From NCBI GenBank assembly GCA_032433765.1, contig JAVIAB010000073.1:65466205-65530204 (forward strand): DNA of 64,000 nt, in the 5' to 3' direction. Positions 1-64,000 of this stretch are shown one piece after another (the first letter of the stretch is position 1; every line of letters starts with the position of its first letter). Source of the DNA: Megaustenia siamemsis (taxonomy: Eukaryota; Mollusca; Gastropoda; Stylommatophora; Ariophantidae). The notes beneath the pieces were generated by a model. That model did not search any database, was not told the DNA's origin, and saw only the letters and a program-made list of their open reading frames with translations. The position numbers were made by a program, and so were the translations under genes.

Positions 1-200
1 AGGATAGTTGGAATACTTGTTTACAACTGGCAAAATAAAACGAAAGAGAGATCGCGGACGACAAAGAGAGAAAATACTGGATAGCTTGGTGTCATGGCAT
101 GGAAAACAGTCAACAACAGAACTGATACGATGCACTGTAGATAGAAGATTGTGGAGGGCATGATCGCCTACGCCAACCGGTATGGCACATGATGATGAGG
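1..200 (+). mobile_element. LINE family C, 3' end only
   Basis: This is the terminal part of a non-LTR retrotransposon cut by the window edge. It matches the 3' ends at 3836-4036, 24677-24981 (minus) and 53440-53670. In those copies the reading frame encodes the basic C-terminal tail of an RT protein (RDRGRQREKI, then DRRLW), followed by a short TGATGATGA tail. Such a short 3' end with a simple-repeat tail is usual for RTE-like LINEs. It is a dead fragment. Confidence 0.75.
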
Positions 201-602
201 AAAAGCTATTAGTCGTACTGAACAACAACATGTAAAATCGTTTGGACTTTGAACAGAATAAGACCTAGCTTAGCTGCAGCTCAATCGTAATATATGAAAA
301 CATCTGCTAAAGAGCAATAGATAAACTCAGGAAAGAGATGGATAGATGGAAGGAATAATATATACATTAAGTAAATTCAACAGGATAGCTGCGGAATTCG
401 CAAGGCCACTCATTTACGTATTCCTCTTCTCTGCAACGCTACACAGCACAAGGTTGTAGGATAAAAGAAAGACATTCTAGCACGATAGCCATTTGTGATA
501 ATCTAGAGTTTGAACCATATATATCCACCTGAAGTCTTTTCAATTCATTATTGATTATGGCTGTTTTTATGGCGTCGTTTTTGTCGTGCAATACTCCAGA
601 GC
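201..602. other. spacer with no recognisable gene
   Basis: AT-rich sequence between two LINE fragments. The last 200 bases may be a frame-disrupted upstream part of the RT fragment that begins at 603, but I could not establish a continuous frame. I see no other feature. Confidence 0.4.
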
Positions 603-1300
603 ATGGTACATCGTTTTTCGCGTGCCTTCAGCGACTTCGGTCTAACAATGAGTTTGTGGAAAACTAATATACTCGGTCAGGACGTCGAAGCAACACCTGC
701 AATCTATATCAACAATTACAAACTTGATGTCGTGCAGAAGTACAGCTACCTGGGGTCCATCATCAACGGCAAACTATCTCTAGATACAGAAATTGACACC
801 CACATTGGTAAAGCTGCTACCACCTTCGCCTGTCTTTCTATGCGTGTCTGGCAAAACAACAAACTGACAATTAAAACAAAGGCCGCAGTTTACAATGCCT
901 GCATCATTAGTATCTTCCTGTATGGCACAGAATCTTTGGCAACTTATACAAAGCAGGAGAGAAGGCTAAATGCATTCTATATGCGATATATGCGCTGTAT
1001 TCTTGGTATCGCCTGGAAGGATAAAGTGACAAACGTGGAGGTCACGACTCGCACAGACCTCCCGAACGTCTACACGCTGCTCAAGCAACTGGTCACGTAC
1101 AAGGTATGAAAGATGGCCGCATACCGAAAGACTCATACTCTACGGACAACTGGTAGATGGCAAAAGAATTAGGGGGCGCCCAAAACTTCGATCTGTAGAC
1201 GTGTGTAAACGTGACATGAAGACTCATGCATAATAAACCCTGCAGCCTGGGAAGAAATAGTTGCAGACGGCAATCTTTGGAAACACACTATAAAGCTAAA
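603..1300 (+). pseudogene. LINE family G, RT C-terminal fragment
   Basis: A 168-residue open frame (603-1109) has the architecture found after the RT catalytic core in RTE-like LINEs: FSRAFSDFGLTMS, a KYSYLGSIIN segment, then LYGTESLA, YMRYMRCILGI and a WKDK segment. The frame breaks at 1109, and the remaining tail to about 1300 is shifted. The palm motifs (FIDxxKAFD, YADD) are absent, so only the C-terminal third survives. It differs from families A-F in this window and is therefore labelled separately. It is a relic without function. Confidence 0.7.
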
Positions 1301-1660
1301 ACTCAGACTGTAAGCAGACAGATTCATAGAATAAGAGAATACACGGCGAAAGAAAAGAAAAAAATAACATTTCCTGGGACGCTGGAAAATCTCTAGTCGA
1401 CTGTGACTGACGGAGACTACTACTACTAATCAAATATAACATATATGTAACAGAAGCTTCAACGTATTTATCCGCAGTCACAACAGATGCAGCAGCGGCT
1501 ATGTTGTTAAGCTGGTTTGTTGGGAGACGGGTGAGTATTCTATTCTCAACTGTGATCTCTGCCGCTGTTGGGCACGTCGCTGTTTTGTATTATCACATAT
1601 AATTATCTATTTCTCGCTCACCCACTGTCTATTTCTGTTTTCTTCCTTAACATCATCACC
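1301..1660. other. spacer with no recognisable gene
   Basis: No coding frame, repeat or RNA signature that I can support. It leads directly into the 19-bp array. Confidence 0.4.
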
Positions 1661-2290
1661 TGTCCATCTGTCTGTCTGTCACGCATCTGTCTGTCTGTCA
1701 CGCATCTGTCTGTCTGTCACGCATCTGTCTGTCTGTCACGCATCTGTCTGCACGTCACGCATCTGTCTGTCTGTCACGCATCTGTCTGCACTTCATGCAT
1801 CTGTCTGTCTGTCACGCATCTGTCTGTCTGTCACGCATCTGTCTGTCTGTCACGCATCTGTCTGTCTGTCACGCATCTGTCTGTCTGTCACGCATCTGTC
1901 TGTCTGTCACGCATCTGTCTGTCTGTCACGCATCTGTCTGCCTGTCACGCATCTGTCTGCACGTCACGCATCTGTCTGTCTGTTACGCATCTGTCTGCAC
2001 GTCATGCATCTGTCTGTCTGTCACGCATCTGTCTGCACGTCACGCATCTGTCTGTCTGTCACGCATCTGTCTGCACGTCACGCATCTGTCTGCACGTCAC
2101 GCATCTGTCTGTCTGTCACGCATCTGTCTGCACGTCACGCATCTATCTGCACGTCACGCATCTGTCTACACGTCACGCATCTGTATGTCTGTCACGCATC
2201 TGTCTGCATGTCACGCATCTGTATGTCTGTCACGCATCTGTATGTCTGTCACGCATCTGTCTGCACGTCACGCATCTGTCTGTCTGTCTT

Positions 2291-2342
<52 letters not shown>
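1661..2342 (+). repeat. 19-bp minisatellite ending in a (CTGT)n tract
   Basis: Tandem units of the form CATCTGTCTGTCTGTCACG (19 bp) with TGTC/CACG variants, ending at 2280-2342 in pure CTGT repeats. Because 19 is not a multiple of three and no frame of the unit contains a stop, all three forward frames are open for hundreds of bases. The resulting Cys/Ser/His-rich products are artefacts of the repeat. The array probably grew out of the CTGT microsatellite. Confidence 0.9.
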
Positions 2343-2573
2343 GCTGTGTTCTATAATGTTCTACTTAGACCTATAAAATGATGTTATATTTATATTCTCA
2401 CACACTGAAGGCCATCAGATCGGTATCATTAAACGTTTTGGCGACAAGATAGAACCGACAAATCAACAGAGAAATGTAAGTTGCTAGATATCTCTATTAC
2501 GTCCCTTGCGATACAACTCACTGATTAATTACCACTTGAGATAATTTGTTCTATAGTGGACACACTCCTGGTG

Positions 2574-2700
2574 AGGGGAGCCGCGATAGCTCAGTGGTTA
2601 GTGAACTGGACTACAAGGGGTAGGGTTCGATCCCAACCTCCGGGTTCACCCAGCCTTTAATGGGTACCGGATATTTTTCTGGGAAAGTGACAGAGAAGTG
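2574..2700 (+). mobile_element. tRNA-derived SINE, 5' part
   Basis: The head carries RNA polymerase III promoter boxes: an A-box-like TAGCTCAGTGG at about 2587 and a B-box GGGTTCGATCC at about 2624. It is followed by a body segment TGGGTACCGGAT. The same head and body occur at 36786-36935. After about 2690 the similarity to that copy ends, so this copy is 3'-truncated or diverged. It is a SINE rather than a tRNA gene, because the acceptor stem does not close and the body continues. Confidence 0.75.
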
Positions 2701-2826
2701 GCTAGGGAATCTAGCAAGTGTGGTTGTGTCCAACATGAGAATGGAGACAGAAGCAGCAACGGCTCCTATAACATGGCTGGTTACACAGAACGTGGTTCAC
2801 GCGACGGAGTAGCAACGTATGCTACA

Positions 2827-3046
2827 GAAGATTGACAGACAGTCTGTGAGGCAGCAGTAGATGCAGCTCTTAGATAGCTCTATGGTTAGTGCGTTAACCT
2901 GGGTGTACTGCCCAGAGCACGCTGGTGTACATGACAATGTAATAGTCGATAAGCTCGTTGGCAGCTCTAGCACTGAGTGTGGCCCTAAATGGACAAAGAC
3001 GACATTGCCACAATTTGTTCTTCATCATTTAAGAGAAGAGGAGTAA
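2827..3046 (+). pseudogene. LINE RNase H fragment
   Basis: A short open frame (61 residues from 2861) contains WVYCPEHAGVHDN followed by VDKLVG. This matches the C-terminal RNase H motif of I/Jockey-group LINEs (HAGVxxN...ADxLA), with the alanine of the AD pair changed. The tail HHLREEE also fits such elements. Nothing upstream encodes the earlier RNase H motifs, so this is an isolated remnant. It is not the element at 28333-32177, whose equivalent motif is SGHAGVRGNEWADRLA. Confidence 0.6.
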
Positions 3047-3344
3047 GCCTGTGTTAGTGTGCCTATTATATTCATGGTGGTTACATATAAGACAACAACA
3101 CGACGAGTGATAATGTTCCTGACATCAACACATGTGGTCAATAAGTATTGACTATGACATTTGAATGATTCAACTTTATTAGACATAGTCTATACAAGTC
3201 TGTTAGTCCTAGTGGTGTACATCTAAAACATTTCTAATTCTAACAGTTCTTGCTGTGGATGCGCTGAAGATGTTATCACCATTAGTTATTTGAGGCATCA
3301 CTTTACAAATCTTGTCCGTGACGTTTCTAACATCCTATTTTTGT

Positions 3345-4036
3345 TTTTTTTCTTATTCTGAATAGTACGAAAACAGAAGTAATGGTGATGTCGAGGAATA
3401 AATCATCACCAGCATGCAGAACAAAAAATAAACAGGACAAATCTTAAACAAGTGCAACGCGTGAAATACATGGGCACAATAATAACATCAAATGGAAGAT
3501 ACACCACAGAAATCAAAAGCAGAATATATCAGGCCAAAATAGCATTTCAGAAAATGAAAAACGTCTTATGCAACAAACCCATGTCAAAAGAAGTGAGAAA
3601 AAGAGTTCATATGTGTTATATAGAGCCAATTTTTACCTATGGAAGTGAATCATGGACAGTAAACAAACAAATGAAAATACGATTAGAGGCCACAGAGATG
3701 GGATTTCTCAGAAGAATGTAGAAAGTTCACTGGACGGCTAAAAAGACCAATGAGGATTTTCTCAAAGAGGCCAACACAAAAAGGGAACTCCGGAAAAACA
3801 TCAGAAAGAAACAATCAACATTTTTTGGGAACATCATGAGAAGGGGAAAGTTGAAATACTTGGTTACAACTAGCAAAATACAGGGAAACAGAGATCGAGG
3901 ACGACAAAGAGAGAAAATACTGGCTGACTTGGTGTCGTGGCATTGTAAACAGTCAACAACAGAATTGATACAATGCACGGTGGATAGAAGATTGTGGAAG
4001 GACATGACAAATGATATGGCACATGATGATGATGCT
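3345..4036 (+). pseudogene. LINE family C, 5'-truncated copy
   Basis: The sequence begins inside the RT gene, just after the catalytic core, with KTEVMV-type residues. It runs through VKYMGTIITSNGRYT, AKIAFQKMK, TYGSESWTV and TEMGFLRRM (open 3452-3721). After a stop at 3720 it continues as the tail ending at about 4036 in a GATGATGAT run. The same segments occur at 52874-53670. Palm motifs are missing. It is a dead 5'-truncated insertion typical of target-primed reverse transcription. Confidence 0.8.
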
Positions 4037-4069
4037 GTTTCTATTAAAATATTATAACTCGTCTTGCTT

Positions 4070-7000
4070 TACACTTGCTACTCCATATCTATGTTTTCAC
4101 CTACTATGTCTAAGTCTTCACCTACTCCATATCTAAGACTTCACTTACTCCATGTCTAAGTCTTCACCTACTCCATGTCTAAGTCTTCACCTACTCCATA
4201 TCTAAGTCTTCACCTACTCCATATCTAAGTCTTCACCTACTCCATATCTAAGTCTTCACCTACTCCATATCTAAGACTTCACTTACTCCATGTCTAAGTC
4301 TTCACCTACTCCATATCTAAGTCTTCACCTACTCCATATCTAAGTCTTCACCTACTCCATATCTAAGTCTTCACCTACTCCATATCTAAGTCTTCACCTA
4401 CTCCATATCTAAGACTTCACTTACTCCATGTCTAAGTCTTCACCTACTCCATATCTAAGTCTTCACCTACTCCATATCTAAGTCTTCACCTACTCCATGT
4501 TTAAGTCTTCATCTACTCCATATCTAAGTCTTCACCTACTCCATATCTAAGTCTTCACCTACTCCATATCTAAGTCTTCACCTACTCCATATCTAAGTCT
4601 TCACCTACTCCATATCTAAGACTTCACTTACTCCATGTCTAAGTCTTCACCTACTCCATATCTAAGTCTTCACCTACTCCATATCTAAGTCTTCACCTAC
4701 TCCATGTTTAAGTCTTCATCTACTCCATATCTAAGTCTTCACCTACTCCATGTCTAAGTCTTCACCTACTCCATATCTAAGTCTTCACCTACTCCATGTC
4801 TAAGTCTTCACTTACTCCATGTCTAAGTCTTCACCTATTCCATGTCTAAGTCTTCACCTACTCCATATCTAAGTCTTCACCTACTCCATGTTTAAGTCTT
4901 CGCCTACTCCATATCTAAGTCTTCACCTACTCCATATCTAAGTCTTCACCTACTCCATATCTAAGTCTTCACCTACTCCATATCTAAGACTTCACTTACT
5001 CCATGTCTAAGTCTTCACCTACTCCATATCTAAGTCTTCACCTACTCCATATCTAAGTCTTCACCTACTCCATGTTTAAGTCTTCATCTACTCCATATCT
5101 AAGTCTTCACCTACTCCATGTCTAAGTCTTCACCTACTCCATATCTAAGTCTTCACCTACTCCATGTCTAAGTCTTCACCTAATCCATGTCTAAGTCTTC
5201 ACCTACTCCATATCTAAGTCTTCACCTACTCCATATCTAAGTCTTCATCTACTCCATGTTTAAGTCTTCACCTACTCCATATCTAAGTCTTCACCTACTC
5301 CATATCTAAGTCTTCACCTACTCCATGTCTAAGTCTTCATCTACTCCATATCTAAGTCTTCACCTACTCCATATCTAAGTCTTCACCTACTCCATATCTA
5401 AGTCTTCACCTACTCCATGTCTAAGTCTTCATCTACTCCATATCTAAGTCTTCACCTACTCCATATCTAAGTCTTCACCTACTCCATATTTAAGTCTTCA
5501 CCTACTCCATATCTAAGTCTTCACCTACTCCATATCTAAGTCTTCACCTACTCCATGTCTAAGTCTTCACCTACTCCATATCTAAGTCTTCACCTACTCC
5601 ATATCTAAGTCTTCACCTACTCCATATCTAAGTCTTCACCTACTCCATATCTAAGTCTTCACCTACTCCATATCTAAGTCTTCACCTACTCCATATCTAA
5701 GTCTTCATCTACTCCATATCTAAGTCTTCACCTACTCCATATCTAAGTCTTCACCTACTCCATGTCTAAGTCTTCATCTACTCCATGTCTAAGTCTTCAT
5801 CTACTCCATATCTAAGTCTTCACCTACTCCATATCTAAGTCTTCACCTACTCCATATCTAAGACTTCACTTACTCCATGTCTAAGTCTTCACCTACTCCA
5901 TATCTAAGTCTTCACCTACTCCATATCTAAGTCTTCACCTACTCCATGTCTAAGTCTTCACCTAATCCATGTCTAAGTCTTCACCTACTCCATATCTAAG
6001 TCTTCACCTACTCCATATCTAAGTCTTCATCTACTCCATGTTTAAGTCTTCACCTACTCCATATCTAAGTCTTCACCTACTCCATATCTAAGTCTTCACC
6101 TACTCTATATCTAAGTCTTCACCTACTCCATATCTAAGTCTTCATCTACTCCATATCTAAGTCTTCACCTACTCCATATCTAAGTCTTCACCTACTCCAT
6201 GTCTAAGTCTTCATCTACTCCATGTCTAAGTCTTCACCTACTCCATGTCTAAGTCTTCACCTACTCCATGTCTAAGTCTTCACCTACTCCATATCTAAGT
6301 CTTCACCTACTCCATGTTTAAGTCTTCATCTACTCCATGTCTAAGTCTTCACCTACTCCATGTCTAAGTCTTCACCTACTCCATGTCTAAGTCTTCACCT
6401 ACTCCATATCTAAGTCTTCACCTACTCCATGTCTAAGTCTTCACCTACTCCATATCTAAGTCTTCACCTACTCCATGTCTAAGTCTTCATCTACTCCATA
6501 TCTAAGTCTTCACCTACTCCATATCTAAGTCTTCACCTACTCCATATCTAAGTCTTCACCTACTCCATGTCTAAGTCTTCACCTACTCCATGTCTAAGTC
6601 TTCACCTAATCCATGTCTAAGTCTTCACCTACTCCATATCTAAGTCTTCACCTACTCCATATCTAAATCTTCATCTACTCCATGTTTAAGTCTTCACCTA
6701 CTCCATATCTAAGTCTTCACCTACTCCATATCTAAGTCTTCACCTACTCCATGTCTAAGTCTTCATCTACTCCATATCTAAGTCTTCACCTACTCCATAT
6801 CTAAGTCTTCACCTACTCCATATCTAAGTCTTCACCTACTCCATGTCTAAGTCTTCATCTACTCCATATCTAAGTCTTCATCCACTCCATGTCTAAGTCT
6901 TCACCTACTCCATGTCTAAGTCTTCACCTACTCCATATCTAAGTCTTCACCTACTCCATGTTTAAGTCTTCACCTACTCCATGTCTAAGTCTTCACCTAC

Positions 7001-8130
7001 TCCATGTCTAAGTCTTCACCTACTCCATGTCTAAGTCTTCACCTACTCCATGTCTAAGTCTTCACCTACTCCATATCTAAGTCTTCACCTACTCCATGTC
7101 TAAGTCTTCACCTACTCCATATCTAAGTCTTCACCTACTCCATGTCTAAGTCTTCACCTACTCCATATCTAAGTCTTCACCTACTCCATGTTTAAGTCTT
7201 CATCTACTCCATGTCTATGTCTTCATCTACTCCATATCTAAGTCTTCACCTACTCCATGTCTAAGTCTTCACCTACTCCATGTCTAAGTCTTCACCTACT
7301 CCATGTTTAAGTCTTCATCTACTCCATGTCTATGTCTTCATCTACTCCATATCTAAGTCTTCACCTACTCCATATCTAAGTCTTCATCTACTCCATGTTT
7401 AAGTCTTCACCTACTCCATATCTAAGTCTTCACCTACTCCATATCTAAGTCTTCATCTACTCCATGTTTAAGTCTTCACCTACTCCATATCTAAGTCTTC
7501 ATCTACTCCATGTTTAAGTCTTCACCTACTCCATATCTAAGTCTTCACCTACTCCATATCTAAGTCTTCATCTACTCCATGTTTAAGTCTTCACCTACTC
7601 CATATCTAAGTCTTCATCTACTCCATATCTAAGTCTTCATCTACTCCATATCTAAGTCTTCACCTACTCCATGTCTAAGTCTTCACCTACTCCATATCTA
7701 AGTCTTCACCTACTCCATATCTAAGTCTTCATCTACTCCATGTTTAAGTCTTCACCTACTCCATATCTAAGTCTTCACCTACTCCATATCTAAGTCTTCA
7801 CCTACTCCATATCTAAGTCTTCACCTACTCCATATCTAAGTCTTCATCTACTCCATATCTAAGTCTTCACCTACTCCATATCTAAGTCTTCACCTACTCC
7901 ATATCTAAGTCTTCACCTACTCCATGTCTAAGTCTTCACCTACTCCATGTCTAAGTCTTCACCTACTCCATGTTTAAGTCTTCACCTACTCCATATCTAA
8001 GTCTTCACCTACTCCATATCTAAGTCTTCACCTACTCCATATCTAAGTCTTCACCTACTCCATGTCTAAGTCTTCACCTACTCCATGTTTAAGTCTTCAC
8101 CTACTCCATGTCTAAGACTTCACCTATTCT
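4070..8130. repeat. 23-bp satellite array, about 175 copies
   Basis: About 4.05 kb of tandem 23-bp units, CTACTCCATATCTAAGTC plus TTCAC. Variants recur at fixed positions: ATATC/ATGTC/ATGTT, CACC/CATC and occasional AGACTTCACTTACTC units. Longer blocks of several units recur with the same variant order, for example the AGACTTCACTTACTC unit followed by ATGTC, which indicates block-wise (higher-order) amplification. There is no coding content. It lies upstream of the visible protease exons. Confidence 0.97.
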
Positions 8131-8589
8131 ATGTTTTTCTTTATCTACTTAGTATCATTCTCTGGACCATAAAGACTTATAAATTTATCTTCGGAATACT
8201 TCTGAACTTAACTCTATTTTCCTGACTGATCTATCCTACTTGATGTTCTCTTGGTGCTTTCTTACTTCTAATTCTGCTAATACATTTTGTTAAATACCCC
8301 TGTTTCATTGCATAATCTATTGACTGCGTGGCAGACTGTTAATTCTCTCAACCAATCATAAAAGACAATGTCAAATTCGGGATGACAATTGTGTCAATTT
8401 GTGAATAATAAAGCTTCATCTTGACATCTGGCCAACCTCTGAGTTAAAAAATAATAGCATAGTATGTCCCCTAAGAGTGATATCTTTTTCTCATAGACCA
8501 AACTTGCCCCTTTTCTCAGTTTACTAAGTTTGTTTATCAACCTGATTTCTGACTTGTGACACCGACCTTTTGGGGAAAAAGTCAAGTCC
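8131..8589. other. unique spacer
   Basis: Non-repetitive sequence between two arrays. The only frame of note is a 63-codon minus-strand one (8394-8585) without similarity to anything I recognise. I see no gene. Confidence 0.4.
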
Positions 8590-8770
8590 AGTTAAATTCT
8601 ATTCCCATACCTTTAATTCTATTCCCATACCTTTAATTCTATTCACATACCTTTAATTCTATTCACATACCTTTAATTCTATTCCCATACCTTTTATTCT
8701 ATTCACATACCTTTAATTCTATTCCCATACCTTTTATTCTATTCACATACCTTTTATTCTATTCCTTTTA
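8590..8770. repeat. 20-bp minisatellite, about 9 copies
   Basis: Units of CTTTAATTCTATTCCCATAC (20 bp), with C/A exchange in ATTCCC/ATTCAC and TTTAATT/TTTTATT variants. Confidence 0.9.
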
Positions 8771-8805
8771 TTTTTCCAATAATAGCTAAAACGAAATGTT
8801 AGGAG

Positions 8806-9465
8806 TGACATCTACTAATAATGTAAAGCCTTGTACCGCTATGAATGACATCTACTAATAATGTAAAGCCATGTACCGCTAAGAATGACATCTACTAATA
8901 ATGTAAAGCCATGTACCGCTAAGAATGACATATACTAATAATGTAAAGCCATGTACCGCTAAGAATGACATCTACTAATAATGTAAAGCCATGTACCGCT
9001 AAGAATGACATCTACTAATAATGTAAAGCCATGTACCGCTAAGAATGACATCTACTAATAATGTAAAGCCATGTACCGCTAAGAATGACATCTACTAATA
9101 ATGTAAAGCCATGTACCGCTAAGAATGACATCTACTAATAATGTAAAGCCAGGTACCGCTAAGAATGACATCTACTAATAATGTAAAGCCATGTACCGCT
9201 AAGAATGACATCTACTAATAATGTAAAGCCATGTACCGCTAAGAATGACATCTACTAATAATGTAAAGCCATGTACCGCTAAGAATGACATCTACTAATA
9301 ATGTAAAGCCATGTACCGCTAAGAATGACATCTACTAATAATGTAAAGCCATGTACCGCTAAGAATGACATCTACTAATAATGTAAAGCCATGTACCGCT
9401 AAGAATGACATCTACTAATAATGTAAAGCCATGTACCGCTAAGAATGACATCTACTAATAAAATA
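8806..9465. repeat. 40-bp minisatellite, about 16 copies
   Basis: Exact 40-bp period: ATGTAAAGCCATGTACCGCT followed by AAGAATGACATCTACTAATA. Most units are identical, so amplification was recent. The GACATCTACTAATA part recurs in the 21287-21740 array on the other side of the LINE B1 insertion. The two arrays were therefore probably one before that insertion. Confidence 0.95.
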
Positions 9466-9669
9466 ATGTCAGGAGTGATATCTGGTCATAACCTAACGTC
9501 ATGTGCTGCTATGAATAACATATCATCATCATCATCATCATCACATAACGGGCCTACTGGCGTAGGTGATCATGTCTCTCCACAACTTTCGATCTCGGCA
9601 GCTATTTATCATTTCTGTTGTTGACCGTCTGCCAAGCCATTCGCTTAAGCTGTCTGTTATTTTTTTCTC

Positions 9670-11279
9670 GTTGGTTATTATTATTATTGGTTATGGAAGG
9701 CCTCGGTATCACTGCAAACGAATTAAAATCCATAATTGCTCAACCGCCCGTGCCAGTGGAATCATCCGAATTAATAACACATCTCCCAAACAAAGAAAGG
9801 TAACTGTAGTCCCCATCGTAGCAGTCTCAGCACACGCCAAAAGACATAAGGCGAAATAGCGCAGAAAGTGAACACAGCCAACTGTTCCCTGTCATACGAT
9901 ATCATCATTCATCATAAACAAGCGGGATATCGAAACAGGATCAAAACGGATGAGACACACAGCTCACGGTGTGCACAGAGCACTTAACTCAGTAGCTCCT
10001 GCAACAAGCCGGACTTGGAATATGAGGAAACTGCAAGAAGGAACAATTTTCAGTCATAGCCTTCAATGGTTCCCGCCGCCTATCCACCGTATACCATGGA
10101 AGTTCGCACCCTCCCGAAAACGATGATCGTCGTAGCACTCGATGATGTTAGGCCATCGCTGATGACTCCAATTCCAAACATATAGACACCCATTGGTGGT
10201 AAGTTATCATTTCCAATCCAACAGAAGCCACCTAACCTGTAGTTAGTAAAACCACAGAGAGAATATGATTTTGTGACCTTCACTGATTCACTCTTGGATG
10301 TGAATGTGTAGTTTACACACAAGAGGAGAAGTTTTCAACTACAGTGATCCCATTTAAGGCAATTCTGAGATAGCAAGGCAAGTCTCCTTTATAGCAGCAG
10401 AACTTAATGTTCTCTGCTCCCTTCTTGTAGCTGCTGCCACACGATTCTGATGTCTCATTAACTTGGACATCATTCAAGAACAATGTCAGATTAACATTCC
10501 ATAGATCTGGCTCTGCTGATGAAGTGCTTGGTGCAACAGTTGTATCAATCATACAGGAGGCTCCTGGTTTGTGGTCATTAATATCACAGACGGAAATGAT
10601 GTTGTTATATTCAGTATTTCTTTCTGGGGTGTAAATATGTGGCACACACATGGAGAGTGGTTTGTGGTCACAGTAATCCCATTGAAGGCAATTCTAGGGT
10701 AGCAAGGCATAGCTGTTTCAGAACAGCACAATCCTATGATGTTTTCTGTGTTCGCTATAAAGCTGCTGCTGCTACACAATCCTGACCAATTATAGGTGTG
10801 GACATTATTCACTTGCAATGACAAAACTGCTTTGTTTACATCATAAACCTCTGGAAGCGAATCATTTATGGGACTAATAGTACAATTTATTCTTCCATCG
10901 GGGATATCTTCCTTGAGGCCCCCCCCCCCCCCCCCAAAAAAAAAAAGGTCTTTGGTTAAAAAGCACATATGCTTTTGAGTTAAACACAAAATGAGCCCAC
11001 TTCAAAGATTCAAAATGATCCTTGCCAATGCCATCCGTTTGCACAAGTTAGGTACTTAGCTACCAAGGTCATATACAAAGCCATCAAATGAAAGACTTTA
11101 TCTACAGCGAAGGTTAACGAAATGTGAACAAACATTTATGTTCAAACCCTTGAATACATTTTCAAAAATCTGCCAACTCGCTGCAATAACAGATATCGTG
11201 GTGTTCAAATTAAACATTGCTTAGTCCATGGCTCGAATATAAATAAGCTGCCATTTTGGTGCGTCCCATGACGTCAAGT
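9670..11279 (-). mobile_element. Cys-rich cassette, copy 1, inside LINE B1
   Basis: A 1610-bp segment interrupts the LINE near its 3' end. Compared with the intact LINE at about 26525, about 7 bases of target were lost and no target duplication is visible. On the minus strand the cassette starts near ACTTGACGTCATGGG and ends in an AATAATAATAATAACC-type tail, so it lies in the same sense as the LINE. A 5'-shorter relative with a clear target duplication is at 53723-54875. It carries one gene-like frame (10080-10989). I do not recognise the element. Confidence 0.75.
10080..10989 (-). pseudogene. Cys-rich extracellular-type protein fragment
   Basis: Overlapping minus-strand frames (10549-10989, 10313-10651, 10080-10322) read as one disrupted protein with two similar modules. 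Each contains ENI, a CC pair, PCY-R-IA-NGITV and a closing CVC: LCCSETAMPCYPRIAFNGIT in the first, FCCYKGDLPCYLRIALNGIT in the second. A third part has CGFTNYRLGGFCWIGNDN. NxS/T sites (NWSG, NLTL, NITT) suggest an extracellular protein. Frameshifts separate the modules, and a run of 17 C and 11 A at 10919-10946 disrupts the N-terminal end. No signal peptide is visible. I do not know the family. Confidence 0.55.
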
Positions 11280-12434
11280 CCCTCTATCTCTTCGTCCCTC
11301 AATTTTTCCAGTTGTTACAATATATTCCAGTTGTTTTCTTCTCATTACATGGCCAAAAATGATTATTGTTTCTTCCTAATATTGGAAATTAGCTCTCTTT
11401 TTGCTTTGACCTCTCTCAGAACATCTTCATTACTCTTCTTAGCTGTCCATGGTACTCTCAACATTCTTCTGCAAAACCACATTTCTACAGACTCCAGTGA
11501 TTTTCTTGTCTGTTGTCCTATTGTCCATGATTCGCATCCATATGTTAAGACTGGCTCTACATAACATTTAAGAACTCTTTTTCTTGTTTCTATTGTCAAA
11601 AATGGATTGCATAGTATTTTTCTCATTTTTTGGAAAGCTGCTTTTGCCTGAGCCATTCTGCATCTCACCTCCTTTGTACATCTTCCGTCTGAGGTTAACA
11701 AAGTTCCCAAATATTTAAATTCATTTACCTGTTTAAATATTGTTCCACCTGTCTTTATTTTGCACTGAGGTGATGTCTTTTTCTTTGTTGTTACCATTAC
11801 CTCTGTCTTTTTGTTGTTAAGGTTGAGTCCTTTATTTTTGCTTTCTTTCACTATAATGTCCAACATTTCTTGTAACTCATTTTCACTCTCAACGATTAAG
11901 ACTGTATCATCAACCTACCTTTGATTATTTATATTATGACCTCCAATTGTTATTCCAGGCATGTCCCTTATGGATCTTAAAATAATCTCACTATAAATAT
12001 TAAACAAATCTGGTGACAGCACACAACCTTGTCTAACACCCTGTTTTATTTGTTGAAACATTCCCAATTGGTTTCCAGTTCTTATGGCCGCTGTTTGTTG
12101 CCAGTACATATTCTTTATTATTCTTAGATCTTTGCTGTCTACGTTTATGCTTTCTAAAATTTTGATTAGTTCTTGGTGCTTTACTTTGTCAAATGCCTTG
12201 GTGTTATCTATGAATCATAGGTATAGATCTGTTTTCACCTCTGTGGCTCTTTCTACTAAAGATCTTATGATATAAATGGCATTGCTTGTTCATTTATCTC
12301 TAACAAAACCACACTGTTCATCACTAATGTTTGAATTGATTTTGTTTCGCACTCTTCGCATGATGATTCTTAGTAATATCTTAGTCATATGACTCATAAG
12401 GCTTACTGTGCGATGATCATAGCATTCAATCGCA
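11280..12434 (-). pseudogene. LINE B1 RT, C-terminal two thirds
   Basis: In minus-strand order this runs from the palm core toward the C-terminus. [13 protein letters not shown] (motif B) is intact in the 64-residue frame 11915-12109. The YADD site is destroyed by a stop near 11920. The 11363-11866 frame (KYLGTLLTSDGRCT, TYGCESWTI, WFCRRMLRVPWTAKK) is intact. The FIDxTKAFD segment near 12200 carries substitutions and stops. The upstream end is interrupted at 12434 by the palindrome, whose 6-bp target duplication ATCGCA lies in the LINE codons after KKSGAI. Confidence 0.85.
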
Positions 12435-12960
12435 AGTAGTATACCAGGAAGGATTTGGATATTATTGTGGCGCTAAATTAACAAAGATATATAGGGCGGC
12501 GCGCGGCGCGCCTTTCACGCGAAATGTACACGAGAGACAAGGGGAGTTAACCATGACCGCGCGTGTCCGGATGTTGACCTCTAGTCTCGGTGACCCCGGA
12601 AGTGACCTGCTTATGTCTGGTGTGTGCGGACTTTGGCGTTCTTTATGTACTTGCTCGATAGTGATAGGTTAGTAGATTATACAACATCAATGAAAAACAA
12701 TAGCATTAAATATAAAACAGAAAGCAAAAGATATACTTTATTCTTTTATTATCTCAATAGGTGTATAACATACAGTGGATATTATATAACATTACAAACA
12801 TATTTAGTACACTGAGTAAATATATAGTACAGGGATAACATTTATTATAGCTATGTAGTTGGGTGTCTGCTTAGCGTTGTGTCATAAATGAATCATAAGG
12901 GGTGAAACAGTTAGAGATTCTCGGTTAGTCTAAACTGGTAGTGTAAAGAGTTAAATATCT
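12435..12960 (+). repeat. left outer terminal segment of palindrome
   Basis: Outer end of the left arm, matched by 20387-20912 on the opposite strand. About 60 bases in is a very CpG-rich stretch (GGCGGCGCGCGGCGCGCC, 12496-12513), followed at about 12560 by a second GC-rich patch. The rest of the element is AT-rich. A 63-codon frame at 12624-12815 is identical to its mirror at 20532-20723, but its low complexity and inward orientation give no support for a gene. Confidence 0.75.
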
Positions 12961-13029
12961 AGAGGCGTAGTCGAGACGTTATCATCAGCTACCTTTCTTT
13001 TTATATAGAAATAGGAAAGAGCATTTCTT

Positions 13030-13128
13030 GTTTGACTGTAGGAAAATATGGAATTATTTAAGACTTTGAAACCTACATTTTCCCCACCCTTAGCCTTAAA
13101 CCCATTAGCTCTACTTAGCCCCCCTAAA

Positions 13129-13167
<39 letters not shown>

Positions 13168-13570
13168 TTCCATCCTAGATTTCCCTCCATTGAAACACTT
13201 ACTCATTCTCTGCATTTATCCCTATCATCGCGCCTTCTTTCTCCCTCTCTCTCTCTCTCTCTTTCTTCCCTATCCTCTCTAAGACTTCTAACCTATCAGT
13301 CCACCCTCCGCCTCTCCCTTTAGCTCCCCCGCCCTCCCTCATATTTTTAGCGTCCCTCCTATTGTAACACTTGATTATTCTCATCATTTATACCTAGCAT
13401 CTCGCCTTCTTTCTCATAGGCTTCTCTCTCTCGCTCTCTCTCTTCTAACCCCTACTAGACTTCTCTCCTACCATTCCACCTTTCTTCCTCTCTCTCTCTC
13501 TCTCTCTCTCTCTTTACCTCGCCTAGCGTTCCACCTTCATTCGTATTTTTACCTTACCGCCAGTGTAACA
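13030..13570 (+). repeat. (CT)n-rich ~185-bp repeats, left arm
   Basis: About three degenerate units, each with a (CT)n tract, a CTTCTAACC/TACCATTCCACC-type segment and a TGTAACAC end. The mirror is at 19800-20330, where the GA tracts have different lengths. Open frames here (13048-13323 and antisense) come from the Ser/Leu-coding CT runs and are not genes. Confidence 0.8.
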
Positions 13571-13949
13571 CATTAATAACATTGAATATCAATTACAAAA
13601 AGACTTGAAATATCTACTTTTTAAAGAACCAATAAGATAAACATATGAAAAAACGAAGGAATAATACACTCGACAAGGCTTAACATACATACTTTATACA
13701 TATTACCATTAATACAATCGAGTAGGCTTTTATTGATAACCTACCACATCGTTATGAGATAAGAGAAAAACAGAAGAAGAAAAATTCAACTTACACCGTA
13801 AAATATTCCACTACAACACAGACCGCTAGACTGAACAGTACTATGAAAATAAACTTCCGTGAATCAATCGCGCTTATAACACGAAGTTTCACATGCGACT
13901 AGTTTAAATATAATCTGGTTTAATAAAAGTTGGACGACACTATTCCACC

Positions 13950-14110
13950 CTCGACTAACATCTAGGTTAACCAATCAGAGAAGAAGATTTCTATCGGACA
14001 CCCATCAACAAAATGACTGACCTTTAGATTAACCAATCAGAGAAGAGGATTTCTATTGGACACCCACCAACGAAATGACTGGACTCTGGATTAACTAATT
14101 AGAGAAGAGG
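13950..14110 (-). promoter_or_regulatory. three tandem CCAAT-box units, left arm
   Basis: Three repeats of about 65 bp each contain AACCAATCAGAGAAG or a close variant (about 13970, 14030 and 14095, the last weakened to AACTAATTAGAG). AACCAATCAG fits the NF-Y consensus RRCCAATCAG. A mirrored set lies at 19260-19410. The outward 81-codon frame lies directly next to it. Whether this drives transcription, and in which direction, is inference. Confidence 0.4.
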
Positions 14111-14344
14111 ATTACTGTTATCGTGATAATTGACCTCATTTTCCACTTGAAGTGCTGTCGAGTCTGACGCATGGGTTACTTTAAATCGATTCGGCCCCTG
14201 ATACAATCCACCTAGTGGGTCAATGGTGGGGGGAAATAATACAAGTGGCGAGTTACTTGAACGCGTTTTGACCCCTGATGCAATACCAGGAGTTCCATGA
14301 CAGTTATAAATAGTTGGATACAACGAGCAGGAAGTTATATCCAA
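14099..14344 (-). CDS. hypothetical 81-residue frame, left arm
   Basis: A minus-strand frame that reads outward, from the centre of the palindrome toward its left end. It is nearly identical to the right-arm frame 19027-19272 (two or so substitutions). It contains NCHGTPGIASG and IDPLGGLYQGPNRFKVT. I recognise no domain, membrane segment or signal peptide. Conservation between arms reflects arm identity and is not independent evidence of selection. It could be a fragment of a larger element protein. Confidence 0.25.
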   Translation of the reverse strand: MDITSCSLYPTIYNCHGTPGIASGVKTRSSNSPLVLFPPTIDPLGGLYQGPNRFKVTHASDSTALQVENEVNYHDNSNPLL

Positions 14345-14509
14345 GGTCCAAAATGTTAGACCAAATCACTAAGATTTTACCACCAGAACACACAAATTTA
14401 GGCTCACATTCAAAAAGTCGACCTTAAAACCATACAAATCTACTTCCATACTCATAAAAGTTAGACACATCAAACAGATAATTACTTCCAAACTCCAAAA
14501 AGTTAGAAC

Positions 14510-14700
14510 AAATCACGCCTCGATCGTTCTCTAACTTTGCCATGATCGTTCTTTAACACTGCCTCCAGCGTTCTTCGATCGTTCTCTAACATTACCTCGA
14601 GCGTTCTCTAACATTGCCTCGATCGTTCTCTAACATTACCTCGAGCGTTCTCTAACATTGCCACGATCGTTCTTTAACATTGCCTCCAGCGTTCTCTTCA
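14510..14700 (-). repeat. ~22-bp repeats bordering the polymerase fragment, left arm
   Basis: Tandem degenerate copies of a unit that reads AATGTTAGAGAACGATCGAG on the minus strand. They replace the 3' end of the polymerase frame; the last codons before the stop are already repeat sequence. The mirror is at 18680-18860. Confidence 0.85.
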
Positions 14701-15119
14701 CAAGTTTCGGAAGGGAACCATTTGTCGTACTGGGAGAAAAACTCGTTTACCCTATCCCTTTTAACGACCCCTTCTAATGATGACTCGCTGAGTGTCAAGT
14801 ACAGACTATCTATATCCATTTCACAGAGTTGAAAGTCGGACCTCTCTACGAATCTATCCAGGAAGTCATAGTAAATTTCCAACATTCGCAATTTGGCGTA
14901 CTGGTAGACGAAAAAACCAATCTGTGAAGGAAGATCCCACAGGATACTTCGTTTTCCAAGCGACACCTCGTACAGGTCTTCACCAATAGGCGTCATGGTT
15001 TTAAACGGGGGGTTATTTACCAACTTTGTTGTATTGGCCCCCTCTTTAACATAGGTCACGTTCACATGTTTCCCCAAATTCGTCAAGGTCTTCACATAGG
15101 CCGAGAAAAATATTACCAC
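14652..15119 (-). pseudogene. protein-primed DNA polymerase B fragment, left arm
   Basis: 155 residues covering roughly motif B to motif C of a protein-primed family B DNA polymerase, as in Polintons and related linear DNA viruses and plasmids. The start FSAYVKTLTN fits motif B, in which a Tyr-Gly pair is usual; here the Gly is Val. The middle has FFVYQYAKLRMLEIYYDFLD. Motif C reads MDIDSLYL, where DTDS is usual. Exonuclease, TPR and thumb regions are missing: minisatellite adjoins the 5' side and 22-bp repeats the 3' side. Both motif changes argue against activity. It reads outward from the palindrome centre. Confidence 0.75.
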
Positions 15120-15124
15120 CAGAT

Positions 15125-15770
15125 CACAAAAATGTAGGCAGAAACCTAGGAGGCAAGGGCAGAAACTTAGGAGACAAGGTCAGAAACCTAGGAGGCAAGG
15201 GCAAAAACCTAAGAGGCAAGGGCAGAAACCTAGGAGGCACGGGCAGAAACCTAAGAGGCAAGGGCAGAAATCTAAGAGGCAAAGACAGAAACCTAGGAGG
15301 AGGTCAGAAACCTAGGAGACAAGGACAGAAACCTAGGAGGCAAGGGCAGAAACCTAGGAGGCAAGGGCAGAAACCTAAGAGGCAAGGGCAGAAACCTAAG
15401 AGGCAAGGGCAGAAACCTAAGAGGCAAGGGCAGAAACCTAAGAGGCAAAGACAGAAACCTAGGAGGCAAGGTCAGAAACCTAGGAGGCAAGGGCAGAAAC
15501 CTAGGAGGCAAGGGCAGAAACCTAGGAGGCAAGGACAGAAACCTAGGAGGCAAGGGCAGAAACCTAGGAGGCAAGGGCAGAAACCTAAGAGGCAAGGCAG
15601 AAACCTAAGAGGCAAAGACAGAAACCTAGGAGGCAAGGTCAGAAACCTGGGAGGCAAGGGCAGAAACCTAGGAGGCAAGGACAGAAACCTAGGAGGCAAG
15701 GACAGAAACCTAGGAGGCAATGGCAGAAACCTAAGAGGCACGGACAGAAAACTAGGAAGCAAAGGCTGAA
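15125..15770 (-). repeat. ~21-bp minisatellite, left arm
   Basis: Around 30 copies of a unit reading CCTAGGAGGCAAGGGCAGAA on the plus strand, with AAGAGG and AAGGTC/AAGACA variants. The unit is mostly 21 bp, divisible by three, so it yields long artefact frames rich in Pro-Arg-Phe-Leu (15293-15595, 15472-15762). The mirror is at 17625-18240. It separates the polymerase fragment from the central repeats. Confidence 0.9.
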
Positions 15771-15779
15771 AAACACTCG

Positions 15780-16620
15780 TACTGCGATTTTTACCTATTA
15801 TGGCAATTTTATTATTGTTACCCCCCTTACCGTTTTTTGAGGGTTACGCCCATGAAATCGGTAAAAATTCGTAAATTTTCACTCTAGGCATACCCCAAAC
15901 TTTATTTTAGACATTCCCACACCAAAAATTAACTTAAAAATCACTTTTAGGATTTTACCCCCTTATCATTTTTTGAGGGTTGCGCCCATGGAATTGATAA
16001 AAATCGTAAATTTACCACGTAGGCTTACCTAAAACGTTATTTTAGACATCCCCACACCAAAAATTTACTTAAAAATCACTTTTGAAATTGTTACCCCCTT
16101 ATCATTTTTGAGGGTTACGCCCCTGAATTCGACGAAAATCGTAAATTTTCACTCTAGGCATACCCCAAACTTTATTTTAGACATTTCCACACCAAAAATT
16201 AACTTAAAAATCACTTTTGAAATTGTAACCCCCTTACCATTTTTGAGGGTTACGCCCCTGAAATCGATAAAAATCGTTAATTTATCACGTAGGCTTACCT
16301 AAAACTTTATTTTAGACATCCCCATACCACAAATTAACTTAAAAATCACTTTTGAAATTGTAACCCCCCTTACCATTTTTGAGGGTTACGCCCCTGAAAT
16401 CGATAAAAATCGTTAATTTACCACTTATGCTTACCTAAAACTTTATTTTAGACATCCCCACACCAAAAATTTACTTAAAAATCACTTTTGAAATTGTAAC
16501 CCCCCTTACCATTTTTGAGGGTTACGCCCCTGAAATCGATAAAAAATTGAAATTTAACCTCAAGGCATACCTCCCACATAATATTTGACACCCCTACATA
16601 TCAAATTCCAACAAAAAAAT
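15780..16620 (-). repeat. ~170-190-bp tandem repeats, inner left arm
   Basis: About five units, each with CCCTTA(C/T)CATTTTTGAGGG, TTACGCCCCTGAAATCGA, a TAGGC(A/T)TACC segment, TTTATTTTAGACAT and CACCAAAAAT. The mirror copies fill 16780-17600, where one unit appears to be shuffled or duplicated relative to the left arm. No coding potential is apparent. Confidence 0.85.
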
Positions 16621-16653
16621 AACAAAAAGCTAGTAGTATGGGTGGCTGTGAAC

Positions 16654-16736
16654 CCATTCTAAAAGTGCATGTGCATGTACCGAAATACAATAGATTTGAC
16701 ACAAAAACCGCACGAGAAGTAGTATATTCGGGTAGT
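16654..16736. other. central 83-bp loop of palindrome
   Basis: Single-copy sequence between GGGTGGCTGTGAAC (ends 16653) and its complement GTTCACAGCCACCC (starts 16737). It contains a short GTGCATGTGCATGTAC motif. This is the only part of the element without a mirrored partner. If the element arose by strand switching, this is the former switch point. Confidence 0.85.
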
Positions 16737-16779
16737 GTTCACAGCCACCCATATTACTAGCTTTTTGATGTTTTTTTTT

Positions 16780-17600
16780 AATTGGAATTTGATATGTAGG
16801 GGTGTCAAATATTATGTGGGAGGTATGCCTTGAGGTTAAATTTCAATTTTTTATCGATTTCAGGGGCGTAACCCTCAAAAATGGTAAGGGGGGTTACAAT
16901 TTCAAAAGTGATTTTTAAGTTAATTTTTGGTCTGGGGATGTCTAAAATAAAGTTTTAGGTAAACCTACGTGATAAATTAAAGATTTTTATCGATTTCAGT
17001 GGCGTAACCCTCAAAAATGGTAAGGGGGTTACAATTTCAAAAGTGATTTTTAAGTTAATTTTTGGTGTGGGGATGTCTAAAATAAAGTTTGGGTATGCCT
17101 AGAGTGAAAATTTACGATTTTCGTCGAATTCAGGGGCGTAACCCTCAAAAATGATAAAGGGGTAACAATTTCAAAAGTGATTTTTAAGTAAATTTTTGGT
17201 GTGGGGATGTCTAAAATAAAGTTTGGGTATGCCTAGAGTGAAAATTTACGATTTTCGTCGAATTCAGGGGCGTAACCCTCAAAAATGATAAAGGGGTAAC
17301 AATTTCAAAAGTGATTTTTAAGTAAATTTTTGGTGTGGGGATGTCTAAAATAAAGTTTTAGGTAAGCCTACGTGGTAAATTTACGATTTTTATCAATTCC
17401 ATGGGCGTAACCCTCAAAAAATGATAAGGGGGTAAAATCCTAAAAGTGATTTTTAAGTTAATTTTTGGTGTGGGGATGTCTAAAATAAAGTTTGGGGTAT
17501 GCCTAGAGTGAAAATTTACGAATTTTTACCGATTTCATGGGCGTAACCCTCAAAAAACGGTAAGGGGGGTAACAATAATAAAATTGCCATCATAGGTAAA
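16780..17600 (+). repeat. ~170-190-bp tandem repeats, inner right arm
   Basis: Mirror of 15780-16620. The segment with AAGTTTGGGTATGCCTAGAG occurs in two consecutive units (17090 and 17221), an arrangement that differs from the left arm. This is one of the few structural differences between arms. Confidence 0.85.
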
Positions 17601-17624
17601 AATCGCAGTACGAGTGTTTTTCAG

Positions 17625-18240
17625 CCTTTGCTTCCTAGTTTTCTGTCCATGCCTCTTAGGTTTCTGCCATTGCCTCCTAGGTTTCTGTCCTTGCCTCCTA
17701 GGTTTCTGTCCTTGCCTCCTAGGTTTCTGCCCTTGCCTCCCAGGTTTCTGACCTTGCCTCCTAGGTTTCTGTCTTTGCCTCTTAGGTTTCTGCCCTTGCC
17801 TCTTAGGTTTCTGCCCTTGCCTCCTAGGTTTCTGCCCTTGCCTCCTAGGTTTCTGTCCTTGCCTCCTAGGTTTCTGCCCTTACCTCCTAGGTTTCTGCCC
17901 TTGCCTCCTAGGTTTCTGACCTTGCCTCCTAGGTTTCTGTCTTTGCCTCTTAGGTTTCTGCCCTTGCCTCTTAGGTTTCTGCCCTTGCCTCTTAGATTTT
18001 TGCCCTTGCCTCCTAGGTTTCTGCCCTTGCCTCCTAGGTTTCTGTCCTTGCCTCCTAGGTTTCTGACCTTGCCTCCTAGGTTTCTGTCTTTGCCTCTTAG
18101 ATTTCTGCCCTTGCCTCTTAGGTTTCTGCCCGTGCCTCCTAGGTTTCTGCCCTTGCCTCTTAGGTTTCTGCCCTTGCCTCCTAGGTTTCTGACCTTGTCT
18201 CCTAGGTTTCTGACCTTGCCTCCTAGGTTTCTGCCTACAT
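17625..18240 (+). repeat. ~21-bp minisatellite, right arm
   Basis: Mirror of 15125-15770, units reading TTGCCTCCTAGGTTTCTGCC. The 206-codon frame 17628-18248 is produced by the repeat and is not a gene. Unit order and count differ slightly from the left arm. Confidence 0.9.
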
Positions 18241-18252
18241 TTTTGTGATCTG

Positions 18253-18680
18253 GTGGTAATATTTTTCTCGGCCTATGTGAAGACCTTGACGAATTTGGGG
18301 AAACATGTGAACGTGACCTATGTTAAAGAGGGGGCCAATACAACAAAGTTGGTAAATAACCCCCCGTTTAAAACCATGACGCCTATTGGTGAAGACCTGT
18401 ACGAGGTGTCGCTTGGAAAAGGAAGTATCCTGTGGGATCTTCCTTCACAGATTGGTTTTTTCGTCTACCAGTACGCCAAATTGCGAATGTTGGAATTTTA
18501 CTATGACTTCCTGGATAGATTCGTAGAGAGGTCCGACTTTCAACTCTGTGAAATGGATATAGATAGTCTGTACTTGACACTCGCGAGTCATCATTAGAAG
18601 GGGTCGTTAAAAGGGATAGGGTAAACGAGTTTTTCTCCCAGTACGACAAATGGTTCCCTTCCGAAACTTGTGAAGAGAAC
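18253..18680 (+). pseudogene. protein-primed DNA polymerase B fragment, right arm
   Basis: Mirror of the left-arm fragment, with the same motif B and motif C changes. The frame closes at 18597 after SLYLTL because one base is missing relative to the left arm (ACTCGCGAG here; ACTCAGCGAG there). The homologous sequence continues to about 18680 in another frame. The arms have therefore begun to diverge after the palindrome formed, and neither encodes a complete enzyme. Confidence 0.75.
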
Positions 18681-18860
18681 GCTGGAGGCAATGTTAAAGA
18701 ACGATCGTGGCAATGTTAGAGAACGCTCGAGGTAATGTTAGAGAACGATCGAGGCAATGTTAGAGAACGCTCGAGGTAATGTTAGAGAACGATCGAAGAA
18801 CGCTGGAGGCAGTGTTAAAGAACGATCATGGCAATGTTAGAGAACGATCGAGGCGTGATT
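18680..18860 (+). repeat. ~22-bp repeats bordering the polymerase fragment, right arm
   Basis: Mirror of 14510-14700, with GAACGATCGAGG and GAACGCTCGAGG variants alternating. Confidence 0.85.
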
Positions 18861-19026
18861 TGTTCTAACTTTTTGGAGTTTGGAAGTAATTATCTGTTTG
18901 ATGTGTCTAACTTTTATGAGTATGGAAGTAGATTTGTATGGTTTTAAGGTCGACTTTTTGAATGTGAGCCTAAATTTGTGTGTTCTGGTGGTAAAATCTT
19001 AGTGATTAGGTCTAACATTTTGGACC

Positions 19027-19272
19027 TTGGATATAACTTTCTGCTCGTTGTATCCAACTATTTATAACTGTCATGGAACTCCTGGTATTGCATCAGGGGT
19101 CAAAACGCGTTCAAGTAACCCGCCACTTGTATTATTTCCCCCCACCATTGACCCGCTAGGTGGATTGTATCAGGGGCCGAATCGATTTAAAGTAACCCAT
19201 GCGTCAGACTCGACAGCACTTCAAGTGGAAAATGAGGTCAATTATCACGATAACAGTAATCCTCTTCTCTGA
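19027..19272 (+). CDS. hypothetical 81-residue frame, right arm
   Basis: Right-arm partner of 14099-14344, reading outward. It keeps the same start and stop and differs by about two residues (TFCSLYP; SSNPPL). The stop immediately precedes the CCAAT repeats at 19260-19410. No recognised domain. Confidence 0.25.
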   Translation: MDITFCSLYPTIYNCHGTPGIASGVKTRSSNPPLVLFPPTIDPLGGLYQGPNRFKVTHASDSTALQVENEVNYHDNSNPLL

Positions 19273-19410
19273 TTAGTTAATCCAGAGTCCAGTCATTTCG
19301 TTGGTGGGTGTCCAATAGAAATCCTCTTCTCTGATTGGTTAATCTAAAGGTCAGTCATTTTGTTGATGGGTGTCCGATAGAAATCTTCTTCTCTGATTGG
19401 TTAACCTAGA
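19260..19410 (+). promoter_or_regulatory. tandem CCAAT-box units, right arm
   Basis: CTCTGATTGGTTAA twice and CTCTGATTAGTTAA once, spaced about 65 bp. This is the mirror of the left-arm set. The first unit has lost the CCAAT core in both arms, so that loss predates or was copied into both arms. Confidence 0.4.
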
Positions 19411-20912
19411 TGTTAGTCTAGGGTGGAATAGTGTCGTCCAACTTTTATTAAACCAGATTATATTTAAACTAGTCGCATGTGAAACTTCGTGTTATAAGCG
19501 CGATTGATTCACGGAAGTTTATTTTCATAGTACTGTTCAGTCTAGCGGTCTGTGTTGTAGTGGAATATTTTACGGTGTAAGTTGAATTTTTTTTTCTGTT
19601 TTTCTCTTATCTCATAACGATGTGGTAGGTTATCAATAAAAGCCTACTCGATTGTATTAATGGTAATATGTATAAAGTATGTATGTTAAGCCTTGTCGAG
19701 TGTATTATTCCTTCGTTTTTTCATATGTTTATCTTATTGGTTCTTTAAAAAGTAGATATTTCAAGTCTTTTTGTAATTGATATTCAATGTTATTAATGTG
19801 TTACACTGGCGGTAAGGTAAAAATACGAATGAAGGTGGAACGCTAGGCGAGGTAATGAGAGAGAGAGAGAGAGGAAGAAAGGTGGAATGGTAGGAGAGAA
19901 GTCTAGTAGGGGTTAGAAGAGAGAGAGCGAGAGAGAGAAGCCTATGAGAAAGAAGGCGAGATGCTAGGTATAAATGATGAGAATAATCAAGTGTTACAAT
20001 AGGAGGGACGCTAAAAATATGAGGGAGGGCGGGGGAGCTAAAGGGAGAGGCGGAGGGTGGACTGATAGGTTAGAAGTCTAAGAGAGGATAGGGGAGAAAG
20101 AGAGAGAGAGAGAGAAGGAAGGCGCGATGATAGGGATAAATGGAGAGAATGAGTAAGTGTTTCAATGGAGGGAAATCTAGGCTGGAATAGTAGAGAGAGA
20201 GTGAGAGAGGGGAGAGATTTAGGGGGGCTAAGTAGAGCTAATGGGTTTAAGGCTAAGGGTGGGGAAAATGTAGGTTTCAAAGTCTTAAATAATTCCATAT
20301 TTTCCTACAGTCAAACAAGAAATGCTCTTTCCTATTTTTATATAAAAAGAAAGGTAGCTGATGATAACGTCTCGACTACGCCTCTAGATATTTAACTCTT
20401 TACACTACCAGTTTAGACTAACCGAGAATCTCTAACTGTTTCACCCCTTATGATTCATTTATGACACAACGCTAAGCAGACACCCAACTACATAGCTATA
20501 AATAAATGTTATCCCTGTACTATATATTTACTTAGTGTACTAAATATGTTTGTAATGTTATATAATATCCACTGTATGTTATACACCTATTGAGATAATA
20601 AAAGAATAAAGTATATCTTTTGCTTTCTGTTTTATATTTAATGCTATTGTTTTTCATTGATGTTGTATAATCTACTAACCTATCACTATCGAGCAAGTAC
20701 ATAAAGAACGCCAAAGTCCGCACACACCAGACATAAGCAGGTCACTTCCGGGGTCACCGAGACTAGAGGTCAACATCCGGACACGCGCGGTCATGGTTAA
20801 CTCCCCTTGTCTCTCGTGTACATTTCGCGTGAAAGGCGCGCCGCGCGCCGCCCTATATATCTTTGTTAATTTAGCGCCACAATAATATCCAAATCCTTCC
20901 TGGTATACTACT

Positions 20913-20918
20913 ATCGCA
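20913..20918. other. right target duplication of the palindrome (ATCGCA)
   Basis: Direct repeat of 12429-12434. The empty site in LINE B2 reads TTCAATCGCACCCG once. This shows a clean transpositional insertion with a 6-bp staggered cut. Confidence 0.9.
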
Positions 20919-21276
20919 CCCGATTTCTTTGGTAGGGCTATGAATATTAATTTGAGCATGTCGTCTGGTATATATCCGCTGTTGTAGATATCATTCAATA
21001 TTTTTGTTATTATTTATATTCCAAAATCACCCATGGCTTCAATCTCTTCTTTAGTTATATTATCTGGTCCAGGAGCTTTGCCTGCTTTCATATTGCTCAA
21101 GGCGTCTTCCACTTCATCTCTTAGTATTTCTGGTTCTTCTCCATTATCCTTAATATTTACTTCCGTTCGTTCATCATTATAAAGATCTTTAATGTATTCT
21201 GTCCATCGTTCCCTTAAGTTTTCTTGATCAATCAACAGTTGTTCTTCCTTTGATCTTAGGCATCCATTTTTTGATT
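20919..21276 (-). pseudogene. LINE B1 5' part
   Basis: Minus-strand RT N-terminal region: ERWTEYIKDLYND, then MKAGKAPGPDNITKEE (21014-21235), and in an adjoining frame YNSGYIPDDMLK and LPKKSGAI up to the palindrome. It carries at least one in-frame stop. It ends at the 5' truncation point 21276, beside the target duplication. Confidence 0.8.
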
Positions 21277-21286
21277 AATAACATAT

Positions 21287-21740
21287 ACTAATAATATAAT
21301 ATCAGGAGTGACATTTACAAATAATATAATGTCAGGAGTGAAATCTACTAATAATATAATGTCAGGAGTGAAATATACTCATTATATTATGTCAAGGAAT
21401 GACATCTACTAATAAAATAGTGTCAAGGAGTGTCATCTACTCATAATCTGACATCAGGATTGATATCTACTGCTTATGTAACGCTATGAATAACATCTAC
21501 TATGTAACATTATAAATGACATCTACTAACTTTGTAACATTATAAATAACATCTACTAACTATGTAACATTATAAATGACATCTACTAACTATGTAACAT
21601 TATAAATGACATCTACTAACTATGTAACATTATAAATGACATCTACTAACTATGTAACATTATAAATGACATCTACTAACTATGTAACATTATAAATGAC
21701 ATCTACTAACCATGTAACATTATAAATGACATCTACTAAT
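21287..21740. repeat. 30-bp minisatellite, degenerate then regular
   Basis: 21287-21440 has degenerate units with TAATATAATGTCAGGAGTGA. From 21480 regular 30-bp units TATGTAACATTATAAATGAC + ATCTACTAAC repeat about eight times. Sequence elements are shared with 8806-9513, so this is the other half of an array split by LINE B1. Confidence 0.9.
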
Positions 21741-21962
21741 TAACTAATGTATCAACTAAAAACAAAGCATGAAACGCCTATGAGTTTTCTGAAACACGGT
21801 AGAAGAGTAAAGAAGATAATAGCTCAGTTCATATACATGTTTCTCAACATGTATATGTACCTTTATTTGCTTTTCTTTTTATTTGTATACTCGCCTCTCC
21901 TCTTTATCGAAACTTCCGTTTTTGCAGTGTTTACAGTCTTTTTTTAATGTGTTTGTCTCCAG

Positions 21963-22146
21963 TGTGCGGCATTCGCCCAGCCTACTTCAAATCTGCAACT
22001 CGTGTGGTAGGTGGAGACGAGGCGAAGCCAGGGGCGTGGCCGTGGATGGCATCATTACATGGGGGCAGCGCCAAGACATTTTTCTGTGGAGCCACAATTA
22101 TTCATCCTCAGTGGATTCTCACGGCTGGACACTGCGTCGGCGGAGG
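21963..22146 (+). CDS. trypsin-like serine protease, activation/His exon
   Basis: Internal exon of a secreted S1-family (chymotrypsin fold) protease. The acceptor AG is at 21961-21962 after a T-rich tract; the donor GGTATGT gives exon end 22146. In frame it encodes CGIRP (the Cys that usually links the pro-segment to the catalytic chain), the cleavage site TRVVGGDEAKPGAWPW, a SLHGG segment, FCGATIIHPQWILTAGHC with the catalytic His, and VGG. TAGHC is a minor variant of TAAHC. It starts in phase 1 (two bases complete a split codon) and ends after two bases of a Gly codon, matching the exon at 34895. The upstream exon with a signal peptide was not found. Confidence 0.9.
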
Positions 22147-22744
22147 GTATGTTTCTCTGGTCTTTCGGCTGAAATAGGAGAATCAAAATGTCTCGTAGCT
22201 AATGAAGGGATGAAAGTAGTGTCATGTCATATGATGACGATAATGTGTGAAGGTTTACACCGCTCAGTGCTGTAATGTAATAACTAAAGATTAAGTGGAA
22301 AATATTATATTTCTTTACATTTATCTTCACTAAATGTACGAGATGACAAAATTGTGTCCAGCAAGAATGTGTCACAGTTGGGCTTTCACGTCAGCTGGTG
22401 GTTATTGTTCCATAAAAATGTCAACACTTTTAACACGTCTTGTGAAAGGCATCTCAAGACTTTGAATTAGAAGACGAATAGAACTTCACTCAGCAGAACA
22501 GAAATGTCTTTCGAGTACGATATACCTACATTCTATCCAGTCAAACTACACACATTATGATCATTGAGAACACAACAGAAAAGAACAGCTGCAAGAAGAG
22601 AACTAAGTATAAAACAGAAATTAACAGCTATATTAAGAGAAATCAGTGTATAATAAATTATTACAGCTATATCGTAAGGATTGGTAGAAGAACAGAACAG
22701 TACAGCCTATATTACAATAATTGAGACCACAACAACACATCTAT
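22147..22744. other. start of intron, with decayed 34-bp repeat units
   Basis: Intron sequence. From about 22550 it contains loose units of the AGAACAG...CAGCTATATTA type, the diverged edge of the 34-bp array better seen at 26075-26396 and 27838-28332. No gene. Confidence 0.5.
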
Positions 22745-23812
22745 ATTATAATTACTGTGACCATTTACTGTGTGTGTTTTTTCCATTGTTGTGATGGGGG
22801 TGCTTTTTATTGCACCCAGGGTTGTTCTGAGTGCCATTTTTTTGGATTTTGTCTAATTTTCCCTGGTTCGTCTTAGCAGCTGTTGCCCAGTAGCTTGAGG
22901 CATATTGGATGATTTTTCTGACTGCTCCAATGTAGACTTGTTTTAAGATCTTTTTGTTTATTTTCCAGGATAAACCAACTAGTTTTTTTTTTTTCATCAT
23001 TAGAGGTCTTTGGATGGCCTTTGCTTGAACTCTTTCAATATTGGGTTTGCGTGAGTCTAGAGTCAAGAGTGACCCCCAGAAATGCTGATGTGTCAGTTTG
23101 GGGTATTGAGAGGTTTCCCATGTTTATTAATGTGTTTTCTTTGTGTGGGGAAAGTGAGAAGATTGTGGCTAGAGTTCTCGTGTTTATTTTTAGACCCAAT
23201 GTCTTTGTCCAACGTTCTACCTTCTCCACTGTTTTTTTTTTTGGAACAGATAAGAGGCTGTAGTGACGTGTTCCACGGCTGCCCAGATAGCAAAGTCTGC
23301 GTGTAAGCTGAAACATGTTAGTGGCAGCATTTTGTTATGTCATTTATGTATATCAGGTGGATGCTATAACACTTCCCTGAGGGACCCCTTTCTTGTTTTC
23401 ACATTGGTTGTTCTTTGGAATAGGTAGCCTTTGATCCAGGAGAACATGTTTTGTGTGACTCCTGCATGTAGGATTTTCAGCATCAGTCCTTCCTTCCACA
23501 CATTGTCAAAGTACAGGAGATGTCAAAGAAAATAGCCATTAATTTATTTTTCTTTTGGAAGGCATTTTCAATGTCTTGTGTGGGATATGTCAGTTGGTCA
23601 TCTGAACCTCTGTTTTATCTGTACCTTGTTTTTGTCGGGGCAATGGGGTGAGTTGTTTTTTTCCAAGTGCCAGATAAGCCTTTTGTTGATCATCCTCTCC
23701 ATCAGTTTTCCACAAAATTGATGAGGCTTTTGGGTCTGTACTTTTTGGGATTCTTTTTGTCCTTTACTGATGTCAAGATGGGCTATGTATGGGCTTCCTA
23801 CCAGGTTGATGA
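22745..23812 (-). pseudogene. Jockey-like LINE, RT fragment
   Basis: Frames on the minus strand, in order: KLMERMI near 23700; KILHAG near 23470; a fragment of the QG..LF..YIND region near 23350; then VEKVERWTKTLGLKIN, FLGVTLDSRLT (23035-23316) and KQVYIGAVRKIIQYASSYWA, KLDKIQKN (22752-23066). This is the C-terminal half of a Jockey-type RT domain. It has several frameshifts and small deletions, and the catalytic box is lost. Both ends are truncated. Plus-strand frames here are shadows. Confidence 0.75.
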
Positions 23813-24437
23813 GACCTATTTTGTTTTAATTGCATTTAGTAGTTCTCTTTCCATTTTTAGTTGTTTCAAGACTTTATCATTTTTGTTCATTTCCTTCCAT
23901 CTAATTCTACCCATTGTTCTATATATCCACATTTCAAAAGCATCAATTTTCTGTTCGGTTTTCTTTTCTAATGTCCATGTTTCTGCCTCATACAGGAATG
24001 TAGAAAAGATATAAAACGTTGCTGTTCTTAGTTTTAGCCCTGGTGTTATTTGTTTTGATGTTATTTGTTTTGATGGGGGCCTCGGTAGCCTAGTTGGGAA
24101 AACCACCCGACGTTCGGACAACCCGTGTTCGATTCCCGCTGGGAGCAGTGTGAATTGTACTCGTGGTTGGAAATTTAAAAAAAAAATTACCCCCACGGTC
24201 GACCCAACCGTTGGCAGAAATGGGTACCAGGGTATTATCCTGGGAAGGTGAGGAATGTCGCTTCGCATCTGAGTTTCGATGCTTGAGACGACACTATACA
24301 GAAATATCCGAACATTTCTGAATAGGCGGCCGAGCACATATGGGTGGAAACTCGCGTGCTAAGACGCCGGTTCATGTCTCGTACTTTACCTTTACCTTTA
24401 TTTGTTTTGATGTTATTTGAGTACCAACTTTGGTTAA
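23813..24437 (-). pseudogene. LINE family A, minus copy split by a SINE
   Basis: Minus-strand frame 23816-24337 ends in family A sequence: ITPGLKLRTATFYIFSTFLY, ETWTLEKKTEQKIDAF, MWIYRTMGRIRWKE. The upstream part is interrupted at 24076-24397 by a SINE and resumes to about 24437. The palm motifs are absent. The 3' tail of the family (RGRPRLTW type) is also missing, because the copy stops at about 23813 next to the Jockey-like fragment. Confidence 0.75.
24076..24397 (+). mobile_element. tRNA-derived SINE (type 2), complete
   Basis: A 322-bp insertion between 15-bp direct repeats TTATTTGTTTTGATG (24061-24075 and 24398-24412). The head GGGGCCTCGGTAGCCTAGTTGG holds the A-box and GTGTTCGATTCCC the B-box of a pol III promoter. 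The body includes TGGGTACCAGGGTATT, and the 3' tail is CTTTACC repeats. The TGGGTACC body motif resembles the SINE at 36786. This identifies a distinct, complete SINE. Confidence 0.85.
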
Positions 24438-24676
24438 AGATTCTGAGGAGAAACTTGTTGGCGATGGGGCCCAGGTGTTAACAGCAATAATAAAATATAA
24501 CAAAAAGAACTCTACAACCATTGATATAAAAAGAGGAGTAAGTCAGTGATGCATCCTATCATCAAGCTTGTTCAATCTATACACTGAGCAAATCTTTAAA
24601 AACATCACAGAGATGCCAGGCTAAACATTAATGGAAAGATAATCAATAACCTAAGATATGCTGATGATACTATATT

Positions 24677-24981
24677 CATCATCATGTGCCATACCGGTTG
24701 GCGTAGGTGATCATATCCCTCCACAATCTTCTATCTACAGTGCATCGTATCAGTTCTGTTGTTGACTGTTTTCCATGCCATGACACCAAGCTATCTAGTA
24801 TTTTCTCTCTTTGTCGTCCGCGATCTCTCTTTCCTTTTATTTTGCCAGTTGTAACCAAGTATTCCAACTTTCCTCTTCTCATGATGTGCCCGAAAAATGT
24901 TGATTGCTTCTTTCTGATGTTTTTTAAGAGCTCCCTTTTTGTGTTGGTCTCTTTGAGAACTTCCTCATTGGTCTTTTTAGC
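24677..24981 (-). mobile_element. LINE family C 3' end, nested in LINE A
   Basis: A 305-bp, strongly 5'-truncated family C insertion on the minus strand. It is flanked by TGATACTATATT at 24665-24676 and 24982-24993. Its protein tail includes RGKLEYLVTTGKIKGKRDRG and DRRLWRDM (24682-24882). It interrupts the host LINE exactly at the YADD codons. Confidence 0.9.
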
Positions 24982-25257
24982 TGATACTATATTACTAGCA
25001 GAAAATCATAAAGATCTACAACAATTACTTAATGAAATAAACATGATAAGCAAAAAATATGAATTAGATATGAATATCAAAAAGACTAAAACTAGTATCA
25101 TAAACAAAGAAAACACTCAAAACCTACAAATGTAGGTAACACCTAACATACCTAACAAAGTTGAATGAATAGACCTGGAGACAGTTCAGAGCTACAACTA
25201 TCTTGGACATACTATAACAAGTGATGGAACATGTAATACTGAAATAAATATAAAAAT

Positions 25258-25396
25258 CATCACCATCAAGTATCGGGCCTGCTGGCGTAGGTGATCTTGT
25301 CTCTCAACAACTTTCGATCTCGGCTGCTATTTATCATTTCTGTTCTTGACCTTCTGCCAAGCCATTCTCTTAAGCTGTCTGTTATTTTTTCTCTTA
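25258..25396 (-). mobile_element. LINE family B 3' end, nested in LINE A
   Basis: Only 139 bp, matching the last bases of LINE B (compare 26397-26530). It is flanked by AAATATAAAAAT at 25246-25257 and 25397-25408, with an ATCATC tail. It is a very short 5'-truncated insertion, and the third LINE family in one stack. Confidence 0.9.
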
Positions 25397-26074
25397 AAAT
25401 ATAAAAATAGGAATGGCAAAAAATAATTGTAAGGCCATGAAAAATCTACTAACATCAAAACAAATAACACCAGGGCTAAAACTAAGAATGACAAAATGTT
25501 ATATCTTTTCTACATTCCTGTATGATGCAGAAACATGGACATTAGAAAAAAAAACCGAACAGAAAATTGAAGCTTTTGAAATGTGGATATATAGAACAAT
25601 GGGTAGAATTAGATGGAAGGAAATGAACAAAAATGATAAAGTCTTGAAACAACTAAAAATGGAAAGAGAACTACAAAATGCAATTCAAACACGACAAATT
25701 AGATTTTTGGGCATGCTAAAAGACACAATAGCTTACTAAAAGTATTCTTGGAAGCACAAATACGAGGTATATGAGGCAGACCAAGACTAACGTAGACGAG
25801 CAACATCAAAAGATGGACAAGTTAGCCAATGACAGCCTGAACCATCAAAGCAAGAGACAGAGCGGGATGGTGCTGCATGAAAGCCAACCTTCGATGCGGA
25901 GACGGCACTCAATAATGATGACCCGCAACTTGGAGAGCAGCTGTTGAAGTCCTCAATCATTATCCACTTGTAATTATTGAGTTAGATGTTCTTCAGATGG
26001 ATATCTTTGTTAGGGGTGAGAAGATGTTTGCATAAAGTGAGGTCTTTTTTCATGGTATCAGGCTGGTTTTATAT

Positions 26075-26396
26075 TCTGTGAAACTAGAACAATGCAGCTA
26101 AATTGTAATTACTGAGACAAGAACAATGCAGCTATATTGTAATTACTGAGACAAGAACAATACAGCTATATTATAATTACTGAGACTAGAACAATACAGC
26201 TATATTGTAATTACTGAGACAAGAACAATGCAACTATATTATAAGAGCTGAGAAAAGAAAAATGCAGATATATTATAAGGACTGAGACCACAACAATGCA
26301 TCTATATTATAAGGACTGAGACCACAACAATGCATCTATATTATAAGGACTGAGACCACAACAATGCAGGTATATTAAAAAGGCTGAGACCAGAAC
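26075..26396. repeat. 34-bp minisatellite, segment 1
   Basis: Units with AGAACAATGCAGCTATATTG and TAATTACTGAGACA-type ends, about 30-34 bp. It is continued after the LINE B2 insertion at 27838. The variants here are more diverged than in the later segments. Confidence 0.9.
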
Positions 26397-27837
26397 ATCA
26401 TCATCAAGTACCGGGCCTACTGGCGTAGGTGATCATGTCTCTCCACTACCTTCGATCTCGGCAGCTATTTATCATTTCTGTTGCTGACCGTCTGCCAAGC
26501 CATTCGCTTAAGCTGTCTGTTATTTTTTCTCTTTGCTTCCCTCTATCTCTTCGTCCCTCAATTTTTCCAGTTGTTACAATATATTCCAGTTGTTCTCTCC
26601 TCATTACATGGCCAAAAAATGATGATTGTCTCTTCCTAATATTGGAAATTAGTTCTCTTTTTGCTTTGACCTCTCTCAGAACATGTTCATTACTCTTCTT
26701 AGCTGTCCATGATACTCTCAACATTCTTCTGCAAAACCACATTTCTACAGACTCCAGTGATTTTCTTGTCTGATGTCCTATTGTCCATGATTCGCATCCA
26801 TATGTTAAAACTAGCTCTACATAACATTTAAGAACTCTTTTTCTTGTTTCTATTGTCAAAAATGGATTGCATAGTATCTTCCTCATTTTTTGGAAAGCTG
26901 CTTTTGCCTGAGCCATTCTGCATCTCACCTCCTTTGTACATCTTCCGTCTGAGGTTAACAAAGTTACCAAATATTTAAATGCATTTACCTGTTTTAATAT
27001 TGTTCCAGTAGTCTTTATTTTGCACTGAGGTGATGTCTTTTTCTTTGTTGTTACCATTACCTCTGTCTTTTTGTTGTTAAGGTTGAGTCCTTTATTTTTG
27101 CTTTCTTTCACTATAATGTCCAACATTTATTGTAACTCATTTTCACTCTTAACGATTAAGACTGTATCATCGGCATACCTTAGATTATTTATATTATGAC
27201 CTCCAATTGTTATTCCAGGCATGTCCCTTATGGATCTTAAAATAATCTCACTATAAACATTAAACAAATCTGGTGACAGCACACAACCTTGTCTAACACC
27301 CTGTTTTATTTGTTGAAACATTCCCAATTGGTTTCCAGTTCTTATAACCGCTGTTTGTTGCCAGTACATGTTCTTTATTATTCTTAGATCTTTGCTGTCT
27401 ACGTTTATGCTTCCTAAAATTTTGATTATTTCTTGGTGCTTTACTTTGTCAAATGCCTTGGTGTAATCTATGAAACATAGGTATATATCTGTTTTCACCT
27501 CTATGGCTCTTTCTACTAAAGATCTTATGATATAAATGGCATTGCTTGTTCCTTTATCTCTAACAAAACCACACTGTTCATCACTAATTTCTGGACTGAT
27601 TTTGTTTCGCACTCTTCGCATGATGATTCTTAGTAATATCTTAGTCATATGACTCATAAGGCTTATTGTGCGATGATCATCGCATTCAATCGCACCCGAT
27701 TTCTTTGGTAGGGCTATGAATATTGATTTGAGCATGTCGTCTGGTATATATCCGCTGTTGTAGATATCATTCAATATTTTTGTTATTATTTCTATTCCAA
27801 AATCACCCATGACTTCAATCTCTTCTTTAGTTATAAC
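26397..27837 (-). mobile_element. LINE family B copy 2
   Basis: A 5'-truncated non-LTR retrotransposon within the 34-bp array. The flanks CTGAGACCAGAAC (26384-26396) and CTGAAACCAGAAC (27838-27850) are a 13-bp duplication with one mismatch. The frame runs from ITKEEIE through motif A FIDYTKAFD, motif [14 protein letters not shown] and motif C RYADDTVLI (27127-27852). One in-frame stop follows at 27127-27129, a GAA to TAA change relative to copy 1. It then continues to the C-terminus (26446-27126). This is the best preserved family B RT here, inactivated mainly by that stop and by truncation. Confidence 0.92.
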
Positions 27838-28332
27838 CTGAAACCAGAACAATACAGCTATATTATAAAGGCTGAGACCAGAACAATACAGCTATATTAT
27901 AAAGGCTGAGACCAGAACAATACAGCTTAATTATAAAGGCTGAGACCAGAACAATACAGCTATATTATAAAGGCTGAAACCAGAACAATACAGCTATATT
28001 ATAAAGGCTGAGACCAAAACAATACAGCTATAGCATAAGGGCTGAGACCAGAACAATACAGCTATATTATAAGGGCTGAGACCAGAACAATGCAGCTATA
28101 TTATAAGGGCTGAGACCAGAACAATGCAGCTATATTATAAGGGCTGAGACCAGAACAATGCAGCTATATTATAAGGGCTGAGACCAGAACAATGCAGCTA
28201 TATTATAAGGGCTGAGACCAGAACAATGCAGCTATATTATAAGGATTGAGAGCAGATCAGAATAGCTATTTGAAAAGGATTGAGAGCAGACCAGGATAGC
28301 TATATACGGATTGAGAGCAGAACAGGACATCT
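27838..28332. repeat. 34-bp minisatellite, segment 2
   Basis: Regular units GGCTGAGACCAGAACAATAC + AGCTATATTATAAA (34 bp). They shift at about 28240 to the GGATTGAGAGCAGA variant that dominates segment 3. Confidence 0.93.
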
Positions 28333-28723
28333 TATACTCATATCACTTATATTCATCCTTGTTGACTGCACTATTGAACGCGTAAAAAAAATGGCCGTTT
28401 GTTTACGCCGGTCTGTCGTCAATGACGTGTAATTCATTTCATTTGTCGAAGGCTCACAGTGTATCCGCGTGCTGTAGAGATATTTACTGGAGTTGGCCAT
28501 TTTATAACGTGGAAACGGGTTCTGGACCGTGCGACTAAGTAAGTGCACGTGAGTCTGGACCATCCAAAGCGTCAACGTTCAGCGACGTTCATCATGACGA
28601 CGGTAAGTGTAAGTTTTTAGATGCAGCCCAAACGACATCATCGAAAAAGGAAACACGACGGGGCAAGAGAGGTGGCATTAAACTGTCAAAGTGTGAGAGG
28701 CTAGGCCTAAAATATGAGCGCGT

Positions 28724-29327
28724 TACTTATTGGAATTGTGGGTCCATTAAACAACGACGGCCCATTCTTGATAAGCTACTGTGCGGCGCCGATATAATGG
28801 TTTTGCAAGAAACTCTTCTTGGTGACAGGACAGTAAGTACTCCTGGCTTTCATTGTTTTTACAATAGACGACACCTTGGGCAGGCCATCCTTGTGCGCAA
28901 CAATATGATGGCAGCTGAGGTTGATATGTCTGTGTGGAACAATGCAGAATTGCAGGTACATGCGGTTAGGGTGCAGACCCCAGTTCATTTCGTGATTGTT
29001 AATGTGTACGCCTGTAATGGGAAGGTGAACACACAACAATGGCAGAATCTCTTCGAGTTCAATGAAGAGAATGTCATTCTCTGCGGAGACTTTAATGCTA
29101 GAGGAAACCAGTGGGGTAACGTCATAACCAACAAGCAGGGAGAAGACCTAGAGAACGCACTAGTGTCAGTCGATTTAGTGTGCTTGAATGATGGAAGGGC
29201 AACAAGAATTACCACTCGAACAGGGGACTCTGATAGTGTCATAGACCTGGCACTGGTGTCTTCCACCTTCGCACCGGTTTGCAGGTGGAGTGCACTGGGA
29301 TTCCACGGAAGTGATCACTATCCATGA
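28724..29327 (+). pseudogene. APE-type endonuclease of the I-like LINE
   Basis: Apurinic-endonuclease-like nickase that cuts target DNA. It reads YWNCGSI (N), QETLL (E), HFVIVNVYA, CGDFNARGNQWG (D, N), DLVCLNDG and GSDHYP (SDH). All catalytic motifs are visible. A TGA stop follows HYP at 29325-29327, after which the linker to the RT continues in another frame (PWWNVDVEEAWRS near 29470). The start upstream of 28797 is not defined by a good Met. Confidence 0.85.
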
Positions 29328-29579
29328 GTCCTCCTAATTGAGAAAAGCAGAAATAAAAGCCAGAAAAGAAAGCTCCAAACATTCAACTACGAGAAAACAC
29401 ACCAGGACATCATTAACAAAATCAGACATAGGAAACAGAGCGCCCCTCGTAGGAGGCAGGAGAGATAGACGCAGCCACCTTGGTGGAACGTAGATGTCGA
29501 GGAAGCTTGGCGGAGCAAGAGACAAACGGTCAAGACATGGCAGAAAGCTAGAAGGAAGGGAAGAACACAACCTGAGCTC

Positions 29580-30662
29580 TTGAAGTGTCTGAAAGTAGAG
29601 GTCGACCAAAAAATGATGCACTTTAAACTATGCGCTAAGCAGGCTAAGGATGCCAAATGGGATGACTTCTGTAAAAAAGTGTGCTCAGAAAAATCGCTCG
29701 CCACATTCTGGCGCCTTCATCAGAGCACGAATGGCACAACACGACACAGAAGCATATCAGACTTTCAGAGCACAGGCCGGATATGGCACAAATCTGATGA
29801 GAGCAAAGGGAAGTCCCTGCTTGCCCGCTACATTGAGCAGACGGACCAAAGAAATGAGGCTGTAAAAATGAGGATACGGGGATCGCTGTCAAAATTGTGT
29901 AAGGATGTAGGGCTGGAAGAAGATCTCACAATCACAACCGATACCATTCGCACCACACTTAAAAGGTCACACAAGACTGCTCCTGGTCCAGATGGTGTTC
30001 GGTACGATGACATAGGCAATTTAGCTGACGACTTGACAAAACTGGCCAATGAGTTTAATGCCAGTATTCGGAGTGGCCAGATTAAGGAGGAGTGGCTACA
30101 CAGCTACTTAATACCGCTACTGAAGCCAAACAAGGACCATTCTCAGATCAGTGCCTACAGAATCATCACAATGCAGAAAACTGCGGGCAAGCTGCTGGAG
30201 AAAATAGTTGCCCGTGTCCTCACCTGTCACCTTGAACAGAAACGTGTATTCCCACCCACACTTGGAGGTTATAGATATAACAAAGAGACATGGCTCAATG
30301 CGGCAGTATTTGCCTATAACGTCTTCGAAGGCTTCCACAGACGAGAGGAGACATGTGCTGCTGCTATAGATCTGGAGGATGCATACGACAGGGTACCATT
30401 TGAATATCTCATGCATATGCTCCTCAAACTGGCGGTGCACCCCTTCCTCATTAGATGGATCGCCGCGGCACTGTTTCAGAGGAAGGTGATACTCAGATGT
30501 GGATTTTGGTCTTCCGAGCCAACAACCATTTGCCCAGGGCTGCTACAAGGCTCACCATTGTCACCAGTTCTATTTAACGTGTACACAATAACGATCACGG
30601 AACAACAGCTGGATGGGAGGGGAAGAACTATGACTTTTGCTGATGATATTCTGGTATATCGA
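29580..30662 (+). pseudogene. reverse transcriptase of the I-like LINE
   Basis: Open for 361 codons. KTAPGPDGVRYDDI is the N-terminal RT motif, AAIDLEDAYDRV motif A with its catalytic Asp, LLQGSPLSPVLFNVYT motif B, and TFADDILVY motif C with both Asp residues. A TAG stop comes just after motif C (30663). The thumb region then continues in shifted frames (30728-30958, 30898 onward). The palm is intact, so it was active until recently. Confidence 0.88.
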
Positions 30663-30897
30663 TAGGGAAGAGACAGACGGGGAATCGCTTCCACAATGCA
30701 ATACGAACTCGATCGCATTTCTTCCTAGTGTGGGGTATCACAGGTGCCGTGGTTAATCCTAATAAAGCATCAGTTTCATGGTTCTCCCTTAACAATCATA
30801 TCGTTCATACGACCACACCGGTAGTACGAATGGGAACTGATGAGGTGACCAGGGACAAGTTGATGACATACCTTGAAGTTAAGTTTGGTCGCAGCCT

Positions 30898-32091
30898 GTG
30901 TTTTCGGGACCACGTCGACCATGTGATAACAAAATCCCGCAAAGGATTAGCCGCCTGAAGGTCATGGCAGCTGCCAACATCGAGCAGAGGCTACTTACTC
31001 TTCTGTTCCAGGGATTAGTCCTCGCACCTATCGAATATACCCTGGCAATTCTTACTGTCAGTACGACTCAAATTGATAGGCTGGAGAAAATACAAAATGA
31101 AGCCATGCGCATTATCCTGGGATGTACGAGGGACACTCCCTGTGTGGCAATGAGGTATCTTCTTGACTTTCCAACCATGGATGACAGAATCAAGATCTGG
31201 AGAGCACGAGCTTACCTGAAGATTAGTACAGATACAGAGCATCCATTGCACCACGTGCTCAACACAGAGAAAGGTGACAGGCTAAAAAGAGGCAAATCAT
31301 GGGTGGGCCGAGCAGAAGATGTCATCAAACAGGTCTGTGGGCTTACCAATATCAGCGTTGGTGAGGAGTGGATACCGGTGCCTACGTCATTCAAGGGGAC
31401 TTTCTCATGTATTGTCACACTCGACAGGAAAAGTAGGGAACAGAACCCGGTCGTGGTTAATGCTGAGGTCAACGGTCTCATCTGCGATAACACCGATGAG
31501 AAATATGCAGTCATCTATACAGACGGATCTTTAAGACGACACCAAAGAAGTGCATGGGCATTTACAGCACGCTCGGCAGGCAGAATAGTCTACGAAGACA
31601 GTAGTGCATACGTCGTGACCACGAGTAGCATGGCAATGGAGGCGATGGCAGTGACCAAGGCATTCAAATGGTTAGAGTCACAAGACTACACCCACGCATG
31701 TATACTGAGTGATTCGATGAGCATGATAAAAAAAGTGGATGCGGGCTCTGTACGCATGCAATGGGTAGAGTCGTTGCAGAAATCCAAAATACGTAAGGTC
31801 ACCTTTGTCTATGTCTCTGGACATGCGGGAGTACGGGGAAATGAATGGGCGGACAGGTTGGCTAGCTGTGCTGTCGTTGAGGACGGGCAACCAATGGATC
31901 GGGCGGACATCATCAATGCCCTCCGAGATGTGGGAAGAGCACAGGACTTCGACAAACACAGATCCACGTCACTTCTTCGGATGATGGAAATGGGAGTTAA
32001 GTTGGGCACAGCCAGAAATGAGACACTTAGTGGCCGTGTAAGAAGACTTATCAACCAACATAAACTGGAGTCGTCAGTCGCTGGACACTGA
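30898..32091 (+). pseudogene. thumb and RNase H region of the I-like LINE
   Basis: A 397-codon frame. QRLLTLLFQGLVLAPIEYTL, RLEKIQNEAMRIILGCTRDT and MRYLLDFPTM form the region after the RT. Ribonuclease H follows from about 31500, with IYTDGSLRR (D), MAMEAMAVTKAF (E), LSDSMSMIKK (D) and SGHAGVRGNEWADRLA (H, D). All four acidic RNase H residues are present. A C-terminal helix-rich tail ends at 32091. No CCHC knuckle was seen. Confidence 0.88.
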
Positions 32092-32177
32092 GGGAATTGC
32101 TGAGGAGGGGATCTGAGCACCTATGGACATGTTCGGAGTGCAATGATGATGACCCGAAAATAACTCAATAACTCAAT

Positions 32178-32755
32178 AACAGGACATCTATATGATAAGG
32201 ATTGAGAGCAGATCAGGACAGCTATATCAGAAAGATTGAGAGCATATCAGGACAGCTATATAATAAGGATTGAGAGCACACCAGTAGATCAATATTAGAA
32301 GGTTTGAAAGCATATCAGGACAGCTATATGATAAGTATTGAAAGCATACCAGGACAGCTATATAAGGATTGAGAGCACACCAGGACTGCTATATGATAAG
32401 GATTGAGAGCACACCAGGACTGCTATATGATAAGGATTGAGAGCATACCAGGACAGCTATATGATAAGGATTGAGAGCATACCAGGACAGATATATGATA
32501 AGGATTGAGAGCATACCAGGACAGCTATATGATAAGGATTGAGAGCATACCAGGATAGCTTTATGATACTGATTGAGAGCATACCAGGACGGCTATATGG
32601 TAAGGATTGAGAGCAGACCAAGACAGCTATATGATAAGGATTGAGAGCAGACCAGGACAGCTATATGGTAAGGATTGAGAGCATACCAGGATAGCTATAT
32701 GGTAAGGATTGAGAGCATACCAGGACAGCTATATGATAAGGATTGAGAACAAAGC
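32178..32755. repeat. 34-bp minisatellite, segment 3
   Basis: Units AAGGATTGAGAGCATACCAG + GACAGCTATATGAT (34 bp), about 17 copies. This continues the array broken by the I-like LINE. Confidence 0.93.
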
Positions 32756-33398
32756 TGATATTGGTGTTTTTTATGCGCGTCAACAGTTCTGTTGTACACA
32801 TTTCCGGACACGACAGCTCGACCCACCTGGCGCCTTAAACTTTGGAAGAAAGAATAAGAAAAAGTGGGAGAAGCTAGTGTAAGGAAATATGTAAGAGCTG
32901 ACGACAGCAAACATAGGAAAGGAAAATGATATAAATAGGGGGAAAATGAAGGAAAGGGGGTGGAGAGAGAGAGAGAGAGAAGAATAAAGAAATGAAAAAG
33001 TATGAGAATGAGGTGAAAGCAGAAGTGATGGTTGGGAGGGACAAAGTCAGAATGGATATGAAAAGATATTTGTTTTTGTTTTTTATTATTAGCAGAAAGA
33101 TAAAGAGATTTTTTAAAGAACAAAATGAATAAAACTAAGAAGAATAAAGAAGATAGGGGATCATTTATAACAACGAATGTTTCGAATAAAGAAATCTTGT
33201 TCCAACGATAAAAGTGAAAACTTCATATTTCTAGGTGGGAATTGTGTGTTTCTGTGTGAAAATTTTGTGTTTCTGTTTCAAATGTCACCTAGCATTTACC
33301 CCAATCCCCCTCTCCCCTCCCCATTTTCTCAACTTCCCATCTTTTAAATAACCAGCTTGAAAATGATCAGCAAGTGATTCATTTATCCAACACCATCA
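32756..33398. other. intron spacer
   Basis: Purine-rich on the plus strand, with a short (GA)n run at 32962-32979. The 142-codon minus-strand frame 32695-33123 is a low-complexity Ser/Phe/Leu product of this bias. I see no gene. Confidence 0.45.
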
Positions 33399-33406
33399 AC
33401 ATGAAA

Positions 33407-33680
33407 CTCCCGTGTGTTACCAGGGCCTCATTATGAGGGAAGCAAAGAATAGTGACACTGTGACCTTCCATGCAGTCATAAGAGGCGACTAAGGAGGTTG
33501 ATCGATGGCTTGACAAGCTGTCATTGTAAAAAGCATTGTTATGGAAACAGAACCATAGATTTTAGAAGCAGCGATCTCTGCAATATGTGCCATTTTGCAA
33601 CGCAAGGTTTCTGTTTTTGAGATTGTGGTTCTGCCCTATGTACCGTCTTCAGCTCGAAAGAACAATAGATAGATAGATAG
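33407..33680 (+). mobile_element. short internally deleted LINE-like element (SIDE), copy 1
   Basis: A 274-bp element flanked by ACATGAAA (33399-33406 and 33681-33688). The 5' part (GTGTTACCAGGGCCTCATTATG, AAAGAATAGTGACACTGTG, AGGCGACTAAGGAGG) resembles the 5' leader of LINE D at 61380-61520. The 3' part (GCTCGAAAGAACAATAGATAGA) matches the 3' end of LINE E at 60485-60531. A (GATA)n tail is present. No pol III boxes are visible, so it is better described as a LINE leader joined to a LINE tail than as a tRNA SINE. Confidence 0.75.
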
Positions 33681-33688
33681 ACATGAAA

Positions 33689-34395
33689 AGATAGTCTTCA
33701 ATCGATCTTTCTATACTTGTCATTAACTGGTAAATTCGGCATTTATTCCATCAGTTTTTCCTTCGTTACATTCATAATTTCCTTTTAAATAATCACATCA
33801 ATACCTTCCACGATTTACTTGTATTTTCACATCACCGTTCTCTTCATCGTTGTTATTATTATGATTTCTTTTATCATTTCTGTCTTGTCCGTTCCCAAAT
33901 GAGCTTATCCCAGTTTATTTTCTAATATTTGAAGATGATTGGACTTCCGGTTGGTACAGCGGGCCAAGATGGCCGCCTAGTAAAATTAGGTTTGGGATTC
34001 GTGGCATTTTTTCTGCGGTGTGTGATCAAGTTATTCATTCTGGTATGGGATTTCTTTTGCGATACAGCGGTGGTCCGATCACATTTACCTGACCACAAGG
34101 TCGACACGATTTTGGCGCCAGGGCGCGGAGATTCATGCTGCAGGAGACTGACCATTGATTTCAGTGTAACGGTACCAGCCCCGACTTTGATCTGAGATTG
34201 ACTGAAAATTCACCACTTGTTGGACTGCGGTCTACTCGAGTGTTTCGCCGAAGTGGAGGCCTGATTTCATTTGCTGGGACAGCTATTCTTGGAGAACGTT
34301 CGCTGACCACTAAGTCTACACCTATTCGGTGGGTGCGCATGGTCTTGCTACAGCGACACGGAAGTGTGCAGTTATGAGCTGCGCATCCTTTCTCA
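33689..34395. other. intron sequence, unidentified
   Basis: Contains CCAAGATGGCCGCC at about 33964, a good YY1-type motif of the sort seen in transposon promoters, within a GC-richer stretch (33930-34390). Two short opposing frames (33929-34195 and 33922-34155) have no recognised domain. It could be the 5' region of an unidentified mobile element, but I see no coding support. Confidence 0.3.
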
Positions 34396-34535
34396 GGTGT
34401 GTAACTGTAGGTGTGTAACTGTAGGTGTGTAACTGTAGGTATGTAACTGTAGGTATGTAACTGTAGGTATGTAACTGTAGGTATGTAACTGTAGGTATGT
34501 AACTGTAGGTATGTAACTGTAGGTATGTGTCTGTA
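34396..34535. repeat. 14-bp minisatellite
   Basis: About ten units of GTATGTAACTGTAG, with GTGTG variants at the left edge. The minus-strand Tyr/Leu/His/Thr-rich frames (34161-34583) come from this repeat. Confidence 0.9.
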
Positions 34536-34595
34536 GTGTAAACTAACGTCGAATTTAAACAAGTGTGCAAGGACAAGATTCAATTGAAGAACTCT

Positions 34596-34633
34596 CTTTT
34601 CTCTCTCTTTCTCTCTCTCTCTCCCTCTTTTTC

Positions 34634-34680
<47 letters not shown>
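34596..34680. repeat. (CT)n and (TA)n microsatellites
   Basis: CTCTCTTTCTCTCTCTCTCT tract followed by about 20 TA dinucleotides (34638-34679). Confidence 0.9.
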
Positions 34681-34681
<1 letters not shown>

Positions 34682-34894
34682 GTATGTATCTTCATGCGCG
34701 TGCGTGCGCTCAGGAAATCGGTTTGCAGAAAAAGAAGAAGCTAAATAAACTGTACAATAAATAATAAACTACAGTTGTGATTTCACTTGTTAACTGTTAA
34801 ACTTAACGACGTTCTAACTCTGCAGGCTCTAGTCATACCTTTTGATGACTGATCCTAATGTCACACCTCATTTAATGAATGTCGTTTGCCACAG

Positions 34895-35160
34895 GGACCA
34901 AGAGACGAGCTATTGGAGAGTAAAAACTGGAAGCACCAGGCGCGTTGCCTACTCTGAGCATAGGCAGATGAGGAAAGTCAAGGCCTTGTACTCTCATCCA
35001 CAGTTCAGTATGAGCACCGTCGACAACGACATCGCTCTCATCCATTTGGAGAAACCGCTGGCCATGAATGACTTTGTTCGGCCAATCTGTCTGCCGGACC
35101 ATCAGCCTGACACTGGCACCCGATGCTACGCCACTGGCTGGGGGAAAACCACTCAGAATG
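34895..35160 (+). CDS. trypsin-like serine protease, catalytic Asp exon
   Basis: The acceptor is TTGCCACAG (ending 34894) and the donor GTAGGT begins at 35161. One base completes the Gly codon left open at 22146, so phases agree. It encodes WRVKTGSTRR, RKVKALYSHPQF, the catalytic Asp in VDNDIALIHLEKPL, FVRPICLPDH and the core CYATGWGKT. These are the expected central segments of an S1 protease in the right order. It ends after the first base of a codon completed by AT at 40159. The Met at 34842 is not a start, as it lies in the intron. Confidence 0.93.
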
Positions 35161-36640
35161 GTAGGTCCTCAATACTAGTTGTTTGACTTTCTTTTAAAGT
35201 TACGGACCTGAGACATGCCTTCTAAATGTTTAAAACAAGCTTAGTTGCCATTATGCATAGAGTGGTGACTTTTTACCAGCTTCTTCTTACAAAATACATG
35301 CGAATTGTGCCTGTTTGCAAAACATGCAAGAGTTGTTTCACAGATACATAGAATGGTTTTTTTCTTCTATATTGTCTGTAAAATAACTCCAGTATTTTTT
35401 TACAAGACATATAGAAGACTCGTTTTAGAAGACTTATAAATTGATGTCATTTATGTAAGACATTGCCGTATGTATGAATCGGTTACAGCATACATAGAAG
35501 AGTACCTTTACACAAGAAATGCATAAGAGGTGTTTTACAATATACATACCATAGTGTTTTTTTTTTAATACACATGCGCTGTTTTGCAAGTCAAATGCAG
35601 TAATGTCTACGTCTACAAGATTAATAGTCACTTGAAATTGGGTTTTACCGGACACTTGTCAATCAGACGTCACGGGCTCTATTCCCTGTATGGTCAAGGT
35701 TTTTTTTTTTCTCTATTGGAGGCTGATGATTAAATAAAAGACCCAAACCTGTACATTACGTAGAGACTGCGATGTGTGACCTTTGTTTAGGCCGACTATA
35801 TTTCCTTGAAACAAAAATTGGATATTTGGGTGGCAAAACCGGTACAGGCAAGGGTTATGTAATATTCTTTATTCATGAAAGCTAAAATGATTGTTAAAAG
35901 TATCATTGTAGAAACATATTGACCAGAACATTATTTGTCTGCGACAGAACTCATACAGAATGTAGACAGACGTAGAGATGGATCTTATTTCACCACGATC
36001 GTAGCGTTAATATTTCTCACTTAGATTATCAGAACAAGAGATTGCAACTTTTACGCTTTCACAATCACGTCTCGACATGAACAAGATGAGGTTTTTAATA
36101 GAAACCAGGGTTGTTGTTTTTTTTCATAAACCCTGATGTTTTTGGAAATGCAGATGATGATTGATGTCGCTTCTATTCCAATGGGGAAAGAATTCAAATA
36201 TAAATTTACAATTTGTATTTATTTCCATATTTTGTTTATGAAAAATACTACAGTACGTACACAAACCATCTTTAAAATTATGGGGTGAAAAAAAAAACTA
36301 GTTCACACCGAATGTGTTATGTAGAGTGGCATAAGTTTGTGAATACTGGACAATCGAATCACAAGTATTTGTAAAATTATTTCTGGGTTGATGCATCTAT
36401 ATTTGGGGCATCGATTAATTGGTAAGACATTTGTTCTGTACCTTACGAAGCATTGACTGAGAGTCTGTCACGACAATTGTCATATTCAGTTGTCTTTTGA
36501 GGAAAAGGAGTCGGTCATCTCCAGGACTGAACGCGTTCAGCGACTCAAAGCTGACTGTTTGTACCAAAATCTGTGAACCCGAACTATTCAGATTCAAGTC
36601 CAACCCTTCACGCCGCTCCTAGAAAAGAGAATAACTCTAG
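35161..36640. other. intron, no mobile element recognised
   Basis: AT-rich. 35270-35600 carries loose repeats of a TTTTACAAGACATATAGAAG type motif, resembling units at 44290-44560. I see no gene or clear insertion. Confidence 0.5.
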
Positions 36641-36679
36641 CCAAGTGGGTAGTGAATGGAGGCAACCTGACAATAACAA

Positions 36680-36785
36680 ATGTCATGCTGTTGTCATATG
36701 TGTCATGCTGTTGTCATATGTGTCATACTGTTATCATATGTTTTATGCTGTTGTCATATGTTGTATACTGTAGTCATATGTGCCA
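36680..36785. repeat. 20-bp minisatellite, left part
   Basis: Units GTTGTCATATGTGTCATGCT (20 bp). It is interrupted by the SINE at 36786 and resumes at 37322-37580. Confidence 0.88.
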
Positions 36786-37321
36786 TGAGGGAGCCGCGAT
36801 AGATCAGTGGTTAGTGAACTGGACTACAAAAGACAAGGGGTAGGGTTAGATGCCAACCGACGGCTTCCGGTTTCACCAAGCCTTAAATGGGTACCGGATT
36901 TTTTCTGGGAAAGTAAAGCGGCACGGACGTAATACCGACCACATTACCCAAAAATTATGTGCTAAAGGTCTGTAAAATTTATGGTCACTAACACCATATT
37001 CTCCCATGTGTTACCGGGGCCTCATTATGTGGGAAGTAAAGAATAGTGACACTGTGACCTTCCAGGCATGTCGTAAAAGGCGACTAAGGAGGTTGATCGA
37101 TGGCTTCACATGTTGTCATTGTAAAAAGCATTGTTATGGAAACAGAACCATAGATTTTAGAAGCAGTGATCTCTGCAATATGTGCCATTTTGGCACGCAA
37201 GGTTTCTGTTTTTGAGATTGTAGTTCTGCCCTATGTGCCGTCTTCGGCTCGAAAGGACAATAGATAGATAGAACACCATATTCCCAAACGCTACTTGGCG
37301 TGACGGGGCTTTTTACTTATT
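36786..37321 (+). mobile_element. tRNA-derived SINE (type 1), split by a short element
   Basis: The head GGGAGCCGCGATAGATCAGTGG has an A-box; the B-box is decayed (GGGTTAGATGCC). The body includes TGGGTACCGGATTTTTTCTG, and the 3' region reads ACTTGGCGTGACGGGGCTTT. It is inserted in the 20-bp array with an imperfect duplication ATATGTGCCATG / ATATGTGTCGTG. The element is cut at 37002-37271 by a later short element. Without that insert it is about 265 bp. Confidence 0.8.
37002..37271 (+). mobile_element. short internally deleted LINE-like element (SIDE), copy 2
   Basis: A 270-bp copy flanked by a perfect 12-bp duplication AACACCATATTC (36990-37001 and 37272-37283). It has the same leader (TCCCATGTGTTACCGGGGCC), middle (GTCATTGTAAAAAGCATTG) and tail (TCGAAAGGACAATAGATAG) as the other copies. 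This is the best defined copy and sets the family's length. The 69-codon frame inside has no known domain. Confidence 0.9.
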
Positions 37322-37580
37322 ATATGTGTCGTGCTGTTGTCATATGTGTCATGCTGTTGTCATAAGTGTTATGTTGTTGCCATATGTTTCATGCTGTTGT
37401 CATAAGTGTTATGCTGTTGTCATATGTGTCATGCTGTTGTCATAAGTATTATGCTGTTGTCAAATGTGTTATGCTGTTGTCATATGCATTATACTGTTGT
37501 CATATGGTTCATACTGTTGTCATATGTGTTATACTGTTGTCATATTATTTCATGCTGAAGTCATATGTGTTATGCTGAAA
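37322..37580. repeat. 20-bp minisatellite, right part
   Basis: Continuation of 36680-36785, with GTCATAAGTGTTATGCTG variants. Confidence 0.88.
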
Positions 37581-37990
37581 GGCGGAAATATCACAATTCA
37601 ACTGCAAGTAACACCACAACACATCTACGTAAAGTCCGCTCACGGTGGATATGAAAAAGACAATTAATTCTTTTATTAGTCGACGGGTGGACGCGAGAAA
37701 GAGAACGAAATAAATTGTATCTTGTAAATAAGCTTAATAACAGCTTTAACTGCTTCATTCCAATTCTCTTACTAGAAGTTACTGCAGAGTAATCACTGAT
37801 CTGCTCTGTGAAAACTATTGTCCCGGACTCTCAGCTTCTTGCAGCACAGACCCACCATTGTAAATAACAAGATCGTCTGCTTCAGATCTGTCGACTATTA
37901 ACAGTTTTATTTCTAGGTATGTGCGTCTCACAGCCTACACTCCTTACCTAGAAAAATAACAATCTTTTGATAGCTTTCGGTCTCTTCGGA
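37581..37990. other. intron spacer
   Basis: No recognisable gene, repeat or mobile element. Confidence 0.4.
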
Positions 37991-38587
37991 AATGACGCGA
38001 TCTTATCCAGAATCGTTTCAATATTTGTCCCCTGCTGCACGATCATCTTTTCGGCCAGGGTATTCTATTGTTGTGTCGTCATGTAATCGATTAGGAGCTA
38101 TTTGTAGTCAAGCTCTAGACGACACAGACATACGACTAATATGTAATTTGTACTGGGAGCAAACAGCAATAATAAGATATAATAAGGAAAACTCTATACC
38201 AATGGACATAAAAAGAGGAGTATGGACAAGGATGCATCCAATCACCAAGCTTGTTCAATCTATACACTGAGCAAATCTTTAAAAACATCTCAGAGATGCC
38301 ATGCCTAAGCATTAATGCAAAGATAATCAATAACCTAAGATATGCTGATGATACTGTTCTACTAGCAGAAAATCCTAAAAACCTACAACAATTGCTGAAT
38401 GTGATAAACATAACAAGCAAAAAATATGGACTAGAAATGAATATCAAAAAGACTAAAACTATGAACATAAACAAAGAAAATTCTCAAGACCTACAATTAA
38501 TTATCACAGTTGAGGGAATACATCTGGAGACAGTCCAGAGCTACAACTACCAGGGACATACTATAACCAATGATGGAAAATGTAATT
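37991..38587 (+). pseudogene. LINE family A fragment with RT active site
   Basis: Reads RLICNLYWEQTAIIRY, then (shifted) MFNLYTEQIFKNI and NNLRYADDTVLLAENPKN with an intact YADD box, MNIKKTKT, and NYQGHTITNDGKCN where it ends. Motif B is broken by a frameshift near 38220. It meets a second LINE in opposite orientation at about 38590. Confidence 0.85.
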
Positions 38588-38886
38588 CCATTACAATTGT
38601 AATTCCATGTCAATTCCTTTTTTGTCTACTATTGATCTCTTAATATGTTCGCTGTAAAGTGAAAACAAATCCGGCGACGGAACACAGCTATGTCTGACTC
38701 CTTGTTTTATATATATGAATTGTCCCATTTGGTTGATAATTCTTATGGCTGCCGTTTGTAGCCAGTACACGTTTTTTTTTTATGATTCGCAGATCTTTGC
38801 CATCAATGTTTAATTTATCCAGCATATTGATTATTTCCACATGCTTTACTTTGTCAAATGTTTTTGTGTGGTCTATAAAGCACATA

Positions 38887-39183
38887 CATAAATTTAAATA
38901 TTTGGGAACTTTGTTAACCTCAGTCGGAAGATGTACACAAGAGGTGAGATGAAGAATCATTTTTTTGCCATGTAATGAGAAGAGAACAACTGAAATATAT
39001 TGTAACAACTGGAAAAATTGAGGGACGAAGAGATAGAGGGAAGCAAAAAGAAAAAATTACAGACAGCTTAAGAGAATGGCTTGGCAGAAGGTCAACAACA
39101 GAAATGATAAATAGCTGCCGAGATCGAAAGTTGTGGAGAGACATGATCACCTACGCCAGTAGGCCCGGTACTTGATGATGATG
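38887..39183 (+). mobile_element. LINE family B fragment, nested
   Basis: A 297-bp piece with an internal deletion. KYLGTLLTSVGRCTQ-type sequence (38890-38950) joins directly to the 3' end (REQLKYIVTTGKIEGRRDRG, 38975-39175) and a GATGATGATGAT tail. It is flanked by ATAAAGCACATA at 38875-38886 and 39184-39195. Confidence 0.85.
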
Positions 39184-39195
39184 ATAAAGCACATA

Positions 39196-39416
39196 GTGAC
39201 ACTGTGACCTTCCAAGCATGTCGGAAGGGCGACAAAGGAGATTGATCGATGGCTTGACAAGCTGTCATTGTAAAAAGTATTGTTATGGAAACAGAAAACA
39301 GTGATCTCGCAATATGTGCCATTTTGGCACGCAAGGTTTCTGTTTTTGAGATTGTGGTTCTGCCTTATGTGCCGTCTTCGGCTCGAAAGGACAATAGATA
39401 GAAGATAGATAGATAG
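39196..39416 (+). mobile_element. short internally deleted LINE-like element (SIDE), copy 3
   Basis: A 221-bp copy lacking the first 50 or so bases (starts GTGACACTGTGACC), with the (GATA)n tail. ATAAAGCACATA flanks it at 39184-39195 and 39417-39428. The left flank is shared with the neighbouring LINE B insertion. Confidence 0.88.
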
Positions 39417-39660
39417 ATAAAGCACATATATAGATCTTTTTCTTTACATCTATAGCTCTTTCTATCAATGTTCTTATGATGTATATTGCATTATTGGTGC
39501 CCTTTCCTTCCACAAATCAACATTGTTCCTCACTTATTTCTGGTTTTATTTTGTTCCTTACATGTCTCATGATGATCTTTAGTAATATTTTGGTCATATG
39601 GTTAATGAGACTAATAGTGCGATAGACCTCACATTCAATGGCGCGTGACTTCTCTAAATC

Positions 39661-39940
39661 AACCAAATACCAGTATATAAAGAGATACAACGAAGACAAT
39701 GGTGTTGAATAGTGCATACACTACGGAAGCCAATTGAGAGTATTACACTAACAAGCCCTTTTTGGAATCCCCAAAGGAAAAGACAAAGAGGAAGACCAAA
39801 ATATTCTTGGAGAAGACAGATGGAAGCAGAGATGAAGGTGATGGGGGAGACATGGAATGATCTTAAAAGAATGGTAAGAAACAGAACGACTTGGAAAGTG
39901 TTTGTTGAAGACCTATGCTCCACAGGGAGTTGAAAGATAG
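39661..39940 (+). mobile_element. LINE family D 3' end
   Basis: Matches the last 270 bases of LINE D (reverse of 51290-51560). It encodes FWNPQRKRQRGRPKYSWRRQ and TWKVFVEDLCSTGS before the stop at 39933. It is a severely 5'-truncated copy adjoining the decayed LINE at 39660. Confidence 0.8.
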
Positions 39941-40158
39941 TAGAGAGAGATGGACAACAGAAAGTTTCTTGCCTTTGTGGATTTTTTATATAGTTTTAGT
40001 GTATCATGTTTTCATTTATTTTATTTATTAATTTACCTATATGTTTAATGCTCGTACTTATATTCGTATTATATGTCTCTTCTGTTATTTTTTTTAATAC
40101 TGATATAAATATATGTTACCTACTATTGTTTCTGCAAAAATGAGTACAATTTCTGTAG

Positions 40159-40316
40159 ATCTGGGATACGAACCCGCTTTAAGGCAGGTCTCTGTTGACG
40201 TAACCTCCTGGGAAGCATGCAGACTTGCTGTGAACAAGAATGACAAAGATGTCCCCTACAAACTGACGTCCAACATGTTCTGTGCTGGCGGAGCTTTGGC
40301 TCACGATGCCTGCCAG
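40159..40316 (+). CDS. trypsin-like serine protease, exon before the Ser exon
   Basis: The acceptor TTTCTGTAG ends at 40158 and the donor GTGAGT starts at 40317. AT completes the Asp codon opened at 35160, so the phase agrees. It encodes LRQVSVDVTSWEACR, YKLTSNMFCAGG and ends DACQ in phase 0. In this family DACQ directly precedes GDSGGP with the catalytic Ser, so that exon must follow. The Asp of DAC is the S1-pocket residue (chymotrypsin position 189) that selects Arg/Lys substrates. No GDSGGP-type exon was found up to 64000, so this intron exceeds 23.6 kb or the gene is broken. Confidence 0.92.
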
Positions 40317-40618
40317 GTGAGTTGATAGGTTGGCTATCTTGTTAGTGAGAGTCTTTCAAGAATGTAATTAATAGATTTTTAAAATATCTCAGCTCATAAA
40401 ACATACGAAATAATGAGCTCTAATTGCTACCTCCACATTAAATGTTTAATATTTTCTTTCTATCAATTAAAGAAATTTCAGATTATATTAAAAGCTCATT
40501 GGCTACAATTCTAAAAACAAGTTATAAATCGCAAAGTTTGTGTGTGGCAAACCATATGATCTCATTTAAGAGCATTCCTCCTTCTTTCAAAATGGCCACA
40601 CATAAAACAACTGTATCA
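40317..40618. other. intron spacer
   Basis: Unique AT-rich intron sequence. A 69-codon frame at 40442-40651 has no recognised domain. Confidence 0.4.
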
Positions 40619-41715
40619 AGAACAGAATCAAACTATTTTCTAAATTATTAAAACAGAATCAAACTATTTTCTAAATTATTAAAACAGAATCAAACTATTT
40701 TCTAAATTATTAAAACAGAATCAAACTATTTTCTAAATTATTAAAACAGAATCAAACTATTTTCTAAATTATTAAAACAGAATCAAACTATTTTCTACAT
40801 TATTAAAACAGAATCAAACTATTTTCTACATTATTAAAACAGAATCAAACTATTTTCTAAATTATTAAAACAGGATCAAACTATTTTCTAAATTATTAAA
40901 ACAGAATCTAACTATTTTCTAAATTATTAAAACAGGATCAAACTATTTTCTAAAATATTAAAACAGAATCAAACTATTTCTAAATTATTAAAACAGAATC
41001 AAACTATTTTCTAAATTATTAAAACAGAATCAAACTATTTTCTAAATTATTAAAACAGAATCAAACTATTTTCTAAATTATTAAAACAGAATCAAACTAT
41101 TTTCTACATTATTAAAACAGAATCAAACTATTTTCTAAATTATTAAAACAGAATCAAACTATTTTCTAAATTATTAAAACAGAATCAAACTATTTTCTAA
41201 ATTATTAAAACAGAATCAAACTATTTTCTAAATTATTAAAACAGAATCAAACTATTTTCTAAATTATTAAAACAGAATCAAACTATTTTCTACATTATTA
41301 AAACAGAATCAAACTATTTTCTAAATTATTAAAACGGAATCAAAATATTTTCTAAAATATTAAAACAGAATCAAACTATTTTCTAAATTATTAAAACAGA
41401 ATCAAACTCGTTTCTAAATTATTAAAACAGAATCAAACTATTTTCTACATCATTAAAACAGAATCAAACTATTTTCTAAATTATTAAAACAGAATCAAAC
41501 TATTTTCTACATTATTAAAACAGAATCAAACTATTTTCTAAATTATTAAAACAGAATCAAACTATTTTCTACATTATTAAAACAGAATCAAACTATTTTC
41601 TAAATTATTAAAACAGAATCAAACTATTTTCTAAATTATTAAAACAGAATCACACTATTTTCTAAATTATTAAAACAGAATCACACTATTTTCTAAATTA
41701 TTAAAACAGAATCTC
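40619..41715. repeat. 31-bp minisatellite, about 35 copies
   Basis: Units AAAACAGAATCAAACTATTT + TCTAAATTATT (31 bp). Scattered variants: TCTACATTATT, AATCACAC, AAAATATT. Confidence 0.95.
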
Positions 41716-42100
41716 ATATTTCTATAAAGCTCATCCGTGATTCTCCATAACCCCTCCGTAATGTGCTTTCACGTTATTTGGACTTTGCCAAACATTTGTA
41801 GATAAACTAGGAAAAACTGTGGGAGGTGTCAGCTACTGGACACAAACGCTGCAGTAGTTGATCTCCAAAGAGAGTCTGACAATAAAATATGGACAAGCGG
41901 ATTTATTTCAAACCATAAACAAGACTGTGTATTTAGACACATAATAGAAGTTATTTCATTTTTCTCTCCCGACAAAGTCGGCACATAGGGCGGAAGTCAA
42001 AGTTCTCAACAATTGACAATAGTACACATTCGTAATCTGTTGAATTCAGTTCGAGACAACACTGTAGCTTTCTTTTATTCATTTCTTTCTCCCTTTCTCT
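41716..42100. other. intron spacer
   Basis: No gene or mobile element recognised. It leads into a (CT)n tract. Confidence 0.4.
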
Positions 42101-42104
42101 TTCC

Positions 42105-42173
<69 letters not shown>
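42101..42173. repeat. (CT)n microsatellite
   Basis: About 34 uninterrupted CT units. Confidence 0.97.
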
Positions 42174-42176
<3 letters not shown>

Positions 42177-42259
42177 AACCGCAGTGAAGCTAATTTCTAA
42201 ATTCTGCATGAATATCTAAGATTCCCAACAGAATCTGCTTCTTTGCTTCCTCATTTGCT

Positions 42260-43900
42260 TTTCACCTTTGAAGGGAGATATTAATTGCGGCCTTTTGCTC
42301 TTCTATTGACCTGTGCTGCTGTTATGTTTCCTAGTGTTTCTAATATTCCATCAATCCATCTTCTCCTGGTCGGCCCTTGGGTCTGGTGTTCACGCAACGT
42401 TTATCGAAGGCTCGTTGTATTTTGGACTTTCTGCTTATTACATGGCCAAACCATTGTATCTGTTGTTTCTTTATATGGCGGGGGTTATTCCTAGCTTTTT
42501 TCTCAGTTCTTTATTTATGATCTTATCTCTCAGGCCGTTTCCTGTCATTCGTCTAACACATCTTAGTGGTGGTTATTTTTCTTATTGTTTTATTATCTGG
42601 GTCCAGGACTGGCTTTGGTAGCACAAAGCTGGAATGAAGATTGTATTGTAGAGTTTTCATTTTTTAAAGTGGTATTTCATTGTTTGGACAATAGTGGCGA
42701 TAGCTGCCCAATGATTTGACAAGCTTTGTTGTATCTTGAATCTATTTTTGTTGTTTGTGAATTATTGTCTGTCACTAGACTTCCTAAAAAAATAGTTTAA
42801 TTCATCCACTTGGTTTAGTTGTCTGCCGTATATAGTTATGTTGATGTTATATTTCTCCTTTGCGATATTCATGACTTCTGTTTTATTGTGGTCGTGTTTT
42901 GTACCTGTGCTGCTGAGTCTATGCAAATGATTTGGTAGGTCTTCTATTTTCCCAATAATTACTTAATAATGGGCAAATAGAAGTTCGTTAATCCCCTCTG
43001 TTTCCTATGGGTTCCTAACACAATAGAACCATATTAAGGAAAAAAACACAAGCGAGTAACTCTACAAGAAACAAGAACATGTATTTATACCATCGTTTTC
43101 TTGTTGTGCGTCTCCACATCTAATCCACAACTAACAAGGATCGCCACTTCACTCTGCCTCAAGCATTGATGGTGCACTCTGTTTTAGTTTCTCATTGCCC
43201 ACCTCTTTATGCTGTCAATCCACTTTTAGCCATTGTCTGCCTCTGATTCATTTAACTTGCTTTCAAACTGACGCTCAGTGAGTTGTTTCTTTGTGTCAAA
43301 AATAAATCTCACTTGCCATTGGTTCGAATTGTGTTAAATATTTCATTATTTTTCTGTTTCAGAATTTCATTATTTGCTTTCTGTCATAATCCCGCATCTT
43401 TTCCAGCTCTTTTATAAATTATCATTGCAAAGGCTGTTGTAGTTTGCGTTATTCTAGCCGATAATTCAGGCTTTGAGCCTTCATCGCTGACGATTAATCC
43501 TAAGTATTTAAATTTGTCAATTGCTTCTACTTCTTGTCCATTTATTTTAATTTGTTCAACAATGCCACTATGGTCATCAGTTGTTTTTTTTTTAGATTTG
43601 ATGCAGCAGATGTGGTATCAAACCGTTGTATCAAGTCTGTTAGTTCTTGTTCTGTTTACTAAATAAACGATGTCATCAGCATACAGCAGGTTCTTAGTTC
43701 TACCGCCATTTCCAGACAGTACTTTCATGGTCTTCTAGAGCATCTATTATAATTCTTTCCGAGAATGTGCTGTATAAGATAGGAAAGAGTATGCAGCCTT
43801 GTTGAACGTCAACTGTAGTACTATTTTCGTTGTAGTCCACATATCTCCGTTGTCATGGTGAACAACAAAAACCGCAGTCATTGTTAACCCAGGATACTAG
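42260..43900 (-). pseudogene. LINE family F, decayed copy 1
   Basis: Minus strand. Near 43800 it reads QQGCILFPILYSTFSERIIID (motif B region), near 43680 NLLYADDIVYL (motif C intact), and near 42400-42640 the C-terminal FIPALCYQSQSWT and CVRRMTGNGLRDKI, ending in a KGRPG basic tail near 42350. Many frameshifts and at least one internal deletion separate these. The same C-terminal motifs occur at the window end (63850-64000). The plus-strand frames at 42285-42621 are antisense shadows. Confidence 0.75.
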
Positions 43901-44285
43901 CGATATGATGTGCAATCTGAAAAATCTGCCTCTCATTTGTGTCTAACGCGCTAAGATCATTTGGCGGTGGCCAATCCGCTCAATGACGGCAGTGATTAGT
44001 CGAAGATTGCAGAAATTGTACAACTGAGATCTGCCTGTCATCACGGAGTGGGAACCATAACCAACACTACTTGTCGACTGCTCCCACAAAACCACTCCCT
44101 ACCTGCTTCAATGACTTCACGCAATCCTGATCGGGAAACTAAATGGGCACTCCACTAAGCATGTCCGTAGATTAGCGGAGGGCATGAGTTGTATTACTTT
44201 TTCTTTGATAAATACCCCTACCCCGCTAACCGTATAACATAGGTATGTCTATTTTTTTTTTAATTAACCAGAATTGATTTATTAG
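43901..44285. other. intron spacer
   Basis: No gene recognised. GC content is somewhat higher than around it. Confidence 0.4.
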
Positions 44286-44289
44286 GTAC

Positions 44290-44560
44290 ATGAAACTCAA
44301 ACTGGCAATAGATACCAGCATATTTTTACAGGACAAGAGATTTACAAAAACATGCGCGCAATAATCCTTTTACAAAATATGTGCACGAGAGTCTGATTAA
44401 AGATATGCGAACTCATAATCTGTTTACATGACATGTACACTAGAATCTGTTTACATGACATATACACTAGAACCTGTTTAAATGACATATACACTAGAAT
44501 CTATTTAAATGACATATACACTAGAATCTGTTTACAAGACATATACATTTTAAATTGTAA
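44290..44560. repeat. degenerate ~28-bp repeats
   Basis: Loose units with GACATATACACTAGAATCTG + TTTAAAT-type ends. Related motifs occur in the previous intron at 35270-35600. Confidence 0.65.
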
Positions 44561-44650
44561 CAAACTATGAATATATGCGATATGTAGTTACTAACATTTG
44601 AGACTGCCAGAGAGACTTCAAAAGTGGATTAGCAACGGCAACTCAAAAAT

Positions 44651-47600
44651 GTAAGAACATGTGGCACAATAGCAGCCAGACAATTAAAATTATTGAGGGA
44701 ATGTGAGCAATGCATTATGTAAGAACATGTGGCACAATACCAGCCAGACAATTAAAATTATTGAGGGAATGTGAGCAATGCATTATGTAAGAACATGTGG
44801 CACAATAGCAGCCAGACAATTAAAATTATTGAGGGAATGTGAGCAATGCATTATGTAAAAACATGTGGCACAATAGCAGCCAGACAATTAAAATTATTGA
44901 GGGAATGTGAGCAATGCATTATGTAAGAACATGTGGCACAATAGCAGCCAGACAATTAAAATTATTGAGGGAATGTGAGCAATGCATTATGTAAGAACAT
45001 GTGGCACAATAGCAGCCAGACAATTAAAATTATTGAGGGAATGTGAGCAATGCATTATGTAAGAACATGTGGCACAATAGCAGCCAGACAATTAAAATTA
45101 TTGAGGGAATGTGAGCAATGCATTATGTAAGAACATGTGGCACAATAGCAGCCAGACAATTAAAATTATTGAGGGAATGTGAGCAATGCATTATGTAAGA
45201 ACATGTGGCACAATAGCAGCCAGACAATTAAAATTATTGAGGGAATGTGAGCAATGCATTATGTAAGAACATGTGGCACAATAGCAGCCAGACAATTAAA
45301 ATTATTGAGGGAATGTGAGCAATGCATTATGTAAGAACATGTGGCACAATAGCAGCCAGACAATTAAAATTATTGAGGGAATGTGAGCAATGCATTATGT
45401 AAGAACATGTGGCACAATAGCAGCCAGACAATTAAAATTATTGAGGGAATGTGAGCAATGCATTATGTAAGAACATGTGGCACAATAGCAGCCAGACAAT
45501 TAAAATTATTGAGGGAATGTGAGCAATGCATTATGTAAAAACATGTGGCACAATACCAGCCAGACAATTAAAATTATTGAGGGAATGTGAGCAATGCATT
45601 ATGTAAGAACATGTGGCACAATACCAGCCAGACAATTAAAATTATTGAGGGAATGTGAGCAATGCATTATGTAAGAACATGTGGCACAATAGCAGCCAGA
45701 CAATTAAAATTATTGAGGGAATGTGAGCAATGCATTATGTAAGAACATGTGGCACAATAGCAGCCAGACAATTAAAATTATTGAGGGAATGTGAGCAATG
45801 CATTATGTAAGAACATGTGGCACAATACCAGCCAGACAATTAAAATTATTGAGGGAATGTGAGCAATGCATTATGTAAGAACATGTGGCACAATACCAGC
45901 CAGACAATTAAAATTATTGAGGGAATGTGAGCAATGCATTATGTAAGAACATGTGGCACAATACCAGCCAGACAATTAAAATTATTGAGGGAATGTGAGC
46001 AATGCATTATGTAAGAACATGTGGCACAATACCAGCCAGACAATTAAAATTATTGAGGGAATGTGAGCAATGCATTATGTAAGAACATGTGGCACAATAC
46101 CAGCCAGACAATTAAAATTATTGAGGGAATGTGAGCAATGCATTATGTAAGAACATGTGGCACAATACCAGCCAGACAATTAAAATTATTGAGGGAATGT
46201 GAGCAATGCATTATGTAAGAACATGTGGCACAATAGCAGCCAGACAATTAAAATTATTGAGGGAATGTGAGCAATGCATTATGTAAGAACATGTGGCACA
46301 ATAGCAGCCAGACAATTAAAATTATTGAGGGAATGTGAGCAATGCATTATGTAAGAACATGTGGCACAATACCAGCCAGACAATTAAAATTATTGAGGGA
46401 ATGTGAGCAATGCATTATGTAAGAACATGTGGCACAATAGCAGCCAGACAATTAAAATTATTGAGGGAATGTGAGCAATGCATTATGTAAGAACATGTGG
46501 CACAATAGCAGCCAGACAATTAAAATTATTGAGGGAATGTGAGCAATGCATTATGTAAGAACATGTGGCACAATACCAGCCAGACAATTAAAATTATTGA
46601 GGGAATGTGAGCAATGCATTATGTAAGAACATGTGGCACAATACCAGCCAGACAATTAAAATTATTGAGGGAATGTGAGCAATGCATTATGTAAGAACAT
46701 GTGGCACAATACCAGCCAGACAATTAAAATTATTGAGGGAATGTGAGCAATGCATTATGTAAGAACATGTGGCACAATACCAGCCAGACAATTAAAATTA
46801 TTGAGGGAATGTGAGCAATGCATTATGTAAGAACATGTGGCACAATACCAGCCAGACAATTAAAATTATTGAGGGAATGTGAGCAATGCATTATGTAAGA
46901 ACATGTGGCACAATACCAGCCAGACAATTAAAATTATTGAGGGAATGTGAGCAATGCATTATGTAAGAACATGTGGCACAATAGCAGCCAGACAATTAAA
47001 ATTATTGAGGGAATGTGAGCAATGCATTATGTAAGAACATGTGGCACAATAGCAGCCAGACAATTAAAATTATTGAGGGAATGTGAGCAATGCATTATGT
47101 AAGAACATGTGGCACAATAGCAGCCAGACAATTAAAATTATTGAGGGAATGTGAGCAATGCATTATGTAAGAACATGTGGCACAATAGCAGCCAGACAAT
47201 TAAAATTATTGAGGGAATGTGAGCAATGCATTATGTAAGAACATGTGGCACAATAGCAGCCAGACAATTAAAATTATTGAGGGAATGTGAGCAATGCATT
47301 ATGTAAGAACATGTGGCACAATACCAGCCAGACAATTAAAATTATTGAGGGAATGTGAGCAATGCATTATGTAAAAACATGTGGCACAATACCAGCCAGA
47401 CAATTAAAATTATTGAGGGAATGTGAGCAATGCATTATGTAAGAACATGTGGCACAATACCAGCCAGACAATTAAAATTATTGAGGGAATGTGAGCAATG
47501 CATTATGTAAAAACATGTGGCACAATACCAGCCAGACAATTAAAATTATTGAGGGAATGTGAGCAATGCATTATGTAAGAACATGTGGCACAATACCAGC

Positions 47601-50600
47601 CAGACAATTAAAATTATTGAGGGAATGTGAGCAATGCATTATGTAAAAACATGTGGCACAATAGCAGCCAGACAATTAAAATTATTGAGGGAATGTGAGC
47701 AATGCATTATGTAAGAACATGTGGCACAATACCAGCCAGACAATTAAAATTATTGAGGGAATGTGAGCAATGCATTATGTAAAAACATGTGGCACAATAG
47801 CAGCCAGACAATTAAAATTATTGAGGGAATGTGAGCAATGCATTATGTAAGAACATGTGGCACAATAGCAGCCAGACAATTAAAATTATTGAGGGAATGT
47901 GAGCAATGCATTATGTAAGAACATGTGGCACAATAGCAGCCAGACAATTAAAATTATTGAGGGAATGTGAGCAATGCATTATGTAAGAACATGTGGCACA
48001 ATAGCAGCCAGACAATTAAAATTATTGAGGGAATGTGAGCAATGCATTATGTAAGAACATGTGGCACAATACCAGCCAGACAATTAAAATTATTGAGGGA
48101 ATGTGAGCAATGCATTATGTAAGAACATGTGGCACAATAGCAGCCAGACAATTAAAATTATTGAGGGAATGTGAGCAATGCATTATGTAAGAACATGTGG
48201 CACAATACCAGCCAGACAATTAAAATTATTGAGGGAATGTGAGCAATGCATTATGTAAGAACATGTGGCACAATACCAGCCAGACAATTAAAATTATTGA
48301 GGGAATGTGAGCAATGCATTATGTAAGAACATGTGGCACAATAGCAGCCAGACAATTAAAATTATTGAGGGAATGTGAGCAATGCATTATGTAAGAACAT
48401 GTGGCACAATAGCAGCCAGACAATTAAAATTATTGAGGGAATGTGAGCAATGCATTATGTAAGAACATGTGGCACAATACCAGCCAGACAATTAAAATTA
48501 TTGAGGGAATGTGAGCAATGCATTATGTAAGAACATGTGGCACAATACCAGCCAGACAATTAAAATTATTGAGGGAATGTGAGCAATGCATTATGTAAGA
48601 ACATGTGGCACAATACCAGCCAGACAATTAAAATTATTGAGGGAATGTGAGCAATGCATTATGTAAAAACATGTGGCACAATAGCAGCCAGACAATTAAA
48701 ATTATTGAGGGAATGTGAGCAATGCATTATGTAAGAACATGTGGCACAATAGCAGCCAGACAATTAAAATTATTGAGGGAATGTGAGCAATGCATTATGT
48801 AAGAACATGTGGCACAATACCAGCCAGACAATTAAAATTATTGAGGGAATGTGAGCAATGCATTATGTAAAAACATGTGGCACAATACCAGCCAGACAAT
48901 TAAAATTATTGAGGGAATGTGAGCAATGCATTATGTAAGAACATGTGGCACAATACCAGCCAGACAATTAAAATTATTGAGGGAATGTGAGCAATGCATT
49001 ATGTAAGAACATGTGGCACAATACCAGCCAGACAATTAAAATTATTGAGGGAATGTGAGCAATGCATTATGTAAGAACATGTGGCACAATACCAGCCAGA
49101 CAATTAAAATTATTGAGGGAATGTGAGCAATGCATTATGTAAGAACATGTGGCACAATAGCAGCCAGACAATTAAAATTATTGAGGGAATGTGAGCAATG
49201 CATTATGTAAGAACATGTGGCACAATACCAGCCAGACAATTAAAATTATTGAGGGAATGTGAGCAATGCATTATGTAAAAACATGTGGCACAATACCAGC
49301 CAGACAATTAAAATTATTGAGGGAATGTGAGCAATGCATTATGTAAAAACATGTGGCACAATACCAGCCAGACAATTAAAATTATTGAGGGAATGTGAGC
49401 AATGCATTATGTAAAAACATGTGGCACAATACCAGCCAGACAATTAAAATTATTGAGGGAATGTGAGCAATGCATTATGTAAAAACATGTGGCACAATAC
49501 CAGCCAGACAATTAAAATTATTGAGGGAATGTGAGCAATGCATTATGTAAAAACATGTGGCACAATACCAGCCAGACAATTAAAATTATTGAGGGAATGT
49601 GAGCAATGCATTATGTAAGAACATGTGGCACAATACCAGCCAGACAATTAAAATTATTGAGGGAATGTGAGCAATGCATTATGTAAAAACATGTGGCACA
49701 ATACCAGCCAGACAATTAAAATTATTGAGGGAATGTGAGCAATGCATTATGTAAAAACATGTGGCACAATACCAGCCAGACAATTAAAATTATTGAGGGA
49801 ATGTGAGCAATGCATTATGTAAGAACATGTGGCACAATACCAGCCAGACAATTAAAATTATTGAGGGAATGTGAGCAATGCATTATGTAAAAACATGTGG
49901 CACAATACCAGCCAGACAATTAAAATTATTGAGGGAATGTGAGCAATGCATTATGTAAGAACATGTGGCACAATACCAGCCAGACAATTAAAATTATTGA
50001 GGGAATGTGAGCAATGCATTATGTAAGAACATGTGGCACAATACCAGCCAGACAATTAAAATTATTGAGGGAATGTGAGCAATGCATTATGTAAAAACAT
50101 GTGGCACAATACCAGCCAGACAATTAAAATTATTGAGGGAATGTGAGCAATGCATTATGTAAAAACATGTGGCACAATACCAGCCAGACAATTAAAATTA
50201 TTGAGGGAATGTGAGCAATGCATTATGTAAAAACATGTGGCACAATACCAGCCAGACAATTAAAATTATTGAGGGAATGTGAGCAATGCATTATGTAAGA
50301 ACATGTGGCACAATACCAGCCAGACAATTAAAATTATTGAGGGAATGTGAGCAATGCATTATGTAAGAACATGTGGCACAATACCAGCCAGACAATTAAA
50401 ATTATTGAGGGAATGTGAGCAATGCATTATGTAAAAACATGTGGCACAATACCAGCCAGACAATTAAAATTATTGAGGGAATGTGAGCAATGCATTATGT
50501 AAGAACATGTGGCACAATACCAGCCAGACAATTAAAATTATTGAGGGAATGTGAGCAATGCATTATGTAAGAACATGTGGCACAATACCAGCCAGACAAT

Positions 50601-50643
50601 TAAAATTATTGAGGGAATGTGAGCAATGCATTATGTAAAAACA
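44651..50643. repeat. 68-bp satellite array, about 88 copies
   Basis: A 5993-bp head-to-tail array of a 68-bp unit, starting GTAAGAACATGTGGCACAAT and ending AATGCATTAT. Copies are nearly identical except at two sites: GTAAGAAC/GTAAAAAC and AATAGCAG/AATACCAG. AGCAG dominates the first third, and ACCAG with many AAAAC units dominates the last 1.5 kb. The identity indicates recent amplification by unequal exchange. It has no open frame of note. Confidence 0.98.
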
Positions 50644-51270
50644 GCGATTCCTTCTATTATACCGCCCAATGTACACCTCTCTCTCTCTCTGTGTCTGGCA
50701 TGATAAGGGGAGATAATCGTGGAATTAAAAACTGTTGGTAAAATGAGATAATTTGATTACTTTGTCAGCAATGGGAAGGTAATTGTTGAAGTTATAATGG
50801 TGAAACAAAACCGATAATGAAAATAAATGTAAAAATCACAACTGTCAGAATTATGGCGAGTGTGGCAAAAAGGAGGTAATTGTTGAATAGATAATAGTGA
50901 AATATAAGAATAAAAGTACAGAATATAGCTAACCAATCGCTTGTATTTTATTGGATTTTAATAGCTTTTAATGGCGTAGTTAAGGGCGGAAGGGTCTCAG
51001 ATTGGTAAGTGGTCGGCTTGTAATGGCGCAATGAATGGGTGGGTTGTGCAAAGTGATAGACAAACCTTAGCTGACCGATTCATTGTGCCATATTCGATTT
51101 TCATGGCTTGAAATGGGTTTTTAGGGTGGTGGGACGGTAAACAAATCGATAATATATAAGAAGAAGAATAAAAAGGCAGACTCATAGCTAACCGATTGAT
51201 ATTTTTAAATTGGATTTTAACGACACTTTTAATGGATTTATATCGGTTTTAATGAGCGGATAGTGAGGTG
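50644..51270 (+). repeat. dispersed block R, copy 1, first part
   Basis: Unnamed repeat made of degenerate ~140-180-bp units with TAGCTAACCGATTGAT, TTGGATTTTAA, TTTTAATGG and GCGGATAGTGAGG motifs. It is interrupted at 51271 by LINE D1 and continues at 52651-52862 and 53682-53722. 50862-51270 is duplicated at 56605-57013. Related sequence lies inverted at 61533-62800. No coding frame or terminal structure is recognised. Confidence 0.7.
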
Positions 51271-52636
51271 TCTTCTACATTTTAGCTCCCAGTGGAGCTT
51301 AGGTCTTCAACAAACACTTTCCAAGTCTTTCTGTTTTTTGCCATTCTTTTAAGATCATTCCATGTCTTCCCCATCATCTTCATCTCTGCTTCGATCTGTC
51401 TTCTCCAAGAATTCCTTGGTCTTCCTCTTTGTCTTTTCCCCTGGGGATTCCAAAAAAGGGCCTGTTGTGTAATACTCTCAGTTGGCTTCCGTAGTGTGTG
51501 TCCTATCCATCGCCATCGTCTTCGCTGTATCTCTTTATCCACTGGTATTTGACCGGTACATTTCCATAATTCCATGTTAGTGACTTTGTCCTGCCATTTC
51601 CATCCCTTTATTCTGCGCAAGCATCCATTAATGAAAGTCTGTACCTTCGTGATTGTCAATTTTGTTATTCTCCATGTTTCACAGCCATATAATAGGACCG
51701 ACTTAACATTTTAGTTGAAAATTTTTATTTTTGTATTTAGCCTAATTTTTTTTGGATTTCCATGTTTCCCAGTGCAATGAAAGCTCATCTTGCTTTTGAT
51801 ATCCTTATTTTGGTATCATTTTCTGTTCCTCCCTCTTTATCTATATTACTGCCCAGATATATATAAGATTATACGTCTAGTAGAGGTATTTCTCCTAGTT
51901 TTATTTGGTTATTGCCAACTGCATTAATTCTCATAATGTTGGTCTTATCTCTATTAATCTTTAGCCCTAGCTGTTGTGATCTCTCATCTAATATACTCAT
52001 TTTATCCTGCATCTGTTGATGGCTGTGTGATAGGAGAGCTATGACATCAGCAAAGTCTAAATCATCAAGTTGTTTGGTCAGTGACCACTGGATCCCATTT
52101 CTGTTGTTTTGAGTTATTTTCATAATCCAATCTATGGCCAGTAGAAAGAGAAATGGAGACAGGAGGCATCCTTGCCTTACTCCTGTTCTTATTTCAAATG
52201 CTTCTGTAAGCTGTCCTTCATGCAACACACTACATTTTGTTCCTTCATACATTGTTTTTATCAGGTTAATAAACTTTATGGGGATTCCGTAATGACTCAG
52301 CAACTTCCAAAGCATTCTTCTGTCTAAACTATCAAATGCCTTTTCGTAATCTATGAATCCAATATAAAGTGGGGATTTTAGTTCTAAACTTTGTTCAACT
52401 ATTATACGTAGAGTAGTTATTTGATCAGCACATGATCTGTTCTTCCTAAAACCTGCTTGTTCATCTCTCAAGTGTTTCTCTATAGCCTCTTTTAGTCTCT
52501 CCAGAATGATTCTGCCTAATATTTTTCCTGGCACTGATAGTAGCATAATTCCCCTATAATTTGTGCACTCCTGTAAACTTCCTTTCTTTGGTAGTTTGAT
52601 CATATAACCTTCTCTCCAGTCTTTAGGTATTTCTTC
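51271..52636 (-). pseudogene. LINE family D copy 1, 5'-truncated
   Basis: Inserted in block R with a 14-bp duplication CGGATAGTGAGGTG (51257-51270 and 52637-52650). Frame 51869-52603 covers YRGIMLLSVPGKILGRII, RKNRSCADQIT, FIDYEKAFDS (motif A) and GVRQGCLLSPFLF (motif B). Motif C reads DFADVIALL: the second catalytic Asp is Val, so the enzyme is dead. A frameshift near 51870-51700 leads to the C-terminal frame 51282-51659 (KRQRGRPRNSW, FVEDLSSTGS). Confidence 0.92.
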
Positions 52637-52650
52637 CGGATAGTGAGGTG

Positions 52651-52873
52651 CAGTAAAGATATAATAATAGTGAAATAGAGTTGACTGATTTATTGCATAT
52701 TATTGAATTTTGGCGAGATTTGGCGGATTTTGGCTGATTCGGCTGGATTTAAAATGGATTTTGGATGATTTAATTCATTTTTTCTGATTTTATTGCACGG
52801 AATAGTTTCTGAGGGGCATGGGTAAAGGGATAAAGATCGAAATTATATCATAAATGAACGACTGAAAGTAGAT
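52651..52873 (+). repeat. dispersed block R, copy 1, middle part
   Basis: Continuation of R after LINE D1. Reverse-complement similarity to 61590-61800 (GGATTTTGGATGATTTAAT, CTGATTTTATTGCACGGAAT). It ends at the target duplication of LINE C. Confidence 0.7.
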
Positions 52874-53670
52874 ATGACACAGTCTTAATAGCAATGAAAG
52901 AGAATGAACTACAAGAAATAATAGACATAATAGTAAATGAAAGCAACAAAAAAGGTATCATTCTGAATAGTAAGAAAACAAAAGTAATCGTTATATTAAA
53001 GAAACAATCATCACCATCATGCAACATAAAAATAAACAAGACAAAACTGAAACATGTGCAAAGCGTCAAATACTTGGGCACAATAATAACAACAGATGGA
53101 AGATGCACCTCAGAAATAAAAAGCAGAATAGCTCAGGCCAAAATAGCATTTCGGAAAATAAATAATAGCTTATACAACAAATCTATGTCAATAGAAGTGA
53201 AAAGGGGAGTTCGTCGGTGCTATATAGAACCAATTCTGACTTATGGAAGCGAATCATGGGCAGTAGACAAACAAATGAAAATACGATTAGAAGCCACAGA
53301 GATGGGATTTCTCAGAAGAATGTTGAATGTTCCCTGGACGGCTAAAAAGACCAATGAGGAAGTTCTCAAAGAGGCCAACACAAAAAGGGAACTCCTAAAA
53401 AACATCAGAAAGAAATAATCAACATTTTTTGGGCACATCATGAGAAGAGGAAAGTTGGAATACTTGGTTAGAACTGGCAAAATGAAATGAAAGAGAGATC
53501 GCGGACGACAAAGAAAGAAAATACTGGATAGCTTGGTGTCATGGCATGGAAAGCAGCCAACAACAGAACTGATACGATGCACTGTAGATGGAAGATTGTG
53601 GAAGGCCATGATCGGCTACGCCAACTGGTATGGCACATGATGATGATGATGATGATGATGATAATGATGA
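52874..53670 (+). pseudogene. LINE family C copy, nested in block R
   Basis: 5'-truncated insertion with an 11-bp duplication TGAAAGTAGAT / TGAAAGAAGAT (52863-52873, 53671-53681; one mismatch) and a GATGAT tail. It starts within the active-site codons (DTVLIA equivalent) and is open 52894-53418: KYLGTIITTDGRCTSEI, YIEPILTYGSESWAV and MLNVPWTAKKTNEEV. A stop precedes the C-terminal tail. It is the best preserved family C copy here, but still lacks the palm. Confidence 0.88.
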
Positions 53671-53722
53671 TGAAAGAAGATGTTGGCATAAATTGTAATT
53701 GAACATATATATAATATGAAAA

Positions 53723-54875
53723 ACTCAAAACTAACTCAAAAGCATATGTGCTTTTTAACCAAAGACTTTTTTTGGAACTCAATGAAGATATCCCCGATGG
53801 AAGAATAAATTGTACTATTAATCCCATAAATGATTCGCTTCCAGAGGTTTATGATGTAAACAAAGCAGTTTTGTCATTGCAAGTGAATAATGTCCACACC
53901 CATAATTGGTCAGGATTGGGTAGCAGCAGCAGCTTTATAGCGAACACAGAAAACATCACAGGATTGTGCTGTTCTGAAACAGCTATGCCATGCTACCCTA
54001 GAATTGCCTTTAATGGGATTACTGTGACCACAAACCACGCTCCATGTGTGTGCCACATATTTACACCACAGAAAGAAATTCTGAATATAACAACATCATG
54101 TGCCTTCTGTGATATTAATGACCACAGACCAGGAGCCTCCAGTATGATTGATACAACTGTTGCACCAAGCACTTCATCAGCAGAGCCATATCTATGAAAT
54201 ATTAATCTGACATTGTTCTTGAATGATGTCCAAGATAATGAGACATCAGAATTGTGTGGCGGCAGCTACAAGAAGGGAGCGGAGAACATCATCAATTGTG
54301 TTTTTACTAACTACAGGTCATGTGGCTTCTGTTGGATTGGAAATGATAACTTACCACCCTTGTGTGTCTATATGTTTGGAATTGGAGTCATCAATGATGG
54401 CCTAACATCATCAGGTGCTACGACGATCGTCGTTTTCGGGAGGACGTAAACTCCCATGGTGTATGGTGGATAGGCGGCGGGAACCATTGAGGGCTATGTC
54501 TGAAAAGTGTTCCTTCTTGCAGTTTCCTCATATTCCAAGTCAGGCTTGTTGCAGGAGCTACTGAATTAAGTGCTCTGTGCACACCGTGAGCTGTGTGTCT
54601 CATCCGTTTTGATCCTACTTCGATATCCCGTTTGTTTGCGATGAATGATGATATCGTATGACGGAGAACAGTTGGCTGTGTTCACTTTCTGCGCGGTTTC
54701 GCCTTTAGTCTTTTGGCGTGTGCTGAGACTGCTGCGATGGGGACTACAGTTACCTTTCTTTGTTTGGGAGATGAGTTGGTAATTCGGATGATTCCACTGG
54801 CACGGGCGGTTGAGCAATTATGGATTTTAATTCGTTTGCTGTGAGACCGAGGCCTTCCATGACCAATAACCAATA
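53723..54875 (+). mobile_element. Cys-rich cassette, copy 2, with target duplication
   Basis: A 1153-bp insertion flanked by ATAATATGAAAA (53711-53722 and 54876-54887; the right copy merges with the AAT tail). It matches the reverse complement of 9670-10985 but starts about 290 bp later, so it is 5'-truncated. A 3' tail of CCAATAACCAATAATAAT and the target duplication suggest insertion by LINE machinery. It lacks about 146 bp present in copy 1 around 54297. It could be a processed mRNA copy or an unnamed retroposon. Confidence 0.8.
53748..54449 (+). pseudogene. Cys-rich extracellular-type protein, copy 2
   Basis: The frame at 53748-54197 contains INCTINPINDSLPEVY, NNVHTHNWSG, LCCSETAMPCYPRIAFNGIT and CVCHIFTPQKEI. 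After a stop at 54197 it continues in 54213-54449 with FLNDVQDNETSELCGGSYKK. The 146-bp deletion then removes the CC/PCY part of the second module and joins to NYRSCGFCWIGNDNLPP. Copy 1 keeps that part. The Met at 53748 has no context marking it as the true start. No signal peptide, function unknown. Confidence 0.55.
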
Positions 54876-54887
54876 ATAATATGAAAA

Positions 54888-54949
54888 GTAACAGATGATT
54901 AAATAGAACATATAGAGAAAATATAAAAGTGATCTAACCGTTTTGAAAG
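54888..54949. other. continuation of block R or spacer
   Basis: Short AT-rich sequence after the cassette's right target duplication, leading into the decayed gene cluster. Confidence 0.3.
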
Positions 54950-55190
54950 ACTGTGATGCACGTTACCAGACAGGAATACCCGTCGTTGTTTCAAATGTCT
55001 CAAATTGATCATATCTGCTTGATGTTTCTGCTGCGGTCCATCTGTTACAATGGGTCGTTTTTTTTTCAAATCTAGGACGAATCGGTTTGTGGGCTGAGGG
55101 GGATATAATTGTCCTGTCTATTCAAACACTGTTTGATCTCTTTAACCCGTGACTTGATACTACGTTTCAAGGCTGTCGCGTCACTATGCG
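54950..55190 (-). pseudogene. possible retroviral-type integrase fragment
   Basis: Minus strand, two short frames. One reads VKEIKQCLNRQDNYIP near 55130-55170; the other, offset, RFVLDLKKKRPIVTDG then QKHQADMINL near 55020-55090. QADM at this position resembles the QADLVDM-type segment holding the first catalytic Asp of integrases carried by Polinton-like elements. The rest of the D,D-E domain is not recognisable. This is a weak match by eye; chance is possible. Confidence 0.35.
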
Positions 55191-55284
55191 CCCCGGGTCG
55201 ACTATGGTCTTAGTAATGATGTCTCAGCGTGTTTTCCATCGTTCCAAATTCGTTGTTGAAATTTTAGATTTTCTGTTTTTATCC

Positions 55285-55665
55285 TCAGCTTAAACGGCGA
55301 TGGATGTGTTGGTCGTTTCCATTACCCGCCTTTGTGGTTTCTGCTATCTTGTTAACCGCCCTCTTCTCCGTCGGCTTTTGGGGTGGAGAAGGTGAAGAAG
55401 AAGGCCTTGATTCCGCCGATGGAATATTTTTAATGAGATCGACCGAACCCACAGAGTGTCTTTTATACTGTTCCAATTTAGTTAAATACTGACGCAGAGA
55501 ACATTGGCACAGTCTAGCCTTATCCACAGGCGCTAAATCATAGCGGTATAGGATAAGGTGCATTTCATCATCTAACTCTCTACAGTTGTACAGAGATCCG
55601 TATCATGTAGTGTATAACTGCTAGCTTGTTTCAGATCCTCTAGCAACCGAGAATCCATGAAGACC
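55285..55665 (-). pseudogene. small accessory-type gene of a virus-like element, decayed
   Basis: Minus strand: MDSRLLEDLKQASSYTLHD near 55660, then a stop and shift into MHLILYRYDLAPVDKARL and QYLTKLEQYKR (55285-55563), followed by a Ser/Pro-rich stretch. The acidic start of the helical part, with a QRYL-like motif, resembles small proteins of unknown role encoded next to protein-primed polymerase genes in virus-like elements of cnidarian and mollusc genomes. It is at least twice interrupted. Identification is from memory of the family, so moderate at best. Confidence 0.4.
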
Positions 55666-55744
55666 GCTTTTTACTATAACTTAGACACCTACTACACCCC
55701 AGAGAACGATTAAAATAAATCGCAGCAAAGCACCTATAAAACCA

Positions 55745-55890
55745 CCAGTTTGGAGAATCTCCTTCCGCCGCTGCTCGTCTTCATTTTAGCTACGCGTCTC
55801 AACTTGTTCTTGTGTTGACGTAGCTCGCGCTTCTGATGATGTGTAAGTCTAACATTCCCTATTAATATGTTATGACAACATTAACACAAA
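55745..55890 (-). pseudogene. small basic protein of a virus-like element, decayed
   Basis: Minus strand: CHNILIGNVRLTHHQKRELR then QHKNKLRRVAK. Frame-shifted after that are a basic stretch and a hydrophobic TGGFIGALL segment, followed by a run of Leu/Ile/Val. A Lys/Arg-rich first half with a hydrophobic end fits a small core or membrane-active protein of DNA-virus-like elements; the role is unknown to me. It lies upstream of the 55285-55665 gene on the same strand. Confidence 0.45.
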
Positions 55891-56004
55891 GTGTGACAAG
55901 GCTCAGGAGAAGTCGTTTTTCGACTCATAAACCCCTCAGCGTTGATGAACAAGCGCACGAATCTCAACCTTTCACAGTGAATCTCAACCTTTCACCTTTC
56001 ACAC

Positions 56005-56282
56005 TTAGCGATTCTGCCATACTTTTTTATCTTTAACTTTAGCACGTTGACGATGTGCCTCTCGCCTTGGAATGTTCTCAACCTCAGATGATTCGGTGTT
56101 TATTATCGAAGTCCACCAATAAATAACAGTGGAGAATTGCGCAGTTGCGTCATTAAAACTCCCTTTGAGGTACGCCACTTGGCCGGGATATATTTGCTTG
56201 GCGAAATTGGAAATCTGACCACCGTCTCTGGGGTGGTTCTTGAAACGCACTATGTAGTAGGTATTGTGACTTATATCGCCCA
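56005..56282 (-). pseudogene. hypothetical gene of a virus-like element, truncated by SIDE 4
   Basis: Minus strand: YYIVRFKNHPRDGGQISNFA, then KQIYPGQVAYLKGSFNDATA, then a frameshift. The start is lost because the SIDE insertion begins at about 56281; the Met read at 56283 belongs to the SIDE. Together with the two downstream small frames it forms a same-strand series, as in compact viral or Polinton-like genomes. Function unknown. Confidence 0.45.
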
Positions 56283-56557
56283 TGTGTTACCGGGGCCTCA
56301 TTATGTAGGAAGTAAAGAATAGTGACACTGTGACCTTCCAGGCATTTCGTAAGAGGCGACTAAGGAGGTTGATCGAGGTTACAATTGACAAGCTGTCATT
56401 GTAAAAAGCATTGTTATGGAAACAGAACCATAGATTTTAGAAGCAGTGATCTCTGCAATATGTGCCATTTTGGCACGCAAGGTTTCTGTTTTTGAGATTG
56501 TGGTTCTGCCCTATGTGCCGTCTTCGGCTCGAAAGGACAATATATATATATATAAAT
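56280..56557 (+). mobile_element. short internally deleted LINE-like element (SIDE), copy 4
   Basis: CCCATGTGTTACCGGGGCC head to TCGAAAGGACAA tail, followed by (TA)n in place of (GATA)n. No clear target duplication was found. It separates the decayed gene cluster from LINE D2 and inverted block R. Confidence 0.85.
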
Positions 56558-56604
56558 TATGTCATACATCTCTCTTCTACCTTTTAGCTCCCAGTGGAGC
56601 ATAG

Positions 56605-57013
56605 GTGGCAAAAAGGAGGTAATTGTTGAATAGATAATAGTGAAATATAAGAATAAAAGTACAGAATATAGCTAACCAATCGCTTGTATTTTATTGGATT
56701 TTAATAGCTTTTAATGGCGTAGTTAAGGGCGGAAGGGTCTCAGATTGGTAAGTGGTCGGCTTGTAATGGCGCAATGAATGGGTGGGTTGTGCAAAGTGAT
56801 AGACAAACCTTAGCTGACCGATTCATTGTGCCATATTCGATTTTCATGGCTTGAAATGGGTTTTTAGGGTGGTGGGACGGTAAACAAATCGATAATATAT
56901 AAGAAGAAGAATAAAAAGGCAGACTCATAGCTAACCGATTGATATTTTTAAATTGGATTTTAACGACACTTTTAATGGATTTATATCGGTTTTAATGAGC
57001 GGATAGTGAGGTG
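56605..57013 (+). repeat. dispersed block R, copy 2 (409 bp), inside LINE D2
   Basis: Same length and almost the same sequence as 50862-51270, including the CGGATAGTGAGGTG that is the target duplication of LINE D1. It lies within the LINE D2 target duplications, between the main LINE 3' end and a 35-bp repeat of that end. The 62-codon minus frame (56740-56928) is identical to one at 50997-51185, which reflects duplication and not selection. Confidence 0.85.
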
Positions 57014-57138
57014 TCTTCTACCTTTTAGCTCCCAGTGGAGCATAGGTCTTCAACAAACACTTTCCAAGTCTTTCTGTTTTTTGCCATTCTTTTAAGATCA
57101 TTCCATGTCTTCCCCATCATCTTCATCTCTGCTTCGAT

Positions 57139-58512
57139 CTATTTTCTCCAAGAATTCCTTGGTCTTCCTCTTTGTCTTTTCCCCTGGGGATTCCAAAAAA
57201 GGGCCTGTTGTGTAATACTCTCAGTTGGCTTCCGTAGTGTGTGTCCTATCCATCGCCATCGTCTTCGCTGTATCTCTTTATCCACTGGTATTTGACTGGT
57301 ACATTTCCATAATTCCACGTTAGTGACTTTGTCCTGCCATTTCCATCCCTTTATTCTGCGCAAGCATCCATTAATGAAAGTCTGTACCTTCGTGATTGTC
57401 AATTTTGTTATTCTCCATGTTTCACAGCCATATAATAGAACCGACTTAACATTGGAGTTGAAAATTTTTATTTTTGTATTTAGCCTAATTTCTTTGGATT
57501 TCCATATGTTTCCCAGTGCAATGAAAGCTCCTCTTGCTTTTGATATCCTTATTTTGGTATCATTTTCTGTTCCTCCCTCTTTATCTATATTACTGCCCAG
57601 ATAGATATAAGATTGTACGTCTAGTAGAGGTATTTCTCCTAGTTTTATTTGGTTATTGCCAACTGCATTAATTCTCATAATGTTGGTCTTATCTCTATTA
57701 ATCTTTAGTCCTAGCTGTTGTGATCTGTCATCTAATATACACATTTTGTCTTGCATCTGTTGGTGGCTGTGTGATAGGAGAGCTATGTCATCAGCAAAGT
57801 CTAAATCATCAAGTTGTTTGGTCAGTGACCACTGGATCCCATTTCTGTTGTTTTGAGTTATTTTCATAATCCAATCTATGGCCAGTAGAAAGAGAAATGG
57901 AGACAGAAGGCATCCTTGCCTTACTCCTGTTCTTATTTCAAATGCTTCTGTAAGCTGTCCTTCATGCACCACACTACATTTTGTTCCTTCATACATTGTT
58001 TTTATCAGGTTAATAAACTTTATGGGGATTCCGTAATGACTCAGCAACTTCCAAAGCATTCTTCTGTCTAAACTATCAAATGCCTTTTCGTAATCTATGA
58101 ATCCAATATAAAGTGGGGATTTTAGTTCTAAACTTTGTTCAACTATTATACGTAGAGTAGTTATTTGATCAGCACATGATCTGTTCTTCCTAAAACCTGC
58201 TTGTTCATCTCTCAAGTGTTTCTCTATAGCCTCTTTTAGTCTCTCCAGAATGATTCTGCCTAATATTTTTCCTGGCACTGATAGTAGCATAATTCCCCTA
58301 TAATTTGTGCACTCCTGTAAACTTCCTTTCTTTGGTAGTTTGATCATATAACCTTCTCTCCAGTCTTTAGGTATTTCTTCCCTCTCCCAAATTTTATCCA
58401 ATAGATCATGTAACATCTTGGTAGAGGTGATAATATCTGCTTTGATGGCTTCCGAAGGAATTTCATCTGGTCCTGTGGCTTTACCATCTTTTAATAGTTT
58501 GATGGCTTTCAT
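57139..58512 (-). pseudogene. LINE D2 reverse transcriptase
   Basis: 457 codons: DGKATGPDEIPSEAIK, IKLPKKGSLQECTNYRGIML, FRKNRSCADQ, motif A FIDYEKAFDSLDRR, motif B GVRQGCLLSPFLF and motif C DFADDIALLSH with both Asp, then the C-terminal LLYGCETWR, FINGCLRRIKGWKWQDK and KRQRGRPRNSW. A TAG (CAG in copy 1) truncates the last 42 or so residues. A one-base shift near 58525 separates it from the upstream linker (58512-58952, Lys/Glu-rich coiled-coil-like). The palm is intact. Confidence 0.93.
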
Positions 58513-59254
58513 TATTTCTTCTTTGCTTGGTTTTCGCAGTTAACGTGTAACTCTTCTTCTGCTGGTAGTATATCTGGAGGATTATTTGAGCCGGGTCTGT
58601 TCAAAAGTTCTTCAAAGTGCTCTTTCCATCTCTCCATTTGTTCCCTTATATTACTAAGCAGATTTCCTTTCTTATCTTTGATAAAGGCGTTAATCTGTTT
58701 GTATTTTCCACCTAATTTCTTTGTGCTGCTGTACAGTTCTTTCATATTCCCTTTATTTGCTGCTTCTTCTGCCTCTTTAGCTAATTCATCTATATATTTC
58801 CTCGTATCCCTTTTAATGCATCTCCTCACTTCTTTGTTCACCTCTGTGTAAGCTTCCTGTGTCTTGGCTTTATTACTTCTTGTTTTGCTTTTATTTATGT
58901 CTGCTTTCTTGTTCTTTCTTTCTTTAATTTTATCCAGGGTCTCTGCTGTCATCCATGCCTTATTCTGGCGTTCTCTTTTCCCCAGTGTTTCTTCGCATGT
59001 CTCTTTCCATATATTTTTTACCTGTTTCCAATGATCTTCTATATTTATTGTATTTTCTAGTTGTTGCAGGACTTGGTATTTGTTTGATATTGTGACTGCG
59101 AATTTATTTTTAATTCCTTGTTCTTTAAGAAACCCTACATTGAAATACTTTCTACCCTTATTCGTTGTAGCATACCTTTTTTAATTTAATTTTAAGTTTG
59201 GCTAACAGAAGATGATGATCAGAAGCTATATTTGCCCCTCTATATACTTTTACA
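58512..59254 (-). pseudogene. LINE D2 linker between endonuclease and RT
   Basis: Minus strand. SDHHLLLAKLKIKLKK (59158-59254) is the end of the endonuclease, with its SDHH motif. After a stop, a charged helical linker runs from about 59140 to 58530 (WMTAETLDKIKERKNKK, EEAANKGNMKELYSSTKK, EHFEELLNRPGS). This linker is normal for the group. It continues into the RT after a frameshift. Confidence 0.88.
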
Positions 59255-60531
59255 GAAGAAGAACAGGCTGGGTTTAGAAAAGGGAGAAGCTGTCTTGACC
59301 ACATTTTCACTCTACGACTTATATTGGAGGAACACATTGAAAAGCAAAAACCTTTTGTACTTAACTTCATCGACTTCAAAAAAGCATTTGATAGTATTCA
59401 TAGAGATTCTTTGTGGAAAATTCTGAAGCAATATGGCTTACCATCAAAAATCATAAATATTATCAAAGACATGTATGATGGTTACACATGTGCAGTTCGA
59501 ACAGAGGAAGGACTGAGCGAATGTTTCCCAATAGAAACTGGGGTTAAACAAGGATGTATTTTATCGCCCTTGTTATTTGGAATTGTTATGGACTTCATAA
59601 TGAAGAAATGCTGCACTGGTAATAAAGGCATCGAATGGATACAAGGAGACCATTTGGAGGACCTCGACTTTGCTGATGACATAGTTCTCATCAGCAGTCA
59701 GATAAAAACGATGCAGGAAAACACAAATGAACTATCATCAATAGCCAGCAAAATTGGGCTTGAGGTCAATCATGAAAAGACTAAAGTCATGAAAAGTTTA
59801 ATTCCAACAAGTGACAAAATATACATGGAAAACAAACCAGTAGAAGAGATCGATCACTTTATCTATCTTGGAAGTCACATTGATCGAGAAGGGGATACGA
59901 GCAAAGAAATTAGAATCAGACTGGCTAAAGCAGCAATGTCTTTCAGAAGCCTTGAAAAGTTGTGGAAATCAAAACTCATTAGCACAAACACAAAACTTAG
60001 GCTATTCAAATCAAATGTACTATCAACCCTTACGTATGCGTGTGAAAGCTGGAAAACAACAAGAGATATAGAAACAAAGTTGAACGCATTCGAAAATAAA
60101 TGTCTAAGGAAAATACTTGGTATAGAATGGAACGAATTCAAAACAAACGAGGAAATTAGAGAAATCGCCAATCAACCACTAATATCTTCAGTAATAAAGA
60201 AAAGACGATGGTCATACGTTGGACATGTGATGAGAAGAGATAATAATCGAATAGCAAAGCAAGCCCTCATATGGGAAACAACAGGTAAAAGAAAAAGAGG
60301 AAGACCCAGGGAGACACTGAGAAGAACATTGATGAGAGAGGCAAGAGCAGCAGGAATCGGCTCCATCAATGAGATAGAACTGCTTGCACAGAACAGAGAC
60401 AGATGGCGAGATTTGATAAAATATCTTTAAAAGAAAACTGCTAGAACAAAAATTCATATAGGAGAAGGTGTATCTTGGTCTACGCCCTATGGGCCGGTTA
60501 CGGCTCGAAAGGACAATAGATAGATAGATAG
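59255..60531 (+). mobile_element. LINE family E, 5'-truncated, inserted in LINE D2
   Basis: Flanked by ATACTTTTACA (59244-59254 and 60532-60542). It starts in the RT, EEQAGFRKGRSC equivalent, and ends with a 3' region TACGGCTCGAAAGGACAATA and a (GATA)n tail shared with the SIDE elements. Insertion orientation is opposite to LINE D2, and it falls just before the SDHH codons. Restoring the flanks rejoins SSLQDVK with VYRGANIASDHH, confirming the insertion. Confidence 0.95.
59324..60430 (+). CDS. LINE E reverse transcriptase, intact C-terminal portion
   Basis: 368 codons without a stop: motif A FIDFKKAFDSIHR, motif B GVKQGCILSPLLFGIVMD, motif C DLDFADDIVLISSQ, LEVNHEKTKVM, FIYLGSHIDREGDT, LTYACESWKT, CLRKILGIEWNEFKTNEE, HVMRRDNNRIAKQAL, then KRKRGRPRETLRR and the stop. 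The frame is open from before the Met, because the copy is truncated upstream (59255). It lacks the endonuclease, so it cannot move autonomously. The unbroken frame points to a recent insertion. Confidence 0.9.
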   Translation: MEEHIEKQKPFVLNFIDFKKAFDSIHRDSLWKILKQYGLPSKIINIIKDMYDGYTCAVRTEEGLSECFPIETGVKQGCILSPLLFGIVMDFIMKKCCTGNKGIEWIQGDHLEDLDFADDIVLISSQIKTMQENTNELSSIASKIGLEVNHEKTKVMKSLIPTSDKIYMENKPVEEIDHFIYLGSHIDREGDTSKEIRIRLAKAAMSFRSLEKLWKSKLISTNTKLRLFKSNVLSTLTYACESWKTTRDIETKLNAFENKCLRKILGIEWNEFKTNEEIREIANQPLISSVIKKRRWSYVGHVMRRDNNRIAKQALIWETTGKRKRGRPRETLRRTLMREARAAGIGSINEIELLAQNRDRWRDLIKYL

Positions 60532-60542
60532 ATACTTTTACA

Positions 60543-61372
60543 TCCTGTAAGGATGACTTAAACTTTTTATTAATACATATGTGATCAATTTGATTTTCCG
60601 TTCTATGATCTGGTGACACCCATGTAGCTTTGTGTATTCTTTTATGTTGGAATATTGTTCCTCCTAGGCTCATTTGATTAAGGGCGCAGAAATTCACAAA
60701 TATCTCTCCATTCTCGTTTATATCTCCAAGTCCATGTTTTCCCATAATCTCTTCGAAGCCTCTGTTGTCTGATCCTACCTTAGCATTTAGGTCTCCCATC
60801 AAGATTATAATATCCTTGGCTCGTCTTGTATCCATCTGACATTGTAGCTGTTTATAAAAATCATCTTTAACTGAGTCATCTTTATCGTTGGTTGGTGCAT
60901 AGCATTGTATAATGTGTAATTTTATTTTGTTTTTGGTTGTTCTAAATGTTGCTCTCACCAGTCTTGGTCCCACTGCCTCCCATTCTATTAGTGTCTTCTG
61001 TGCATTCTTTGATAGCATTATAGCTACCCCTTCGCTATGTTGTGCTCCTGGTTCCTGGTGTCCTGATGATAAAATCATCTCCCCTGTATTCAATTTTATT
61101 CTCTCCGCTCCCAGCCATCTTGTTTCACACATTCCCAGAATATCTATCTTGTAGTTGGTCATTTCTGCTGCCACTTGTGCCGCTTTTCCCTGTTCGTTAA
61201 GGGTACGAACATTCCAGGTGCCAATTCTGGATGATTTCCTGGTAGACAAAGGGTGAGTCGGCAATCCGGACTCCTTATGGCTTTCTCCGGATTGCGTCTT
61301 ACGTCTCTTAGACAGAGAGCCCTTCTCTTTCCTGGTTGACGGATTAACTTTATCTTTCTTTGACTTGTTCAT
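60543..61372 (-). pseudogene. LINE D2 APE-type endonuclease
   Basis: Starts MNKSKKDKVNPSTRKEKG (basic). It reads IGTWNVRTLNEQGK (N), ILGMCETRW (E), VAIMLSKNA, LHIIQCYAPTND, IILMGDLNAKVGSDNRG (D, N), ATWVSPDHRTENQIDHI and FKSSLQDVK, where LINE E interrupts. The SDHH end lies at about 59210, on the other side of LINE E. It resembles the endonuclease domain annotated in many animals as craniofacial development protein 2-like. All catalytic motifs are present, but split by the insertion. The extension of this frame below 60543 reads LINE E antisense and is not real. Confidence 0.92.
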
Positions 61373-61532
61373 GTTTGTGAAGTTTTTTCGGCTTAATTTT
61401 ACAGTATGGAATAGCCAGTCCCATGCCTAACCCTCCTTTCTCGCCTCTTACGAACATGCCTGGTAGGGTACAGCGCCGCTATTCTTTACTCCCCTTTCGG
61501 GCCCCGGCAGCGCACGGGCGTATGTCATACAT

Positions 61533-62053
61533 ATTCAACCACAATTTACGCCAGCATATTTTTTTCAATCGTTTTGTTTTGATTTAATTTCGATCTTTAT
61601 CACCCCTACCCACCCCCTTCAGATACTATTCCGTCCCATAAGATCAGAAAGAATAAATTGAATCATCCAAAATCCATTTTAAACCCAGCCGAATTAGCCA
61701 AAATCCGCCAACCCTTGCCAAAATTCAGTAAAATACAATAAATTGGTCAACTATGGTTCACTATTAGTATATCTTTGTCACACCTCACTATCCGCCGCCT
61801 AAAACCAGTGAGAGCCCCTTAAAATAGTCATTAAAATACAATTTAAAAACATCAATCGGTCAACTATAAGACGACACCTTTATTCCTCTTATCTGTTCAT
61901 CGGTCAGTCTTTACCACACCGCCAACGTACAGCACATACCGTTCCGCTTCTAAAAACCCCATTAAAAGCCGTTAAAATCTCATAAGATACAATTAAATGG
62001 TCAGCCATGGTTCGGCGCTTTTATTCTTATATTTCATTATTATATCTTCAGCG
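61533..62053 (-). repeat. dispersed block R, copy 3 (inverted), first part
   Basis: The reverse complement resembles 53690-53720 (GGCATAAATTGTAATTG type), then 52651-52862, then 50862-51270. So this is the whole block R without LINE D1 or LINE C, in opposite orientation. It shows the empty site at both LINE positions, though it is diverged. Confidence 0.7.
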
Positions 62054-62612
62054 TGTACAATGTACAACTGAAATAAACAAAAGAATAGGAATGGCAAAAA
62101 GTAATTTTAATGTTATGAAGGACATACTAACATCAAAACAAATAACACCAAAGCTAAAACTAAGAATAGCAAAATGTTACATCTTCTCAATATTCCTATA
62201 TGGTGCTGAAACATGGACATTAGACAAGAAAACAGAACAGAGAATTGAAGCCTTCGAAATGTGGATTTATAGAAGAATAGGTAGAATTGGATGGAAGGAA
62301 GGAAAAGAAAACAAACGATGAAGTCTTAAAACAACTAAAAATGAAAAGAGAACTTCTGAACACAATTAGAACAAGAGAAATGCGATTCTTGGGCCATGTT
62401 AAAAGACACAACAGCCTACTGAAAGTAATCCTGGAGGGGAAAATACAAGGTAAAAGAGGCAGAGGCAGACCAAGATTAACATGGACGAGTAACATCAAAA
62501 GATGGATAAATCAACCGATGACAACCTGCACTATCAAAGCAAGAGATAGAGCAGAATGGCGCTCCATGGTAGCCAACCTTCGTTGCGGAGACGGCACTCA
62601 ATGATGATGATG
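62054..62612 (+). pseudogene. LINE family A 3' portion, nested in block R copy 3
   Basis: 559 bp with 12-bp duplication ATATCTTCAGCG (62042-62053, 62613-62624) and a GATGATGATGAT tail. It encodes ITPKLKLRIAKCYIFSIFLY, WTLDKKTEQRIEAF (62007-62321), then after a frameshift EMRFLGHVKRHNSLL, GKRGRGRPRLTW and the C-terminal RAEWRSMVANLRCGDGTQ (62287-62604). This is the reference 3' end for family A. Confidence 0.92.
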
Positions 62613-62624
62613 ATATCTTCAGCG

Positions 62625-62800
62625 ATTACACCCCCCTTATCACACTTTCAATTCCACAAATATCTCCCTTTGCCACCAATATCACGTCAAATTACACAAA
62701 ACCATACATTTCTCGTCAAAAGCGAGGTCACCTATGATTCTAACATTATTTCTTATTCTTATTCTTCTTTCTTCTTTTCTCATTTCCCTGATACCTAAAA
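62625..62800 (-). repeat. dispersed block R, copy 3, second part
   Basis: Continues after LINE A. The reverse complement loosely resembles 50690-50870 (ATTCCAC...ATCTCCC motifs). Confidence 0.5.
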
Positions 62801-62814
62801 GGTGTCGTGGTTTA

Positions 62815-63315
62815 TATCATTTGACGTTTTTGTGCTGCTCGAATTGTCTGAATTAGTGATTTTCCTTTGTTGTTACATGTCTCTGTCGCTGCATCTATCC
62901 ATCTTCTTCTGGGTCTTCCTCTTGGTCTTTTTCCATGCATTCTTGAGAAGAACGCCCTTGATGGTGATTGGTAAGGATTCATTCTGACCAGGTGGCCAAA
63001 TCAGTTAAGTTGTTGTTCTATATATTCTTGGCAGGGTTTTGTTCCTACTATTTTTCTTATAGTTTCGTTTGGTATTCTATCTCTTCTTGTGTTGTTTGTT
63101 ACTTTTCTCAAGCAACGCATCTCACATGTATTGATCTTTCTTAAATGTGATTTAGAAAGGGTCCATGTTTGACTTTCATAGCACAAAGTTGGTATGAAGA
63201 TGCTATTTATCATGTGTTGTTTATCTGGCATAGAAATGTTTGGATGTCTTAGCAATGGTGAAAGCTGGTATGTGACAGCATTTGCTTTTTGTATTCTCAT
63301 GTTAATTTCTAAGAC
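62815..63315 (-). pseudogene. LINE family F, C-terminal fragment (minus)
   Basis: Minus strand: ANAVTYQLSPLLRHPNIS, SIFIPTLCYESQTWTLSK, INTCEMRCLRKVTNNTRRDR, IPNETIRKIVG (63001-63300). In another frame near 62870-62990 come a GHLV-type segment and a KRPRGRPRRRW basic tail. Truncated at 63315, where an oppositely oriented family F copy begins. Confidence 0.8.
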
Positions 63316-63319
63316 AAAG

Positions 63320-64000
63320 CTGCGTGCTTTCCCCCTTACTTTTCATCACATATATGGACAATATATGCAAATTAGCATGCCCAATCAGAGGAAACATACC
63401 AACACGGATGACAACAAACGATAACACAGAAGAGAACGAAATATGCGTACCAGAAAACAACAGAAGAGAGGAAGAAATAAATGAAATACTTTTTGCAGAC
63501 GACCAAGTTCTGATACATGAAACAACTGAGGACCTACAAGAACATATCAACAGGCTAAACAACACTTGTAAACAATACAACATGAAGATCAACATAAGCA
63601 AAACCGAAGTAATGGCAATAGCGAAAAAGAAAGAAAAACTAAACATCATTATAGATAATACATCTTTGAAGCAAGTTGACAATTTTAAACATCTGGGTAG
63701 CACGCTAACACAAGACAATAACCAAGAAACAGAGATAGATATAAGGTGTAACAAAGCATGCCAAGTTATATAGGCCAAGTATCAACACTATTGAAAAACA
63801 AAGCAATAACTACGGAAGCAAAAAAGGGCAATATACAAATCAATTTTTCTACCAACTCTGTGCTATCAGTGCCAGAATTGGACGCTGGACTCTAGAACAA
63901 TAAGAAAGATAACGACCACCGAAATTAAATGTGTCAGAAGAATGACAGGAAACAGCTTAAGGGACAGAGTAAGAAACACTGACCTGAGGAAGAAACTCGA
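63320..64000 (+). pseudogene. LINE family F, RT to C-terminal part (plus), cut by window end
   Basis: The frame 63324-63773 reads MLSPLLFITYMDNIC (motif B end), EILFADDQVLIHETTED (FADD, both Asp), MKINISKTEVMAIAKK, FKHLGSTLTQDNN. It is then shifted to an LCYQCQNWT-type segment and IKCVRRMTGNSLRDR near 63860-63970. A stop near 63772 and frameshifts make it inactive. It continues beyond the window. Confidence 0.85.

Follow-up and report, generated by a model that had tools for sequence, protein, structure and literature searches.

Palindromic elements with Polinton-type ends and a mirrored PolB gene as candidate self-complementary replicons

The 8,478-bp near-perfect palindrome described here belongs to a family of elements with Polinton-type ends, nearly all sampled copies of which consist of two mirrored arms. 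We consider it probable that these palindromes descend from Polintons and are the integrated form of a self-complementary, PolB-bearing replicon, which would multiply by snap-back (hairpin) replication and would be inserted by a Polinton integrase acting in trans. The mirrored halves and the doubled polymerase gene suggest copying via a fold-back (hairpin) form before insertion. In a literature search among open-licence papers, none of the papers listed dealt with palindromic Polintons in its title or abstract.

The window copy and its family

In the window (the whole analysed stretch of 64,000 nucleotides), self-alignment bore out the original observation of a palindrome with unequal arms of slightly over 4 kb around an 83-bp loop (Table 1). 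Aligned against each other over 4,191 columns, the arms show 81 mismatches (98.1% identity) and 13 indel events; the differences cluster in microsatellites and in the repeat-rich centre, and within a unique stretch the arms are 0.7% apart. The Polinton-type termini and the duplication of ATCGCA at the borders, both claimed earlier, were re-read at the element ends: the termini are AGTAGTATACC / GGTATACTACT, i.e. (AGT)2 // (ACT)2, and the target site duplication (TSD) is present on either side. An empty site had been placed in a second LINE copy, and it is indeed found there, as the flanks fused at a single ATCGCA match that copy with 96.5% identity over 541 bp, across the junction. The sequence flanking the palindrome has no mirror symmetry.

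Table 1. Features of the palindromic element and its target in the window
Feature	Position	Strand	Basis
Whole palindromic element	12435..20912	.	self-alignment, ends
Left TSD ATCGCA	12429..12434	.	direct reading and empty site
Right TSD ATCGCA	20913..20918	.	direct reading and empty site
T1 terminal part, common to the family, starting with (AGT)2	12435..13097	+	copy comparison
T1 mirror copy, ending in (ACT)2	20249..20912	-	inner limit via mirror mapping
Left arm, 4,219 bp	12435..16653	+	self-alignment
Right arm, 4,176 bp, left arm mirrored	16737..20912	-	self-alignment
PolB fragment, 155-aa open frame	14652..15119	-	56% aa identity to L018 PolB
PolB fragment mirror copy, interrupted frame	18253..18719	+	coordinates via mirror mapping
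21-bp tandem repeats, left arm	15137..15771	.	
21-bp tandem repeats, right arm	17619..18235	.	
135-bp tandem repeats, left arm	15814..16545	.	
134/135-bp tandem repeats, right arm	16822..17576	.	
Central hairpin, ACAAAAAGCT/AGTAGTAT..GTGGCTGTGAAC - loop - GTTCACAGCCAC..ATTACT/AGCTTTTT	16622..16768	.	related hairpins in most copies, several subfamilies
83-nt loop, with a further AGTAGTAT at 16718	16654..16736	.	
Target LINE left of insertion, weak reverse-transcriptase match here	11363..12434	-	
Target right of insertion; first part matches the empty-site LINE copy	20919..21318	-	
Empty-site LINE copy, within reverse-transcriptase frame 27127-27852	27295..27835	.	

A search of the host assembly with the terminus yielded the other copies that had been anticipated. 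All 21 scored places, the window copy included, hold such elements, 19 of them as two-armed palindromes and two with one arm lost (20 further places, 18 two-armed); since the copies were chosen by similarity to the window (the best 40 of 4,282 candidates scored), these proportions are not genome-wide. One point needs correction: the palindromic architecture belongs to the whole family and is not that of a single derivative. The duplications differ among copies, as was supposed: perfect 6-bp TSDs, all distinct, border 18 of the 21 elements, five of six bases agree in two, and one end is lost in one.

The palindromes of this family (T1) are mostly 6-12 kb long, with arms of about 3-6 kb, and their subfamilies are mosaics. 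A second family with different ends is likewise found as inverted pairs. One copy, L026, was considered as an ancestral non-palindromic form and rejected, as it keeps the central hairpin and is without the right arm from the hairpin to the terminal repeat. Two separate elements lying head to head were also rejected, given the single centre and single TSD pair of each copy.

Fold-back sequencing reads are a known phenomenon, and chimaeric reads of this sort might have created a palindrome during assembly. We regard such an artefact as extremely improbable, because the flanks are unmirrored, the arms have diverged even within the unique stretch, the TSDs surround the unit, the loop is single-copy and many other copies exist. 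A chance origin was rejected on the 8.5 kb of mirrored sequence, the unmirrored flanks, the TSDs and the 20 sister places.

The PolB gene and the canonical Polintons

Three copies of subfamily D (L018, L010 and L016) hold most of a PolB gene in each arm, the two being mirror images and the frames either long or broken. The left arm of L018 has a 1,374-aa PolB frame, mirrored at 99.9% over 4,354 bp excluding the frame start, whereas the frames of L010 and L016 are broken (230-1,025 aa on the left; 687 and 820 aa on the right); L015 holds a C-terminal piece. The L018 protein matches Pfam DNA_pol_B_2 below the cut-off, and the seven best PDB matches of its predicted catalytic part are all phi29 polymerase. 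The N-terminal part gives weak OTU-domain matches and, in a viral library, matches an adintovirus protein and the PolBs of MELD-virus and densovirus; searches of viral contigs returned no PolB relative. Among other gastropods, related PolB is present in assemblies of Littorina and Nucella. Going by homology and predicted fold, the subfamily D palindromes appear to carry PolB. The window copy holds a PolB fragment only, which by itself has no Pfam hit and in a PDB sequence search found nothing better than E 0.7-1; its MDIDSLYL presumably resembles motif C of family B polymerases.

Between the L018 and L010 PolB genes dN/dS is 0.21-0.22 over 561-566 codons, and comparisons with L015 give 0.15 and 0.20. 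The C-terminal part of the L018-L010 pair has a value of 1.5, from 7 differences only, and L018 against L016 is undefined. Judged by these codon changes, the L018-L010 differences show purifying selection. Among the matches listed from elsewhere in the assembly, close PolB pairs lie in mirror orientation in 49 of 49 and 41 of 41 cases, often with similar spacing, and 52 and 39 matches are unpaired. A full-length frame is present in one arm of 13 pairs and in both arms of none among the pairs listed.

A canonical Polinton of the same genome (C143) has integrase, capsid and ATPase genes, a 6-bp TSD and a AGTAGTAT end shared with the palindromes; its capsid and ATPase matches are clear, and its protease match is weak, below the cut-off. 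The thought that full-length Polintons might share the terminal inverted repeat (TIR) did not hold for this element, as nothing beyond the end motif matches at 1e-10. This sets the palindromes apart as a lineage with a PolB of its own, which in the aligned parts is 41% identical to that of the C143 Polinton. The frames listed in L018, L010, L016 and L015 are PolB or low-complexity: no integrase frame was seen in them (by eye, with Pfam for L018 only), and no capsid, packaging ATPase or protease frame was recognised by eye. Integrase-bearing Polintons are abundant in the assembly. The best 118 of 2,017 integrase candidates are mostly open frames, and by coordinates the only one of these 118 inside the 21 copies belongs to the Polinton nested in the C143 copy of the family. 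The proposed movement of the entire palindrome as a unit by a Polinton-type integrase gains support from the distinct TSDs and from the same-genome Polinton with the same end; the integrase would presumably act in trans.

One of 126 ATPase loci (C73) is a canonical Polinton folded into a palindrome. The fold-back lies at a 6-bp stem with a 6-nt loop, and the arms are 99.87% identical over 3,074 bp. Its ends and core were read, and its flanks have only a shifted 5-bp match, TTTGT. At the two sites joined in it, the C143 Polinton has no long inverted repeat, with matches of 7-9 bp only. As far as can be read from its sequence, this locus shows a fold-back product in a relative of the palindromes and, by sharing a genome with them, links them to Polintons.

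Such a junction in a canonical Polinton bears on another explanation, namely that the palindromes are passive, non-autonomous elements of the foldback type, whose long inverted repeats arose through recombination and the expansion of tandem repeats, whose arms were homogenised by exchange, and which a Polinton integrase moves without any hairpin replication. There is a precedent in the long, dynamic TIRs of non-autonomous Galileo and Foldback copies (excerpts of PMC3573991), and both the tandem repeats that make up much of the window-copy arms and the mosaic subfamilies fit it. Apart from that junction, it is opposed by a mirroring that covers the entire arms, unique PolB sequence and central stem included, and by the purifying selection between L018 and L010; we find it rather unlikely.

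It might also be argued that the palindromes are rare snap-back products similar to defective-interfering genomes, every one of which arose afresh and then integrated, with no propagating palindromic lineage. The folded Polinton looks newly made, and at least three unlike centres are known, namely the common type of subfamilies A, B, D and E, that of subfamily C and that of L045. However, most copies of subfamilies A, B, D and E have one kind of central hairpin and repeat array in common, contrary to the prediction of this explanation, mirror-oriented and often similarly spaced PolB pairs recur, and palindromic ATPase loci are limited to the single case above. We thus think it improbable, and a propagating lineage of PolB replicons remains our preferred interpretation.

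Arm symmetry and a proposed replication cycle

Over 1,351 columns, L010 departs from L018 or L016 at 32 places, each of them mirrored, with the copies' own arms 0.00-0.30% apart. Arm differences within copies occupy 84 columns; at five of these another copy has the identical base difference, and four of the five lie within the opening 21 columns of one piece, where the window copy carries a TC microsatellite. Because what distinguishes the lineages is found in mirror form in either arm, whereas differences within copies are nearly all private, the symmetry was mostly made before insertion. One arm difference in subfamily A is common to the window copy and L009, which means that symmetry is not always renewed. 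The arms of L027 are 3.5% apart in the 352-column piece used for subfamily E, those of L015 and L021 are 3.4% and 4.7% apart in the repeat-rich part, and those of L038 have 92.4% identity; the repeat-rich parts of subfamily C were too variable for arm comparison.

Gene conversion keeps the arms of Y-chromosome palindromes alike, and the high arm identity of most copies would agree with conversion on the chromosome after insertion. In subfamily B, compared on a trimmed piece, arms differ by 0.64% within a copy versus 0.81% between copies (0.21 versus 0.21 in the terminal part), and such similar values argue against conversion after insertion, as do arm differences that are mostly private and accumulating. 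On the subfamily B divergence we rejected conversion as the main cause of the symmetry, and consider this explanation very improbable.

Under the preferred hairpin scheme, the element would replicate extrachromosomally as linear DNA, with a terminal protein priming at the (AGT)2 ends. The displaced self-complementary strand might fold back at the central hairpin to give a one-ended duplex, and the full palindrome would then be restored by snap-back, with synthesis running round the hairpin. Rebuilding it in this way would mostly erase arm differences. Canonical Polintons of the host would provide, in trans, the integrase that inserts the finished linear palindrome. The window copy, with its PolB remnant, is taken as non-autonomous. 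Going further, we might envisage, at close to even odds, a mobile lineage with a permanently self-complementary genome and a polymerase gene per half, which passes between linear palindrome and hairpin, loses arm differences on replication and is parasitic on the Polinton integrase. If true, its replication style would be unlike that of ordinary Polintons and of rolling-hairpin parvoviruses.

Protein-primed replication is expected for Mavericks, whose particles have not been observed so far according to excerpts of PMC8097293. Palindromes integrated between 6-bp duplications would record, in the genome, intermediates that are linear, strand-displacing and self-folding. A palindromic family that is heritable and has its polymerase gene in mirrored form would show that the architecture of a defective genome can turn into a stable lifestyle. 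Should the arms be identical at insertion, their divergence would provide an insertion clock for each copy, like the LTRs of retrotransposons.

Comparison with known systems

The palindromes have the (AGT)2//(ACT)2 ends and 6-bp TSDs that are common to Polintons/Mavericks (polintoviruses, adintoviruses) in the excerpted text of PMC8097293. Their PolB also recalls Polintons and adintoviruses in its phi29-like predicted catalytic part and in the weak OTU and adintovirus matches of its N-terminal part. Unlike Polintons, they are palindromic over the full length, and the frames listed hold PolB or its remnant only, with no integrase, ATPase, protease or capsid gene seen. Foldback-type elements and Galileo (P superfamily) similarly consist mostly of very long, internally repetitive inverted repeats. 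In Galileo, as described in part of PMC3573991, the border repeats measure 7 bp, the TIRs range from 18 bp to 1.25 kb and complete copies have a transposase, whereas the palindromes combine 6-bp TSDs and far longer arms with PolB; no transposase frame was recognised in the frames listed for the window, L018, L010, L016 and L015.

Bidnaviruses, whose PolB and terminal repeats are thought to have been taken from Polintons, offer a precedent for a Polinton PolB in a reduced genome; unlike the palindromes, they are single-stranded and encapsidated, and the excerpts of PMC4061559 describe no palindrome in them. The pFOXC retroplasmids and pELF1 are linear replicons in which one end is a hairpin and the other is bound by protein (partial texts of PMC3035579 and PMC6863802), i.e. 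a one-ended duplex with a terminal protein like the intermediate that we propose. Both differ in being plasmids, and pFOXC uses a reverse transcriptase, whereas the hairpin form of the palindromes is our proposal.

Finally, AAV snapback genomes are self-complementary half-genomes, symmetric or looped, that replicate with helper functions (PMC8235507, in excerpt). Their half-genome mirrored about a fold-back point has the geometry of both the folded Polinton and the T1 family. In contrast to these genomes, which occur in virus particles, the T1 palindromes are a family of many integrated copies that has a PolB of its own, and their copy number, mostly shared kind of centre and L018-L010 PolB selection set them apart from non-heritable by-products.

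The palindromic family and its insertions

As originally predicted, the element in the window (hereafter the window copy) is a near-perfect palindrome: its 8,478 bp are mirror-symmetric save for an 83-nt loop and differences of about 2% (81 mismatches and 13 indel events in an arm alignment of 4,191 columns), falling mainly within microsatellites and the repeat-rich centre. The predicted ends and duplication were confirmed too, the termini being AGTAGTATACC / GGTATACTACT and ATCGCA lying in both flanks. The claimed empty site also bears inspection: joined with a single ATCGCA, the flanks are 96.5% identical over 541 bp, across the junction, to another LINE copy. Therefore, an 8.5-kb unit entered LINE sequence with a 6-bp duplication. 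Batillaria proteins are the best named relatives of one LINE frame within the window, which also holds two tandem arrays (see the table).

Coordinates of the features discussed
Feature	Sequence	Position	Remarks
Window copy	window	12435-20912	
LINE copy matching the joined flanks	window	27295-27835	
Array of a 68-bp unit	window	44649-50643	6 kb; 88 copies; 99% matches; very homogeneous
Array of a 23-bp unit	window	4078-8126	4 kb; 176 copies; markedly asymmetric between strands (GC skew about -0.7)
Centre of the window copy	window	16622-16768	
Centre of a subfamily C copy	L015	3870-3960	
T2 family	L053	1197 onward	
Arm-deleted T1 copy L026	C73	3107713	right terminal repeat retained
Ends of the mirrored Polinton	C73	71295815 and 71311600	
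T2 pair	C51	111776390-111785518	
T2 pair	C51	112599908-112609036	

Further copies, and different 6-bp duplications among them, had been proposed as a check, and both were found. A single host assembly (2.59 Gb, 155 contigs) is the whole sequence basis of this work. Copies were selected by similarity to a 412-bp terminus, and only the best-ranking candidates were scored (40 of 4,282), yielding 42 matches at 21 places, all of which were fetched. Two-armed palindromes occupy 19 of these places, one of them broken up by another element; at the remaining two, L026 and a C103 copy (L055/L036) with 14 bp of its left end retained, one arm is lost and the central hairpin kept. Perfect target-site duplications were present at 18 of the 21 places, both arm-deleted copies included, and all 18 are distinct. 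Two more copies (L009 and the interrupted C143 copy, L031) match at five of six bases, and L022 has lost its right end.

Anatomy and timing of arm symmetry

A terminal part of about 0.4-0.66 kb (T1) is common to these copies, while the arm middles vary by subfamily: A (the window copy, L009, L024 and a relative, L046), B (L012, L014, L022, L025, L029, L032), C (L015, L020, L021), D (L010, L016, L018, L036) and E (L023, L026-L028), with L038 outside all five. A 135-bp repeat array is common to the A, B, D and E copies, most of which also have a hairpin at the centre with the layout ACAAAAAGCT/AGTAGTA..GTGGCTGTGAAC-loop-GTTCACAGCCAC..TACTACT/AGCTTTTTGT, whose loop often contains an additional AGTAGTAT; the stem differs in L023, and a motif scan found no such hairpin in L027. 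Stem letters vary among subfamilies with pairing kept, as would be expected if one arm served as template for the other. The centre of subfamily C is unlike the others, yet likewise of the form AGCT/AGTCGTAT. The two unlike centres listed in the table are both AGCT-flanked beside an outward-facing AGTnGTAT motif, possibly a resolution or priming site, or the relic of a mini-element.

A second palindromic family (T2) has the ends AGTAGTAGTGGTGGCTG, similar to the central hairpin of the T1 family (L053, L054). The T2 copy on C47, of which the ends were fetched, is flanked by a perfect duplication, AACGGG, and a related copy, L045, is mirrored at 98.8% over 7.7 kb, the block order of its arms being rearranged relative to the T1 family. 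Among 40 full-length matches (40 of 1,781 candidates scored), all 13 pairs no more than 13 kb apart are inverted. Two pairs on C51, equally spaced and 0.8 Mb apart, are perhaps a segmental duplication.

In arm parts outside large repeats, we counted differences between copies that occur in both arms (mirrored) and those that set the two arms of a single copy apart. Mirrored differences separate L010 from other D copies at 32 of 1,351 and 11-12 of 1,803 columns (0 and 3 between L018 and L016 in the same pieces), A copies at 4-11 of 1,573, L028 from other E copies at 20-24 of 352 (2 among those others), and B copies at 0-4 of 891 and 0 of 485. Arm differences within copies total 84 columns, only 6 of which recur in another copy, 5 with identical bases; four of these five fall in the first 21 columns of a B piece, a TC microsatellite in the window. 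Such a pattern of mirrored differences between copies and mostly private differences between arms suggests that the arms were mostly equalised before insertion and diverged thereafter. The fifth recurrence, common to the window copy and L009, indicates that renewal of symmetry is imperfect. Steady conversion on the chromosome is unsupported, since the arms of one B copy are nearly as divergent (0.64%) as copies are from each other (0.81%; 0.21 against 0.21 in the terminal part). Arm divergence is 3.5% in L027 and, within stretches rich in repeats, 3.4% in L015 and 4.7% in L021; the arms of L038 are 92.4% identical.

The mirrored polymerase gene

Each arm of subfamily D carries a family B DNA polymerase (PolB) gene, its 5' end facing the centre and its 3' end lying within the terminal repeat. 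The left arm of L018 encodes a frame of 1,374 aa. Mirroring in its right arm, at 99.9% over 4,354 bp, does not extend to the gene start. Frame breaks divide the gene in L010 (488, 230 and 611 aa on the left, 687 aa on the right) and L016 (384 and 1,025 aa on the left, an open 820 aa on the right). Pfam recognised C2H2 zinc fingers in the L018 protein, with a DNA_pol_B_2 match below the cut-off. When the structure of the catalytic part was predicted (mean pLDDT 79.8), the best matches of the model in the PDB were seven phi29 DNA polymerase chains, with E-values of 3e-9 to 1.4e-6 and modest TM-scores of 0.34-0.38. The modelled N-part (mean pLDDT 74, pTM 0.38) weakly resembles OTU domains and zinc fingers in the PDB (best E 0.006). 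In a viral library it matched a protein of a Drosophila adintovirus (E 9e-20), along with densovirus PolBs and a PolB from a MELD virus.

The closest named relatives are gastropod (Littorina 53%, Nucella 52%) and, taken with the Batillaria relatives of the LINE frame, make a snail the probable host; identity to PolB of the canonical C143 Polinton is 41% over aligned parts. The window copy retains a fragment of a separate PolB lineage, 56% identical to L018. Between L018 and L010, dN/dS is 0.21-0.22 (561-566 codons), and 0.15-0.20 for short C-terminal parts set against L015; the C-part of L018 and L010 gives an uninformative 1.5 from 7 differences, and L018 and L016 differ at 3 positions. It appears that PolB evolved under purifying selection during its residence in palindromic elements.

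An N-part search (121 of 7,127 candidates scored) returned 41 pairs no more than 10 kb apart, all mirror-oriented, and left 39 matches unpaired; 21 open frames reached 1,350 aa or more. Among these matches, 13 mirrored pairs have a frame of that length in one arm and none in both. With the fragment of the window copy (150 of 5,277 scored), all 49 pairs were mirrored and 52 matches unpaired. Unpaired matches do not prove single genes, because the second arm of the window copy is also absent from the list.

Probable integrase supply, folding and kinship with Polintons

Genome-wide, we found at least 127 ATPase and at least 118 integrase matches, with open frames in most. A canonical Polinton on C143 has integrase, capsid and ATPase genes, a weak protease match and a 6-bp target-site duplication. 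Whether full-length Polintons share the palindrome termini had been raised as a check, and this one does so in part: the AGTAGTAT end motif is common, and beyond it the C143 Polinton terminal repeat gave no T1 match. By coordinates, no integrase match lies within the 21 T1 places except that of the Polinton nested in the C143 copy (118 of 2,017 candidates scored). Hence, the simplest reading, which we infer, is that the palindromes are inserted by a Polinton integrase acting in trans.

One pair among the 127 ATPase matches lies within 60 kb, in mirror orientation on C73. The Polinton at this locus shares about 96% identity with that on C143, and its integrase is open in both arms. Its symmetry was assessed from the fetched arms (99.87% over 3,074 bp) and both ends, which lie about 50 bp or less from where mirroring of the complete left half would put them. 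The junction holds a tiny hairpin, GCACGT-CAAGCC-ACGTGC, next to a gap of about 390 bp on one side, as a strand folded back and self-copied would leave; the sole match between the flanks is a shifted 5-bp TTTGT. This genome thus contains a canonical Polinton in fold-back form. Folded Polintons look rare (one of 126 ATPase loci, though folds without ATPase would escape), whereas the mirrored state is the rule in the T1 family.

Ends of the (AGT)2 type permit jumping-back in protein-primed replication, as outlined in PMC8097293. If strand displacement began at one end of a palindrome, the released strand would fold into a hairpin duplex open at one end; priming there, followed by copying round the central hairpin, would restore the palindrome. 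Having only a PolB fragment, the window copy would rely on the PolB of relatives and on Polinton integrase. This replication mechanism as a whole is inferred. The right terminus of L031 reads (AGT)3, one AGT more than the left; the extra unit might be a slippage product of jumping-back priming.

Analogues exist: AAV snapback genomes, symmetric or looped, are described as replicating with helper functions (PMC8235507), and linear plasmids with one hairpin end and one protein-bound end are on record (PMC3035579, PMC6863802). Among the open-licence papers listed, none concerned palindromic Polintons. In shape, the palindromes are foldback elements; their ends, duplication and polymerase type make them Polinton kindred, but they are not autonomous Polintons, no integrase or virion gene having been recognised in the four whose frames were listed (L018, L010, L016 and L015). 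Overall, we class them as palindromic Polinton-derived elements with a mirrored PolB.
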